Assembly: GCF_026914265.1 (NCBI RefSeq)
Contig: NC_069135.1
Location: forward strand, 8,945,001 to 9,009,000
Direction: 5' to 3'
Length of the DNA: 64,000 nt
DNA from: Mya arenaria
Lineage: Eukaryota; Mollusca; Bivalvia; Myida; Myidae
Part shown: one piece after another, positions 1 to 64,000 of the stretch
Numbering within the stretch: the stretch's first letter is position 1
Layout: every line of letters begins with the position of its first letter
Program-made: the position numbers and the translations under genes
Notes under the pieces: model-generated
The model's database searches: none
Told to the model about the DNA's origin: nothing
Seen by the model: only the letters and a program-made list of their open reading frames with translations

Positions 1-3000
1 TCTGTGTGCTGTGACGACGAGGAATTGCGACAATCAAGAAATAATGGGGACGATTGCTGCTGTGGAAATACAACAATGAATACTGCCAATGAGGTGTGTT
101 GCATTGATACGCCGCAGACGAGCTTTGGTCCTATGACTAAATGTTGTATGCGGGAAAGTTATGATCCTCTAGAGGAAATATGCTGTGACGGAAATAGCCT
201 TCGTGAAAAGAGGAACTCTTCTGATAACTGTTGTTGTGGATCAACGACCATGAACACTAAAGATGAAATATGTTGTGAGGGTGTGCCTGTACCTAGATAT
301 GGCACAAATACTCAATGTTGCCATAATGAGAGCTATGATGCGGATAATTACTTGTGTTGTGAATTCCATACTGAAATGCTGAGTCTTGTCAGCACAATAA
401 AGAAAAGAAACCAAAACGATGATTGCTGTTGCGGTTATACAACTATGAACACACAGGATGATATTTGCTGTGACAGCATTCCACGAAGCCGTGTCGATGA
501 ATACACATCCTGTTGTGGAAATGAAAGCTTTTCTATGTCGAGCGCCATTTGTTGTGATGGAGAAGTTAGACAAAAGCGATATATACCTGATGACAACTGT
601 TGTTGTGGAAACACAACCATGAATGCGCAGACCGAAATATGTTGTGATGGAATGCCACAATCGTCTTATGATGAATATACGAGGTGCTGCCTTCAACAAA
701 GCTTCGATCCTCGCACACAAATATGTTGTGAAAATAGAGTAATTAACAAAACAGCTGAAGACGATAACTGCTGTTGTGGAGAGAAATCGATCAACACCCG
801 TACAGAAATTTGTTGTGACGGCGTGGTTGTTCAAAATGCAGTTGGTGGTGATAAAGCAAGATGTTGTGGACGAGTTAGTTATAACTCTGACAATGCACTC
901 TGTTGTAACATGACAGTCATTATAAAAGATGGAGAAAATGACGATTGCTGCTGTGGTAGCACAACTATGAATGCAGAAAACGAGGTATGCTGTGATGGCG
1001 TTTCTCCGCAACCTAAATTTGATGGTAGTACATTATGCTGTAATCAAGAAAGCTTCAACCCAAAGACAACTTTATGTTGTTCAGAAAGTCTTGTTAAAAA
1101 AAATGACGAAGATGATGACTCCTGTTGCGGTTCTGCACCAATGAACTCGGATTCAAATATCTGCTGTAACGGGGTTGTTTGTGACGGAAATATAAAGTCT
1201 CATGATTGTTGTGGCGAACAATCATATAACATTGAATCAGAAATATGTTGTTTCGATGAAAACATAAGGACAATCGCGGTATCTGGTGATAATTGTTGTT
1301 GTGGAAATACAACAATAAACACAGTGGACCAGATTTGCTGTGAAGGGGTGCCACAGGATAAGGTTGCAGATGATGCTACAAAATGTTGCGGAAAAGAAAG
1401 CTACGACCCAGACAGCGGGATATGCTGTGACAGAAATGTTGTTCCTAAACGGAACCGCATAGATAATTGGTGTTGTGGAAATACAACATTTGATACGACG
1501 AAAGAGGTTTGTTGCATGGATACACCACAACAGTCATACGGGGATGAAACAAAGTGTTGCGTACGAGAAAGCTACAATTCCAAGCATTATATCTGTTGTG
1601 ACGGTGACAGTATTCGTAAAAAGGAAAATGACGAAGATAATTGTTGCTGTGGTGATATAACAATTAATACTGAAGAGGATGTTTGTTGTGACGGCCATAG
1701 ACGTCCAAAGAAAGGCAAATCTACAAAATGTTGTCATCATGAAAGCTACGCTGAAAGTGAACACGTTTGCTGCCGAGACGGAACACTAAATGACCGTAAG
1801 AATAAAGACGATGATTGTTGTTGCGGAAACACCACAATGAATGCAAACGAACACATTTGTTGCGATGAAAACGTACAGGAATTGGTTGGTGGACCGTACA
1901 CATCATGCTGCGGAAAGCATTGCTTTGATACTCGGTCACATATATGCTGTCACGATGAAATTCGGCCAAAAGCTAAGGTTCCAGATGACAATTGTTGTTG
2001 TGGCGACACAACGATGTTTGCTCCCGGTGAAGTATGCTGTGACGGAATGCCTCAACCATCATATGGGCCGGAAACCAGATGTTGTTTGCAACAAAGCTAC
2101 AATCCAGCAACTCAATTATGTTGTTTGAATAAGGTAATTAACAAAACAGATATAAATGATAATTCATGTTGTAACGGATTTCCAATGAACACTGCCAACC
2201 AGATATGTTGTGAAGGAATAACTGTGCAACCTGCCCCAAGCGATAAATACAGATGTTGTGGTCTTCACAGTTATAATTTTGAAACACATCTTTGTTGTGA
2301 CGATGAAATAAAACTTAAACGGAACGAAAGCGATAACTGCTGCTGTGGGGCCACAACTATGACCACTCCTTACGAAGTTTGTTGTGACGGATGGATGCCA
2401 CAAGAAAGCTTTGGACCGAATACAATGTGTTGCAACTTAGAGAGTCCAGTAAGTTACAATCCTTCTAAGTTTCTCTGTTGCAATGAAACTATGTTAGAAA
2501 AAGAAGATTCTTCCGATGATTGCTGTTGTGGCCAGGACACATACAACACAGCAACACACATGTGTTGCGATGACACGGTACATGAAGGAACGCCAGCTAC
2601 ACACGATTGTTGCTTTGGTGAATCTTATAATTTATTAGACCAGATTTGCTGCAACGATGGTGTGCGAGATAAAAAAGATAAAAAAGATAATGGCTGCTGC
2701 GGAAATACAACTTTCAATACATATGAGGAGATGTGTTGCATTGATACACCCCAAGAAAAGAAAGGAGATTTTCCGAATTGTTGTGGCCGTGAAAGCTACA
2801 ACACAGAAACAAGCATTTGTTGTGATAATATGGTAAGGGGGAAACGAAATAACACAGATGACTGTTGTTGTGGGGATACATCAATAACTGTTGCAAATGA
2901 GATATGCTGCGATAATATCCCACAGCCTAAGGAAGGTCCATTAGCGAAATGTTGTGGTAAACAAAGTTATGACTCCATTAACTACATATGCTGCGATGAT

Positions 3001-6000
3001 GAAAATATATTGCCAAAGGAACATATCGATGATAATTGTTGTTGTGGTTCCGAAACAATGAACACCATTGCACAAATATGCTGTGAGGGTAAACCGCAGG
3101 ACCGAAAAGGACCGAACACACAATGCTGCCACAAAGTCAGCTATGATGCCGACAACTTTTTGTGTTGTAGTAGAGGCGATATAAATCAAAAGAAACATAT
3201 AGATGACAACTGCTGCTGTGGTCATACGACATTCAATGCAGTATCTGAAATTTGTTGTAGTGGAAGTCCAGACGAATTAGTAAACGGCAACAAGACGTCG
3301 TGCTGCGTAGGTCACAGTTTTGACACTGTTTCGCAGATGTGCTGCAATAATGAGATAAGAGATAAAGCAGACACAGATGATGATTGTTGTTGTGGAGATA
3401 CAACCATGAAAGCGGGCAGTCATCTATGTTGCGACGGTATGCCACAACCGTCATACGGCCCAACGACACAGTGTTGTCTCAATCAAACTTTCAACCCACT
3501 AACTCAGATATGCTGTAAAGGTAAAGTAATCGATAAAACAAAACAGTCTGACACATGGTGTTGTGACGGTAAATCTTACAATATTGATGAGGAAATGTGC
3601 TGTGAAGGAAAACACATTGTTATCAAAGATGGTGGAGAATACAGCCGTTGTTGCGAACAGGGGGCTTTTGACTCAAGAATGGAAATGTGCTGTGGTAAAA
3701 CTATTATAACTAAAAACAACACAGAAGATGATTGTTGTTGCGGTGACAAAACAATGAATACAAAGAGTCAGATATGTTGCCAAGGTACAGAACCTCAACC
3801 CAAAGAAAATGATAGATATAAATGTTGCGGACTTGTGAGTTACGATTCAAAGATGTTCATTTGCTGCGATGGCAATGTCCGCGAAAAGAACAATCCGTCA
3901 GACGACTGCTGTTGTGGCGATAACAATACGTTTAAGACGCAAACTCAAATATGTTGCATGGGTAGTCCCCAGAAAGGCCAGTACAATACGCATGACTGTT
4001 GTGGTAGCGTGTCATTTGACTTGGATAAGGAAATATGCTGTAACGAAACTATTCGATCCAAGGATCCCGGTGACAACGCCTGCTGTGGGGGTATAACCAT
4101 GAACACTGTGGATGAAATATGTTGTGAAGGCGTACCACAGCCTTTGTTTGGTGATGGTATCACTGACTGTTGTGGTTCTGTCAGTTATAACAAAGTTACA
4201 GGCATATGTTGCGACAATTTTGTCGTTGTTCAAAAAGCCGACGAGGGAGACAACTGCTGTTGCGGAAATACAACTATCAATGTCGACCTTGAAGTTTGTT
4301 GTATGGGAGTACCTCAGCCGAAATTCGGAGACAAGACAAGTTGTTGTCTGTACCAAAGCTATGACTTTGACCAAAGTATTTGCTGTGACGGAGGACAAGT
4401 ACGCCAGAAAAAGCATCCGGACGACAACTGCTGCTGTGGTGAAACAACAATCAACACAAACACAGAAATATGTTGTCACTTCAACCCGGCACCGTTGCAA
4501 GGTCCAAACACTCATTGCTGTCACAATGTGAGCTATGATTTTGATGACATCATATGTTGCAGTAGAGAAAAAATGAACAAAAAAAGGAAAAATGATGACA
4601 ACTGCTGTTGCGGCGACACTTCTATGAATACTGATGACGAAATATGCTGTGACAACACACCACAGGACAAAAATGGAAACGCAGCTTGTTGTGGAAAAAC
4701 AAGCTTCGATCAAGATAAACAACTTTGTTGCTACGACGGAGTCAGAGACAAGGCTAATGATGACGATAATGTATGTTGCGGGGATACTACTACTAGCTCG
4801 CAGACACATGTTTGCTGTGACGGAATGCCTCAAGGTTCTTACGGCCCGGGCACAAGATGCTGTCTCAATCAGAGCTACAATCCTGTCACACAAATATGTT
4901 GTGAGGGTGTTATTATTGACAAAACAAATAGAAGCGATGACTGTTGCTGCGATATGAAATCATATAATACGGCAAATCAGATATGTTGTGGAGGGAAGTA
5001 TGTTCGTGAGGCTGTTGGTGGTGAATCAGCGAGATGTTGTGGGTATGATAGCTACAACTCGGACACGAATATGTGCTGTAATCAGAATATTGTAGTTAAA
5101 CAGAAAGATAAAGATAACGCCTGTTGTGGAAATACTACCTATGATTCAGATAATGATATTTGTTGCGATGGCATAATTCCACAACCTTTAAAGGGAACCG
5201 AAACGAGATGCTGTAGTTTAGAAAGTTATAACACAGTCACGCACGTCTGCTGCAACCATGAAATCGTGCAGAAAAATGGGACAGACGACGACTGTTGTTG
5301 TGGTGACACAACGATGGATTCTGAAACAGAAATATGTTGTGATGGCGTTATCCAGCCTGGTCCACTCGATAACTACGATTGCTGCTTACAAAAAAGTTTT
5401 AACTTGAGAAACCAAATATGTTGCAATAGTGAAGTAAGGGATAAGAGAAAGCGGACGGATGACTGTTGCTGCGGAAGTAAAACAATGAATGCAGACGAAG
5501 ATATATGCTGTGAAGGAGAACCGCAGTCGGCCACTGGCGATAAATACGCTAAATGTTGTGGAAAGGAAAGTTACAATTCTTTCACAGGTATATGTTGCGA
5601 ACCAGGTAACATAGTTCAGAAAGCAAACACTAGTGACGACTGTTGCTGTGGAAATACCACTTTCTACACACCCGCGCAAGTATGCTGCATTGACACTCCA
5701 CAGCCCTATAATGGTCTATTTACAAAATGCTGCTTACGCGAGAGTTATGATTCCTCTGAATATATATGCTGTGATGGAAGCGATTTAATGAAAAAACAAA
5801 ATCCTGATGACAACTGTTGTTGTGGTGATTCAACTATAAATACGGAAACCCAAGTATGCTGCGAAGGGGCGCCGCAAGACAAAGTTGGGCCGAACACAAT
5901 GTGCTGTCACAAAACAAGTTACAACCCACGCAGATACATATGTGATGGTTTTAAGTTAGTACTTAAAAGGAATGAAAATGACGACTGCATTTGTGGATCA

Positions 6001-9000
6001 GCAACGTTCAACACAGAAAATGAGATATGTTGTAATGAAATACCACGTCCACGAATTGACGGAGCTTTTTGCTCTTGCTGTGGAAGCGACAGTTATTCCA
6101 CACGTTTACAGATTTGCTGTGAAAACGGTGTTCGCGACAAGGTTGATGAAAATGACAACTGTTGCTGTGGTTCATCAACATTAAATACCGCCTTGCAGAT
6201 GTGCTGCAACAACAACCCTCAAGACTTGGTAGCATCTGATAACACAATGTGCTGCGACACTACAAGTTATGATCCATCTTCACATATTTGTTGCTTCCGT
6301 GAACTGAGGCTTAAAAGCAACTATTCCGACAACTGGTGCTGCGGTGAGGAAACGTATGACACAACCACAGAGATATGTTGTGACGGTAAATACCCTCAAG
6401 AAGCTGTCGGTGGTTTGTCCAGAGCCCGATGTTGTGGGGCCGTTTCTTTTGATTCTCGGGACTATATGTGTTGTGATAGGAGCATAATAGAAAAACGTAA
6501 CAGGAAAGACAATTGTTGTTGTGGCGATACAACAATGAATACGGAAGATGAAATTTGCTGCCAGGGCCTATATCCTAAACCGAAGGTTGGAGGTGATAAT
6601 ACAAAATGCTGTGAGAAAGAAAGTTATGATGCGTCTTCGCATATATGCTGTAACGAACGTGTCATTGAGAAGGATGATGAAGATGATGATTGTTGCTGTG
6701 GAAATAGAACAATGAATCCAACAAAGAAAACATGTTGTTCTGGTTATGTTCAAGACTTATACGTTGACAGTGAAACTTCATGTTGCGGGCAGGTCAGTTT
6801 CGATACTGTGAATCAATTGTGTTGTGATGGAGTCGTCAGACAAAAGACAGATACTAATGACAATGGTTGTTGTGGTGACACTACATATAACATTGACACA
6901 GAATACTGTTGTAGTGGAAAAGTTGTTGACAGAGTTGGTGGAGAAATGTGTGATTGTTGTGACGGAAAACCTTATGATATATCCTCGCATATCTGTTGTG
7001 ATAAAGATATTGTTATAAAGGCTGCTGCTGATGATGATTGTTGTTGTGGCTCAACGACAATAAACACCGTTTCTCAGGTCTGCTGCAATGGTATGCCAGC
7101 AGACAAAGTCGCTGGACCACAAACCATGTGCTGTGGAATGCAAAGCTTTGACCCAAGTGAAATGGTGTGTTGTGAAGATTACGAACTTCGAAAGCTTGGA
7201 AATCCAGGCGACAATTGGTGTTGTGGTGACTCACAGACATTTAATACAAGAGATGATATTTGCTGCGAAGGTGTTCCCCATGTACGAGCGTCAAACGGGC
7301 TTACGAAATGTTGTGGAAATGACAGCTATATATTTGAAAACTTCCTCTGCTGTGATATGAATACACTTATTGCAAAGGAAGAAAAAGACGATGATTGCTG
7401 TTGTGGATCGACAACTCTTAACACAGCGTCACAAATATGTTGCGAAAATAACCCACAAACATTGTATGGACCTAGAACAACGTGTTGTAGAGATCAAAGT
7501 TTTGACATGGATACTCATGTGTGCTGCAACGGAGACATACGAATAAAATCTAATCCTGAAGATGATTTCTGCTGTGGCAACAAAACATTTAACACAGGAA
7601 CACAAATCTGCTGCATAGACATGCCTCAAGGAAGAAAAGGACCAAATACTATGTGTTGCGGAAGAATTTCATATGACCCTGATCAAGATATGTGCTGCAG
7701 AGGGGATTTAATTCCAAAACCCGACAAGGATGATAACTGCTGTTGTGGAAATACAACAATCAATACTAAGAAACAAATTTGTTGCAATGATTTCCCTCAA
7801 ACCTCTTACGGGGACGAAACAAAATGCTGTGGTTTTGAGAGTTATAACGCTAAAAGGTTCATTTGCTGCGGCATTGAAGTCGTAAAGAAACGTTCAGAGG
7901 ACGATAATTGCTGTTGTGGAAAGAACGACACTTACAATACAGACAGTGAAGTTTGTTGTCAAGGAATGTTTCCAAGACCTGCCATGGCTGGAAGAGACAC
8001 GAGGTGTTGCGGTATGCTGAGCTATGATCCATCCATCGAAATGTGCTGTGAAGGTCAGTTAAGAAACAAAACAGATATTGATGATAACTGTTGTTGTGGT
8101 GATACTACGATGGATATTGGTGTTCAGATATGTTGCAGCGGCGTACCGCAGCCATTATACGGAGAAAAGACTGCTTGTTGTGGAACTACATCATATGACA
8201 GTGAAACAAACATGTGCTGTGGAAATGGCATCCGGACAAAGAAGGATATTGACGACGATTGTTGTTGTGGATCAATGTCGACTATTAACACAGACTCGGA
8301 GATCTGCTGTAATGGAAATTCTCAAGTATTGGTTGGTGGCAAGGAGTACACAGATTGTTGTAAAGATATAAGTTTCGATATGCGAGAATATTTATGCTGC
8401 AGTGGACATCTTGTTCCAAAAACGGACATCGGAGACAATGCATGCTGTGGAAACACAACATTTAATACCAACAGCCAAATCTGCTGTGATGGTGTTCCAC
8501 AGAACTCTGTCGCAGGGGATGAGACTATGTGTTGCGGATATGCTAGTTATGATCCTGTAACAATGCTTTGTTGTAAGGCGGGAGATTTAAGAATGAAGCA
8601 AGACGAAGATGATAATTGTTGTTGCGGTGAAACGTCTACAATAAATACGGTTAGACAAGTATGTTGCCAAGGTACCACACCCCAGCCTAAGTATTCAGAT
8701 AATACGAAATGTTGCGGTGAAATAAGTTACAATGATGACACGCAAATATGCTGCGATATGATTGTTTACATGAAGAACAGCAACTCTGATGATACATGTT
8801 GTGGTAACAACGCCATAACGGCAGACAAACAAATATGCTGTAATCATGTCACGCAGCCAGGTGGAAAGTTTATGACTTGTTGTGGGGAAAATAGTTACAA
8901 CACTAAATCTGAAATGTGTTGTGACGGCGAAGTTCGTCCAAAGAAAAGTAGTTCAGATAACTGTTGCTGTGGAAATACTACTGCGGACCTCGAAAAGGAG

Positions 9001-11880
9001 GTTTGTTGTATTGATATGCCACAGCCCATCAGAAATGATGAAAAGGAATTCACAAGATGCTGTTTACGAGAGAGTTATGACATAAGGACACAAGCGTGTT
9101 GTGAAGGCGAAGTCGTTAAAAAGGACGCAATTGATGCAAATTGCTGCTGTATTAAGAAGCCCTTTAACCCACAAACACAAATATGTTGCCAAGGCGAGTA
9201 TGTCGAAGAGATACAAGGCACCCCACAGACAACAAAATGTTGCGGCAAAAAGAGTTACAATTCTATTGAGCAAATTTGTTGTGACGATATGAAAATAAAA
9301 ACCAAAGTGAACGAAACAGATAACTGCTGTTGTAACAAAGTAACATACAATACCCAGACCCAGGTATGCTGCGACGGAACAACACCACAGCCATCGTACG
9401 GACCTGACACTCAGTGCTGCGACAAAGTCAGTTTCGATCCAAACTCATATGTCTGCTGTGGCAAGACAGTTATCATGAAAAAGTCACCAGAAGACGATTG
9501 CTGTTGTGGAATTTCAACAATTGATACTGAGACAGAGATATGTTGTGAGGATACGCCACAGCCTGTTGTGAACGACAAGGAATATACATCTTGTTGCTTT
9601 AAAAAGAGTTTCGACACTAGAGACATGCTTTGCTGTGAAGATGGTCTAAGATCAAAGCGGAATGAGAGCGACGACTGTTGTTGTGGTCTGACGACGTATG
9701 ATACTGATGAGGAAGTATGTTGCGAAAATAATCCTCAACCAATACAAGGAGACTTTGAAAAAACACGATGCTGTGGCAACCAGAGTATTAATTCTGACAA
9801 CGCCTTATGCTGTGACGGCGAAATGATTGGCAAAACCAACCCAGAAGACAACTGTTGCTGTGGCCAATGGGCAATCAACACGAAAACACATGTATGCTGC
9901 AATGGTGTTCCTGCTCCGATTCGAGGTGATGTTACTTTGTGCTGTGGCACAGAAAGCTATTCACCAGAGAAACAAGTATGCTGTGATGGATATTATCTTA
10001 GAAATAAAACTTCGTCGGATGATAACTATTGTTGTGGCGAGTCATCAACATACAACTCTGAAAACGAAATATGTTGTGAGGGTATACCTCGTGAGTTGGT
10101 TAACGGCAAGTTTACATCATGCTGTGATGATGAAAGCTATGATACTAAAACTCAGATGTGCTGCTCAGGCATTGTCGTGCAAAAGAATAACAAGAACGAT
10201 GATTGCTGCTGCGGAAACACCACCTATAACACACAAAGTGACATCTGCTGTAATGGAATGCCAAAATCCCCACGCGGTGATATTGAATATGCATCTTGTT
10301 GTGGCGATGAAGCTATGAATACCGAATTGGACCTGTGTTGCGATGGAGAAGTACGCAAAAAGGAAAATGAAAGCGATGATTGTTGTTGCGGAAAAACAAC
10401 GATGGACTCCGATAATCAGATATGTTGTGACGGAAAGCCTCAGCCTCGTGAAGGCGGGGATGCCTGTGAATGTTGTTACGGAGAAAGCTATAATTCCAAC
10501 ACAGAGATGTGTTGTAGAGATGGTGTTCGCACGATGGATAATGCCGATGACAACTGCTGCTGTGGTGACTCAACAATGAACACAAACACACATGTATGCT
10601 GTGATGGAAATCCGCAACCAAAATACGAACAAAATACTAAATGTTGCGGAAGTACAAGTTACGATGGTGATACGCATTTCTGTTGTCAGAATAATGAGAT
10701 TGTGGAAATAACTGTCGATGATCCAAACTGGTGCTGTGGTGGTGTAACTATGAACACAGGTAATCAAATGTGTTGTGAAGATGTTGCTTGTACAAACTAC
10801 GGACCAAGTACGAGTTGTTGTGGTAAACAGTGCTTCGATAGCAATAGTTTCATCTGCTGCGATGATGAAATTGTCGGGAAAGATGACGACAATGATAATA
10901 TGTGCTGCGGAAATAGAACGTTCAACCCAGTAACCAAGATTTGTTGCATTGATATGATTCAAAATCGTCCAGCTGGCCCGAATACACGATGCTGTGGAAG
11001 ATATCCATTCGATCCTGCAACAGAGATTTGTTGCGACGATTTGACTATTCTTCCAAAGACAAGCGTGGATGATAACTGTTGTTGTGCAAACAAAACATTC
11101 AATACGGCCACAGAAATGTGTTGCGAAGGCGAGCCTGCTCCTCTTACCGCGAATATAGCGTATATGCGATGTTGCGGAAAGGAAAGTTATGATAAGCGTA
11201 CCTATATCTGCTGTGAGGGAATAGTGCGACCGGCAGACGCTGGGGAGGCGAACACTCGTTGTTGTGGAAATATTGCATTCGACATAAAAACACATGTCTG
11301 CTGTGTAAATGAATTACGAGCGGTTGACAAGCCGGGTGATTTAGCATGTTGTGGAAACGGCACTTTCAACCCAACCACAGAGATATGTTGTCCCCATGAG
11401 CCTTTCGATGTTTCTCAACCAAAACTTGGGGCATCAAATACAAGATGTTGTGATGGCTGTAGTTACGATCCAAGCATCGACATTTGCTGTGATGGGGTGA
11501 TTCAGCACGCTTGGCTGGGACTACGGACGCTCTGCTGTGGACAAAGAAGTTACAATCCAGAGAGAGGAATTTGCTGCAATGGAACCATGATAGAAAAAGT
11601 TGTTCCTTGGGACGACTGCTGCTGTGGTGACAAGGTATTTGACAGTTCAAGACAGCTGTGCTGTAATGGGCGCGTGCAGAGCAAGTGTGGTGTGCACAGT
11701 AAGTGTTGCGACAAGACCAGCTACGACCACGACTACAATCTTTGTTGTGACGGCATTGTCAAACCCAAATATTACGGCTATAACTCGTACTGCTGCGGGA
11801 AGCACGTGTTTGATCCGAGGATGGCCGTCTGCTGTGGCGACTATGTGAGGTGGCTGGTGCCTTACCTAGAAAAATGGTAG
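1..11880 (+). CDS. Giant galaxin-like di-cysteine repeat protein (5' partial)
   Basis: The frame is open from the first base to the TAG at 11878-11880, about 3,959 codons with no intron; the true start lies upstream of the window. The protein is a tandem of bipartite units of about 58 residues. Each unit runs: CCCG (or CCG) with a following NTT/TTMNT stretch, then ICCDG, then PQ..YG..T.CCG, then ESYD/SYN, then ICCDG, then a basic linker (VR.K/KR) and an acidic DD before the next CCCG. Paired cysteines in short repeats with SYD/SYN between them are the hallmark of galaxin, the coral skeletal matrix protein, and its relatives in molluscs and other animals. By length there are about 68 units, far more than in described galaxins. 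I infer a secreted, disulfide-dense matrix or adhesive protein; no signal peptide is visible because the 5' end is missing. The last units (from about 11400) are more divergent, and the chain ends in a short hydrophobic tail with two Trp. The family call is firm; the function is inference. Confidence 0.85.
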   Translation, partial: SVCCDDEELRQSRNNGDDCCCGNTTMNTANEVCCIDTPQTSFGPMTKCCMRESYDPLEEICCDGNSLREKRNSSDNCCCGSTTMNTKDEICCEGVPVPRYGTNTQCCHNESYDADNYLCCEFHTEMLSLVSTIKKRNQNDDCCCGYTTMNTQDDICCDSIPRSRVDEYTSCCGNESFSMSSAICCDGEVRQKRYIPDDNCCCGNTTMNAQTEICCDGMPQSSYDEYTRCCLQQSFDPRTQICCENRVINKTAEDDNCCCGEKSINTRTEICCDGVVVQNAVGGDKARCCGRVSYNSDNALCCNMTVIIKDGENDDCCCGSTTMNAENEVCCDGVSPQPKFDGSTLCCNQESFNPKTTLCCSESLVKKNDEDDDSCCGSAPMNSDSNICCNGVVCDGNIKSHDCCGEQSYNIESEICCFDENIRTIAVSGDNCCCGNTTINTVDQICCEGVPQDKVADDATKCCGKESYDPDSGICCDRNVVPKRNRIDNWCCGNTTFDTTKEVCCMDTPQQSYGDETKCCVRESYNSKHYICCDGDSIRKKENDEDNCCCGDITINTEEDVCCDGHRRPKKGKSTKCCHHESYAESEHVCCRDGTLNDRKNKDDDCCCGNTTMNANEHICCDENVQELVGGPYTSCCGKHCFDTRSHICCHDEIRPKAKVPDDNCCCGDTTMFAPGEVCCDGMPQPSYGPETRCCLQQSYNPATQLCCLNKVINKTDINDNSCCNGFPMNTANQICCEGITVQPAPSDKYRCCGLHSYNFETHLCCDDEIKLKRNESDNCCCGATTMTTPYEVCCDGWMPQESFGPNTMCCNLESPVSYNPSKFLCCNETMLEKEDSSDDCCCGQDTYNTATHMCCDDTVHEGTPATHDCCFGESYNLLDQICCNDGVRDKKDKKDNGCCGNTTFNTYEEMCCIDTPQEKKGDFPNCCGRESYNTETSICCDNMVRGKRNNTDDCCCGDTSITVANEICCDNIPQPKEGPLAKCCGKQSYDSINYICCDDENILPKEHIDDNCCCGSETMNTIAQICCEGKPQDRKGPNTQCCHKVSYDADNFLCCSRGDINQKKHIDDNCCCGHTTFNAVSEICCSGSPDELVNGNKTSCCVGHSFDTVSQMCCNNEIRDKADTDDDCCCGDTTMKAGSHLCCDGMPQPSYGPTTQCCLNQTFNPLTQICCKGKVIDKTKQSDTWCCDGKSYNIDEEMCCEGKHIVIKDGGEYSRCCEQGAFDSRMEMCCGKTIITKNNTEDDCCCGDKTMNTKSQICCQGTEPQPKENDRYKCCGLVSYDSKMFICCDGNVREKNNPSDDCCCGDNNTFKTQTQICCMGSPQKGQYNTHDCCGSVSFDLDKEICCNETIRSKDPGDNACCGGITMNTVDEICCEGVPQPLFGDGITDCCGSVSYNKVTGICCDNFVVVQKADEGDNCCCGNTTINVDLEVCCMGVPQPKFGDKTSCCLYQSYDFDQSICCDGGQVRQKKHPDDNCCCGETTINTNTEICCHFNPAPLQGPNTHCCHNVSYDFDDIICCSREKMNKKRKNDDNCCCGDTSMNTDDEICCDNTPQDKNGNAACCGKTSFDQDKQLCCYDGVRDKANDDDNVCCGDTTTSSQTHVCCDGMPQGSYGPGTRCCLNQSYNPVTQICCEGVIIDKTNRSDDCCCDMKSYNTANQICCGGKYVREAVGGESARCCGYDSYNSDTNMCCNQNIVVKQKDKDNACCGNTTYDSDNDICCDGIIPQPLKGTETRCCSLESYNTVTHVCCNHEIVQKNGTDDDCCCGDTTMDSETEICCDGVIQPGPLDNYDCCLQKSFNLRNQICCNSEVRDKRKRTDDCCCGSKTMNADEDICCEGEPQSATGDKYAKCCGKESYNSFTGICCEPGNIVQKANTSDDCCCGNTTFYTPAQVCCIDTPQPYNGLFTKCCLRESYDSSEYICCDGSDLMKKQNPDDNCCCGDSTINTETQVCCEGAPQDKVGPNTMCCHKTSYNPRRYICDGFKLVLKRNENDDCICGSATFNTENEICCNEIPRPRIDGAFCSCCGSDSYSTRLQICCENGVRDKVDENDNCCCGSSTLNTALQMCCNNNPQDLVASDNTMCCDTTSYDPSSHICCFRELRLKSNYSDNWCCGEETYDTTTEICCDGKYPQEAVGGLSRARCCGAVSFDSRDYMCCDRSIIEKRNRKDNCCCGDTTMNTEDEICCQGLYPKPKVGGDNTKCCEKESYDASSHICCNERVIEKDDEDDDCCCGNRTMNPTKKTCCSGYVQDLYVDSETSCCGQVSFDTVNQLCCDGVVRQKTDTNDNGCCGDTTYNIDTEYCCSGKVVDRVGGEMCDCCDGKPYDISSHICCDKDIVIKAAADDDCCCGSTTINTVSQVCCNGMPADKVAGPQTMCCGMQSFDPSEMVCCEDYELRKLGNPGDNWCCGDSQTFNTRDDICCEGVPHVRASNGLTKCCGNDSYIFENFLCCDMNTLIAKEEKDDDCCCGSTTLNTASQICCENNPQTLYGPRTTCCRDQSFDMDTHVCCNGDIRIKSNPEDDFCCGNKTFNTGTQICCIDMPQGRKGPNTMCCGRISYDPDQDMCCRGDLIPKPDKDDNCCCGNTTINTKKQICCNDFPQTSYGDETKCCGFESYNAKRFICCGIEVVKKRSEDDNCCCGKNDTYNTDSEVCCQGMFPRPAMAGRDTRCCGMLSYDPSIEMCCEGQLRNKTDIDDNCCCGDTTMDIGVQICCSGVPQPLYGEKTACCGTTSYDSETNMCCGNGIRTKKDIDDDCCCGSMSTINTDSEICCNGNSQVLVGGKEYTDCCKDISFDMREYLCCSGHLVPKTDIGDNACCGNTTFNTNSQICCDGVPQNSVAGDETMCCGYASYDPVTMLCCKAGDLRMKQDEDDNCCCGETSTINTVRQVCCQGTTPQPKYSDNTKCCGEISYNDDTQICCDMIVYMKNSNSDDTCCGNNAITADKQICCNHVTQPGGKFMTCCGENSYNTKSEMCCDGEVRPKKSSSDNCCCGNTTADLEKEVCCIDMPQPIRNDEKEFTRCCLRESYDIRTQACCEGEVVKKDAIDANCCCIKKPFNPQTQICCQGEYVEEIQGTPQTTKCCGKKSYNSIEQICCDDMKIKTKVNETDNCCCNKVTYNTQTQVCCDGTTPQPSYGPDTQCCDKVSFDPNSYVCCGKTVIMKKSPEDDCCCGISTIDTETEICCEDTPQPVVNDKEYTSCCFKKSFDTRDMLCCEDGLRSKRNESDDCCCGLTTYDTDEEVCCENNPQPIQGDFEKTRCCGNQSINSDNALCCDGEMIGKTNPEDNCCCGQWAINTKTHVCCNGVPAPIRGDVTLCCGTESYSPEKQVCCDGYYLRNKTSSDDNYCCGESSTYNSENEICCEGIPRELVNGKFTSCCDDESYDTKTQMCCSGIVVQKNNKNDDCCCGNTTYNTQSDICCNGMPKSPRGDIEYASCCGDEAMNTELDLCCDGEVRKKENESDDCCCGKTTMDSDNQICCDGKPQPREGGDACECCYGESYNSNTEMCCRDGVRTMDNADDNCCCGDSTMNTNTHVCCDGNPQPKYEQNTKCCGSTSYDGDTHFCCQNNEIVEITVDDPNWCCGGVTMNTGNQMCCEDVACTNYGPSTSCCGKQCFDSNSFICCDDEIVGKDDDNDNMCCGNRTFNPVTKICCIDMIQNRPAGPNTRCCGRYPFDPATEICCDDLTILPKTSVDDNCCCANKTFNTATEMCCEGEPAPLTANIAYMRCCGKESYDKRTYICCEGIVRPADAGEANTRCCGNIAFDIKTHVCCVNELRAVDKPGDLACCGNGTFNPTTEICCPHEPFDVSQPKLGASNTRCCDGCSYDPSIDICCDGVIQHAWLGLRTLCCGQRSYNPERGICCNGTMIEKVVPWDDCCCGDKVFDSSRQLCCNGRVQSKCGVHSKCCDKTSYDHDYNLCCDGIVKPKYYGYNSYCCGKHVFDPRMAVCCGDYVRWLVPYLEKW
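226..5994 (+). repeat. Higher-order repeat of 8 galaxin units (about 1.39 kb)
   Basis: Within the coding region the 58-residue units themselves repeat in blocks of eight, about 464 residues. Two diagnostic units show it. The unit with CC followed by His (CCH then N/K/H and SYD) has its first Cys codon at 316, 1729, 3124, 4516 and 5902, spacings 1413, 1395, 1392 and 1386. The unit starting Met-Pro-Gln, with CCLQQ/CCLNQ and then VI.KT, has that ATG at 652, 2047, 3439 and 4825, spacings 1395, 1392 and 1386. Beyond about 6 kb the block order is harder to follow by eye. Confidence 0.75.
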
Positions 11881-11928
11881 ACGTAAGTGCCATAATTTAC
11901 TATTTTGCGTGACAAATTATAATTAGAG

Positions 11929-11934
11929 AATAAA
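11929..11934 (+). promoter_or_regulatory. Polyadenylation signal AATAAA for the galaxin-like gene
   Basis: A canonical AATAAA lies 49 bases after the stop codon, which would give a very short 3' UTR. A splice-donor-like GTAAGT at 11883-11888, only two bases after the stop, offers an alternative 3' end (see findings). Confidence 0.55.
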
Positions 11935-14030
11935 GACATTGTGTATTGAGTTCTTTGACCTATGTATTGTATATCAACCGGCAATGACTTCTTTTTGGAG
12001 TGTTTTATTGAATATATCAAAGACGTGTGTGTTAGGTAAACAACATATATTAACTGAACAACATAATTTTACCAGTAACAGTAATACTCGCATGAAGTTT
12101 TTCTTTGAAGCACATGTTATAAAAACACAACATTTGTGTTCGTAACGTTTAAAATGAATTATTTTATTTCAGGAACGACGACGATTTCAAGAGAGTGCTC
12201 TAAGTCAAAGCCCAGAAATAAATAATTGAAACATGCGTTTTGGAGAAACCTTGCGTCTTCTGAATTAAGGATGATATCATATTTCTTATAACCACATACA
12301 GTGATACAATAATTAAGAATACAAAACATGTGTTTAGACCACAATACATACACCTAGAGCACGCAGTGTAAATAATGATAACATACAACTCTTCTTATGC
12401 TTATTTCTTTATTTGCTGTTATTCGTTGCTGTTTTTTTTCATATAAATTGTAACTGTCATTACAGCGCAATATTTTTTAAAAGCGCTGTAAAACGGCAGA
12501 GTACGCATGCAGGTATTTGACAAAATACATCCACTATAAGGTTGATATCTCGAGAAAGGTTAATTTTCATAGGAACACTGGTAATATCCAAATAATTTAA
12601 AATAATAGTTAGTATAATCTTAAGACTACATGAAATAGTTATTATTAATTAATATTAATTGCTGTTATTCCATCGTCTTTTCTTCAATGTAAATTATTTA
12701 AATTGACTTGTTTGGGTATTACCTATATGACTGGCATGCGTAGATGTTATTTGTTGGACGTAATAATCATTGCACTAAAATGGTTTGTATACAACACACG
12801 GTATGGTCATAATTTTAAGAATGTTTTGCCAATGATGATACAACGAAGCAATTCATACCGTAATTTTGTTTGATTACAGTCTGATCTACCTTGTCTGATG
12901 TTCTGAGAAAATAACGTTAGAAGCCCTATATAGATATACATGCCAAAGCCTGAATTCAAGGTTAAGTGTTGATGTCTGTTCTTCAAACGGTGTAAAGGTT
13001 GTTGCATTGCCTTCAGTTATTATGTAGCCTTATTTATTGCTTCAAGCTAAGCTTACTTTAAAATATGGAATTTCACATTGTAAAATTTGTGTTATACGTG
13101 GGAAATAAAATAATTATTGCAAAAATAGTTTATTTTCATTTTAAATTGATAGATGTAATGCAGAAACAGTGAAGCGTGAAATTGACATGACTACTTCTAC
13201 AAAGCAGGGCAGATATTTATATTACATATTAGGTCATCTCCTAACTTAAGTCATTTGCATAAGTTACATATCCCATATGGACATATGCTATAATATCTTT
13301 ATAATATCTAAAATACTTTATTTCCATTTTTAATGTAATAAACATTCTTTTCTTTAAATTTGATTGTATTTTTTTTTGGAAATAGACTTAAGTTAATAAC
13401 AGACTCAGTACGTTTTAAGAATATCGGCCCTAATGCCTCGGCCTGTAGATTTGTATCACACATGTACTCTGGCTGAAAAACTACATGTTAAAACAAAAGT
13501 ATCACGAGCGCATGCCTTTTTTTCAATCGACAAAGAATTATGTCTTAGTGTGACCGACAGTAAACATGTGAATCAAATTGCCTGTGAATGTCTTTAACAG
13601 TGATTTAGTTATGACCACCTCCAAAGTGTCCGTACAACACCTTTTATCACGAAACCGTCGGAATAACAAACAAACGTAGCATACGTCGAATTTGCGACAA
13701 CGGTGTTCACTGTCAAATATCTCGAAGATAACTGGTAAACTTCGCTTTGGTGACGCATGGTCGTGTTTTGGCACTGTTTATTGTGTTTAATCTTCATCAG
13801 GAGTTCGTTAAAAAGTATGTTTCCTCCATCGTGCTTTCAATGGGAACTGAAAGTAGAGAGGGGGTAGTAACACACAGAAGTCTGTGTATTTAAAACATGG
13901 AGGTACTGATTTATACCATTGTCATTGACTGAGAAAGTTTGAAACGATTTTTGTTTGAAGGTTAAAAAAGGTGCCAAAAATAAATTTTTAGAACCCTTAA
14001 AAGTGTTTCTCTACGCGTATATTAGTATCG
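11935..14030. other. AT-rich intergenic stretch, no recognisable gene
   Basis: Short open frames only, without exon-like borders that I can connect to a gene. One minus-strand stretch, about 13538-13773, is preceded by an acceptor-like sequence (CAG at 13774-13776). It could be a further 3' exon of the receptor gene, but none of its three frames is recognisable. Confidence 0.5.
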
Positions 14031-17000
14031 TTATATATGCATGTATATAAAACTACACAATAATGTGTTTATTTCAGTTGTGTCATTTAGCAATGATACT
14101 TTATTAAACTCTACAACAGGAGCCGAACCTGTTTCCCTATTCTGCAAAGCTGTTCTCCTAGTGGGCGTATAAAGGTTGTTAGGTGCAAGAGTATTTGGGG
14201 CGCTGGTTGACAAACACGAACACGAGCACGCTGAAAATGATGAACTTTGTTAAGTCATGTAAATGAAAATAAACAATGATGTATGATAAACAATTGAAAG
14301 TTGGGTCAGCTAAATTAGTGGTTATGTTATTGACGATGAAATTCATATTGTCTTGTTCATCATCTCGAATGGCGGACGTGACTGGGTCGATTTCGTTTAT
14401 TAGGCGTAAAATACTCGTGTTGCTCCGGAGCTTGAACGATAAACTTTAAGCAGGTTATAAAATTCCTTGGAATAGACTTATCAACTAGCTATGGATAGAA
14501 CATGCCGAAAACTGAACAACCAAGGTGACAAATTAAGTGAAATTTTCACCGAAGCTTTTAAGTAATGGCTTGATACAGTTACCATCTTCTTTTTAAATAC
14601 CCTATTGTTGTTCAAAACAAAAACTTCAATGCGGTCTTGACTTAGCAGTTTAATCAACTTTACAGAAGCATTGCATTTGTTTTCTTAAAACAACGCCAAA
14701 AGGTTTTTCATCCATTTGACTTTTTGAAGAAAACAGTGCAATTGCTTAGTGGAGTATAGTGTCAAATTGTTCAGACGATACATAAATTACCAGTTAGTCT
14801 TCGTTGATGCTTGCTGTGTACTTTGAGCCACACACACACGGTACCGGCACATATCAAGCAAAAGGCGCCAATCAGAATCATGTACTGCGCGTTACTGGAC
14901 TCGTGAACAATGGGTACAGTCTCACTGCTATATTCTATGACATCATCTACAAAAAAGTTCACTTTAAAAATTCGAGATAATGAATCGGCTAAAACCTGCC
15001 AGGCGGTCGGGCGATTGTTTGTGTTTTAAAGCTGCACTCTCGTATATTCACCATTTTTAAAACTTTTTTATTTTTTGTCTTGGAAAGAGCAAATTTTTGC
15101 GTTAATATCTGCAAACCAGTGATATAAGACTGCTGACAAAAATCAGATAGTAGATTTTCGTATTTCTGTTTGAAAAGTAATGTTTTATGGCCTAAACCGT
15201 TACTAACGGTTTAAGAAAAATGCATTAAACATTAATTTTTGAACTTAAATATAAAAATCTGCCATCTGATATTTTGTCAGCAGTCTTTTATCCCTGGTTA
15301 CCATGGAATTTCGCAAAAATTGGCTAGTTTCAAGACAAAAAATAAAAAAGTTGTCAAAACGTCGAATCTGTGAGAGTGCAGCTTTAAACATTCTTGCGTA
15401 AAGTATGTTTTCCGTGTCATAAATACATCATTTTTTCCGATCTTTATTACACTTTGTCAGAATATTTTTCGGCATGATATTTAGGATCAGTGTGAAGATG
15501 GGCCAAAAACTATTTCATTAGGTCAAATATTAAGACAAACTTGTGTGTTAAATTTCTCCTTCCTTTAAGAAATTCATCAGTGCTCATTCAATTAAGCTTA
15601 ATCTCTAAAAGTTGAGTCAGAGTATTTCTCAGCATGATATTTTGGATTAGTGCGAATATAAGTCATCTCCGGTCGAAAACTAGGTCACTTTCTCAAATAC
15701 CCCCCCCCCCATAAATTGTTAACTATATTGCGTTCATAAATTCAACAGTGTTTAAAATCCAACCTTCATGAAACTTGGTCAAACTATATTTTAACCAGTG
15801 TGAATATGTTAAAGTCGAGTCAAAAACTGGGTCACTCGGTAAATGTTAAGACAGAAATTTATGATAATTCCTATTCTTTTCATAAATTCAACAGTTCTTT
15901 TTCAAGAAACTGAGCTCAGCATGAAATTTAGGACCAGTATGAAAATAAGTCATCTCGGGTCAGAATTTAGTTCGGACCAATGAAAATAGTGGTCCTCTCG
16001 AGGTAAACACAAACATACACATACAAATAATTTGGGGTATGTTAGGAAAGTCCTGCTGTGAAACAACACTTATTAAAAGTACAATACGCATATAAAGTAC
16101 AATACGCATATAAAGTACAATACGCATTACGCATATAAAAAACAATACGCATATAATCAAGTTTCAATGTTTACCCACATACGATAGCTACGTGGCATCA
16201 ATTTCCCCAGCTAGAAACTGCGCGAAATTGTCGCTGATAACGTTTAACCTGTACACACATCATATTTTTTTTCAACATTAGAGTCAAATGTGTTAAACAT
16301 AATAATGCATTAGAATACCTGGGTCATGATAGTCAGTTGTGTGTATCCGGTGCGTGAGGTCGGTCTCATAGTCGAGGAAATGATCCTGTCCACACCGCAT
16401 GGTCACCTGACGGGAACAATCGTGAACAGGATAAACGAAATCACTGTCTGACGGACGAACATGCATATTCCAATTACTTTTTTATATATATATATAACAT
16501 ATATAATTAACGTAATTATGGCGTTACTAAATTACATTACTTAGAAAAAATTGCCATATGACGTACAAAAAACTTTTTCTCTACTGTCAATATAAGCCAA
16601 TATTATTGCCCTCATAAGAATATCCTTATAACCTTGCTTTACAGTTCAAGAAATGATCTTAAAGTAATGAAAAAATACTAAATAATCTGATTCTTACCTT
16701 CGCATAGAAGTCAGTACCCCTGACACTATTCAACCTTGTAAGGACGCTGAATTCTCCATTGACAACCCGGTCAACTGAATGCTCCACGAGGGGTTTAACA
16801 CTGGCAACCATGGCATCGTCAAACACGGCAACACTGACATGGGAGTAGGGGTTGATATTCTGGGCACGAATGTGAAATTCTACAACTTCCCTTGAGATCA
16901 AAAGTGCACGGAAATACATGCGGACCCTTTGCTTGTTTTGTCTGAGCCAAACATGGCATGCATCTGTCAAACACATTTAGCTGAACAGAATATGTTTTTA

Positions 17001-19517
17001 TTGTAACGGATGGAAAACAAAATAATAACAGATACTACGTTAACTATTTTATAATTCAAAGGTATTAATACCCGCATGTTACTACCACAGGGACAGGGTG
17101 CGTTGTTATGTGACACCCCAGTAACCCCCACCCCTTATCAATTACCAAAAAGGCGAACATATTCCCCGACTTATAATAACTGTAACTAGCACTTTATCAC
17201 ATTAAATATATTTAGTACTAGTATTCTATAATCATCATTTGTAAGCCTAGGAATGTGTTTACCTTTTTGGTAATTGATAAGAGGGGGATATGGGTGACAA
17301 CGCCTCCTGCCCTGCTAAATACTGTTACTGCAGCTAAATATTCAGTACATTTTCGTTAAGAAAAAAGAACATTTCTCCTATTTAACTGTCAAAGAAGATA
17401 GGTAACCGTCAGGGTTATTATTTTAGTTACAATTATCATCGGCAAACTTAAAACGAATCAGAGCACTTCGGAAATTTATCACCGAAAACGGATTTAAAAA
17501 CGGTTTATAATGTCAGAATTCTTCGCATTAAGTACGGTGCAAGAAGATTTTAATTTAGCTGTTACTGAAGCGTTAGGAATCTTGATTATTTATGGAAAAA
17601 AAAAATCCACTTAGCTTGGACTCAATTTGAACGTAGAAACGCTACAATTTATTATTATTATTATTATTATAATGTTTTATTAATTTTACGAACTACTTTT
17701 ACTAATGCACCGGAATGGATCCGAGGCTCGTCGTATGGCGGAGATGACCGAAGTGGAATTAAAACAAAAACGCTATATATAAACAATACATTGGCTTAGG
17801 AAACTACCGAAAATATGTACTAAAAAAGATTAAAAAATGTCAGAACCAAACTCTGATGTCGGATAGATATTACAAATAAGGGTGCATGTGTACGTCGGGA
17901 AACCGGAAACAAACCTTGTTCTTGTATCATATTGGTAAATTAATTATTTCTCGAAAATAAGCAAAGCACATCATACCAAGCCCAACGTTCCTATGTGATA
18001 GCCTGTGGACTGTACAAGACTTGACACAGCTGATTGGCTGGAAATTGCAGTCACATGACCCTAAATCTACTCTCCATAAGGCCATGTTTAAGTCAGGGTG
18101 GTTGTGAGGTAGAATGATACAGTTGTTCTTGGCAGGATCATTCTGTAAACAGAAACAGTGTGACGTTATGCTATTCAATCTTTTAAGCGAAATGGTATTT
18201 AAAGAATTTCGAACAAAACCATAGCATTTTTCTTGTAATTGAAGATATAAGAACCATACAGTGAATTGTTGATTTATTTAAAAAAAAAGAATGATTGAAA
18301 CAAATTTCTTTTTGAAAATTACTCATATGATACCATCAAATAAGATTTGTTTTGTATTTACCTCTGACATCAAAGGAAGAACTACAAACGCGATCTGCCC
18401 ATCAGTGGTCTGTCCATCAGTTATCTGCTCATTATTGGCCGTCGGCCCATCAATTGTGTAGGTAAATCCAGTCAGGTACTTCCTTCCCCTGGATTCTGAA
18501 TATTATAAGACACGGTTATGTCGTTTAAATGTGAAAGTTATCCTACAAAACAGCATGAACTAGATACAAGCGGAAAGCAAGGCTCGTCTTTTTGTTCGTC
18601 GAAAAAGGCATTATTAAACTATAATGAATGGCAGTGTTACGGGCTTTTCAGCACTGTGCTTATTGAAGCTGGCAACATCTGTGAATATTTTGAATTATTT
18701 TAAATAACCAGTATTTAAGCTTTTGTACGCCGAAGCGCAAATCACAATACTTGGAGTTCGTTACTTCGGAAAAGAACACACAAATACGAGTGTTAACAAT
18801 GAAGGCAGATATTCTGACGAAGATAAAGGGTGTATGTGCCATCCAGACCTTAAACAACGTATTTTTGATAGTTGACCCAGTGAACAAATATAACCAACAT
18901 TTTAGTGCCGTCCACCACGAGGAAAATGTGAAAACTACTTACAATTGGTATTTTTTATATTTTATCTGGACACCTTATTGTCCATGTTGAAAGTAGTTTA
19001 TCCATTTCATTCATTTGTCATATTTTCCTAAATTCCTACCATTATTGTAGATAATTTGAACATGAACTTAATAGAGCATTTAAAGCGCCAGCATGTCCTG
19101 ATTCTGTGTATTTGTGTGTACGTGTGTGCGTGCGTGTGTGTGTGTGTACGTGTATGTGTGCGTGCGTGCGTGCGTGCGCGCGCCCGCGCGCGCGTGCGTG
19201 TTTGTACGTGTACGTGTTTTGTTGAATATTTAAGCCAATAGTCTAATTTTTTCTTAAGTTCTTAGATCATACCGTTTCATAAACATAGAATAAAATGTGC
19301 CTTCTAGATTGATAGCGACATCGGTCTTGTGACCCATGCATTATTTAACAGCATTCATATTTGAACTTGACTGGAAAAACAGACTATAAAATATGACATG
19401 TATCTAGAATACTCAAACTAGTATTTTTCTTCTTCTTCTTCTTATATTTGACACCCTTACCTAGTTTTATACCTAAAATGCCAAAATAAATTCGTACCAC
19501 TTTTCATGATATTGCTG

Positions 19518-19561
<44 letters not shown>

Positions 19562-20582
19562 AAATATCGACGATGCACTGTGGACAGCAGGAAATCACAA
19601 ACGCTTATCAATAGCACTTTACCCAAACTTACCTAAAAAGTCAAAATCGAACACCAAATCAGTAAAACTGATCATTTGTTTACGAATTAACTAGAAAAGT
19701 GAGTGAGCGCATAAACATTTAACGCCAATGCTTTACTTGTCCTTTAATAATTGTCTAGGTAAACTGCACTGACAATTTGGTGATCCATACCAGGAGCCAG
19801 CCCAGTCCAGGAGAGGTTTACAGCCAATGTCCAGTGGTCAACCTGCCACATGATGCCCTGGTACTGGACGCTGATTGTGGTTGATGAACTTTCATCTTCT
19901 GCCATCAGTGACCAGGGAGCAAGCTGCACATGCTTAAAACAGTGTGACATAAGCTTTTAAATCCTCGTATTTCGACTCATTGTTTTATTGTTCATATCAT
20001 ACAGCGAACTCAAGATATATTTTTCTACATCCGACACGACCTAGGTTAAAACTTAAAAAAAAGTTCTATTTATATTTGCAAAAAAGTATAGCCTTAAGAT
20101 TTCTCTAACATTTGACGTAGTGACCCAGTTTTGCCAAACTTTATCCATTTACAGTCGTGATATATATCTTATAAATATAAACATTCTGGCCAGGTTTGAA
20201 AATAAATTTTGATAAATAATTTTACCTAGTGAACTACGTTTGACCAATTACATGAGGTCACTTGTCAATATATGATGTGACTTACTTCAAAAGAAGCGCA
20301 ACCCATCCGTGAAGACAAACATTACCATAAAGTTTCATAGAGAAAGAAATTATACATTTGGCATTGATAAATGAAAAATGTGCATGTTAAGAAAAAAATC
20401 CAAGTGTTGTATTTATCTGAGTTTCGATAAATACTAGAAAAAGTTGTTATATTAAAAATCAAAATATAATAATATTCTAATGTTTTAGTGTTTAAATAAA
20501 TACACGTTTCAAAGAAAAACAACTTACATCCAAATCCTTCAGCTGTAAACACTTCTCAGCACATATTGGTCCATGGAGTTCA
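14031..20582 (-). CDS. Single-pass membrane receptor, IL-17-receptor-like ectodomain
   Basis: Minus-strand exons inferred from splice sites and reading frame: 20528-20582, 19791-19923, 18362-18495, 17977-18142, 16698-16963, 16319-16447, 14791-14946 (transmembrane) and 14031-14230 (tail and stop). Phases agree at every junction except 16698 to 16447, where a base is unaccounted for, so a small exon or border is missed. The first exons hold a cysteine-bearing stretch, then a fibronectin-III-like segment (VNLSWTGLAP, then KYLTGFTYTIDG). The exon at 16319-16447 has P, DC, R and a later C in the spacing seen just before the membrane in IL-17 receptors. The exon at 14791-14946 has a hydrophobic helix (YMILIGAFCLICAGTVCVWL) followed by basic residues, as in a type I receptor. 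No signal-peptide exon and no cytoplasmic SEFIR domain was found. The family assignment is tentative; a membrane receptor is well supported. Confidence 0.45.
15025..15388. mobile_element. Fold-back MITE, about 364 bp
   Basis: The element starts TTTAAAGCTGCACTCTC and ends with its exact reverse complement. The arms stay complementary with mismatches almost to the centre, where TAAACCGTTA / TAACGGTTTA face each other near 15193-15212. There is no coding capacity. Its ends include TTTAAA, so the target duplication cannot be separated from the terminal repeat. Confidence 0.75.
15440..15905. repeat. Degenerate tandem repeat, period about 130-165 bp
   Basis: Three to four diverged copies share words such as CAGCATGATATTT.GGAT.AGTG, AAGTCATCTC.GGTC and AAAACT.GGTCACT. 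The left border of the 6.9 kb duplication falls inside the last copy, at about 15906. Confidence 0.55.
17088..17314. mobile_element. Palindromic MITE with CAGGG ends (copy 1)
   Basis: About 227 bp inside a receptor intron. It starts CAGGGACAGG and ends CCTCCTGCCCTG. The inner arms are strongly complementary: CTTATCAATTACCAAAAAGG near 17139 pairs with its reverse complement near 17262. The total arm is about 78 bases with mismatches. No clear target duplication and no coding capacity. Confidence 0.65.
19104..19218. repeat. Alternating purine-pyrimidine TG/CG tract (copy 1)
   Basis: About 115 bp almost wholly of TG, CG and TA steps, including a run of CGCGCGC. It lies in a receptor intron. Such tracts favour left-handed Z-DNA and replicate unstably. 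Confidence 0.85.
19519..19558. repeat. (AT)n microsatellite (copy 1)
   Basis: About 40 bases of uninterrupted TA repeat in a receptor intron. Confidence 0.9.
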
Positions 20583-22369
20583 CTAATAACTAAATGCGCA
20601 ATGAGCATCACCCTTAACATTTCATCAAAACTTCAGAACCTTATGTAACATATCGTTTTATTATTGATAGAGTTATGTTGGTAAGCAGTAATACATCTTT
20701 TTACAGAAAATATTCAGGGTTATTGAGTCATTTTAAAATTGCGCAATTTCGGGATTAAAGAAAATTAAAGGGGTAGTATTCATGCAAAACATGCTTAAGA
20801 TGTTTACATCCTAAGCTCTTAACAAGAGCATTGCGAAGGGAACTCCAACGTTGGTCTGTTGTTGTTGTTGTTTTAGTCTAAAAGAGGGGAAAAACTTGAC
20901 ATTAAAACCAAAGGTTAGATAGGCTCGATACATGCGAGCAGTATCTCTCGCAACATGAATATCGATGGCCTCACTTCCACATATCGAAGCTACAAAATCA
21001 CATGTTTTCAGTAGGCTTTTAGTATTTAATCTTTGGTAACACATTTTTAATAAAAAAAAATGCCGAATTTACATTTTTGTAGTAACAATTTCTCGGCACT
21101 TTTGCTTCTCTGTGAAATGTCAAATCATTACTCGACATTTTGAACACATGATGCAACATCATTTTCTCATTGGACTATTTACTCGGCATTTTGCATTTAG
21201 ATGCGGCTCGCCTTTATGATTTTAGTTATCTAAAAAAATCCGAAACAGAACGAAATGCAGCTTCGGCATTTTGAAGTGACGCCATCGATATGTAATTACA
21301 TTTGAATATCCTGAACGGTTTAAGCTATGGTAAATAGTATTTCTTTCGTACGGCAACGCCGAAAACGACACAAAAGACAATAACAATTCGGGTTTTCTAT
21401 GAAAAACAAACAGTGGTCGAATGCACGTGTCACAGTATTCATGAAATGATTGTTTTATGGAACACTAGGTGACATAACTATGAACATTCGAGTGCTTAAT
21501 AAATAAATAAAAACAAATAAATATGTTTTCTTTGTTAATATATTTATCTACTTAGTGATTAATATATTTTACTATTTTAGCATACTTTTAGAATTGCTAC
21601 TCACAAAGTCTTACAGTCCCTTTGAGAAATCATAGACCATGTCCAAGGGTATCCAAGCAACACCTAGTCACTGGTTCAGATCGTTGAGCACAGCGCAGAT
21701 AAAAAAGTGGCGATAACAATTTACGATGTAAAACATTAAGATCACAGTTTAAACACCACATTCAAATATCTTCAGTGAAAATTATGTTTGTGAAAATGTC
21801 TTGTTTAAGTTGTTTTACTTGACTAGTCAATGATACAATATCACATGAAGTCTCATCTGAGCTTAAGCTGTTTTTGGATCAAATAAAAAAGAAATATCAA
21901 TTTTGCAATCTTTCATTTTTCATGAAGAATGTTAAAACATTAAACCTTATTTTCAAAATTCATTCAAGCCTTGCGATAAATCTCATAAACTTCTTTGATA
22001 CAAATGTCATACAAAATTCAATTTTCTAAATATATTAAGGCTTTGTTTAAAAATATCAGCCACAGAGTGTGTATACTTAAATTTTCATCTCTTGCTAAAA
22101 CAGTGTGTTTGAATCTATGAGCATTTTTCGTAAAGGTTCATTTTACTTAGGTCTGAACAAAGCTAAAGTTAGCAGAATTGCTATTCGTATATATGCATAT
22201 TGTCCAGGGGCCGTACCAGAGTTGGGCGTTATAGGCGTGCATGTCGCGGCAAATAAAGGCGTTCACCCCCCCCCCCCCCTTCCCCCGCCCATGAACCCCG
22301 ATGTGACGAAACCGGGGTTTTTAATGATTGACAAGAGATTCAGTTTCAACTGATTTCTTCTATTTTTGT

Positions 22370-22851
22370 AACAGAGACCTTGACCTTGAAATTTCGTCAC
22401 AGTACGTCAACCATAACTAAAGTTATTTAGTACCAACTGGTGATCAATTTCTAGTTACAGTGACCTTGACCCTAGGGGGCCAAAAGGCAATCCAAAGAAA
22501 GGTCTCCATAAACTTGTCTTATATACCAAGTTTGGTCACACAATGTCAACCACTACATAAGGTATTGAATACTATCCATTTTTCCATTTTTAGCAACAGT
22601 GACTTTGACCATAACTCTTTGGGCCAAAAACATAATCTCATAAAAGGTCTCTGGAAAAATCTTCATATACACTAAGTTTGGTCGCAATATGTCGACCCTT
22701 ACTTAAGTTATTCAATACTAACCATTTTTCTATAAATAGTAACTTTGACCTTGATCCTAGAGGCCTCAAAAGCAATCCCATGAAAGATCTCCATAAACTC
22801 TTCCAATATACCAAGTCTGGTCACTATATGTCAAACCTAGCTAAAATTATT
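22370..22851. repeat. Degenerate tandem repeat, period about 143 bp (copy 1)
   Basis: Diverged copies carry the words GTGACCTTGACC, GGGCCAAAA, AAAGGTCTCCATAAAC and AAGTTTGGTC. The T(G/T)ACC words recur near 22461, 22604 and 22747. The right edge of the duplicated unit falls in it. The counterpart in copy 2 is about 29317-29794. Confidence 0.6.
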
Positions 22852-23264
22852 GAAACTGAGCTCAGCATGAAATTTAGGACCAGTATGAAAATAAGTCATC
22901 TCGGGTCAGAATTTAGTTCGGACCAATGAAAATAGTGGTCCTCTCGAGGTAAACACAAACATACACATACAAATAATTTGGGGTATGTTAGGAAAGTCCT
23001 GCTGTGAAACAACACTTATTAAAAGTACAATACGCATATAAAGTACAATACGCATATAAAGTACAATACGCATTACGCATATAAAAAACAATACGCATAT
23101 AATCAAGTTTCAATGTTTACCCACATACGATAGCTACGTGGCATCAATTTCCCCAGCTAGAAACTGCGCGAAATTGTCGCTGATAACGTTTAACCTGTAC
23201 ACACATCATATTTTTTTTCAACATTAGAGTCAAATGTGTTAAACATAATAATGCATTAGAATAC

Positions 23265-26200
23265 CTGGGTCATGATAGTCAGTTGTGTGTATCCGGTGCG
23301 TGAGGTCGGTCTCATAGTCGAGGAAATGATCCTGTCCACACCGCATGGTCACCTGACGGGAACAATCGTGAACAGGATAAACGAAATCACTGTCTGACGG
23401 ACGAACATGCATATTCCAATTACTTTTTTATATATATATATAACATATATAATTAACGTAATTATGGCGTTACTAAATTACATTACTTAGAAAAAATTGC
23501 CATATGACGTACAAAAAACTTTTTCTCTACTGTCAATATAAGCCAATATTATTGCCCTCATAAGAATATCCTTATAACCTTGCTTTACAGTTCAAGAAAT
23601 GATCTTAAAGTAATGAAAAAATACTAAATAATCTGATTCTTACCTTCGCATAGAAGTCAGTACCCCTGACACTATTCAACCTTGTAAGGACGCTGAATTC
23701 TCCATTGACAACCCGGTCAACTGAATGCTCCACGAGGGGTTTAACACTGGCAACCATGGCATCGTCAAACACGGCAACACTGACATGGGAGTAGGGGTTG
23801 ATATTCTGGGCACGAATGTGAAATTCTACAACTTCCCTTGAGATCAAAAGTGCACGGAAATACATGCGGACCCTTTGCTTGTTTTGTCTGAGCCAAACAT
23901 GGCATGCATCTGTCAAACACATTTAGCTGAACAGAATATGTTTTTATTGTAACGGATGGAAAACAAAATAATAACAGATACTACGTTAACTATTTTATAA
24001 TTCAAAGGTATTAATACCCGCATGTTACTACCACAGGGACAGGGTGCGTTGTTATGTGACACCCCAGTAACCCCCACCCCTTATCAATTACCAAAAAGGC
24101 GAACATATTCCCCGACTTATAATAACTGTAACTAGCACTTTATCACATTAAATATATTTAGTACTAGTATTCTATAATCATCATTTGTAAGCCTAGGAAT
24201 GTGTTTACCTTTTTGGTAATTGATAAGAGGGGGATATGGGTGACAACGCCTCCTGCCCTGCTAAATACTGTTACTGCAGCTAAATATTCAGTACATTTTC
24301 GTTAAGAAAAAAGAACATTTCTCCTATTTAACTGTCAAAGAAGATAGGTAACCGTCAGGGTTATTATTTTAGTTACAATTATCATCGGCAAACTTAAAAC
24401 GAATCAGAGCACTTCGGAAATTTATCACCGAAAACGGATTTAAAAACGGTTTATAATGTCAGAATTCTTCGCATTAAGTACGGTGCAAGAAGATTTTAAT
24501 TTAGCTGTTACTGAAGCGTTAGGAATCTTGATTATTTATGGAAAAAAAAAATCCACTTAGCTTGGACTCAATTTGAACGTAGAAACGCTACAATTTATTA
24601 TTATTATTATTATTATAATGTTTTATTAATTTTACGAACTACTTTTACTAATGCACCGGAATGGATCCGAGGCTCGTCGTATGGCGGAGATGACCGAAGT
24701 GGAATTAAAACAAAAACGCTATATATAAACAATACATTGGCTTAGGAAACTACCGAAAATATGTACTAAAAAAGATTAAAAAATGTCAGAACCAAACTCT
24801 GATGTCGGATAGATATTACAAATAAGGGTGCATGTGTACGTCGGGAAACCGGAAACAAACCTTGTTCTTGTATCATATTGGTAAATTAATTATTTCTCGA
24901 AAATAAGCAAAGCACATCATACCAAGCCCAACGTTCCTATGTGATAGCCTGTGGACTGTACAAGACTTGACACAGCTGATTGGCTGGAAATTGCAGTCAC
25001 ATGACCCTAAATCTACTCTCCATAAGGCCATGTTTAAGTCAGGGTGGTTGTGAGGTAGAATGATACAGTTGTTCTTGGCAGGATCATTCTGTAAACAGAA
25101 ACAGTGTGACGTTATGCTATTCAATCTTTTAAGCGAAATGGTATTTAAAGAATTTCGAACAAAACCATAGCATTTTTCTTGTAATTGAAGATATAAGAAC
25201 CATACAGTGAATTGTTGATTTATTTAAAAAAAAAGAATGATTGAAACAAATTTCTTTTTGAAAATTACTCATATGATACCATCAAATAAGATTTGTTTTG
25301 TATTTACCTCTGACATCAAAGGAAGAACTACAAACGCGATCTGCCCATCAGTGGTCTGTCCATCAGTTATCTGCTCATTATTGGCCGTCGGCCCATCAAT
25401 TGTGTAGGTAAATCCAGTCAGGTACTTCCTTCCCCTGGATTCTGAATATTATAAGACACGGTTATGTCGTTTAAATGTGAAAGTTATCCTACAAAACAGC
25501 ATGAACTAGATACAAGCGGAAAGCAAGGCTCGTCTTTTTGTTCGTCGAAAAAGGCATTATTAAACTATAATGAATGGCAGTGTTACGGGCTTTTCAGCAC
25601 TGTGCTTATTGAAGCTGGCAACATCTGTGAATATTTTGAATTATTTTAAATAACCAGTATTTAAGCTTTTGTACGCCGAAGCGCAAATCACAATACTTGG
25701 AGTTCGTTACTTCGGAAAAGAACACACAAATACGAGTGTTAACAATGAAGGCAGATATTCTGACGAAGATAAAGGGTGTATGTGCCATCCAGACCTTAAA
25801 CAACGTATTTTTGATAGTTGACCCAGTGAACAAATATAACCAACATTTTAGTGCCGTCCACCACGAGGAAAATGTGAAAACTACTTACAATTGGTATTTT
25901 TTATATTTTATCTGGACACCTTATTGTCCATGTTGAAAGTAGTTTATCCATTTCATTCATTTGTCATATTTTCCTAAATTCCTACCATTATTGTAGATAA
26001 TTTGAACATGAACTTAATAGAGCATTTAAAGCGCCAGCATGTCCTGATTCTGTGTATTTGTGTGTACGTGTGTGCGTGCGTGTGTGTGTGTGTACGTGTA
26101 TGTGTGCGTGCGTGCGTGCGTGCGCGCGCCCGCGCGCGCGTGCGTGTTTGTACGTGTACGTGTTTTGTTGAATATTTAAGCCAATAGTCTAATTTTTTCT

Positions 26201-26463
26201 TAAGTTCTTAGATCATACCGTTTCATAAACATAGAATAAAATGTGCCTTCTAGATTGATAGCGACATCGGTCTTGTGACCCATGCATTATTTAACAGCAT
26301 TCATATTTGAACTTGACTGGAAAAACAGACTATAAAATATGACATGTATCTAGAATACTCAAACTAGTATTTTTCTTCTTCTTCTTCTTATATTTGACAC
26401 CCTTACCTAGTTTTATACCTAAAATGCCAAAATAAATTCGTACCACTTTTCATGATATTGCTG

Positions 26464-26507
<44 letters not shown>

Positions 26508-27528
26508 AAATATCGACGATGCACTGTGGACAGCAGGAAATCACAAACGCTTATCAATAGCACTTTACCCAAACTTACCTAAAAAGTCAAAATCGAACAC
26601 CAAATCAGTAAAACTGATCATTTGTTTACGAATTAACTAGAAAAGTGAGTGAGCGCATAAACATTTAACGCCAATGCTTTACTTGTCCTTTAATAATTGT
26701 CTAGGTAAACTGCACTGACAATTTGGTGATCCATACCAGGAGCCAGCCCAGTCCAGGAGAGGTTTACAGCCAATGTCCAGTGGTCAACCTGCCACATGAT
26801 GCCCTGGTACTGGACGCTGATTGTGGTTGATGAACTTTCATCTTCTGCCATCAGTGACCAGGGAGCAAGCTGCACATGCTTAAAACAGTGTGACATAAGC
26901 TTTTAAATCCTCGTATTTCGACTCATTGTTTTATTGTTCATATCATACAGCGAACTCAAGATATATTTTTCTACATCCGACACGACCTAGGTTAAAACTT
27001 AAAAAAAAGTTCTATTTATATTTGCAAAAAAGTATAGCCTTAAGATTTCTCTAACATTTGACGTAGTGACCCAGTTTTGCCAAACTTTATCCATTTACAG
27101 TCGTGATATATATCTTATAAATATAAACATTCTGGCCAGGTTTGAAAATAAATTTTGATAAATAATTTTACCTAGTGAACTACGTTTGACCAATTACATG
27201 AGGTCACTTGTCAATATATGATGTGACTTACTTCAAAAGAAGCGCAACCCATCCGTGAAGACAAACATTACCATAAAGTTTCATAGAGAAAGAAATTATA
27301 CATTTGGCATTGATAAATGAAAAATGTGCATGTTAAGAAAAAAATCCAAGTGTTGTATTTATCTGAGTTTCGATAAATACTAGAAAAAGTTGTTATATTA
27401 AAAATCAAAATATAATAATATTCTAATGTTTTAGTGTTTAAATAAATACACGTTTCAAAGAAAAACAACTTACATCCAAATCCTTCAGCTGTAAACACTT
27501 CTCAGCACATATTGGTCCATGGAGTTCA
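23265..27528 (-). CDS. Second copy of the receptor ectodomain exons
   Basis: All six ectodomain exons recur 6,946 bases to the right with the same borders: 27474-27528, 26737-26869, 25308-25441, 24923-25088, 23644-23909 and 23265-23393. Reading frames, including the 105- and 83-residue open stretches over two of the exons, are identical to the first copy. This copy has no transmembrane or tail exon of its own, since those sit outside the duplicated unit. It lies upstream of the first copy in the direction of transcription. Splicing the end of this copy (one spare base) onto the first exon of the next copy (one leading base) breaks the frame, so a simple doubled ectodomain is not encoded. It may be an assembly artefact. 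Confidence 0.4.
24034..24260. mobile_element. Palindromic MITE with CAGGG ends (copy 2)
   Basis: Exact counterpart of the element at 17088-17314, carried along by the 6.9 kb duplication rather than inserted independently. Confidence 0.65.
26050..26164. repeat. Alternating purine-pyrimidine TG/CG tract (copy 2)
   Basis: Same tract 6,946 bases downstream, with the same length and the same internal interruptions as copy 1. Confidence 0.85.
26465..26504. repeat. (AT)n microsatellite (copy 2)
   Basis: Counterpart of the tract at 19519-19558, with the same number of repeats. Confidence 0.9.
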
Positions 27529-29892
27529 CTAATAACTAAATGCGCAATGAGCATCACCCTTAACATTTCATCAAAACTTCAGAACCTTATGTAACATATC
27601 GTTTTATTATTGATAGAGTTATGTTGGTAAGCAGTAATACATCTTTTTACAGAAAATATTCAGGGTTATTGAGTCATTTTAAAATTGCGCAATTTCGGGA
27701 TTAAAGAAAATTAAAGGGGTAGTATTCATGCAAAACATGCTTAAGATGTTTACATCCTAAGCTCTTAACAAGAGCATTGCGAAGGGAACTCCAACGTTGG
27801 TCTGTTGTTGTTGTTGTTTTAGTCTAAAAGAGGGGAAAAACTTGACATTAAAACCAAAGGTTAGATAGGCTCGATACATGCGAGCAGTATCTCTCGCAAC
27901 ATGAATATCGATGGCCTCACTTCCACATATCGAAGCTACAAAATCACATGTTTTCAGTAGGCTTTTAGTATTTAATCTTTGGTAACACATTTTTAATAAA
28001 AAAAAAATGCCGAATTTACATTTTTGTAGTAACAATTTCTCGGCACTTTTGCTTCTCTGTGAAATGTCAAATCATTACTCGACATTTTGAACACATGATG
28101 CAACATCATTTTCTCATTGGACTATTTACTCGGCATTTTGCATTTAGATGCGGCTCGCCTTTATGATTTTAGTTATCTAAAAAAATCCGAAACAGAACGA
28201 AATGCAGCTTCGGCATTTTGAAGTGACGCCATCGATATGTAATTACATTTGAATATCCTGAACGGTTTAAGCTATGGTAAATAGTATTTCTTTCGTACGG
28301 CAACGCCGAAAACGACACAAAAGACAATAACAATTCGGGTTTTCTATGAAAAACAAACAGTGGTCGAATGCACGTGTCACAGTATTCATGAAATGATTGT
28401 TTTATGGAACACTAGGTGACATAACTATGAACATTCGAGTGCTTAATAAATAAATAAAAACAAATAAATATGTTTTCTTTGTTAATATATTTATCTACTT
28501 AGTGATTAATATATTTTACTATTTTAGCATACTTTTAGAATTGCTACTCACAAAGTCTTACAGTCCCTTTGAGAAATCATAGACCATGTCCAAGGGTATC
28601 CAAGCAACACCTAGTCACTGGTTCAGATCGTTGAGCACAGCGCAGATAAAAAAGTGGCGATAACAATTTACGATGTAAAACATTAAGATCACAGTTTAAA
28701 CACCACATTCAAATATCTTCAGTGAAAATTATGTTTGTGAAAATGTCTTGTTTAAGTTGTTTTACTTGACTAGTCAATGATACAATATCACATGAAGTCT
28801 CATCTGAGCTTAAGCTGTTTTTGGATCAAATAAAAAAGAAATATCAATTTTGCAATCTTTCATTTTTCATGAAGAATGTTAAAACATTAAACCTTATTTT
28901 CAAAATTCATTCAAGCCTTGCGATAAATCTCATAAACTTCTTTGATACAAATGTCATACAAAATTCAATTTTCTAAATATATTAAGGCTTTGTTTAAAAA
29001 TATCAGCCACAGAGTGTGTATACTTAAATTTTCATCTCTTGCTAAAACAGTGTGTTTGAATCTATGAGCATTTTTCGTAAAGGTTCATTTTACTTAGGTC
29101 TGAACAAAGCTAAAGTTAGCAGAATTGCTATTCGTATATATGCATATTGTCCAGGGGCCGTACCAGAGTTGGGCGTTATAGGCGTGCATGTCGCGGCAAA
29201 TAAAGGCGTTCACCCCCCCCCCTTCCCCCGCCCATGAACCCCGATGTGACGAAACCGGGGTTTTTAATGATTGACAAGAGATTCAGTTTCAACTGATTTC
29301 TTCTATTTTTGTAACAGAGACCTTGACCTTGAAATTTCGTCACAGTACGTCAACCATAACTAAAGTTATTTAGTACCAACTGGTGATCAATTTCTAGTTA
29401 CAGTGACCTTGACCCTAGGGGGCCAAAAGGCAATCCAAAGAAAGGTCTCCATAAACTTGTCTTATATACCAAGTTTGGTCACACAATGTCAACCACTACA
29501 TAAGGTATTGAATACTATCCATTTTTCCATTTTTAGCAACAGTGACTTTGACCATAACTCTTTGGGCCAAAAACATAATCTCATAAAAGGTCTCTGGAAA
29601 AATCTTCATATACACTAAGTTTGGTCGCAATATGTCGACCCTTACTTAAGTTATTCAATACTAACCATTTTTCTATAAATAGTAACTTTGACCTTGATCC
29701 TAGAGGCCTCAAAAGCAATCCCATGAAAGATCTCCATAAACTCTTCCAATATACCAAGTCTGGTCACTATATGTCAAACCTAGCTAAAATTATTTGATAC
29801 ATAAGGTGACTTTGTCGCTGCCCATTCACCCTGCCCGAACAAAAACACAGGTCATTCTAATAAATAGTTTTCCCTTTGTGAAAACCTGGTTG

Positions 29893-31860
29893 AGAATATA
29901 ACAAGAGCTGTCACAGAGACAGCGCACTCGACTATTCCGCCGCTTTTCAGTGTAAGGATTGAAAAGTTTTGGTGAAACATGCATGGATCACTGTTAGATT
30001 AGATTTCAACGCAATACATGATGTGCTGAGATATTAACATAAATGTGGTTCCATGCAAAATTTTAATGAGAATTTCTAAGTCTTATAATAAAGGGCCATT
30101 ATATGCAAAAAACAGTTATCCCACTTGGTTATTCAATTAAGTTGGGTGGTTGAATACCATTGTATAAAGTCTCAATGCAATACATCAAATAGTTGCTGAG
30201 ATATTATCCTATGTGTGCTAACATGCAAGACCTTAACCAGAATTTCTAAGTCGCGTAATAAAGGGGATTTTTTTTATATATTATGAGAGATAGAGTTATC
30301 TTACTTGATTAAATAAGAAGGTTAAATAGATGGGAGCCTGTGTGTAAAGTTTCAATGAAATACAAGATGTATTCGCTAAGGTAACTTCTATGTCGAATAA
30401 AAGAGGGAAGGGGCCATTATTTTAATTTAATGCAAACTGGAGTTATCTTACTTGGTTATTTCAGTGGATTGGATGGTTGAGTACCATTGTATCAAGGCTC
30501 AATGCAATACATCAAGTAGTTGCTGAGATATTAACCTATGTGTGCTTTGATGCAAAACCTTAACCAGAATTTCTAAGTCAAATAATAAAGGCCCATAATT
30601 TGCATTATATTCAAAAAAGTGTTATCTGGGAATACATATCTAATGTTTCAATGCAATACATGATATATTTGCTGAGATATTGACTTAAATGTGGTTACAT
30701 GCAAAACCTTAACAAGAATTTCTAAGTCGAATAATAAAGGGCAATTTTTTTGCATTACATGCAAACTGGAGTTATCTAACTTGGTTAATTAAGTAGGTTG
30801 GATGGTTGACTACCGTTGCATAAAGTCTCAATGCAATACCTCAAGTAGTTGCTGAGATATTAACCTATGTGTGCTTACACGCAAAACCTTAACCAGAATT
30901 TCTAAGTCATAAATAAAGGACAATTATTTGCATTAAATGCAAAGTAGAGTTATCTAACTTGGTTAATTTAGTAGGTTGGATGGTTGAGTACCATTGTATC
31001 AAGTCTCAATGCAATTCCTCAAGTAGTTGCTGAGATATTAACCTATGTGTGCTTACACACAAAACCTTAACCAGAATTTCTAAGTCGAATAATAAAGGCC
31101 TATTGTTTGCATTATATTCAAATAATTGTTATCTAACTTCATTAATTTAGTATGTAAGATAGTAAGGAAGACATATCCAAAGTTTCAATTCAATAACTGA
31201 TGTATTTACTGAGATAATGACTTAAAGGTGCTCACATGCAAAACCTTAACCAAGGTGTGATGCCAATGCCGACGCCGACGCCAGGGTGAGTAGTATAGCT
31301 CTCCTTATTCTTCGAATAGTCGAGCTAAAAATGTGCCTGTCAAAAGTAAAAAAAAGAAAACATGAAAAGTCAATCAAGGGCCGTAATTTGTATTTAGGGT
31401 TATAATGGAGTAATGTAACCTTGTTGTAAGACTAAAGTATTAAGTCGATTGAATGAAGGGTATAGAAGTGTCTTTTTTTATTGAAATCCCAACTTACCCT
31501 TAACTTTAACCTGCCCTTAAACTTTAACCTTAGTTTCTTAGTCAATCAGGGGCCATAACTTGTATTAAGGATAATATGGTGTTATTAAGTATTAAGTCAA
31601 TTGAATGAAGGATAAAGAAGTTATTAATAAATATTCCAACCTGCCCTAAAACTTCAACCTCAGTTCCATAGTCAATCAGGGGCTATAAAAGATAATATGG
31701 AGTTATCTAACCTCATTGTGTGATGGCCCTGAACAACTGTGTGAAGAATTAAGTGAATTGAATGAAGGCTATTGGAGTTATAAGTTGCCCTAAAACCAGA
31801 CGCCGACGCCAATGCTGGGGCGAGTAGTAAGGCCCTCCTTATTCTTCGAATAGTTGAGCT
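29893..31860. repeat. Degenerate tandem repeat element, about 2 kb
   Basis: It opens with AAGAGCTGTCACAGAGACAG and CGACTATTCC. It then holds many imperfect copies built on TCAATGCAATAC.TCAAGTAGTTGCTGAGATATTAACCTATGTGTGC, CAAAACCTTAACCAGAATTTCTAAGTC and AATAAAGG. It ends at 31301-31326 and again near 31831-31860 with CTCCTTATTCTTCGAATAGT and GAGCTAAAAA. The CGACTATTC near the start and GAATAGTCG at the first end are inverted, as in a non-autonomous transposon whose interior is satellite-like. No coding frame. Confidence 0.6.
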
Positions 31861-32046
31861 AAAAACTCATGTAAAGTTATAGAATAAGTGCAGTTAAAAA
31901 CAAAATAACTCTTTTATGTATGACTTGGTTACACTGAAGAAAACTGTGTTGGGTGTAAGGAATATGTATAGAAGCAGAACACAACTATATTTGCTTATAT
32001 AATATCATTTAATAGATAAAATGGTGTTAGACATTGAATGTCAAGG

Positions 32047-35000
32047 TCATCTGCGTTTCCCCTTCTTGCTGACTGTTGTCCAGCCATCGTCCTCCACTGC
32101 CTCGGTCTCCATACTCTCTATGGACAAATATAAAACATGCAAGCAATTGTTAAGTTTGGTTTATAATGGACAGTACTAATGTTAATTGCATGTCCAAAAT
32201 CTGTCAAATGTAAATTTCATTTATTTATGTGTTTATATACATGTATATATATATGTATATGTAAATATTGAATGTTAAAAACAGTTTCTCAACAAAGGTA
32301 AGCTCTCATTATAACCATGCATGATTGTATGTCAAACATTTTTATCATTTTCCGAACTTGACATGACTTCTAACCTGTTTCCTCTTTTTGTGACATGCAG
32401 GGAGGGTCAGGGAGGGGCGGGGGGGTGTCCTGGTCTGATACTTCCTCGTTACTGTCTCCACCCTGTAGATGATATAGAGGTTTGAGGACTCATTTAAATA
32501 TTTTTAAACAATTAGGACGTTTGAAAAGGACAATACACATTCTGACCTAATAAGTTAAGACTTACACTTGATTACTATGGACACATAGCTCAGATTATTG
32601 TTATATCTTCTTCAAAAAATGAGACTCCAATACCTTTTCATTTAAAAAGACCGACTTTTCAATTGTAAGCATAATGTCTAAAGGCCCAAAATCGTGAGTT
32701 AGAGCTCTATCACATGCCTATATTATCAACTGATTACTACAACTGACTTTGTAACACCTTTCTCGACTCTGCCAAGACACCTGCCAGTGCTGATTGTAAA
32801 ATGGCAGGGGTTATGACAACTCCTCTTTTGATATTAACACAATTTACATGAATATGTGTATAATATAATAATAATAATTATGAAATTAACACAATAAGTA
32901 CAGACAAAGAAGCCTCTACTCCAGTTCCAATTGCAGGATGAACATGCAGACAGGTCTGGCAATTACATGATGCCATTTTTGACATATAATATACCGTACA
33001 CTATACACTTTATAAAGGTATTTAAACACTCCAGCCTTTTACCTCCGTGCCGTTAGCAGGCTGCACATTCTGGCATTGCTGGACATTACATGGTGGCAGT
33101 TTAGAGAGCTCCTCAGCCATTTTGCCCTCATCTCCCGACTGACACAGTCGGTAAAACCCACAGATCAGCCTCGATATCTGGGGACAAAATTAAGTGCATA
33201 AATGAAAAACAGGTTTACCAAACTGTGTGCAACTGGAATTATAAGGTGGACATATTGTCTATAGTATCAATTAATCAAGCCGGGAAACATTTAAATACAG
33301 TAATTGTTTTTCATTCAAAATACAACAACAACACCAATTGACAATTATTAAAGTCAGAGTATTGGCTCTTTTTTACATGTACACATTGTCAGTGGTAATA
33401 TGTGTGCAGTTTCATACATTAAATCTTTAAGGGTTTACTCACTTTTATGCAGTTATTTTGAATGGTTATTAGGTTTTTGCTAAGTTAAAGTTTTTGAATG
33501 CCATTTTCAAACTGTCAACGTGCATAACTTGACATTAAATTAAATTTTAATAAAGCCAAAGTTATAGGTCTTGCTACAAATGTGCAGCTGTGTTTTGTAT
33601 TTGAGCTATGGCCAGATTGGTAGGTCTTGCTACAAATGTGCAGCTGTGTTTTGTATTTGAGCTATGGCCAGACTGAAAGGTCTTGCTACACATGTGCAGA
33701 TGTGTTTTGTATTTGAGCTATGGCCAGACTGATAGATCTAGCTACACATGTGTAGCTGTGTTTTGTATTTGAGCATGGCCAGAGTTATAGGTCTTGCTAC
33801 ATGTGTGCATCTGTGTTTTGTTTATGATCTATGGCTAGTGTTATTTATTTTGCAAACTATCGCTGACGATAACACCAATGCTATGACAATAGCCCAACAA
33901 GTGCATAAAATTGTGAAGTGATGGATTCTTTATCTTAAAGTGACTCTCTTAAAGATTTTATGTTGGCAACATGTGTTACAATTGTCTTATTGTATTTGTC
34001 TTTATGAAAAAAACACCATACAGCAGATACTTTTTAGAAAAGGTATTTACAATTACAAAACTAAAATGATCCATGGCCAATAATGTACTTCCATGTCATA
34101 TTCCTAATATTTCAGAACAAAATAATTACTATGTGAACTTCTGATTATGAACTTACAGTAACATTTATATTGTTCCTAGCAGTTTGTTCTTTACATACAT
34201 GAAATACATTTTCAACATTGTCTGATCTTATAAAATGTGCTATAGCCCTATAATAAGCCATATGATACACACAATACTGTCAGTGGTTCCTACCAGAGCG
34301 GTATTACATTGTCTTGCAAAAGCAGGATATCACCAAATTGTATAAATATGAGGTAATAAATGACAAATAACTTTGAGATGCTGTCCCTGGTCTGTAGTAA
34401 AAGTATCTCATGTCATAGAAAGTAGGCCAAACTTAACTGTACCTGAGAGAGGCTGCCATCATCAGCTATGGTGTCAAACTCTGTGTTTAAAACATCTTCA
34501 AGAAAGTCTTCCAGCTCAAACGTCTCTATGTTGGCTGAAAATAAAGCAGAAAAATTGTGAGCAATATCCATTCCAACAAAAAATCCTGTAGAACTACAGA
34601 AACTTTTAATATCACTTATTTTGTATTTTCAGCCCTTTTATGACAATTGAAATTATACTGTGGTAAACTTTTGATATTGCACAGTCTTTATTCATCACTG
34701 TGTGGGAACGGACACCGGATATAACTCAAAAAGTGATAAGTAAACAGACAATTATGCAGTTGTTTTTCTTTACCAGATGTAAGATCTTGCTGTGTTAACG
34801 CATATCTACCGTATCCACAAATGAAGCAAGTGTCTGAACTAATAGCTAAATGCTAAATTTGGCCTATGGTATACTTTAAAGTGGTTACGATTAGGCAGAC
34901 CTCGAAAAATATTTCTTCAAATTAATCTGAGATGATCACCTCAAAACTTACAGAATTTAGACAAGTATTGTTATTTTTAGGAAATATATTGAATAAATAA

Positions 35001-38000
35001 AAAATCTGAATCGAAGGATTTCACAAGCATAAGCTCAACTATTTTCATTTAAGAAATGGCAATGTAACTTTTAAACTGTTAAAGATATGCCCTTAGAAAT
35101 GTTCACAGTACTGTATTAGGGATAGCCGTATTATGTACTGGGGATAGTTTCAAAGTTGAGAAATGTGTCCTGGTGATAACATGTAAAATGGGACAAAAAT
35201 TGATGGTAACACTGTTAATATACAATATACACATGTCTATTTTGAACTTTCAAATAATCTGCAAAAAGTGAGAGTACAATTTGATAAGAAATTATTGAGC
35301 AAACTTTAGTTAACAATGAGTTTGATCCATGCTCTCCTAAATCAACGTATATATGCAAGCTGCTTAAATATCAGGGTTGGTCAAAATACATACTTCCTCA
35401 CTGAAGTGAATGAGCAGAGACCATTATTCTTAGAAAAAAGCTTCACGTGTTCCAAATTTGATCACAATATCTCATTTCCTACTGATGACTTTCTGTGTGC
35501 AAAAACGTACCTACTTGATTTACAAAGCAATACTATATATATGAATAGCAAACACCACATTAATTCTACGGCCATATGTTTTGTGTTCTTCAATAAATAA
35601 GATTACCTGCGTATTTCAAATATTTAGATATTTGCGACTCGAACGTTGATGCTTGTGAAAAACACATCATGGTTAACTAATCTGTATGAATGAAACAGTT
35701 TTAAGTGCATACAGATGCAATAAACAACAACATGTTTTTTGCTCTCATCCCTCGATATGGACAACATCAAATAATTTCCTTCGAGCTTGCGTATAGGTAA
35801 ATGGCCGTAATCATTATCACAGTCTCGTTATTCTAAATACATCGTTACTATTCTCAGTCCACTTAATAGCTATCCCCTGTGCAGTTATCTATTTGCTTCA
35901 TCTATCCCCAGTACACCGCCAGGGCATCAAAAGGTATGAATATCTCCGTAACAACAAAATATATCATATTGATATCTTACACATTACTAGATAATGTAAT
36001 TACAATGAATTCGCTCGATTCAGTTTTTATTCTTATTTTCAATTTGTTGATTTATGTTTGAAATCGTACCACATAAATGAGCATTTGTGAGCGATCATGC
36101 AATTTTCGGTGAGAATTGGGCTATTATACAAAAGAGGAGACACATTTTCATCATAGTCGTATATAGCACAGTATCAATTTATTCAAAACTCTTTGATTTT
36201 GATAAATATATCACCATAAAATACAAAAATACGCCCATCAATAATTTCTTGGATTCTAAGACAACTTACTGTCACATTGGCCCTTTGAGAAGCAAGCTTT
36301 TCAAGAAGCAAATGATTTCCCAAAGACGATCAACGTGTTCGGGATTTGAAAAACAACATTCATGTAAAAATCGTCTCCAAGAGATGATTCATCCTTAATC
36401 GTACCCAAGAGACAATCAGTGTGTACTTGGCAAAGCATTTATACCGGCAAACATTCTTGGTAAAGATTTTATAGCTACAAACATTTTCAGCAAGTTTGGT
36501 GAAGGTCAGATGAGAATTGTTCAAGTTAGAGAGTAGACAAAGCTTAAATGGCAAGGGCAGTAATCCTGAAGAGCTTCGGGGCATTTGGCTGATTATCATA
36601 CTTGACCGATTTATTTTACCAACAAATATTTTCAGCAAGTTTGGTGAAGATCAGATGATAACTGTTCAAATTAGACAGTGGACAAAGCAAAAATGGCAAA
36701 TTTTGACCAATTCAAGGGCCATAATCCTGAAGAGCCTGGCTGGTTATAGAACTTTGCCAAGAATATATACCAACAAACATTTATAGTAGCAAGTTTGGTG
36801 AAATTCGGATAAAAACTGTTCAAGTTTGAGAGTAGACAAAGCTAAAATGGCCAATTTTGATAAATTCAGGGGGCCATAACTCTGGAGTGCCTAAAGCGAT
36901 TAGGCTGGTTATCGAACTTGACCTAGATATTTCACCAACAAACACTTTCATGAAGTTTGGTGGAAATTGGATGAGAAATGTTCAAGTTAGAGAGCGGACA
37001 ACAGTGGAGCCGCCCGCCCGCCGCCCGCCCGCCATGGGTGTTCCCATAATACGGCCATCGTAAGATGGGCGTATAAAAATTGATAGAAAACCTTTCATGT
37101 GTCAAAATCAAACGCTTATCGATTTATCACTTTTTGAGCTATATCCGGTGTCCGTTCCCCCATAGTGTTCATGTACTTAAGGAATCTGAGCCACCAATAA
37201 GCAAGTGAGCTGATAGTGTACCGGGTAATTAACCTTACTGTTATATGTTGATGCCTGGAGGCCCAATACAATCATGGCATCATTCTTAAGATATTTACTC
37301 ACTAGAACTAATTTTGATGAAGCCTATTTTGGGCTTTATATTTTTTATCAACTTGTTCCTGTCAATTTGCCTTTCTTCAGGGCAGCCATTAGCAGATAAA
37401 CAGTAAAACTGCACACAATACCTTTTCCAGTGACACCAAAATAAAATGGGGTCACAAGGCATCTAAAATTCACATATGTGTATGTCAGATGCCTTCAATC
37501 CCTTGTTTTTCTGGGGCCAACAATAGAAACTGAAATAGAAATGTTGCATAATTGTGTACTTACAGAACCCTGAGAACCACTGATACATAATTGTATACTT
37601 ACAGTTCTCTAAAAACCACTGATCAATTGCATAAACCATCCAGTCAGCTTTTGCTTGACTATCTGCACCACCAAAGCCATGACTAACTGCTAGCTGGAAA
37701 TAGATAACCTGTTTGTTTTAACTGTTTACTTTACGAGGCTTGTGATGAAAGGCATATTAAATTATGTTAAGCCACTCTCAAAGTTTCATGGGACTGTGGT
37801 CTTGTCTTAAAGGGGGAAACTGCAGAGTACCCAGAAAACGACCCAATTTGTCCGGCTTGGTGGCCACCAACCAAACTCACATACGCCTAGGCTGGGGAAA
37901 AGAACTCGGGACTCCTTAGTGTGAGACTGAAGTGCACTAACCACTGCGCTATTAACCACGATAGCTATTAAACCCATAAACTGTCCATGTTAAACCAGTA

Positions 38001-41000
38001 CATTCTAGCAATAACATCATTTTGATCTTGATCCAGTTTTTTTTCTAAATTACTGAACCTAATTAGGAGTAGTTGTGTTCCACCTGGTCGGTGCCAAGTC
38101 ATCTTTATCGCTTGAAAACACAACAATGTCAATTAACACAACTTTGTCATCAAGCAAACTGATCACTTTTATTTTTTCAGATGAATACTACAGTGTACAG
38201 TTCACAGCGTATATGATGCAGAACTTACACAGCAGCATCTTTATAATACATACATCGTGCACTCTCCAACTGGGACAGATGTAGCAAATTTATTCAAAAC
38301 ACATGTAACAGTATTACATTATTTAGATTGCCAATATTATTGCCATTGGCTTAAAACTACTTGACTTCAGAAATTTATTTGGAACTGGCCATCATAAATT
38401 CCATATTGTTTGACATCTTTTACATTTGTTCCCATTGGAAATATATACCAGTTTCATTAACATAGTTGAAAATGAATTTAAAATGTTTTTTCTTGAATAT
38501 TGTCGCCCAACCAATCAATTTTCAATTATAATCGATCATCGAAACATCACTCCATTGAAAAAGTGTTGTTTTGGCAAATAGTGGAAAAATACTAACATGA
38601 TTTAGCTTGTTCCAACCTTTTATTTAACAAACCTATCAACATATTCATGAATGGCATTTTAATTGCTACATTTGCTTAAATTTAAAGAGGTCAATGCTCC
38701 TAAGAAAAAATTAAGGGGATTTTTTTTACCCCAGTAGAGGAAAAATATATACTTTTTCAGGAGCGGAAAAAAGGGACGAAAAAACATTGTTTACAAACAA
38801 TACACACATCTTATTTCCAAAGTGGCACACATGTGTGCGAAATTAAATTTTTAACGACACCATTTATTTACACTTGCACTGAAAGTGAATTGTAATATCA
38901 CACTTGCACTAAATTGTAATGCCAATTTTGATTGGTTGATTTGTTAGCAATGTGTATTTTGTAGACTGTACCAATATTGGAATTGATTAACATCAGGGGT
39001 CGACACTAACCATTTTTCCAAGGGATCCCGAAGGGACACCAACATTTGAAATCAGGTGTCCCTTCCTGAAATTAGGAGTCCCTTCCACTTTTTTCATTGT
39101 TGAGCCTGTTTTAATATTAAATTCAACATCCTTTTACTTTTCAATTTGTAATGCAAGTATACACCACCATATTATACATGTTTTCAGCAGCATGTAATGA
39201 CAGGTTAGTAGCACTGAATGGCAGTGAGGTATATTTTGGTCGCTAAGTTGGTAGATTGGGTTCAAATGCGGGAGAATGTCTAAGTTCCTTTTGTTTTCAG
39301 TCAAAAACAGAGATGGATACAATGTAAACAAAAACTTGATGTTGTTACTATTTTCAGATTTTTGGAAAATACGCATAAAATACATCATGGTTCAGGGTCT
39401 TGTCAAATGTCGGTGCTTTTCATTAAGAAACTGTAGGAAATTATTACATCTGGCTTGTGAAAACTCCAATCAATATTTAGTAGAGCTGTTGATAAATCAA
39501 TCAGACTGCCCAACAGTCGTAGTGCATACTGGAAGAGCAGACGACCAAAAATTGTGTATACATGTTAATTTTCACGCCAAAAAGTCATAAAATTTTATAA
39601 ATTGATTGAATTAATGAATAAAACCCTGCAAATTTTATTTCTATTTTTTTTTTATCAAAGCATAAAATATATGTCTTTAAAATTAACAAAGAATATTGAT
39701 AAGTTGAATGCCAATTAACAAAGAATGCTGAATGTAGGATGCTGTTCTTTTGTGTCGTAAATGTTACTGTAAATACTCAAAGGTCGTATCATACAGGGTT
39801 TCCGCCAGGAATTTTCATAAGGCATGTCGGAAGGGGAGGGTTTTGGAGGGATGTCCCCTCCCTACGTCGATTTTTTTTATATTTTCGTATCCAAAATGGT
39901 GCAATTTCCTGCATTTTAAACAAGTTTACAGTTATGTTCCCATGATTTAGAATTACCAACTAAAGTCCGATTAACATTAAAATTATTTGTGAAATGGTTT
40001 AATGGTTTCTCTTCCTTCTCTTCTTATTGTTTTGATAAGGATTGTCGCTACGCGGATTAAAGCATGTCGGCATAATTAACTCGTGTCAGTAATTGGCCTT
40101 GCCAGCGGAAGGCACGTCGGGCCATAAAGGGCTGGCGGAAACCCTGTCATATTATATAAAAGGTATCACTAGAGTTGGCATCTTTTTGGGCGGTTCTGAC
40201 ACATAAGCAAAACAATTCCACATAAGTATTTTACCAATAATAAATCTCTGTCAGCTCTGACCTTGTTTAAAATGTAAACAACAAAACGGAAGCGTTAACC
40301 TGCATGCGCCTTGTGAAATGACCTGTTTATTTATAGATTCATGACGTAACTATAGTCAAATAGTCAGCTATACTTTCGCTTTGATGAGTCCGATAATGAT
40401 AATTAATAATATCGTTTTGACATGTGCTGTCAAGAAATTTAGGGGAGCCCGAATTTAGGTAATAAATTAATTAAATGCTACTTATTTATTGATATTTAGC
40501 GTTTATCAGTCAAAAATTTAAGTGTCCCGACGGAATACCGGACTTTGAAGTTCAGGTGTCCCTCCTGAAAAATTGGTGTCCTCGGGATCCCGAACCCCGT
40601 TAGTGTCGAACACTGTTAACATGTTCCAAAAGGATAAGATTTTTGTTTGGATCATTTGGAAATATCCTTTAAAACATTCCATTGTTCATGACAAAAGTTT
40701 ATCATTTAAGCATTGGAAAAAATCGCGAGATATACACAGATTAATAAAATCATTAAATACATTATTTGGTAAGGCTGCATGGTGTTTGACTTGGTATGGT
40801 TTGCGCAATCCAACCTCTACACTCCCGGATACAACATTGGATTTGTAAACAAAAACAAATAGTCATTTGACAATATCATAGATAAAAAGTGACTGTCTTT
40901 TAAACAAAATATTTTTTCTTGCTTTTAAGTGGTGTTTGATAATTGATAAAGATAAGGTCTTCAATATTTTTACACCTCAGGAAGTGGAAACTGTTGGTCA

Positions 41001-41243
41001 GATAGATCAACCCTATTACAAATTCAGTCAGACTGGAGTGGATATTTATTTTAATATATTTTTTTTTATAGAAAATCAAATAATTCATTAAACAAATGAT
41101 TAAACCAAACCAACTAACTGCATGACGTAAATTTATAAAATAAAATAAGCAGAAACAATCAAAATAAACACCTTGAGAACGGTCCAACTATTTAAAACCC
41201 GATCAATTGCTCCACGAAATGCTTCTCTCCTGGGCGCAGCCAT
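32047..41243 (-). CDS. TSR2: Pre-rRNA-processing protein TSR2 (eS26 chaperone)
   Basis: TSR2 binds ribosomal protein eS26, shields it and delivers it to the 40S precursor. Six coding exons on the minus strand: 41172-41243, 37603-37693, 34443-34534, 33043-33177, 32375-32462 and 32047-32117. All have GT..AG borders and consistent phases, giving 182 residues, close to the roughly 190 usual for the family. Exon 1 gives MAAPRREAFRGAIDRVLNSW. Exon 2 has the conserved VSHGFGG..SQAKADWMVYAI block. Exon 3 has the acidic FELEDFLEDVLNTEFDTIADDGS block that contacts eS26. Exon 5 has a proline run (TPPPPLPDPP). The last exon ends with EDDGWTTVSKKGKRR, matching the family's DGW plus basic tail. The ATG at 41243 was chosen by similarity to the family N-terminus. 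I saw no clear poly-A signal downstream. Confidence 0.9.
33566..33842. repeat. Tandem repeat, about 56 bp x 5, TSR2 intron 3
   Basis: Five copies of GGTCTTGCTACA.ATGTGCAG followed by CTGTGTTTTGTATTTGAGCTATGGCCAGA-like sequence. The first two are almost identical; the last is the most diverged. Confidence 0.8.
36480..37075. repeat. Degenerate tandem repeat, about 145-160 bp x 4, TSR2 intron 2
   Basis: AGCAAGTTTGGTGAA-like words recur near 36490, 36635, 36789 and 36949. Each is followed by GTTCAAGTTAGAGAGTAGAC and GGGCCATAA. The array ends in a CCGCC-rich stretch (about 37010-37034) and AAGATGGGCGTATAAAAA. The short plus-strand open frames here are by-products of the repeat. Confidence 0.6.
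37795..37965 (-). mobile_element. tRNA-headed SINE, TSR2 intron 1
   Basis: Read on the minus strand, the right part resembles a tRNA promoter: GCGCAGTGGTTAGTGCACT (A-box-like), then GAGTCCCGAGTTC (B-box-like). The body contains GGCTTGGTGGCCACCAACCAAACTCACAT on the plus strand, related to the minisatellite unit at 58791. Confidence 0.5.
38994..40615. mobile_element. Non-autonomous hAT-like transposon, 1.6 kb
   Basis: It begins CAGGGGTCGACACTAAC and ends with the near reverse complement GTTAGTGTCGAACACTG, with further inverted similarity inward (GGGATCCCGA..GGACACC). A perfect 7 bp direct repeat TTAACAT flanks it (38987-38993 and 40616-40622), consistent with the 8 bp target duplication of hAT elements. 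It lies in TSR2 intron 1. No transposase frame is recognisable, and a smaller element interrupts it. Confidence 0.65.
39794..40146. mobile_element. 353 bp MITE nested in the hAT-like element
   Basis: Perfect 15 bp terminal inverted repeats (CAGGGTTTCCGCCAG / CTGGCGGAAACCCTG) flanked by a 5 bp direct repeat TCATA (39789-39793 and 40147-40151). No coding capacity. It inserted after the outer element was in place. Confidence 0.8.
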
Positions 41244-41706
41244 TTTGATTGTCGGCCCTGAAATCTTCTTCAAAAAGGAGACAATGGGCGAAAAGGAAAG
41301 CACATTTGACTGATGAATTTCTATTGCTTCAAAGTATGCCATATATATTGTAAATCATTTTTTTCAATATCTGATTCAAAAGTTAAATGTTTGAAATATC
41401 TTGGTTAAAAGCGCATTCTAAATTTCTGCATTTATTTAAGGAATCATGTTATGTATTTTTTGAAAACATAGATCTGAGAGTGGGAGCAGGATATTGACAG
41501 CCTAGATATTGACAATGACATTGTTTTCAAAAAAATATAATTTCATTTTCACTTTCACTTTCATTCCCTTAATGTACTTTCATACATATTTTGTTATTAC
41601 ATTATGGTTTTCTGCATATATGTTTGCAGTCGAAGTGAATGTGGATTCTATGCTAACTCCATCTGACTTTGAAATTTTGTGAGCTTGATTGTTGTTTTTT
41701 TGAAAT

Positions 41707-41773
41707 CTGGAGACTTTATACCACTTCAATATCGTACCAGGAGACTTCGTACCATTTGGCTGGAGAGATTGTA

Positions 41774-41813
<40 letters not shown>

Positions 41814-42388
41814 TATATTGTATAGTTATATATGTTTTTGGTAAGTGTTGTGTTTAGAAATGTATAGGCGATTAAGTGAACATAAAATAAGATGAATGTG
41901 TAAGCAAATGTTTTAAACCTTACAACAGTACTAGATATAAATACAAAATTAAAGATGCTGGTTCTGAACACAGGAAAAGTTCAAGTTGTGTCAAGTTCCT
42001 GGGGTTCTGAACAATGTTTGTTTATTGGTAAATGTTTTAATGTTTTATTAAGTGTAAAACAAAATAAACTTGGAATTACATGAAATAATATTTTATATGT
42101 TACTTCAAATAATAGATGAACAATGTGAACCATATTCATTATTTACCAATTGCTGCAAACCATTTTGATTTGAGTGTAAATTACGTGTTTTACATTTCAA
42201 CAGTTCGTATAACGCTTGTTGTGGCTGAGAACTGTTTTTCACACCATACTTCACCTCAAGTATCCAAATTGTCTCCTTTAACGACCACGTTAGCAGCTAC
42301 TTATTGCCTTTGATAACCCTTATATAGTGCATATGTGGTACGATGTCTCCAAGAATGGTATGATATTGAAGTGGTATGAAGTCTCCAA
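41707..42388. mobile_element. Fold-back element with (AT)n core
   Basis: The left arm, CTGGAGACTTTATACCACTTCAATATCGTACCA, faces its near reverse complement at 42356-42388. Inner arms (GGAGACTTCGTACCA near 41740 and TGGTACGATGTCTCC near 42336) are complementary too. An AT microsatellite lies at 41777-41818. It sits between the 5' ends of TSR2 and MOV10L1. Confidence 0.65.
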
Positions 42389-43079
42389 CAGCCTTTTGTA
42401 GTTCAAACTAGGAGTTTGATTTTTATTTGACTCCAAGATACAAAAAAGCCATCATCAGTCTTTTGATATCTTCATAAGTCAGACTATATAACAGATAAGG
42501 TCCAAAAGTTAAAAGTGCTTTATTGTATCCTTTTGAAGTTAACTTGCTAAATTTTGGGACGATGACCCCTTAGTAACTGACTAAGGTCACCAATCCAAAC
42601 ACTTTTGGATTTTTTTTTACAATTATCTTGAAGAGTATTTGTTGTAATATATAAGTTAAAATTTTGTATGAAACATCTTTGGTTGATCTGTCAAAGTACA
42701 GGTTCCATTCTTATTATTTAAATTGTACATCGAAAATTATTCATGTTATGGACATTAAATACCCTCAGTGTGCTTAATTTAATATAAAACTTAGTTGACA
42801 ATTTATTTTTTGTTTCTGCTGTTTTTCAACACGCAATTTTCAAATGTAAAGCGTGATTTCTATTAAAAAAATTCTTAAGTGTAGGTCAACATACCAGTAG
42901 ATAGAATTAAACAGGTACCGAACCAGAAGTTAAGAACAAATCTCAATATATTATGTAACAAATTTTCGCATTTTAGTGCGACCCAGTTTTAACAGGTGTT
43001 TGGGAATTGTATCCTGTTCGGATTTGTACCATCAACCAGTATAGATCTATTAAATTGGGAATGTTCATTTGTACATGTT

Positions 43080-43850
43080 TATAATGCGGCGTTCACACAG
43101 TGCCGATTATGGCTCCCGTTTGAGATCAGACCGCGCTACGACACGAAAAGCGAAAAAGTCGGATTACTATCCTCAATAATCTGGAATGTCCTATCATTGT
43201 CTGAACGCAGTCGTATATGTTCGTAACAGAGTCCTACGGATCGGGAATGGTCCAGAGAGGTCGGCCAAGCACTCCCGACAGTTAGGTGCGTCCTGTAACA
43301 TTCGGGAAACTCAGCCGATTTTGTCTAGTCGGATTACAATCGTGACTATGTCGTGACAGATTCTGCTGTATCGGATCAAAATCGTAACAATGTCCTGTGT
43401 TGTCTGGTCAGTGTCCTGTGGAACGGGCATGATCTGGAGAAATTTTGCATTGCCGTTTCTTGCTGATTGAGTCCAGATTGCGTCCAGATCTTGCCGTCAG
43501 CGTCGGTTCATTGTCTGGTCACTGTCTGATCTTTGTCGGAGCGCATTCGGGAGAATCGGGACGCTGTCGGGACAGATTTGGTCATTTTTTACCATGACAA
43601 AGATACAAATCGGATCAGAATCGGATTGAAAACGGGATAATCGGGACAAATTCTGCTGGAAACGGCTGGATCGGGACGCCTCCTGAACAGTTTCTGATTG
43701 TTGTCGTGATTAAATAAATATTTTAATAAAAAAGTTTGAATTTCCAGCCACGAATCACAGGATCTTGATCAGACTTTTGACACATTTTAATCGGAAATGG
43801 TCCTATCAAGGACGGCAGTAAAAATCCTGAATGTGTGACTTAGGCTTAAG
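43080..43850. repeat. GC-richer patch of recurring CGGGA / GTC words
   Basis: About 770 bp distinct from its AT-rich surroundings, with recurring words such as TCGGGAC, GACAGATTCTG, GATCGGGA and TGTCTGGTCA. It begins near CGGCGTTCACACAGTGCCGATTATG and fades near CCTGAATGTGTGACTTAGGC. I see no coding frame across it. It looks like one dispersed-repeat copy. Confidence 0.4.
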
Positions 43851-44440
43851 AAATTAGGGGAAAAGTTAGACAGTACAATAATCTTAAGGTTATATAACGT
43901 ACATTAACAGTATAAAATTTTAATGTGCATGCACCTCACTATTAAAGGGGGTATGCTCTCTGATAAATGTTTGAAAATGTAGACTGCTATTTCTGCATTT
44001 GGATGAATATAGAGAGACAAAGTTGACATAAAATTTTAGTACAAAAATGTCTGATTTTTGGGTAGTTTTTGGATTTTCTCTATTGGAGAAAAGGAAAATG
44101 CATAGGCCTTGGGCTTTCGGCCTAGCTGAAGTTACACCACTGTTCTGATCCTGACACTGGAAATATGTAACATAGATAATGTGTAATTTAGGCATTCCTT
44201 ATCAGCACTTACATGTATGAGATAGAGAGAAAGTGCGGTTCAAACCCTTGACCCAGATCCATGGTCCTATCTAACAACATTACATCCACTAGAAGTTATC
44301 CAGTATACTGGGCTCTTACAACGATGACTTTTGTGTAGGCAAAAAAAGTTGGTTTGGTTAGGGTTATATCCTTTTCAAAAACAGGTAGGGTAGGGAGACT
44401 TTTTTTATTTTTTATTAGGCTTTATGTAAGAACATAGTTG

Positions 44441-44563
44441 TCATCATTGGAGAATAGTGGTAATGTAATGTTCTGTATAAGTCATCATTGGAGAATAGTG
44501 GTAATGTAATGTTCTGTATAAGTCATCATTGGAGAATAGTGGTAATGTAATGTTCTGTATAAA
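44441..44563. repeat. 41 bp x 3 tandem repeat
   Basis: Three identical copies of a unit starting TCATCATTGGAGAATAGTGG, at 44441, 44482 and 44523. Confidence 0.9.
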
Positions 44564-45340
44564 GCTTGAAAGGGACTAGACATCAGATGGTCCCTCAATT
44601 GGCAAATACGGTTTATCCTCAAAACAAGCATAGAATTATCAATACAAATGAGTATGAGGCCAATAATACATGATTTACATGATCAAATGAATATTTGTTG
44701 GCTGTTGCAGCTGTGTTTAACTTTTCCCATTTAAAAAAAGCACATAAGGTTTTCCAAGATTAAAGTGTGTTTGTTTAGCATGTGGAGGTCAACACATAAT
44801 ATTACAGGTATATATACCGATGCTATTTTTAAATTTACTGGGATTCACACGGTTAACACTCAGTAAATTTTGAATTGGAAAAATACGCAAAAACTGCGAA
44901 AGATACATGTCATGATGTTCAACTTAAATCTTGCCTTAAGTTCATTCAACACAAACATATAGCAAAATATCAAAAGACTACATGAAGATTATTTCAATTT
45001 ATGATTAAGGTCTTTATTGACATAGGAAGTAGACCATGTTACAGTTGCGTAGTTATCAATATTCATTATTTGACTGATTTTTTTTTAGCAAAGTTGTCAT
45101 GCATTCTTTTTAAAAATTATAGAGACTGGCTCAAGTATATGGACCAGTGACATGGAAACCATTTGTCTAACAGTTGATTGTATACACTTGCTTAAACAAA
45201 TATTTTTGGTTTTTCCCACTGAATGCACTTATGTCTGAAGTTGCTAGCTCATGCTTTATGTGTACGCCATTAGAGACTGATAAATGAATTTTATTATATA
45301 AATCTATATTCCAGCAGCTCTGTGTCGATCCATTGTGAAG

Positions 45341-48300
45341 ATGTTCAGTGCTGCAGGGAAGATGGTCTCCTACTTGTTTGGAGGCTCTGATGACGCTGTA
45401 AAACCAGGTACATGTACATCCTGTTCATGTGTAAGTCTTATAGCACTTTTATGTAACAAGTCTGTTGACCCTCTTCGTCTATATTTCTGATTGATGTAAT
45501 GGATAGCATTTATTGTGTATTTTGCTTAAGGTTTAAATATTACTGAGTTGTCTGCCTTTTCATAAACTTAACATGCAGTTTCAGAACTATTTTGATTGAC
45601 GACACTATTTAGTCTTCATTAGCCCACAATTGATTTTATACACAAAAAAAACATTTACATGTTTTTTGTTTTTAGTACTTACCCTAAATAATTAAAAGTA
45701 AATTCAACCACGTCAACCAGAGTCATAGCTACTTAAAACAAGTGTTTTTGTTTTAAATATTTTAATAGTTCTTGTAACAAGTAAATACTTCCTAAAAAAT
45801 CCAGAAAGTGTCCCAGATTATGAAAACCCACATGAGCCAGATGTAGCAGTAAACCGTCGTGACTTTGAGGGCAAGGTAAGCCACGTGTTTAGTGGCCACG
45901 GGTTGGTGGATAGCGAGGTCTACTTCTCGTTTGATGACGTTCTTGGCGGGGCTCGACCTGGGGTTGGGCACAAAGTGCATGTTGTTGCCGTGCAGCAGCA
46001 CCATGGCGGGGGCTGGCATGCAGAACAGGTAATAGAACAATATGTATTCAATTCCATTCATAATGTTTGGTTTATGGTACAGTGATTTATGATTTTATTA
46101 TGTCTCCCCCTCTCTGGGGGAGACATATTGTTTTTGCCCTGTCCGGTAGTCCGTCAGTCCGTCCGTACGTCACACTTCGTTTCCGATCGATAACTGGAAA
46201 ACCGCATGACCTAGGATCACCAAACTTGGTAGAGAGGTTGGTCGTGAGGTGTAGAGGATCCCTATTGTTTTTGGGGTCACTAGGTCAAAGGTCAAGGTCG
46301 CGGCGACCCCCAATATAAAAAACATTTCTGCTCAAAATCTTGAGAACGGTTTGACCTAGGTTCACCAAACTTGGTAGGGAGGTTGGTCATGAGGTGTAGA
46401 AAATCCCTATTGTTTTTGGGGTCACTAGGTCAAAGGTCAAGGTCGCGGCGACCCCCAATGTAAAAAACATTTCCGCTCAATATCTTGAGAATGGTTTGAC
46501 CTAGGTTCACCAAACTTGGTAGGGAGGTTGGTCATGAGGTGTAGAGGATCCCTATTGTTTTGGGGGTCACTAGGTCAAAGGTCAAGGTCGCGGCGACCCC
46601 CAATATAAAAAACATTTCTGCTCAAAATCTTGAGAACGGTTTGACCTAGGTTCACCAAACTTGGTAGGGAGGTTGGTCATGAGGTGTAGAAGATCCCTAT
46701 TGTTTTTGGGGTCACTAGGTCAAAGGTCAAGGTCGCGGCGACCCCCAATGTAAAAAACATTTCCGCTCAATATCTTGAGAATGGTTTGACCTAGGTTCAC
46801 CAAACTTGGTAGGGAGGTTGATCATGAGGTTTAGAAAACTCCTATATTTTGGGGGGTCACAAGGTCAAAGGTCAACGTCGCTGTGACCTCTAATGTAAAA
46901 AAATATTTCCGTGCAATATCAGGAGAATGCTTTGATCTAGTTACATTTTATACCAGTTTGATTGATTGGAAGAACTGATAAGATGTCATAGTATAGCCAT
47001 GGACAGGATTCTGTGTTTATAAAAAAAAGTCTCCTTAAAGCTTCAACTGAATTTATTATGTCTCCCCAATTAATGGGGAGACATATTGTTTTTGCCCTGT
47101 CCGTCAGTACATCCGTCACACTTCGTTTCTGCTCAATAACTAAAGAACGCTTGCACTCAGGAACTTTATACTTGGTATGCTAGTTGGTCATGACTAGTAG
47201 ATGACCCCTATTGATTTTGAGATCAATAGGTCAAAGGTCAAGGTCGCAGTAGATATATTCACTATTTAATACAGGTGAATAAACCAAACTTCACTGTTGG
47301 TTTGTCTCCTGTCCATAATTACAAATTTCATGTCCATCTTTTTTTTTCTCAGATACGACCACACAATAGGGGAGACAAGCGCTTTTTCAAAAAAGTAATC
47401 TCTAGTTTTTTTACTTTAAAGTACATATACATACATGATGATCTTTTTATATTCTTTTAAATATTTTTAATAAAAATATTTTTGAATGTATGAATGTAAA
47501 TTTTCCTTTATTTGAGATAGCTGCATAATATCTTCCCATATGAGTAATTCATAGTTAAATTCATAACTAACATTACTACATGTATATAACTATAAATACA
47601 GTTTTTATAGATAACTACTTGAAATCTGCAGTTAACAGTGGTAACGGATTGGGAGGAAGGTGATGATGACATAGCGGAGACAGACAACAGTAGACCATCC
47701 GAGGTAGTTGGGACCGTCACATACTCGAGTGGCCAGACTGGTAACATCAACAACCACATTTTCTACGATCTAGCCGAGTGTAAATGTGGGGCGTTCAGGC
47801 CGGGTAAAGGTGACTGGGTCAAGGTCACTGTGAAATATGAAGGGGATAATGTGAATGATGTGGTTGTTACCAATATTCAACATCTGAGGGTGAAAGGTAC
47901 ACTTTTGTCTTGCTCTTTGTTTTTGATAAGATTTTCTTTGATCAATAATGTTGATATAGTTTACATGATTATAATGTTAGTTGATTTCTCTGCAGTGACT
48001 TTACTTTTTGTTTGCAGCTTTCTCAGTGTAAGTGTAAATGTAATTCTCTACTTCTTTTGGCTGAAAGTTTATTTATATTTCACTTTATATATACCGGTAG
48101 TTCACTAGTTTTGTACAGATTTTGTTGGCATACCATACCACCATTTTTCTTTTCAATTAACTTTTTCTCACTCATTAAGCTTATATACACATTATGTACA
48201 GAGACAGAAGGAGTGATATCTGGGGAGCTTGGTGACCATGGGTACATTGATGGTGAGGTGTTTTATGCACGTGACTCCCTGCAGGATGGGTACCGGCCCC

Positions 48301-51300
48301 GCAAGTGGGAACCAGTGCACTACGTTGCTGTGGAGAGTCAGCAGGGACGGTGTTCATGGAGAGCTGTATCAGTACAACCATCAGACAAACCCCACATTGC
48401 AAAGTAAGGAAAGATTTCTAGTCAATGTCAAATGTACATGATTCGTTACCTTTATGCAAGAACTCAATATCTGCATCTATTTACGGTATGTATGCAATTG
48501 CATAAAGGTATTGAATTATGTTTTCGGTCTTGGTCATTCTTGAAGACAAGTGTGTTTTAAAGATGTAGTGTTTATTAAGCAACATATATTTCTAAAATGT
48601 TGCAAGAAGTTGACTATTGTCATATTACTAATAAACTTTTTTAACTGTTATTGCTCATTCAAATTTTTGTCACATGTACTTATTCCCTGCTGCCAGGTGG
48701 ATACATGTCTACCTGCATATATCTTTCATCTTCTTCATAGTGATAAAAAACTATACCTTCTATCCTTAAACCTTAAATGAATATGATCACTATCTTAAAG
48801 CTGCCTTAATTACAAAGTGATAAATCAGCCTGCATTTTGGTCCGTCCATATTTCATTCAATTGTCCAAATGTTCCTGACCATATGGCGCTGATAGGGGAT
48901 AATATTTGACAAACTTTTCTTGTTATGTTTTGCTTTCATAGTATCAAGGTGTTACAAGGCCCACTTCAGCGCTCCTTCACTAAAGAGCTCCTGGCTAACA
49001 AGGAGGGGATCAGTGTCACAGAGAAGACAGATTTTGGTTCTGTTGCCGTGGGAACCAGCAGGAAGCTGGTAGTCTGGGTGAAGAACAATGGAGACAAACC
49101 ACAGAAGTTTGTCCGTTGTCACCTGACAGCTGCCAGCTCACAGATGTCCATTAAAGATATCCGGTTGCTAAAGGTAAGGATTCAATTTTTACGTTATTTC
49201 ACCATGTTAATTAATCCCCCGCCACAGAGTGGGGAGGGGATTATAGGAATGCAAAAAAACAAACGTAAAAGTATACTAAAAATAAACGGTGGGGAATATA
49301 GCCGCACTTTGGACTGTCTTGTTGTAATATATGTTCATCTCTTCTTCATAAGCAGTGTTATGTTGTACAACAAGTATGTTCTGTGAAAAGTACCTTTTCA
49401 TTTTAATTTTAAAAGATAAATTATATACCACATACAATTTAATTGTAGTCAAAATCTCTATTTTTAAGATTGTTTAGTAGTATCATATCATTTAAATGAT
49501 GTTTACTACAAGGGTTTCAGTATTGGTGGCAATGACATGTTTGAATGCTTCAAATCATGAGAGTTTTTCATGACACAAATGATCCCCATGTTCTATAAAC
49601 AGTTAGATGTAATTCCCTGTATTCCAGGAAGTCGGAGGGAGGACTATGGACGACCTTGTGACAGGGGAGGTAACACTGTATCCAGCCATGTCCCTGTACG
49701 TCAGCCTGCACATTGAGGCCAGGTAGGTTACCTGCTGACATTTTCTTGATTCATTTAAAAGCTTCATATAAACTATTTAAGACATTTTTAGGTTGACATA
49801 AAAAAATTAGCAAAATTTTTGGATTAGTCTTAACAGAAATTTCTGGGATATTTGTATATATTTTAGATATTCAATGCTTGATATAAGCCTTTGGTTATAG
49901 AACTAAATATACACAAAACAGACCAATTATTTTAGGTCCCAAGGTCAAGAGAAGCCGCTGATGGTGTTCACATTTGAGGAGTTCAAGATTGGCCGTTATG
50001 TGACTGCCAGCGTCACTGATCCCTTGGTCGGGCTTGTAGAGATGGGCGCAGCATTTAAGCAGGAGGGAACCAGGGAGGGGTACCAGAGATATAAGGCCAC
50101 AGTGGAGTCCCAGGCAACACCTTGGACCCTCCCCGGACAGAGGCCATCTAGGTTGGAGAGTTAAGATTCCTTGATGTCTTAAAATCAATGTTATGCCGGT
50201 TGCCAAGATCTTTTCCTAGAGATGATGATATTTATTTTCTGAGCACTACCAATATTCATTTTTGCAAGATTTAAATGTTGTTATAATATTTAAATAATAA
50301 TTCAAATCTTAATAATAGTTCAAAGAAGACAGAGCTAATAGTTGATTATACAACCTATCACAACACCTTTTCAATGTGCTTGTTTGACTTTGCAAATTTA
50401 AACTACAGGGCCAATAAGAGAACTGTGCAGTACCCAAACCACCTGCCCCAGTATTCTGTACCATCAAATCTCCAAGAGGCCACATTGGATCCAGACAGGA
50501 TAACCCAGCTTGTGCCTGTACTGGACCAGGTCAGTTTAGCAATAGACACAGCTATGCTTCTATAAGTTGTAAGCTTTCGTTCCAATCAAGGTGAATAAAT
50601 TAGATTAATCTAAATGATTGCCTTGTTTCAGGAACTGTGTATGGGAAACTATCGAGAGAGGCTGGGCACGCTGTTACACCTGGAGGAAATCCAAATGGAC
50701 ATCGACATCCGCGAGTTCGACCTGCACAGGGTACTCATATACATTCTCAGTAAAGTAGTCTGCTTATTCAGTTTTATTGGATGTTATTGTGATCTAGGAC
50801 CATGACACATCATTACTAGTCTAGGTTGCCCTGAACCAGCATATCAATTCCATTTTTTTCAGTGTATTTAGGTAAAAGGTCAAGGTCACCAACATAATTT
50901 TTTAAAAAGTATTGTCCAAATTACGTATATGCCAGATTTCTGAGAGGCTACCCAGGTGATTTAGGTCTGAATTCCAGAGGATTTAATATTACACCAGGGG
51001 ATTTTTATGCAGCAATGTTAAGCACAATATTGATATATTCGAATAAATACAGAATTAATGTTTACAATCTTTTTTGCTCTAATTTACATACAAGATAAAA
51101 ATAAAAAGCGTATTATAAAATCATCATCATGTCGATTCATTGCTTAAATATTTAATACATAAGTATTATATGATGAAAAAACTCATGGAAACACATGCAT
51201 CTAGAACCCTAAAATCAAAAAAGTATTTAACACACGATATAATAAATACACAGCACTAGAATGCTTTAATATAAATTTTCACCCAAAGCATTTGAAACGT

Positions 51301-54300
51301 ACAAAATAAATAACTAAGTTTCAAATTTTAATGACATCTTTGGCATATGATATGCATGGGATGAAAACAAATGAAAAAATAGAAAAAAAACAGTTTATAT
51401 ATTTTGTATATATTTTATATATATGAATATTTAAAGCTATAAAACAAAGACAATATTGAAGGACAAAGACCACTGAACAAGGCTTGTACAAAACGATATG
51501 TCGTGTTAAATAATCCCTGTTTCATGGAGACCAGACTAAGTGAAGTAAGAATAATCAATCATTTGCTAAAACTGTCCAGGCAAATTTGAATTTTAGTCTT
51601 CGAAATACTGTCAAATCATCGTGTACAAACTAAATATCATAGACATCTAAACCTGTCATTCCACTGTGTGACATCAGATAGTATGATTCAAGGCAACATT
51701 TTTGGGCTGTTTATCACGTAATGGGACATTATATAACTACATATCATGATTCCACAACAATTTTTTTCCATATACTAGTAAAGCTAAATATCCTTTACTT
51801 AATATGGAACCTTATTATAAACCATCTCCATGGCCCAGTGGTTAAGGCTTCCGCCTACAGAGCTGGAGGTCATGGGTTCGATCCCTGGCAGCGTCATACC
51901 GAAAGATGTTAAAAGTTGGTACAAGAAGCTCCCTTGCCTGGCGCTTGGCATTTAAAGGGTAGTGCTTGGAAAAGTGGTGTACTCAGTACTGGTTTAACCC
52001 AGGAAAGTTGTACCCTGTGTATCGGTGCTTTACACCGAGCACGTAAAAGAACCAAGGGGTCTCTTAGAAAAATAGCTAGGGTATCGCACTCGGACTTCCT
52101 TGTATCTCACCACTGTCTCTTCGGCGTGCTGTCCCTTCAGCAAAAACAAAGGAGCCCGTTGGAAATAAGTGCTTGCACTTTCACGGGTTATCCTTGACCG
52201 CAAGGTCTAAAGAAATACACAGACAGGATATTTATCTTTGCTAGTATGTAGAAATATTATCAAATTTGTTGCGTACAGAAATTTTCAGACAGACCTCTGG
52301 GATTACTACCTGTTTCAGCATCCACTTCACCATACATACATGTTGTGCTTGTCTCTGATGTCAGGTGTGCATGCGCCGTGTTGGGGAGTACCTGGGGCTT
52401 CAGGTTCCTGGCCTAGCAGAGGGGCGGCCGTCTGTGTTGATAGGGGACAGTGTTTACCTCACTGATCCAGCTGACCCAGATGGGCCCTGCTTTGAGGGCT
52501 TTGTTCATGAGGTAGGGTGTACACTAGCTCAATTTTGAATGTATCACTGACATGAAGACACTAGAGTCCTTTTTATACGGCTCTTTCAAAACAACGCAAC
52601 ATATTCTAGCTTTTAATACCTGTAGCATACAGGAGGTGTCGTGTATGTTTTCTGCACAATTACTTTGGAAGCCTTTGTCCAATCATCACCGAACTTGGTC
52701 AGAATGTGTATGGGCATAATATCTTGCACAAATTTGATAACCAGCCACTTTGCTTAAGTCACTTGATAGTTATCACTCTTTAATTATAGAAATTACCTAA
52801 AATTGGTCTTGTCTGCTCGCTAACTTTAGAAGCCTTTGTCCAATTATCCTCAAATTGTTTCTCCATGTGTATGTGCATATTATCTTAGACAAGTTCAATA
52901 ACCAGTCATATTGCTGTAGTTTCTATGTCCAATCATCACCAAATTTTGTCAGAATGTGTATGGGCATAATATCTCCAACAAGTTTGATAATTACTTAATT
53001 AGCCATGTTAGATCTGTCACTTAAGAGTAATCTCCCTTGAATTAGCATGAACTGTCTTTATAGTGTACGCTTTCTAAATATGGCGAAATGTACAACCACT
53101 TATCACCAAACTTGTGCTAAAATTAGGACAGGCATATTTTGTGGCAGTTGGCGCTCATGTAATAGACAAAATCAAACAAGTATGGTTTTCATTTTTAATC
53201 GTTAAGAGAAAATGCTCTTTGACGTGCTCAAGAGAGGCAGAAAGGCAGACCACTGCACTAACTCATCATTTTAGGTTTGTTTAAGAAGTAGATATCTGTT
53301 TCCTCTACTGTACCCTTGATTTAAGACTGAATAAAATTTCATCTATACATTGCATGCTTTTGTTCACATGTACATTGAATTTTATTTGAATGCTTCATTT
53401 TTTACTTGAAGTATTTATAAGATTACTGTTTAATATAACCTCCTTTGTTAATACACTTTATTATATGAATGTTTTCAGACATTTAAGGATGAAGTGTTGC
53501 TGAAGTTCAACCCAAATTTCCAAAGGTCATACACAGGGAAAGATTACAATGTGGTGTTCACATTCAACAGGTGTGAGCCTCTCAAACTTAGTTATGTCCC
53601 TCCCTATACATGATATCAAAATGCATTCTTTTGATGTTGAAAAATGTTGAAAATTTAATAATTAGCCATTCTTATACGCCCATTTATATATCACCACTAA
53701 GATTGGTCATAATGTGTACTGGCATAATGTTTCCGACAAGTTTGATAACCACCCATATCGCTCTCGTCACATGAGAGTTATCGCCCTTCAATTACATAAA
53801 TTACCTCGAATCATTTTTTCCAATCAATAACTTTTAAAACCTTTCAAATATCACCAAATTTCATCAGAATGTGTGTTGGCATAACATCTCAGAATTTTTT
53901 TAAATACCCAGCCATATTGCTCTAGTCACTCAAGAGTTATCACCCTTTAATTATAGAAATTACCTCAAATGAGTCTTTTTCGATCAATAACTTTAAAAGC
54001 CTTTTCCAATCATCACCAAATCAGATTGTGTATGGGCAGAGTATCTTGGTCTGCCACTCCAGAGTTATGACCTTTTAATTGGCAAAAGCTGTATTTACCG
54101 TGTCTGCTCTCTAAATTTGGGTTAACATATAACCAATTATCACCTAACTTGGTGTCCTGAATGAAGACTGCCGTATTTTGTGACAGTGGGCGCTATTGTT
54201 ATTCTTTTTAACTTTTTATATTTTGAAATACAACCATAAAGCATGTTATTAAAATCAAAGCTGTTTAGTCTTTATTATACCGAAAAAAAAACATTGATAA

Positions 54301-57300
54301 AATTTAATGTTACTTTTATTTTAAAGAGGGTCTTTGAGGAAGTGTCACAGAGCTACAGAAATGGCCAAAGGATTAGGAGAAAAAAGTGAGGATTTATTTT
54401 AAGTTAAAAGAAAGTGTTTCAATCATTGACCTGTGGGAATTTTAAAAATAGGATTTGAGTCATATATATATTTCACTTGATTTAATTGAATTATATAGAT
54501 TTAATTTTGATGTGCTATTCTGAACAGTTAAGCCTTTTAAACGTCTAATGCAATATGCAACTGAACTGATTTTGTTATATATATATATACTATTAAAAGT
54601 GAACAGAAATGAGTACAAATGGTTTCAGCTTAAAAATGAATTGAATTTTCCTTTTACTATATAACAGCACTGTTCCCAGCCCATCTCCAAGCTCGGCCAG
54701 CCCAATGGTTGTCCCAGAAAGTAAAGTGGTTCAACCAGCAGCTTAACGCCCGACAGCGGGCTGCAGTTACCCGGATTCTCCAGGGACAGGGGAGACCACT
54801 CCCCTATATACTGTTTGGACCACCAGGTTCATGAGCTAACTCTTATTGACTGTTGTCAAATTCTTTCTTATGGGGTTGAGGGTGGGGGACTTAAATTTCT
54901 GCAGTTACACCTATTGAACATAGATAAATCTGGCTACATGTGAAAGTTAACAGTACATGGTGGAACAACTTAAACAGCATGAACTTGCAACATGAGCAAA
55001 GTATGTTTAGGTAACAACATGCTTGACTGAAAATGGGAGCTTACAGACATGGTCGACTGGCTGAAGAAAAACTGAGATTAAACCTTCTTTTTGGGGATAA
55101 CTAGAAAGCTCATCCAGATTTACAGGATTTGTCTTATGCCACTAGATGTCAGGCCTCATCACCAATTAGCTCCTTAGCAATGATAGAGAACATCGTTTAC
55201 ATGATTCATGTATACATACAATATCAAGTTGTACATGTGTATATTATATCACTATAGGTGTTCTTTGTAGACAAGTGTAAACAAGTTGATCATCCATATG
55301 ATGAAATTACATAATAGAGCAAACTTTCACCATTAACATATACTTGTAAATTTTAACAATCAATCAAAATGATGTTCCCCGAAGCTGAATACCTTTACAT
55401 TCATATGTGCACAAATCACTCCTGCTAATAAAACACCACCTCTTATTCGTAGAAAATTATGTTATACATGGCAATACATTACCTGCTTTCTGATTCTGCA
55501 TATTTATAACATATTAATTTTTTTATCCATATGATATTCAATGATTGGGCTTCATTCTAGGTACAGGTAAGACGGTGACAGTGGTGGAAGCCATACTTCA
55601 GGTGTTCTCCCAGATGCCGTACAGTCGCATCATAGCCTGTACACCCTCCAACAGTGCTGCTGATCTCATTGTATGTGAGCATTCTCTCATTGGACTTTTA
55701 TCGTTTCGAAGTTGAGAAACACATGTATACATATGTACATTCTTCACAGACATTATTTAGAGCCTACATGAATCGTTGGATTTAATCATTTGTACATTGT
55801 AACATGGTTTTAATGGTTGACTTTACTAACAAATAGCTATTAAATGGAAATGAAAGGAAATTAGATGCCTAAAATTTATAAATGTTGGAAATATCATTTA
55901 TGTATATTTTTAAACTGTTTAAACAACACCAGTTCTGTACTCATAGACATGTTGGTTTCAGGCTCAGAGGTTACATGAGAGTGGTCTACTGAAGACTGGA
56001 GACATGGTCAGACTCAATGCAATGCAAAGGTCTGATGAGGTATACTGTCATTTAACAACACTGAATTTGATTGTAAAGTTGCAACAAGCTGGTTTATTTT
56101 CTAACCCTTCATTCTGGTTTCTTAATTATTTGTTTTATTTCATACATGCAAGACATAATACAAATTATTTATTATTTTACCCCAACAAACAAATTTGGGT
56201 GTGTTGTGGTGGTAAATGGGAGTGGCAGTCAGATATTTTTCCAAGACAATTACTCGTGAAAGGATCCATGAATTTAATTAATATTTGGTACACATGTTAA
56301 TGGCAAAAAAAAGAGGTCAAGTTCCACTTTTGTTACAATTCACTAATGTTTGACAAATAGTTATGGCCAAAAGAATAAATAACCATTTCTGTGTCCAGGC
56401 AAATGGTAGTTTTTTTATCTCTCACGTGACTTGAATTTCTTTGAAAACCCTAGCTAGCTAAAAGACTTTTTATAAAGTCCCTGCAAGTTGCTCATGTTTA
56501 TTGAAAAAAAATTGTTTTACATATTGCAAGTGAATATGTTTATAAATTTTCTTTTAACCTATGAACACTTTCTTCTGCCACCATGGTGAGTGCCATTTGT
56601 GTATTTCAGTCAATCCCAGACTGTATCCGACCCTACTGTACAGTAGGGGATGACATAGACCTTGCATCCCGATATCGTGTGCTCGTGAGCACGTGCGTCA
56701 GTGCTGGGGTCATGTACTCCCTCGGCATCAAGGCAGGCCACTTCACACATGTCTTTATTGATGAGGTATGTAAGATGTATCAGCCAAAGGGTTTTGTAAG
56801 AAAAAACGCTTTATATTTTGCATTCTATAAAGAAAACAATGACAATATTAAGACTTTCACAGGCGATCGGGCTTCATGTGCAGATGAATTGGCCCCTTTA
56901 TTTCTATATAAAACTTGAGTAAACTATTCTTGTTTGTCGGACTCCTCTCACACCATTTGGAGGAACGCCTTTCACAGATATCACGTGCAGATGACCAAAA
57001 GGAAGGATTTTGTGCTGTGTCCATTTTTATTCTTAATTAAGGCTAGTTATTTAGCTCTTTCTGTATAGAATATTGTGAAAAGTTATTGTGTGTTGAACTC
57101 CTCATAAACCTTTTGGAGGATCATAGCTGACAAGTCATTCTGTGCAGATGATTGTAAACAAAGGATTTTGTTCTGCACACTTGCTGAATAGAATTATAGA
57201 ACTTAAAGGCCCTTTGTTTTTTTCTCTTGTAGTAATATCAAGTTAAATTAGAGAACACATTACTTTAAAAATGGCACTCATGTAAAAAATAATCATGTTG

Positions 57301-60300
57301 TTACAGGCAGGACAAGCCACAGAGCCAGAGGCCCTTATATCAGCATGTCTGGTCTCCCAGACAGACGGACAGGTACATGTATATAGAGAACTTTGTCTTC
57401 ATTGTAAAAATTAAACTTCTATGAACAGTGTAAAAATTGTGCATAAAAGTGAATGTTTTTGTGTTCTCAATTAGTGGCAGTAACCTGTTTGAAAAATAAA
57501 TTATGTTTAATGCAAAGCTTAAGAATTGGTCTGTGTCACATAGTAATTGCCTGAGTTTTGTTCGCCACAAGTGTTCATTCCATTCACCTGGTCAAAATAC
57601 AGATAGGTGCTTGTCCATGGTCCCTATCCCAGGTGTTTCTATAGTTTATATGGTTACCACAGGTTGTGTTAGCTGGAGACCCACAGCAGCTGGGCCCAGT
57701 GTTGAGGTCTCGTTTCTCCCTTGAGTACGGCCTGGGGATATCGCTGTTGGAACGGCTTATACACACACCCCTGTATGAGAGAGACGAGCTCAGGTTCTCT
57801 GACCATGGGGCTTATGACCCTCTTCTGGTTGGTAGCTTTCATACTTTGTCCCTGGTTTAGCTTACAATGTAGGTTAGCTTACATGTATCTTTAAAAGGTA
57901 GAATTGCAACTGTCTGTGACTGCTCTTTTTATTTTTTCACTTGTAGAAAAGAACAAGAGAAGTCGTATATACAATCAGAAAACAGCATAATCAAAGAAGT
58001 AATTCTTGTTTGGTTATTCCAAGAGACTCATTATTGAATATATCCCTCAAACTCAAACTAGATGATCAGGCTGGAGAGCTAACTAAATCTTATAAAGGAA
58101 ATGGCAACTACCTTTTGTTGAGGGCTGACCCAAATGGTACCAACCCATTATTTGATGTTGCCTTGCTCTGTAGGTAACCAAGCTGGTTGAGAACTACCGT
58201 AATCACCAAGCCATCCTTGACCTTCCCTCCCAGCTGTTTTACCATGGTGAACTAGAAGTGAGGGCTGACCCAAAAGTGACAGATTCATTCTGTCAGTGGA
58301 CCTCACTCCCCACACTGGGAACTCCAGTCATCTTCCATGGTGTTAGGGTAAGAGTTTGTGGATCTTCTGTACATTTAAAAGATTAACATTTTATTAAAAA
58401 AATATCATGGAAAATTTATTTATTCATTCAAGGACGTATGTTCAAGTTATACGAAGCCAAAATCAAAATATCGTGATCATTTTTCCTAGATATGAAATAT
58501 TGACACAAATTAATAAATATATTTTAAAAGAATATAAATGTAAATTGAAGAGAAATATGAACAATATGCAAGTGCATTAAACAAATACTGAGAAAGTTCC
58601 AGTATGAAAATAAAGCATATTGGTTGGTTTAGAGTAAGGTTGAAATTAATTAGTTTAAACTTTATTTATTTTTTACAACAATTGTGCACAAAGTAACATT
58701 AACTTATACTTTATCAATCTTGTTGGCAAGATGTTGCACGAGAGTGTGGTCTTGTGTTGTGAATGAAACCGGAGAGTCCGGAGAAAACCGACTTGCCCTG
58801 CTTGGTGACCACTAACCAAACCCACTTGCCCTGCTTGGTGACCACTAACCAAACCCACTTGCCCTGCTTGGTGACCACTAACCAAACCCACTTGCCCTGC
58901 TTGGTGACCACTAACCAAACCCACTTGCCCTGCTTGGTGACAACTAACCAAACCCACTTGCCCTGCTTGGTGACCACTAACCAAACCCACTTGCCCTGCT
59001 TGGTGACCACTAACCAAACTCACATCTGCCTGTGTCTTGAAATAGATTGAAGCAGGGAATTGAAAAGTATTTATGCTAGTTTTGTTTTTTTCTGACAGGG
59101 AGAGGACCTCAGGGAGGGTAACAGCCCGTCCTGGTTTAACCCGGCAGAGATTGTCCAGGTGGTGCGGTACCTGCAGGCTGTGCTGGGTCACTCCAAGGTT
59201 AGAGCAAGTCCTGGCCAGGCCGATGGGAGTGTGGGGGTGGGGGAAAGCGGGGACAGTTATGCAAACAGAGAGGTGCTGAATGAAGGTTCAGCTTTTACCT
59301 GTGATGATGTTGGTATTATCACTCCATACAGGAAACAGGTATGTATATAAGTGGACTTTACACATTCTCCAAAGTCAGCATATATGCCAATTTGGGTCAG
59401 ACGAGATAACCTTTTCAGACTTAATTTGTGTCTTGACTTAAAAGATTACTGTATTAAAGCCCTGACTTAAATTATATCTATAATGTTACATTTCCTGTCC
59501 CGCAGGTTGAGAAGATCCGACTGATGATAGACAAGCTTGGTCTTGCCAGGGTCAAGGTCGGGTCTGTAGAGGAGTTTCAGGGACAGGAGCGACCTGTCAT
59601 TATCATCTCTACAGTATGTAATGTTATATCTGCAAGATCCAGTTAATTAGTGTTAAGGGCAATTCCATTTAAACAAATACCCCCGGGGGAAAGGCACTTT
59701 AAATTATACCACCCCCCTACAGAAACAAATTTACCCTTGTGGGGTCTTAATTAGCGAAAAAAGACACCCACCTTTATACTTTTTAGATAAATGCCTTCCC
59801 CCGGTGTTTTATGTTTTACTGGAATAGCTCTAATGTTATAATAGCATTATTATCTGTTAACTTTTTGATGACAACATTAAATAAAATTACCTTAATAAAG
59901 ATACTGTTAATAGCTTACAAGTGTCTCATGTTTCTTCCAGTCAAAATAGTTCTAATATTTTCCCTTTGACAAGCAAAAAAGATGTTTGAGTTGTAGATGT
60001 TATAGGCCTGTCTTTTATTCTGTCTACTGTTACACACTATCAAACCTTCCTCTACTCAGGTTCGCTCTAATGAGGACCTTGTTGGTTTTGATGAGCGGCA
60101 CACTCTGGGTTTCCTTAGTAACCCAAAGCGGTTCAATGTGGCCATTACCCGGGCCCAGGCACTTCTCATTGTCATAGGCAACCCACATGTTCTTACACAG
60201 GTAGGGGTTATTAGAATAATGAAAGGAAGCACAAAAGATATTACAGCTCTTGTCTTTGTTTGTCGGTTGCTTAGTAATAACAGAGTTATTGCCCTTGACA

Positions 60301-60606
60301 AAGTAAATATCTTGTTTCATTCACATTTGTGTTTATATTTGTCCTTAATATTTAGAACATATTGCATACTGTGGCTCAAAAACTTCAACCATCTTTTTCC
60401 TTAAACAAATACTCTATGGTCATTTAAATATTTTGCCCACTGTTGCCGATTTAATCATTGTTGTTAAAGACATTATTAAATAGTATGCATAATGACTCTT
60501 AAGTTATCTTCTTCAGGACAAATACTGGAGAGCCCTACTTGACTACTGTGTTGACCTTGGGGCGTATGTAGGCTGTGAACTGCCACCAACAGAGCTGGAT
60601 ATCTAA
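45341..60606 (+). CDS. MOV10L1: MOV10-like RNA helicase MOV10L1 (piRNA biogenesis)
   Basis: MOV10L1 is the germline SF1 5'-3' RNA helicase that feeds piRNA precursors to PIWI proteins. Coding exons: 45341-45407, 45805-46028, 47632-47896, 48202-48403, 48942-49173, 49628-49722, 49936-50151, 50409-50529, 50632-50730, 52365-52511, 53479-53570, 54327-54385, 54668-54826, 55561-55670, 55962-56039, 56610-56765, 57307-57372, 57663-57827, 58174-58347, 59099-59338, 59506-59613, 60060-60200, 60517-60606. All borders are GT..AG and every phase fits, giving 1,101 residues (human about 1,211). Helicase motifs: GPPGTGKT at 657-664, DEAGQ at 773-777, GDPQQLGP at 801-808, NYR at 858-860, EEFQGQE at 1011-1017, RFNVAITRA at 1049-1057. 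Exons 2-4 each hold one small beta-barrel-like module, as in vertebrate MOV10L1. The start gives [13 protein letters not shown], as in the family. An acceptor at 45311-45314 points to an upstream non-coding exon. Confidence 0.93.
46101..46930. repeat. 145 bp x 5 tandem array with palindromic head, MOV10L1 intron 2
   Basis: It starts with a palindrome (TGTCTCCCCC / GGGGGAGACA, 46101-46123) and TTGCCCTGTCCG. Five copies follow at exactly 145 bp spacing, with GACCTA at 46208, 46353, 46498, 46643 and 46788. Alternate copies share small differences (TTCTGCTCAAAAT against TTCCGCTCAATAT), so a 290 bp double unit was amplified. Confidence 0.85.
47057..47384. mobile_element. Related short element with GGGGAGACA ends, MOV10L1 intron 2
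   Basis: It opens with the palindrome TATGTCTCCCC..GGGGAGACATA and TTGCCCTGTCCGTCAG, as in the 46.1 kb array. It carries a single diverged copy of the 145 bp unit and ends near AATAGGGGAGACAAGCG. A further fragment of the same head lies at about 62295-62330. Confidence 0.6.
51826..52220 (+). mobile_element. tRNA-derived SINE, MOV10L1 intron 9
   Basis: The head has an A-box-like TGGCCCAGTGGTTAAGGC (51831-51848) and a B-box-like GGGTTCGATCCCT (51873-51885) at tRNA spacing. A body of about 300 bp follows, ending near GACCGCAAGGTCTAAAG. The open frame across it is not a gene. Confidence 0.75.
52640..53150. repeat. Degenerate tandem repeat, MOV10L1 intron 10
   Basis: Diverged copies carry CAATCATCACCAAA.TTGGTCAGAATGTGTATGGGCATAATATC, followed by AGTTTGATAA and TAGTCACT..AGAGTTATC-like words. 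The same family recurs in the next intron. Confidence 0.6.
53660..54200. repeat. Degenerate tandem repeat, MOV10L1 intron 11
   Basis: Same family as in intron 10: AATGTGTATGGGCA, TTTGATAACCA, CATATTGCTCTAGTCAC, AGAGTTATCACCCTTTAATTA. Two to three copies of roughly 150 bp, either two insertions or one element split by exon 11 and its flanks. Confidence 0.6.
58791..59023. repeat. 33 bp x 7 minisatellite, MOV10L1 intron 19
   Basis: Seven nearly identical copies of ACTTGCCCTGCTTGGTGACC plus ACTAACCAAACCC, starting at 58791, 58824 and so on. Because 33 is a multiple of three the array stays open in frames on both strands, but it lies between well-supported helicase exons and is not coding. The unit matches part of the SINE at 37795. 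Confidence 0.9.
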
Positions 60607-61058
60607 CCACATCAGCCATGTCCCAAGACAATATTAGCTATGTCACAGTGGTATACTGCTTTGAAGAATTTGCCTTTGAGTTGAAAACCTGTTTCAAACT
60701 TTATAGAAATTTAGAAATATGGCATTGGTTTAATAGTGTGAAGATATTCAACGTATGAAGCTTATGTTGTAAACTGCCACAACTGGACAGCTGCCAAGTA
60801 TGGCCATATGTGTAATAGCGTGAAGAGCTGGGGGTATTTCTACATTCGAACATAAATTCGATGCCACGTGATTGATTAAATATCTTTTCAAGCTTTCTGA
60901 CTTGGCTATACGAATTTCCCGTAAAATTCATCGTAAAATTCATACACTGATATGTTGATAAACTGAAATATCCTACCACACGGTCATGCCAGCAACAAAG
61001 CGTAAGGAAAGACGCGTCTACAACCGAATAAGACTGATTTAATATCCATGTATCATGG

Positions 61059-61064
61059 AATAAA
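61059..61064 (+). promoter_or_regulatory. Candidate polyadenylation signal of MOV10L1
   Basis: AATAAA 453 bases after the MOV10L1 stop. It is the first canonical hexamer I noticed downstream; the interval 60607-61058 has no other gene and is best read as 3' UTR. Confidence 0.4.
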
Positions 61065-61611
61065 CTTGGAAAACTGGTTTAATCCAATGTTAATCCACAT
61101 ATTTTTGCACTTGAAAATTAAAATATTCATTCAGTGAATGGCGACCAGTGTTATCTTGTCAATGTATTCATGCCCTGTTCAAGTTAAAACATAATTCGTG
61201 CATTATATTTTATTATTAGGAACATAGGTGCATTTGCAGGTAAGGGGCGTCCCACGAGTGGCCGGGTAACAAAGAGCCCCCCCCCCCCCAAAAAAAGAGA
61301 GGGTATTTTGAAAAATATATCTCGAGAATACCAATAAATCTCCGAATATAACAATAAAAGAAAGTTCAGACGGATATTTATTTATTTCACTCACGAATAC
61401 ACAGTAATGAACATACGTACGAAAGTTTATTCAATAAAATGCCTCCAGCCCATAATACATGTTACAATGCAAATCAAATATAACAAAATGCATATATGTA
61501 ACTAGAGTTTTGTCTCTTGGTTAACAAAGTTAAGTGTTTTCTATAGCTAAAATGAGTTTATGAACGTAAAGAGCAAGGTATTTAATATGGGGAACATTTT
61601 CCGATGCCATC

Positions 61612-62105
61612 ATATTATAGAAATGAACAATATCAGTATTTCAACGATACCAAGAAAACAAATAATTTTCCCGGATATCATTAAATCTTGAACGCTTAAA
61701 AATACATGATATTCATCTTCAATAACAAGTATGTCTTTATCCAATAAACAATAAATACAGAAGCGATCATTTCTATCAATACTAAAAAATCGACCAATTT
61801 CAATATGGAGTTTTTGACTAGAGGCTCTAAATCCAGCCAATGATTTTCGTACAGGAAACGGTAAACTGATATTAAGGTATCTTTCAACATTCAATAAAGA
61901 CTTAAAGCATTTATAACTATCACAACGTCGTGAATTATTTACATCACCAAGCAATGTTTGTCTACATCAGCAATTCTTGTTTTAAAATGATACATAAATA
62001 TATTTATATCTCCAACATCCTGGGCAATCCAAGCATACCCAAAGCCATATGTAAACAATATTTCTTTTATATAAGTTGCCCAAGTACGACTACCTAAAGT
62101 GTCCA
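61612..62105 (-). pseudogene. Decayed LINE (non-LTR retrotransposon) fragment
   Basis: Read on the minus strand from about 62105, conceptual translation gives TWATYIKEILFTYGFGYAW, then a stretch like the C-terminal part of widespread animal LINE-type polyproteins. After one frameshift near 61965 it continues with a segment carrying RASSQKLHIEIGRFF, DRFCIYC and EDEYHVFL. This order (basic/aromatic block, IE.GR, C..C, E.EYH) is typical of that domain. Frame breaks and the absence of a reverse transcriptase core mark it as dead. Confidence 0.5.
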
Positions 62106-62109
62106 GTTT

Positions 62110-64000
62110 TTATCATAATATATGAATTTCTGGGGAATCTTTTATCAGGCATTTGTAATACTTTGCACCATTTTTTTACTCATTTCGAGGCATAAATAGT
62201 GAACATTGGTAATCTACCAATGAACGAGTACAAGCGAATGGTCACGGTAATGAATAATTTATGTATTTATCATTACATGCATTCTTCTTATGATTATGTC
62301 TCCCCTTCGACGTAAACGGAGACATACCGTGTGTGTCATTCTTCCTCTTATTTGACCAACGCTCCTTCAGTATCTCTCTTCAACCATCAGCCCGTTTAAG
62401 GGGATACGTATGTGTTTAAAGGCGGCGCTTCGAAAACAACATCTAGTTCTTCCGATTCTTATTATTTTTATTCAACCGATTTCTTCCGGAGCAAAACTCA
62501 AAAACTGCTTAAAGGAATAGTTTGGAACTTTGTACATATCTAGATGGCAATGTGAAGCGCGGGATTCGACATTCATCAGTAATGTCGAGATCGGTGAATC
62601 CTCCTAACATCTCAACAAGTTGATGCTTCAGATTTATTAAAATCAAGCGTCTATTTTAAAAGTGTTCTTCACCCAAGAAGTTCATAAGTTTGGACCATAA
62701 CCGCCATCACAATAATGCAATGTTGTTCTTCCTTGCAAATAATTTGCATAATAAACCGAACATTGAGAAACATTGCTTTTTATAAACTGAGAAGCTTTTC
62801 AGAAATAGCCATATCAGACAAAATTCATAACTGGAGTGGAAAAGGTAGAAGAGTATGAGATTTTCGTCATCGTATACACTTCTTTTCAACGAAAACATGG
62901 AAGACTTAGAAAATTCTGTTAAGTATTGAGTTCGTATTTACCTAGAATACTATATATATCCGGGAAAAGTCTCTGAGCTTTTATAGGCTGTGACATAAAC
63001 AATATAAGTCTGTTGGCGAAGACTTAAATTTCATATTTGGATTAGAGTGACATGAATTATGTATCTTAACACTGCTGTTACAGGCGTCAATCTTATGTAG
63101 TAATTCATTAATAAAGAGGGTATAAAATTGAATTGCATCTATTTAAAATTTGGAGCATAACTAGGTATTTTTGCACCTTGCAAGATTTATAACGCTGGTG
63201 CACATCTGGCTAAGTCATCTTCTGTTGTTTATTTTTATAATGCAAACTTTGTCCATGCACTTACCCTTCTTACACTTCCTACACGCTCTCTCAACTAAGC
63301 TCCTTTTTAAGGGGAGAAATTAGTCCCGAAAGCATTTCTAGTTGAATATATTGTGGGGGTTTTATATTAGGTCATGGTCCATATTACAACCGTGAAACAG
63401 CCAAATCAAAGGGGACACAATTAATTATAATATGTCTGCTGTACTTTAAATAAAATGGAGGAAGAATTTCAATTATTTTGACTAAAAGCGAAAGTAGATT
63501 TCATAGAGTTTAATTTTCGTTGTTTTCTAAATAATCTGCGTTATTATAAACTTCCTGCTATACTGTCATATTGGGATTGCTTTGCATGCATTTCATTGAG
63601 TCATTGTATAGTATTTCAGTTGTTATTGTTCACATAATGATAGATAACGCAGCATGTAATGCAATGCACTCTAACATCTTGTGTCATCAGTAGTCAATAA
63701 CTCCGGTATGACTGCCATTTATTCATCGGAGTGTCATGCATTATAATAGCGATATCCATTTCTTAAAAAAAAACTTTAAAAATACCATTATTTTCTGGGA
63801 AAGCATCTTGGATACTTTGAATGATATAAGACAGGTAAATGTTTTTACCATCTTTGTTTTATAGACTTTGCCAGTATAGTATCTGAATGAAGAGTAAGAC
63901 CATTTTGTGACATTTTTCCGTCCGTCTTAAGTTATTTCAAACATTGATTGACAAACTATTGCATGAAATTGAACTGCATGATTTTGGTCCTTAGTTAGTG
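62110..64000. other. Non-coding DNA at the right end
   Basis: AT-rich, with a fragment of the GTCTCCCC element near 62295. No exon, RNA gene or intact element recognised. Confidence 0.5.

Follow-up and report, generated by a model that had tools for sequence, protein, structure and literature searches.

What does a galaxin-like reading frame of almost 12 kb encode in the bivalve Mya arenaria, and by which route could it have become so long? The frame lies at the left end of the stretch analysed here, a window of 64,000 nucleotides (C14:8945001-9009000) from a 1.216-Gb genome of 18 contigs, to which 60 kb of upstream sequence was joined. The Mya genome report gives 1.22 Gb and 17 chromosomes, obtained with PacBio and Hi-C (PMC10663159). 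Our analysis indicates that the locus is probably a functional gene for a secreted VWA-galaxin rod of about 6,250 residues, with a disulfide-laddered array that was expanded by duplication.

Translation confirmed that the frame runs through 3,959 codons without a stop and is still open at the left window edge, as a sequence-only reading of the locus had stated. Followed leftward, the frame gains a further 1,932 codons until it meets a TAA ending at window position -5796, which brings the total to 5,891 open codons. The giant exon, E5, measures 17,642 bases up to its stop codon and encodes 5,879 residues from the first methionine, plus one split codon. Given how often stop codons occur elsewhere in the window, the chance probability of 5,891 open codons is near 10^-162, and the remaining five frames of E5 carry 129 to 706 stops each. 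A chance origin of the open frame is excluded. The size of E5 is comparable with that of the largest exons known, such as those of titin and MUC16. The 124 kb of joined sequence that contains E5 is free of Ns, and Tandem Repeats Finder (minimum score 50) detects no DNA-level array in 1-11880. An assembly collapse of near-identical copies is therefore unlikely in this part of the exon.

Table. Features of the giant galaxin gene, in window coordinates (negative positions lie upstream of the window).
Feature	Position	Strand	Description
E2	about -12946 (outside window)		short galaxin exon
VWA exon pieces, four	about -12525 to -8780 (outside window)		between E2 and E3
E3	about -6955 (outside window)		galaxin exon, conserved at two paralogous loci
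E4	about -6122 (outside window)		galaxin exon, conserved at two paralogous loci
E5 exon start	-5761 = C14:8939239 (outside window)	+	splice acceptor ACAATAG/GAATG
Giant last coding exon E5, 3' two thirds	1..11880	+	3,959 codons of galaxin-type repeats, stop TAG 11878-11880
Three units around lost rung, AlphaFold2	5809..6339	+	same predicted ladder, mean pLDDT 97.0, pTM 0.77
Double loss of one rung	5929..5997	+	Cys to Asp at 5944-5946 (second Cys), Cys to Ile at 5989-5991 (first Cys of next cluster)
Three 58-aa units, AlphaFold2	7732..8262	+	predicted beta-hairpin ladder, mean pLDDT 96.8, pTM 0.76
Conserved C-terminal 130 aa	11488..11880	+	55-57% identity in four paralogous giant frames
AATAAA	11929..11934	+	candidate polyadenylation signal, 49 bases past stop codon

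The rest of the window contains features of other kinds. A 6.95-kb tandem duplication (15906-22851 and 22852-29794) has copies that are 99.9% identical over 6,947 columns, and it is either a recent duplication or a haplotype copy in the assembly. Exon-like open frames on the plus strand, at 47623-49383 and 60006-60401, perhaps belong to a neighbouring gene. The segment 60006-60401 (+) encodes an AAA_12 helicase end (Pfam E 9.5e-10) with PDB matches to the UPF1 and NAM7 helicases, 48910-49383 (+) gives a weak ASH match under its cut-off, and 47623-48105 (+) has no Pfam match. Tandem Repeats Finder also reports minisatellites at 46207-46940 (145 bp), 58785-59023 (33 bp), 33564-33835 (56 bp) and 30629-31252 (178 bp).

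The repeats belong to the galaxin family. Pfam Galaxin_repeat (PF24748) scores 2,469.9 bits against the window frame, over 41 stretches and with a curated cut-off of 28 bits, and it is the sole Pfam family matched in the window part of E5. This part contains 269 CC or CCC clusters plus two degenerate ones, which corresponds to 67-68 units and agrees with the roughly 68 units of four cysteine clusters counted earlier. The whole open frame encodes 647 kDa of protein with 15.1% Cys, 10.5% Asp and a pI of 4.5, and it contains 400 clusters (332 CC and 68 CCC). The galaxin-like, acidic and cysteine-dense character, the extreme length and the bivalve origin read from the letters are supported. The clusters are spaced 14.6 residues apart on average, so that four of them make up a unit of about 58 residues. 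Within the array, half-units are similar at even lags, as fits the 58-residue unit, and lags 16, 32 and 48 exceed their even neighbours, which reveals an eight-unit period of about 466 residues. The adjacency of CCC units does not differ from that in shuffles (38 versus 40.7). The frequency of CCC varies among genes, with 68 in E5 (5,879 aa) compared with 26 and 29 in copies of 4,013 and 4,945 aa.

The description "intronless" applies to exon E5 alone, and the gene has upstream exons that include a VWA domain. Comparison of upstream DNA shows that E3, E4 and the start of E5 are conserved at two paralogous loci near 36 Mb, and E2 was found upstream of the giant gene and of one 36-Mb copy. By eye, the splice sites and junction phases of E2-E5 are compatible, which gives the exon order. 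The four VWA pieces were located using the VWA domains of an ordinary Mya VWA-galaxin protein (LOC128215858, here P0033) as queries. Three of them match Pfam VWA singly, with E values of 5e-05, 2.8e-09 and 0.002; the third scores 18.8 bits, below the 23.8 cut-off. The fourth has a BLAST match to VWA tails only. The residues DQSSS, T and D can be recognized by eye in the VWA exons, and we take these D-x-S-x-S, T and D positions to be the metal-site residues. A galaxin-only model of the gene was dropped after the direct VWA search had revealed these exons. At the 36.303 Mb copy, one VWA piece (E 2.3e-04) and a weak one (E 0.30) lie between its E2 and E3. Neither VWA nor E2 was found upstream of the 36.262 Mb copy, and the VWA domain may not be retained by every giant copy.

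A leftward search for a signal peptide, as had been recommended, gave a mixed outcome. No signal peptide is evident where the giant exon begins, and a candidate, MASNVAIVLATLVLYQTC, is present in a separate possible exon at window position -27955, about 22 kb upstream of E5. The phase of this exon fits that of E2. No counterpart of this exon was found near the 36-Mb copies, and its assignment is tentative. The ATGs at -11618 to -11672, which ranked top when 30 kb of upstream sequence was scanned for signal peptides, were discarded because they sit between the first two VWA exons. Without VWA, E2-E5 encode 6,047 residues with 411 clusters; the VWA domain and the signal peptide would add some 200, and the full predicted protein is estimated at about 6,250 residues. 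It would probably consist of a signal peptide, a short galaxin piece, one VWA domain and then about 100 units of 58 residues, nearly all of which would be encoded by the single 17.6-kb last coding exon.

Each end of the array has its match in the C-terminal part of ordinary bivalve VWA-galaxin proteins, and for this reason the gene is a VWA-galaxin gene with a hugely expanded array, not a lone intronless galaxin. These proteins are P0033, Mercenaria LOC123529337 (P0031), Mactra ACF0H5_014351 (P0032) and Dreissena DPMN_129998 (P0034). Like all four, the giant gene combines galaxin pieces with a VWA domain N-terminal to the galaxin region, on the presumption that its exons are transcribed together. 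P0031, P0033 and P0034 contain three or four VWA domains and 9-11 galaxin stretches in 1,643-1,995 aa, whereas the giant gene has one VWA domain, and its array of about 5,900 aa occupies a single exon. Another long protein, Mactra ACF0H5_015127 (P0002, 5,282 aa), appears by eye to owe its length mainly to repeated VWA-galaxin modules and a long charged tail.

The sequence encoded by E3, E4 and the beginning of E5 aligns with residues 1145-1371 of P0033 (1,653 aa) over 226-231 columns at 33-36% identity, and the matching region of P0031, P0032 and P0034 also aligns there, at 33-36%. The last 130 residues of the giant frame align with the last 130 residues of P0031-P0034 at 35-37% identity. Between the two aligned places, P0033 has approximately 150 residues and the giant protein more than 5,600. 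The array would have been enlarged within an ordinary VWA-galaxin gene, through duplication of units and of eight-unit blocks of about 466 residues. Half-unit colinearity with a 36-Mb copy is clear for the first 40-45 half-units or so and fades beyond. When the full length is considered, offsets of 110-118 and 136 half-units, which rest on 32-58 pairs, outrank the main diagonal, which comes only in sixth place, and a shared full-length giant ancestor with this copy is thus not supported.

The gene had been regarded as a single outlier, which proved incorrect. A PF24748 search of the genome, in which 150 of 963 candidates were scored, reveals at least six giant frames on the same chromosome, of 5,891, 4,734, 4,023, 4,028, 4,980 and 6,350 aa. 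Further frames range from 358 to 1,432 aa, and all matches listed fall on C14. In three comparisons of the 36-Mb copies with one another, the best matches of individual tiles have 86-98% identity, and the copies are largely colinear. Two blocks of 466 aa make the difference within one pair, and another pair shows many extra copies of that block.

Five comparisons among the 36-Mb copies, covering 1,680 to 2,820 codons, gave dN/dS values of 0.30, 0.51, 0.24, 0.34 and 0.21. Blocks of 30 codons with at least 75% identity were kept, and 4-29 codons, at most the last partial block, were omitted per comparison. Selection is acting on the paralogs, with dN/dS below 1. Between the giant window gene and a copy the synonymous sites are saturated, and the dN/dS figures concern the paralogs only. 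Di-Cys sites are identical in 1,198 of 1,198 cases over five comparisons (230/230, 242/242, 382/382, 228/228 and 116/116), and the third Cys of CCC is shared in 14/14, 8/9, 13/17, 9/10 and 7/9 in the same five, all of these being upper values because alignments tend to anchor on Cys. Other residues are 90-95% identical among near paralogs. The 116/116 comparison is that of the window gene with a 36-Mb copy (first 870 aa), where 269 of 732 remaining residues (37%) are identical.

A search of 5.8 billion proteins, in the length ranges covered, did not return any giant Mya frame; another Mya protein, P0033, was returned. The window frame as a query retrieved one protein (P0002) and a five-row alignment retrieved six, none of them a giant Mya frame. 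Public annotation may split, merge or otherwise treat these frames.

Chromosome C14 also carries a compact galaxin frame of 776 aa at about 5.545 Mb (minus strand; L024:379-2709). Its repeats measure about 28 residues, and its layout is, by eye, nearer to that of coral galaxin than the layout of the giants is. Used as a query, it retrieved 28 proteins, with cnidarian, echinoderm, annelid, myriapod, mollusc and fish sequences among them. Two frames similar to each other, C14:36240204-36240683 and 36381718-36382179 (both minus), adjoin giant copies and may represent ADP-ribosyltransferase catalytic pieces, which they resemble by eye.

To which fold would such an array give rise? AlphaFold2 was run on two stretches of three units (Table), with 60 of 61 listed segments as alignment rows for 7732..8262 and 30 rows for 5809..6339, all of them repeats of one gene. 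In terms of secondary structure, strand pairs run along the entire 7732..8262 stretch. The models predict a continuous ladder of short β-hairpins, one per di-Cys, as in the galaxin/calcarin fold. No solved structure was matched by sequence (window part) or by fold. The second model, around a lost rung, says no more than that a ladder continues to be predicted at this place, as AlphaFold barely responds to two substitutions.

For galaxins and calcarins, a bond that links the second Cys of a cluster with the first Cys of the following one has been proposed from AlphaFold models (PMC12419799). Lost cysteines provide a sequence-only test of this pattern, which in the literature found otherwise rests on such models. 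Seven giant sequences or parts were compared, with Cys-x-Cys counted as one slot and any lone Cys fewer than 9 residues from another cluster set aside as an extra (18 of 21 in the window gene). A lone Cys is carried by 23 di-Cys slots, one of them being the first residue of a fragment, at the cut. The remaining 22 fall into 11 pairs of neighbours, and in 11 of 11 the replaced residues are the second Cys of a cluster and the first Cys of the cluster that follows. Shuffling the lone state within sequences gave a mean of 1.6 pairs and a maximum of 6 in 2,000 trials, compared with the 11 observed. By eye, all 11 losses fall in one of four rung classes, the one ahead of the unit's DN-CC(C)G hairpin.

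One paired loss lies in the window gene, where the first Cys of the first cluster, the second Cys of the next and an extra Cys before the latter are retained. The other ten lie in the 3,079 aa examined of a gene at 13.80 Mb (C14, minus; L026, L029 and L043) that has a 4,734-aa frame; these ten unit-boundary rungs were all lost as Cys pairs. The loss units of this gene have a mean identity of 0.45 (maximum 0.55), compared with 0.40 (maximum 0.64) for 20 intact units. Judged by these identities, recent block copying does not account for the paired losses; some may share descent, because the loss units are slightly more alike. In 36 other proteins, many of which contain other domains, 280 lone sites include 65 paired events and 150 unpaired ones, and the adjacency is 102 against a shuffle mean of 43.6 and a maximum of 60, a result that is positive but not clean. 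The co-losses indirectly support the proposed bond, in which a cluster's second Cys pairs with the first Cys of the following cluster, and they point to a rung that the ladder can spare.

With this bonding, each unit would form four two-strand hairpins, and the second Cys of each cluster would bond the first Cys of the next to give one long ladder of about 400 disulfides. The third Cys of CCC would be left over, presumably free, and could cross-link adjacent chains. The protein is most likely an extracellular rod, whose VWA end would bind matrix or another ligand via a metal ion, and the rod would give a secreted layer length, stiffness and resistance to proteases.

Several described proteins resemble this arrangement in part. 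Coral galaxin (Galaxea, Acropora) has a repeat of about 30 residues with two di-Cys, is acidic and carries a signal peptide; it differs in being 338 aa long in Acropora, and that account describes no VWA domain (PMC2726143). The RXRR endoprotease motif is reported as a mark of galaxin sensu stricto, the coral clade (PMC6824150), and it (R.RR) is missing from the 5,879 aa of E5 and from 4,945 aa of one paralog. The calcarins of Sycon ciliatum show a hairpin ladder in AlphaFold models, with the first Cys bonded to the second Cys of the preceding hairpin, and have 10-23 di-Cys (PMC12419799), compared with about 400 clusters in the giant Mya frame. Cysrichin of Hyriopsis cumingii is likewise a molluscan galaxin-like protein rich in Cys (14.7%), but it has 163 aa, five repeats and a pI of 8.15 (PMC10045328). 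No report of giant galaxins was found in the openly licensed literature searched.

Where such a rod would be laid down can be weighed from these comparisons. A secreted soft layer, such as periostracum or siphon sheath, mucus, a byssal gland product or an egg coat, is a real possibility that falls short of probable; the length, the possibly cross-linkable extra cysteines and the VWA domain would suit a gel or sheet former. A biomineral matrix protein, secreted by the mantle into the shell like coral galaxin and the sponge calcarins, is a possibility that we hold to be rather unlikely. It would agree with the match to the galaxin repeat family, with a composition near that of Galaxea galaxin (Cys 13.4%, pI 4.53; PMC2726143) and with the short freshwater-mussel galaxin-like protein described from mantle and gill, which takes part in shell layers (PMC10045328); however, galaxin-like proteins are also reported from animals without mineral skeletons (PMC12419799), and our searches include a Nematostella match. 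A part in immunity or symbiosis control, by analogy with the squid galaxin EsGal1, seems improbable. EsGal1 is credited with antimicrobial activity (PMC5216023) and a galaxin probe responds in clam hemocytes (PMC4234419), but both are brief mentions of different galaxins from different species, and a rod of 6,000 aa would be unnecessary for such a role. The Mya genome report includes RNA from mantle, foot, siphon, gill, adductor and hemocytes (PMC10663159).

An origin of the giant frames as decaying relics or as products of the assembly is very improbable. Such an origin would fit their failure to be returned whole from the protein set in the length ranges searched, and the paralog that is without 10 rungs in 3,079 aa examined. 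Against it stand the 5,891 open codons, the dN/dS of the paralogs below 1, cysteine losses that come in pairs and not at random, and the lack of Ns and of near-identical DNA repeats in the window part.

A functional gene for a VWA-galaxin rod is thus the explanation we favour. The search results suggest that giant invertebrate exons may be absent from protein collections. The locus shows, in a real genome, the possible extent of a galaxin ladder and a route to it, block duplication within one exon of a VWA-galaxin gene. As a tentative proposal, which we regard as doubtful, the giant frames would encode a class of VWA-anchored rods with continuous ladders of about 270 to 430 hairpins, in which the unit-boundary rung is dispensable through loss of both partner cysteines and the spare third Cys cross-links the rods into a sheet. 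If this is true, the number of blocks, the paired Cys losses and the frequency of CCC would genetically set the rod length, the number of hinges and the cross-link density, respectively.
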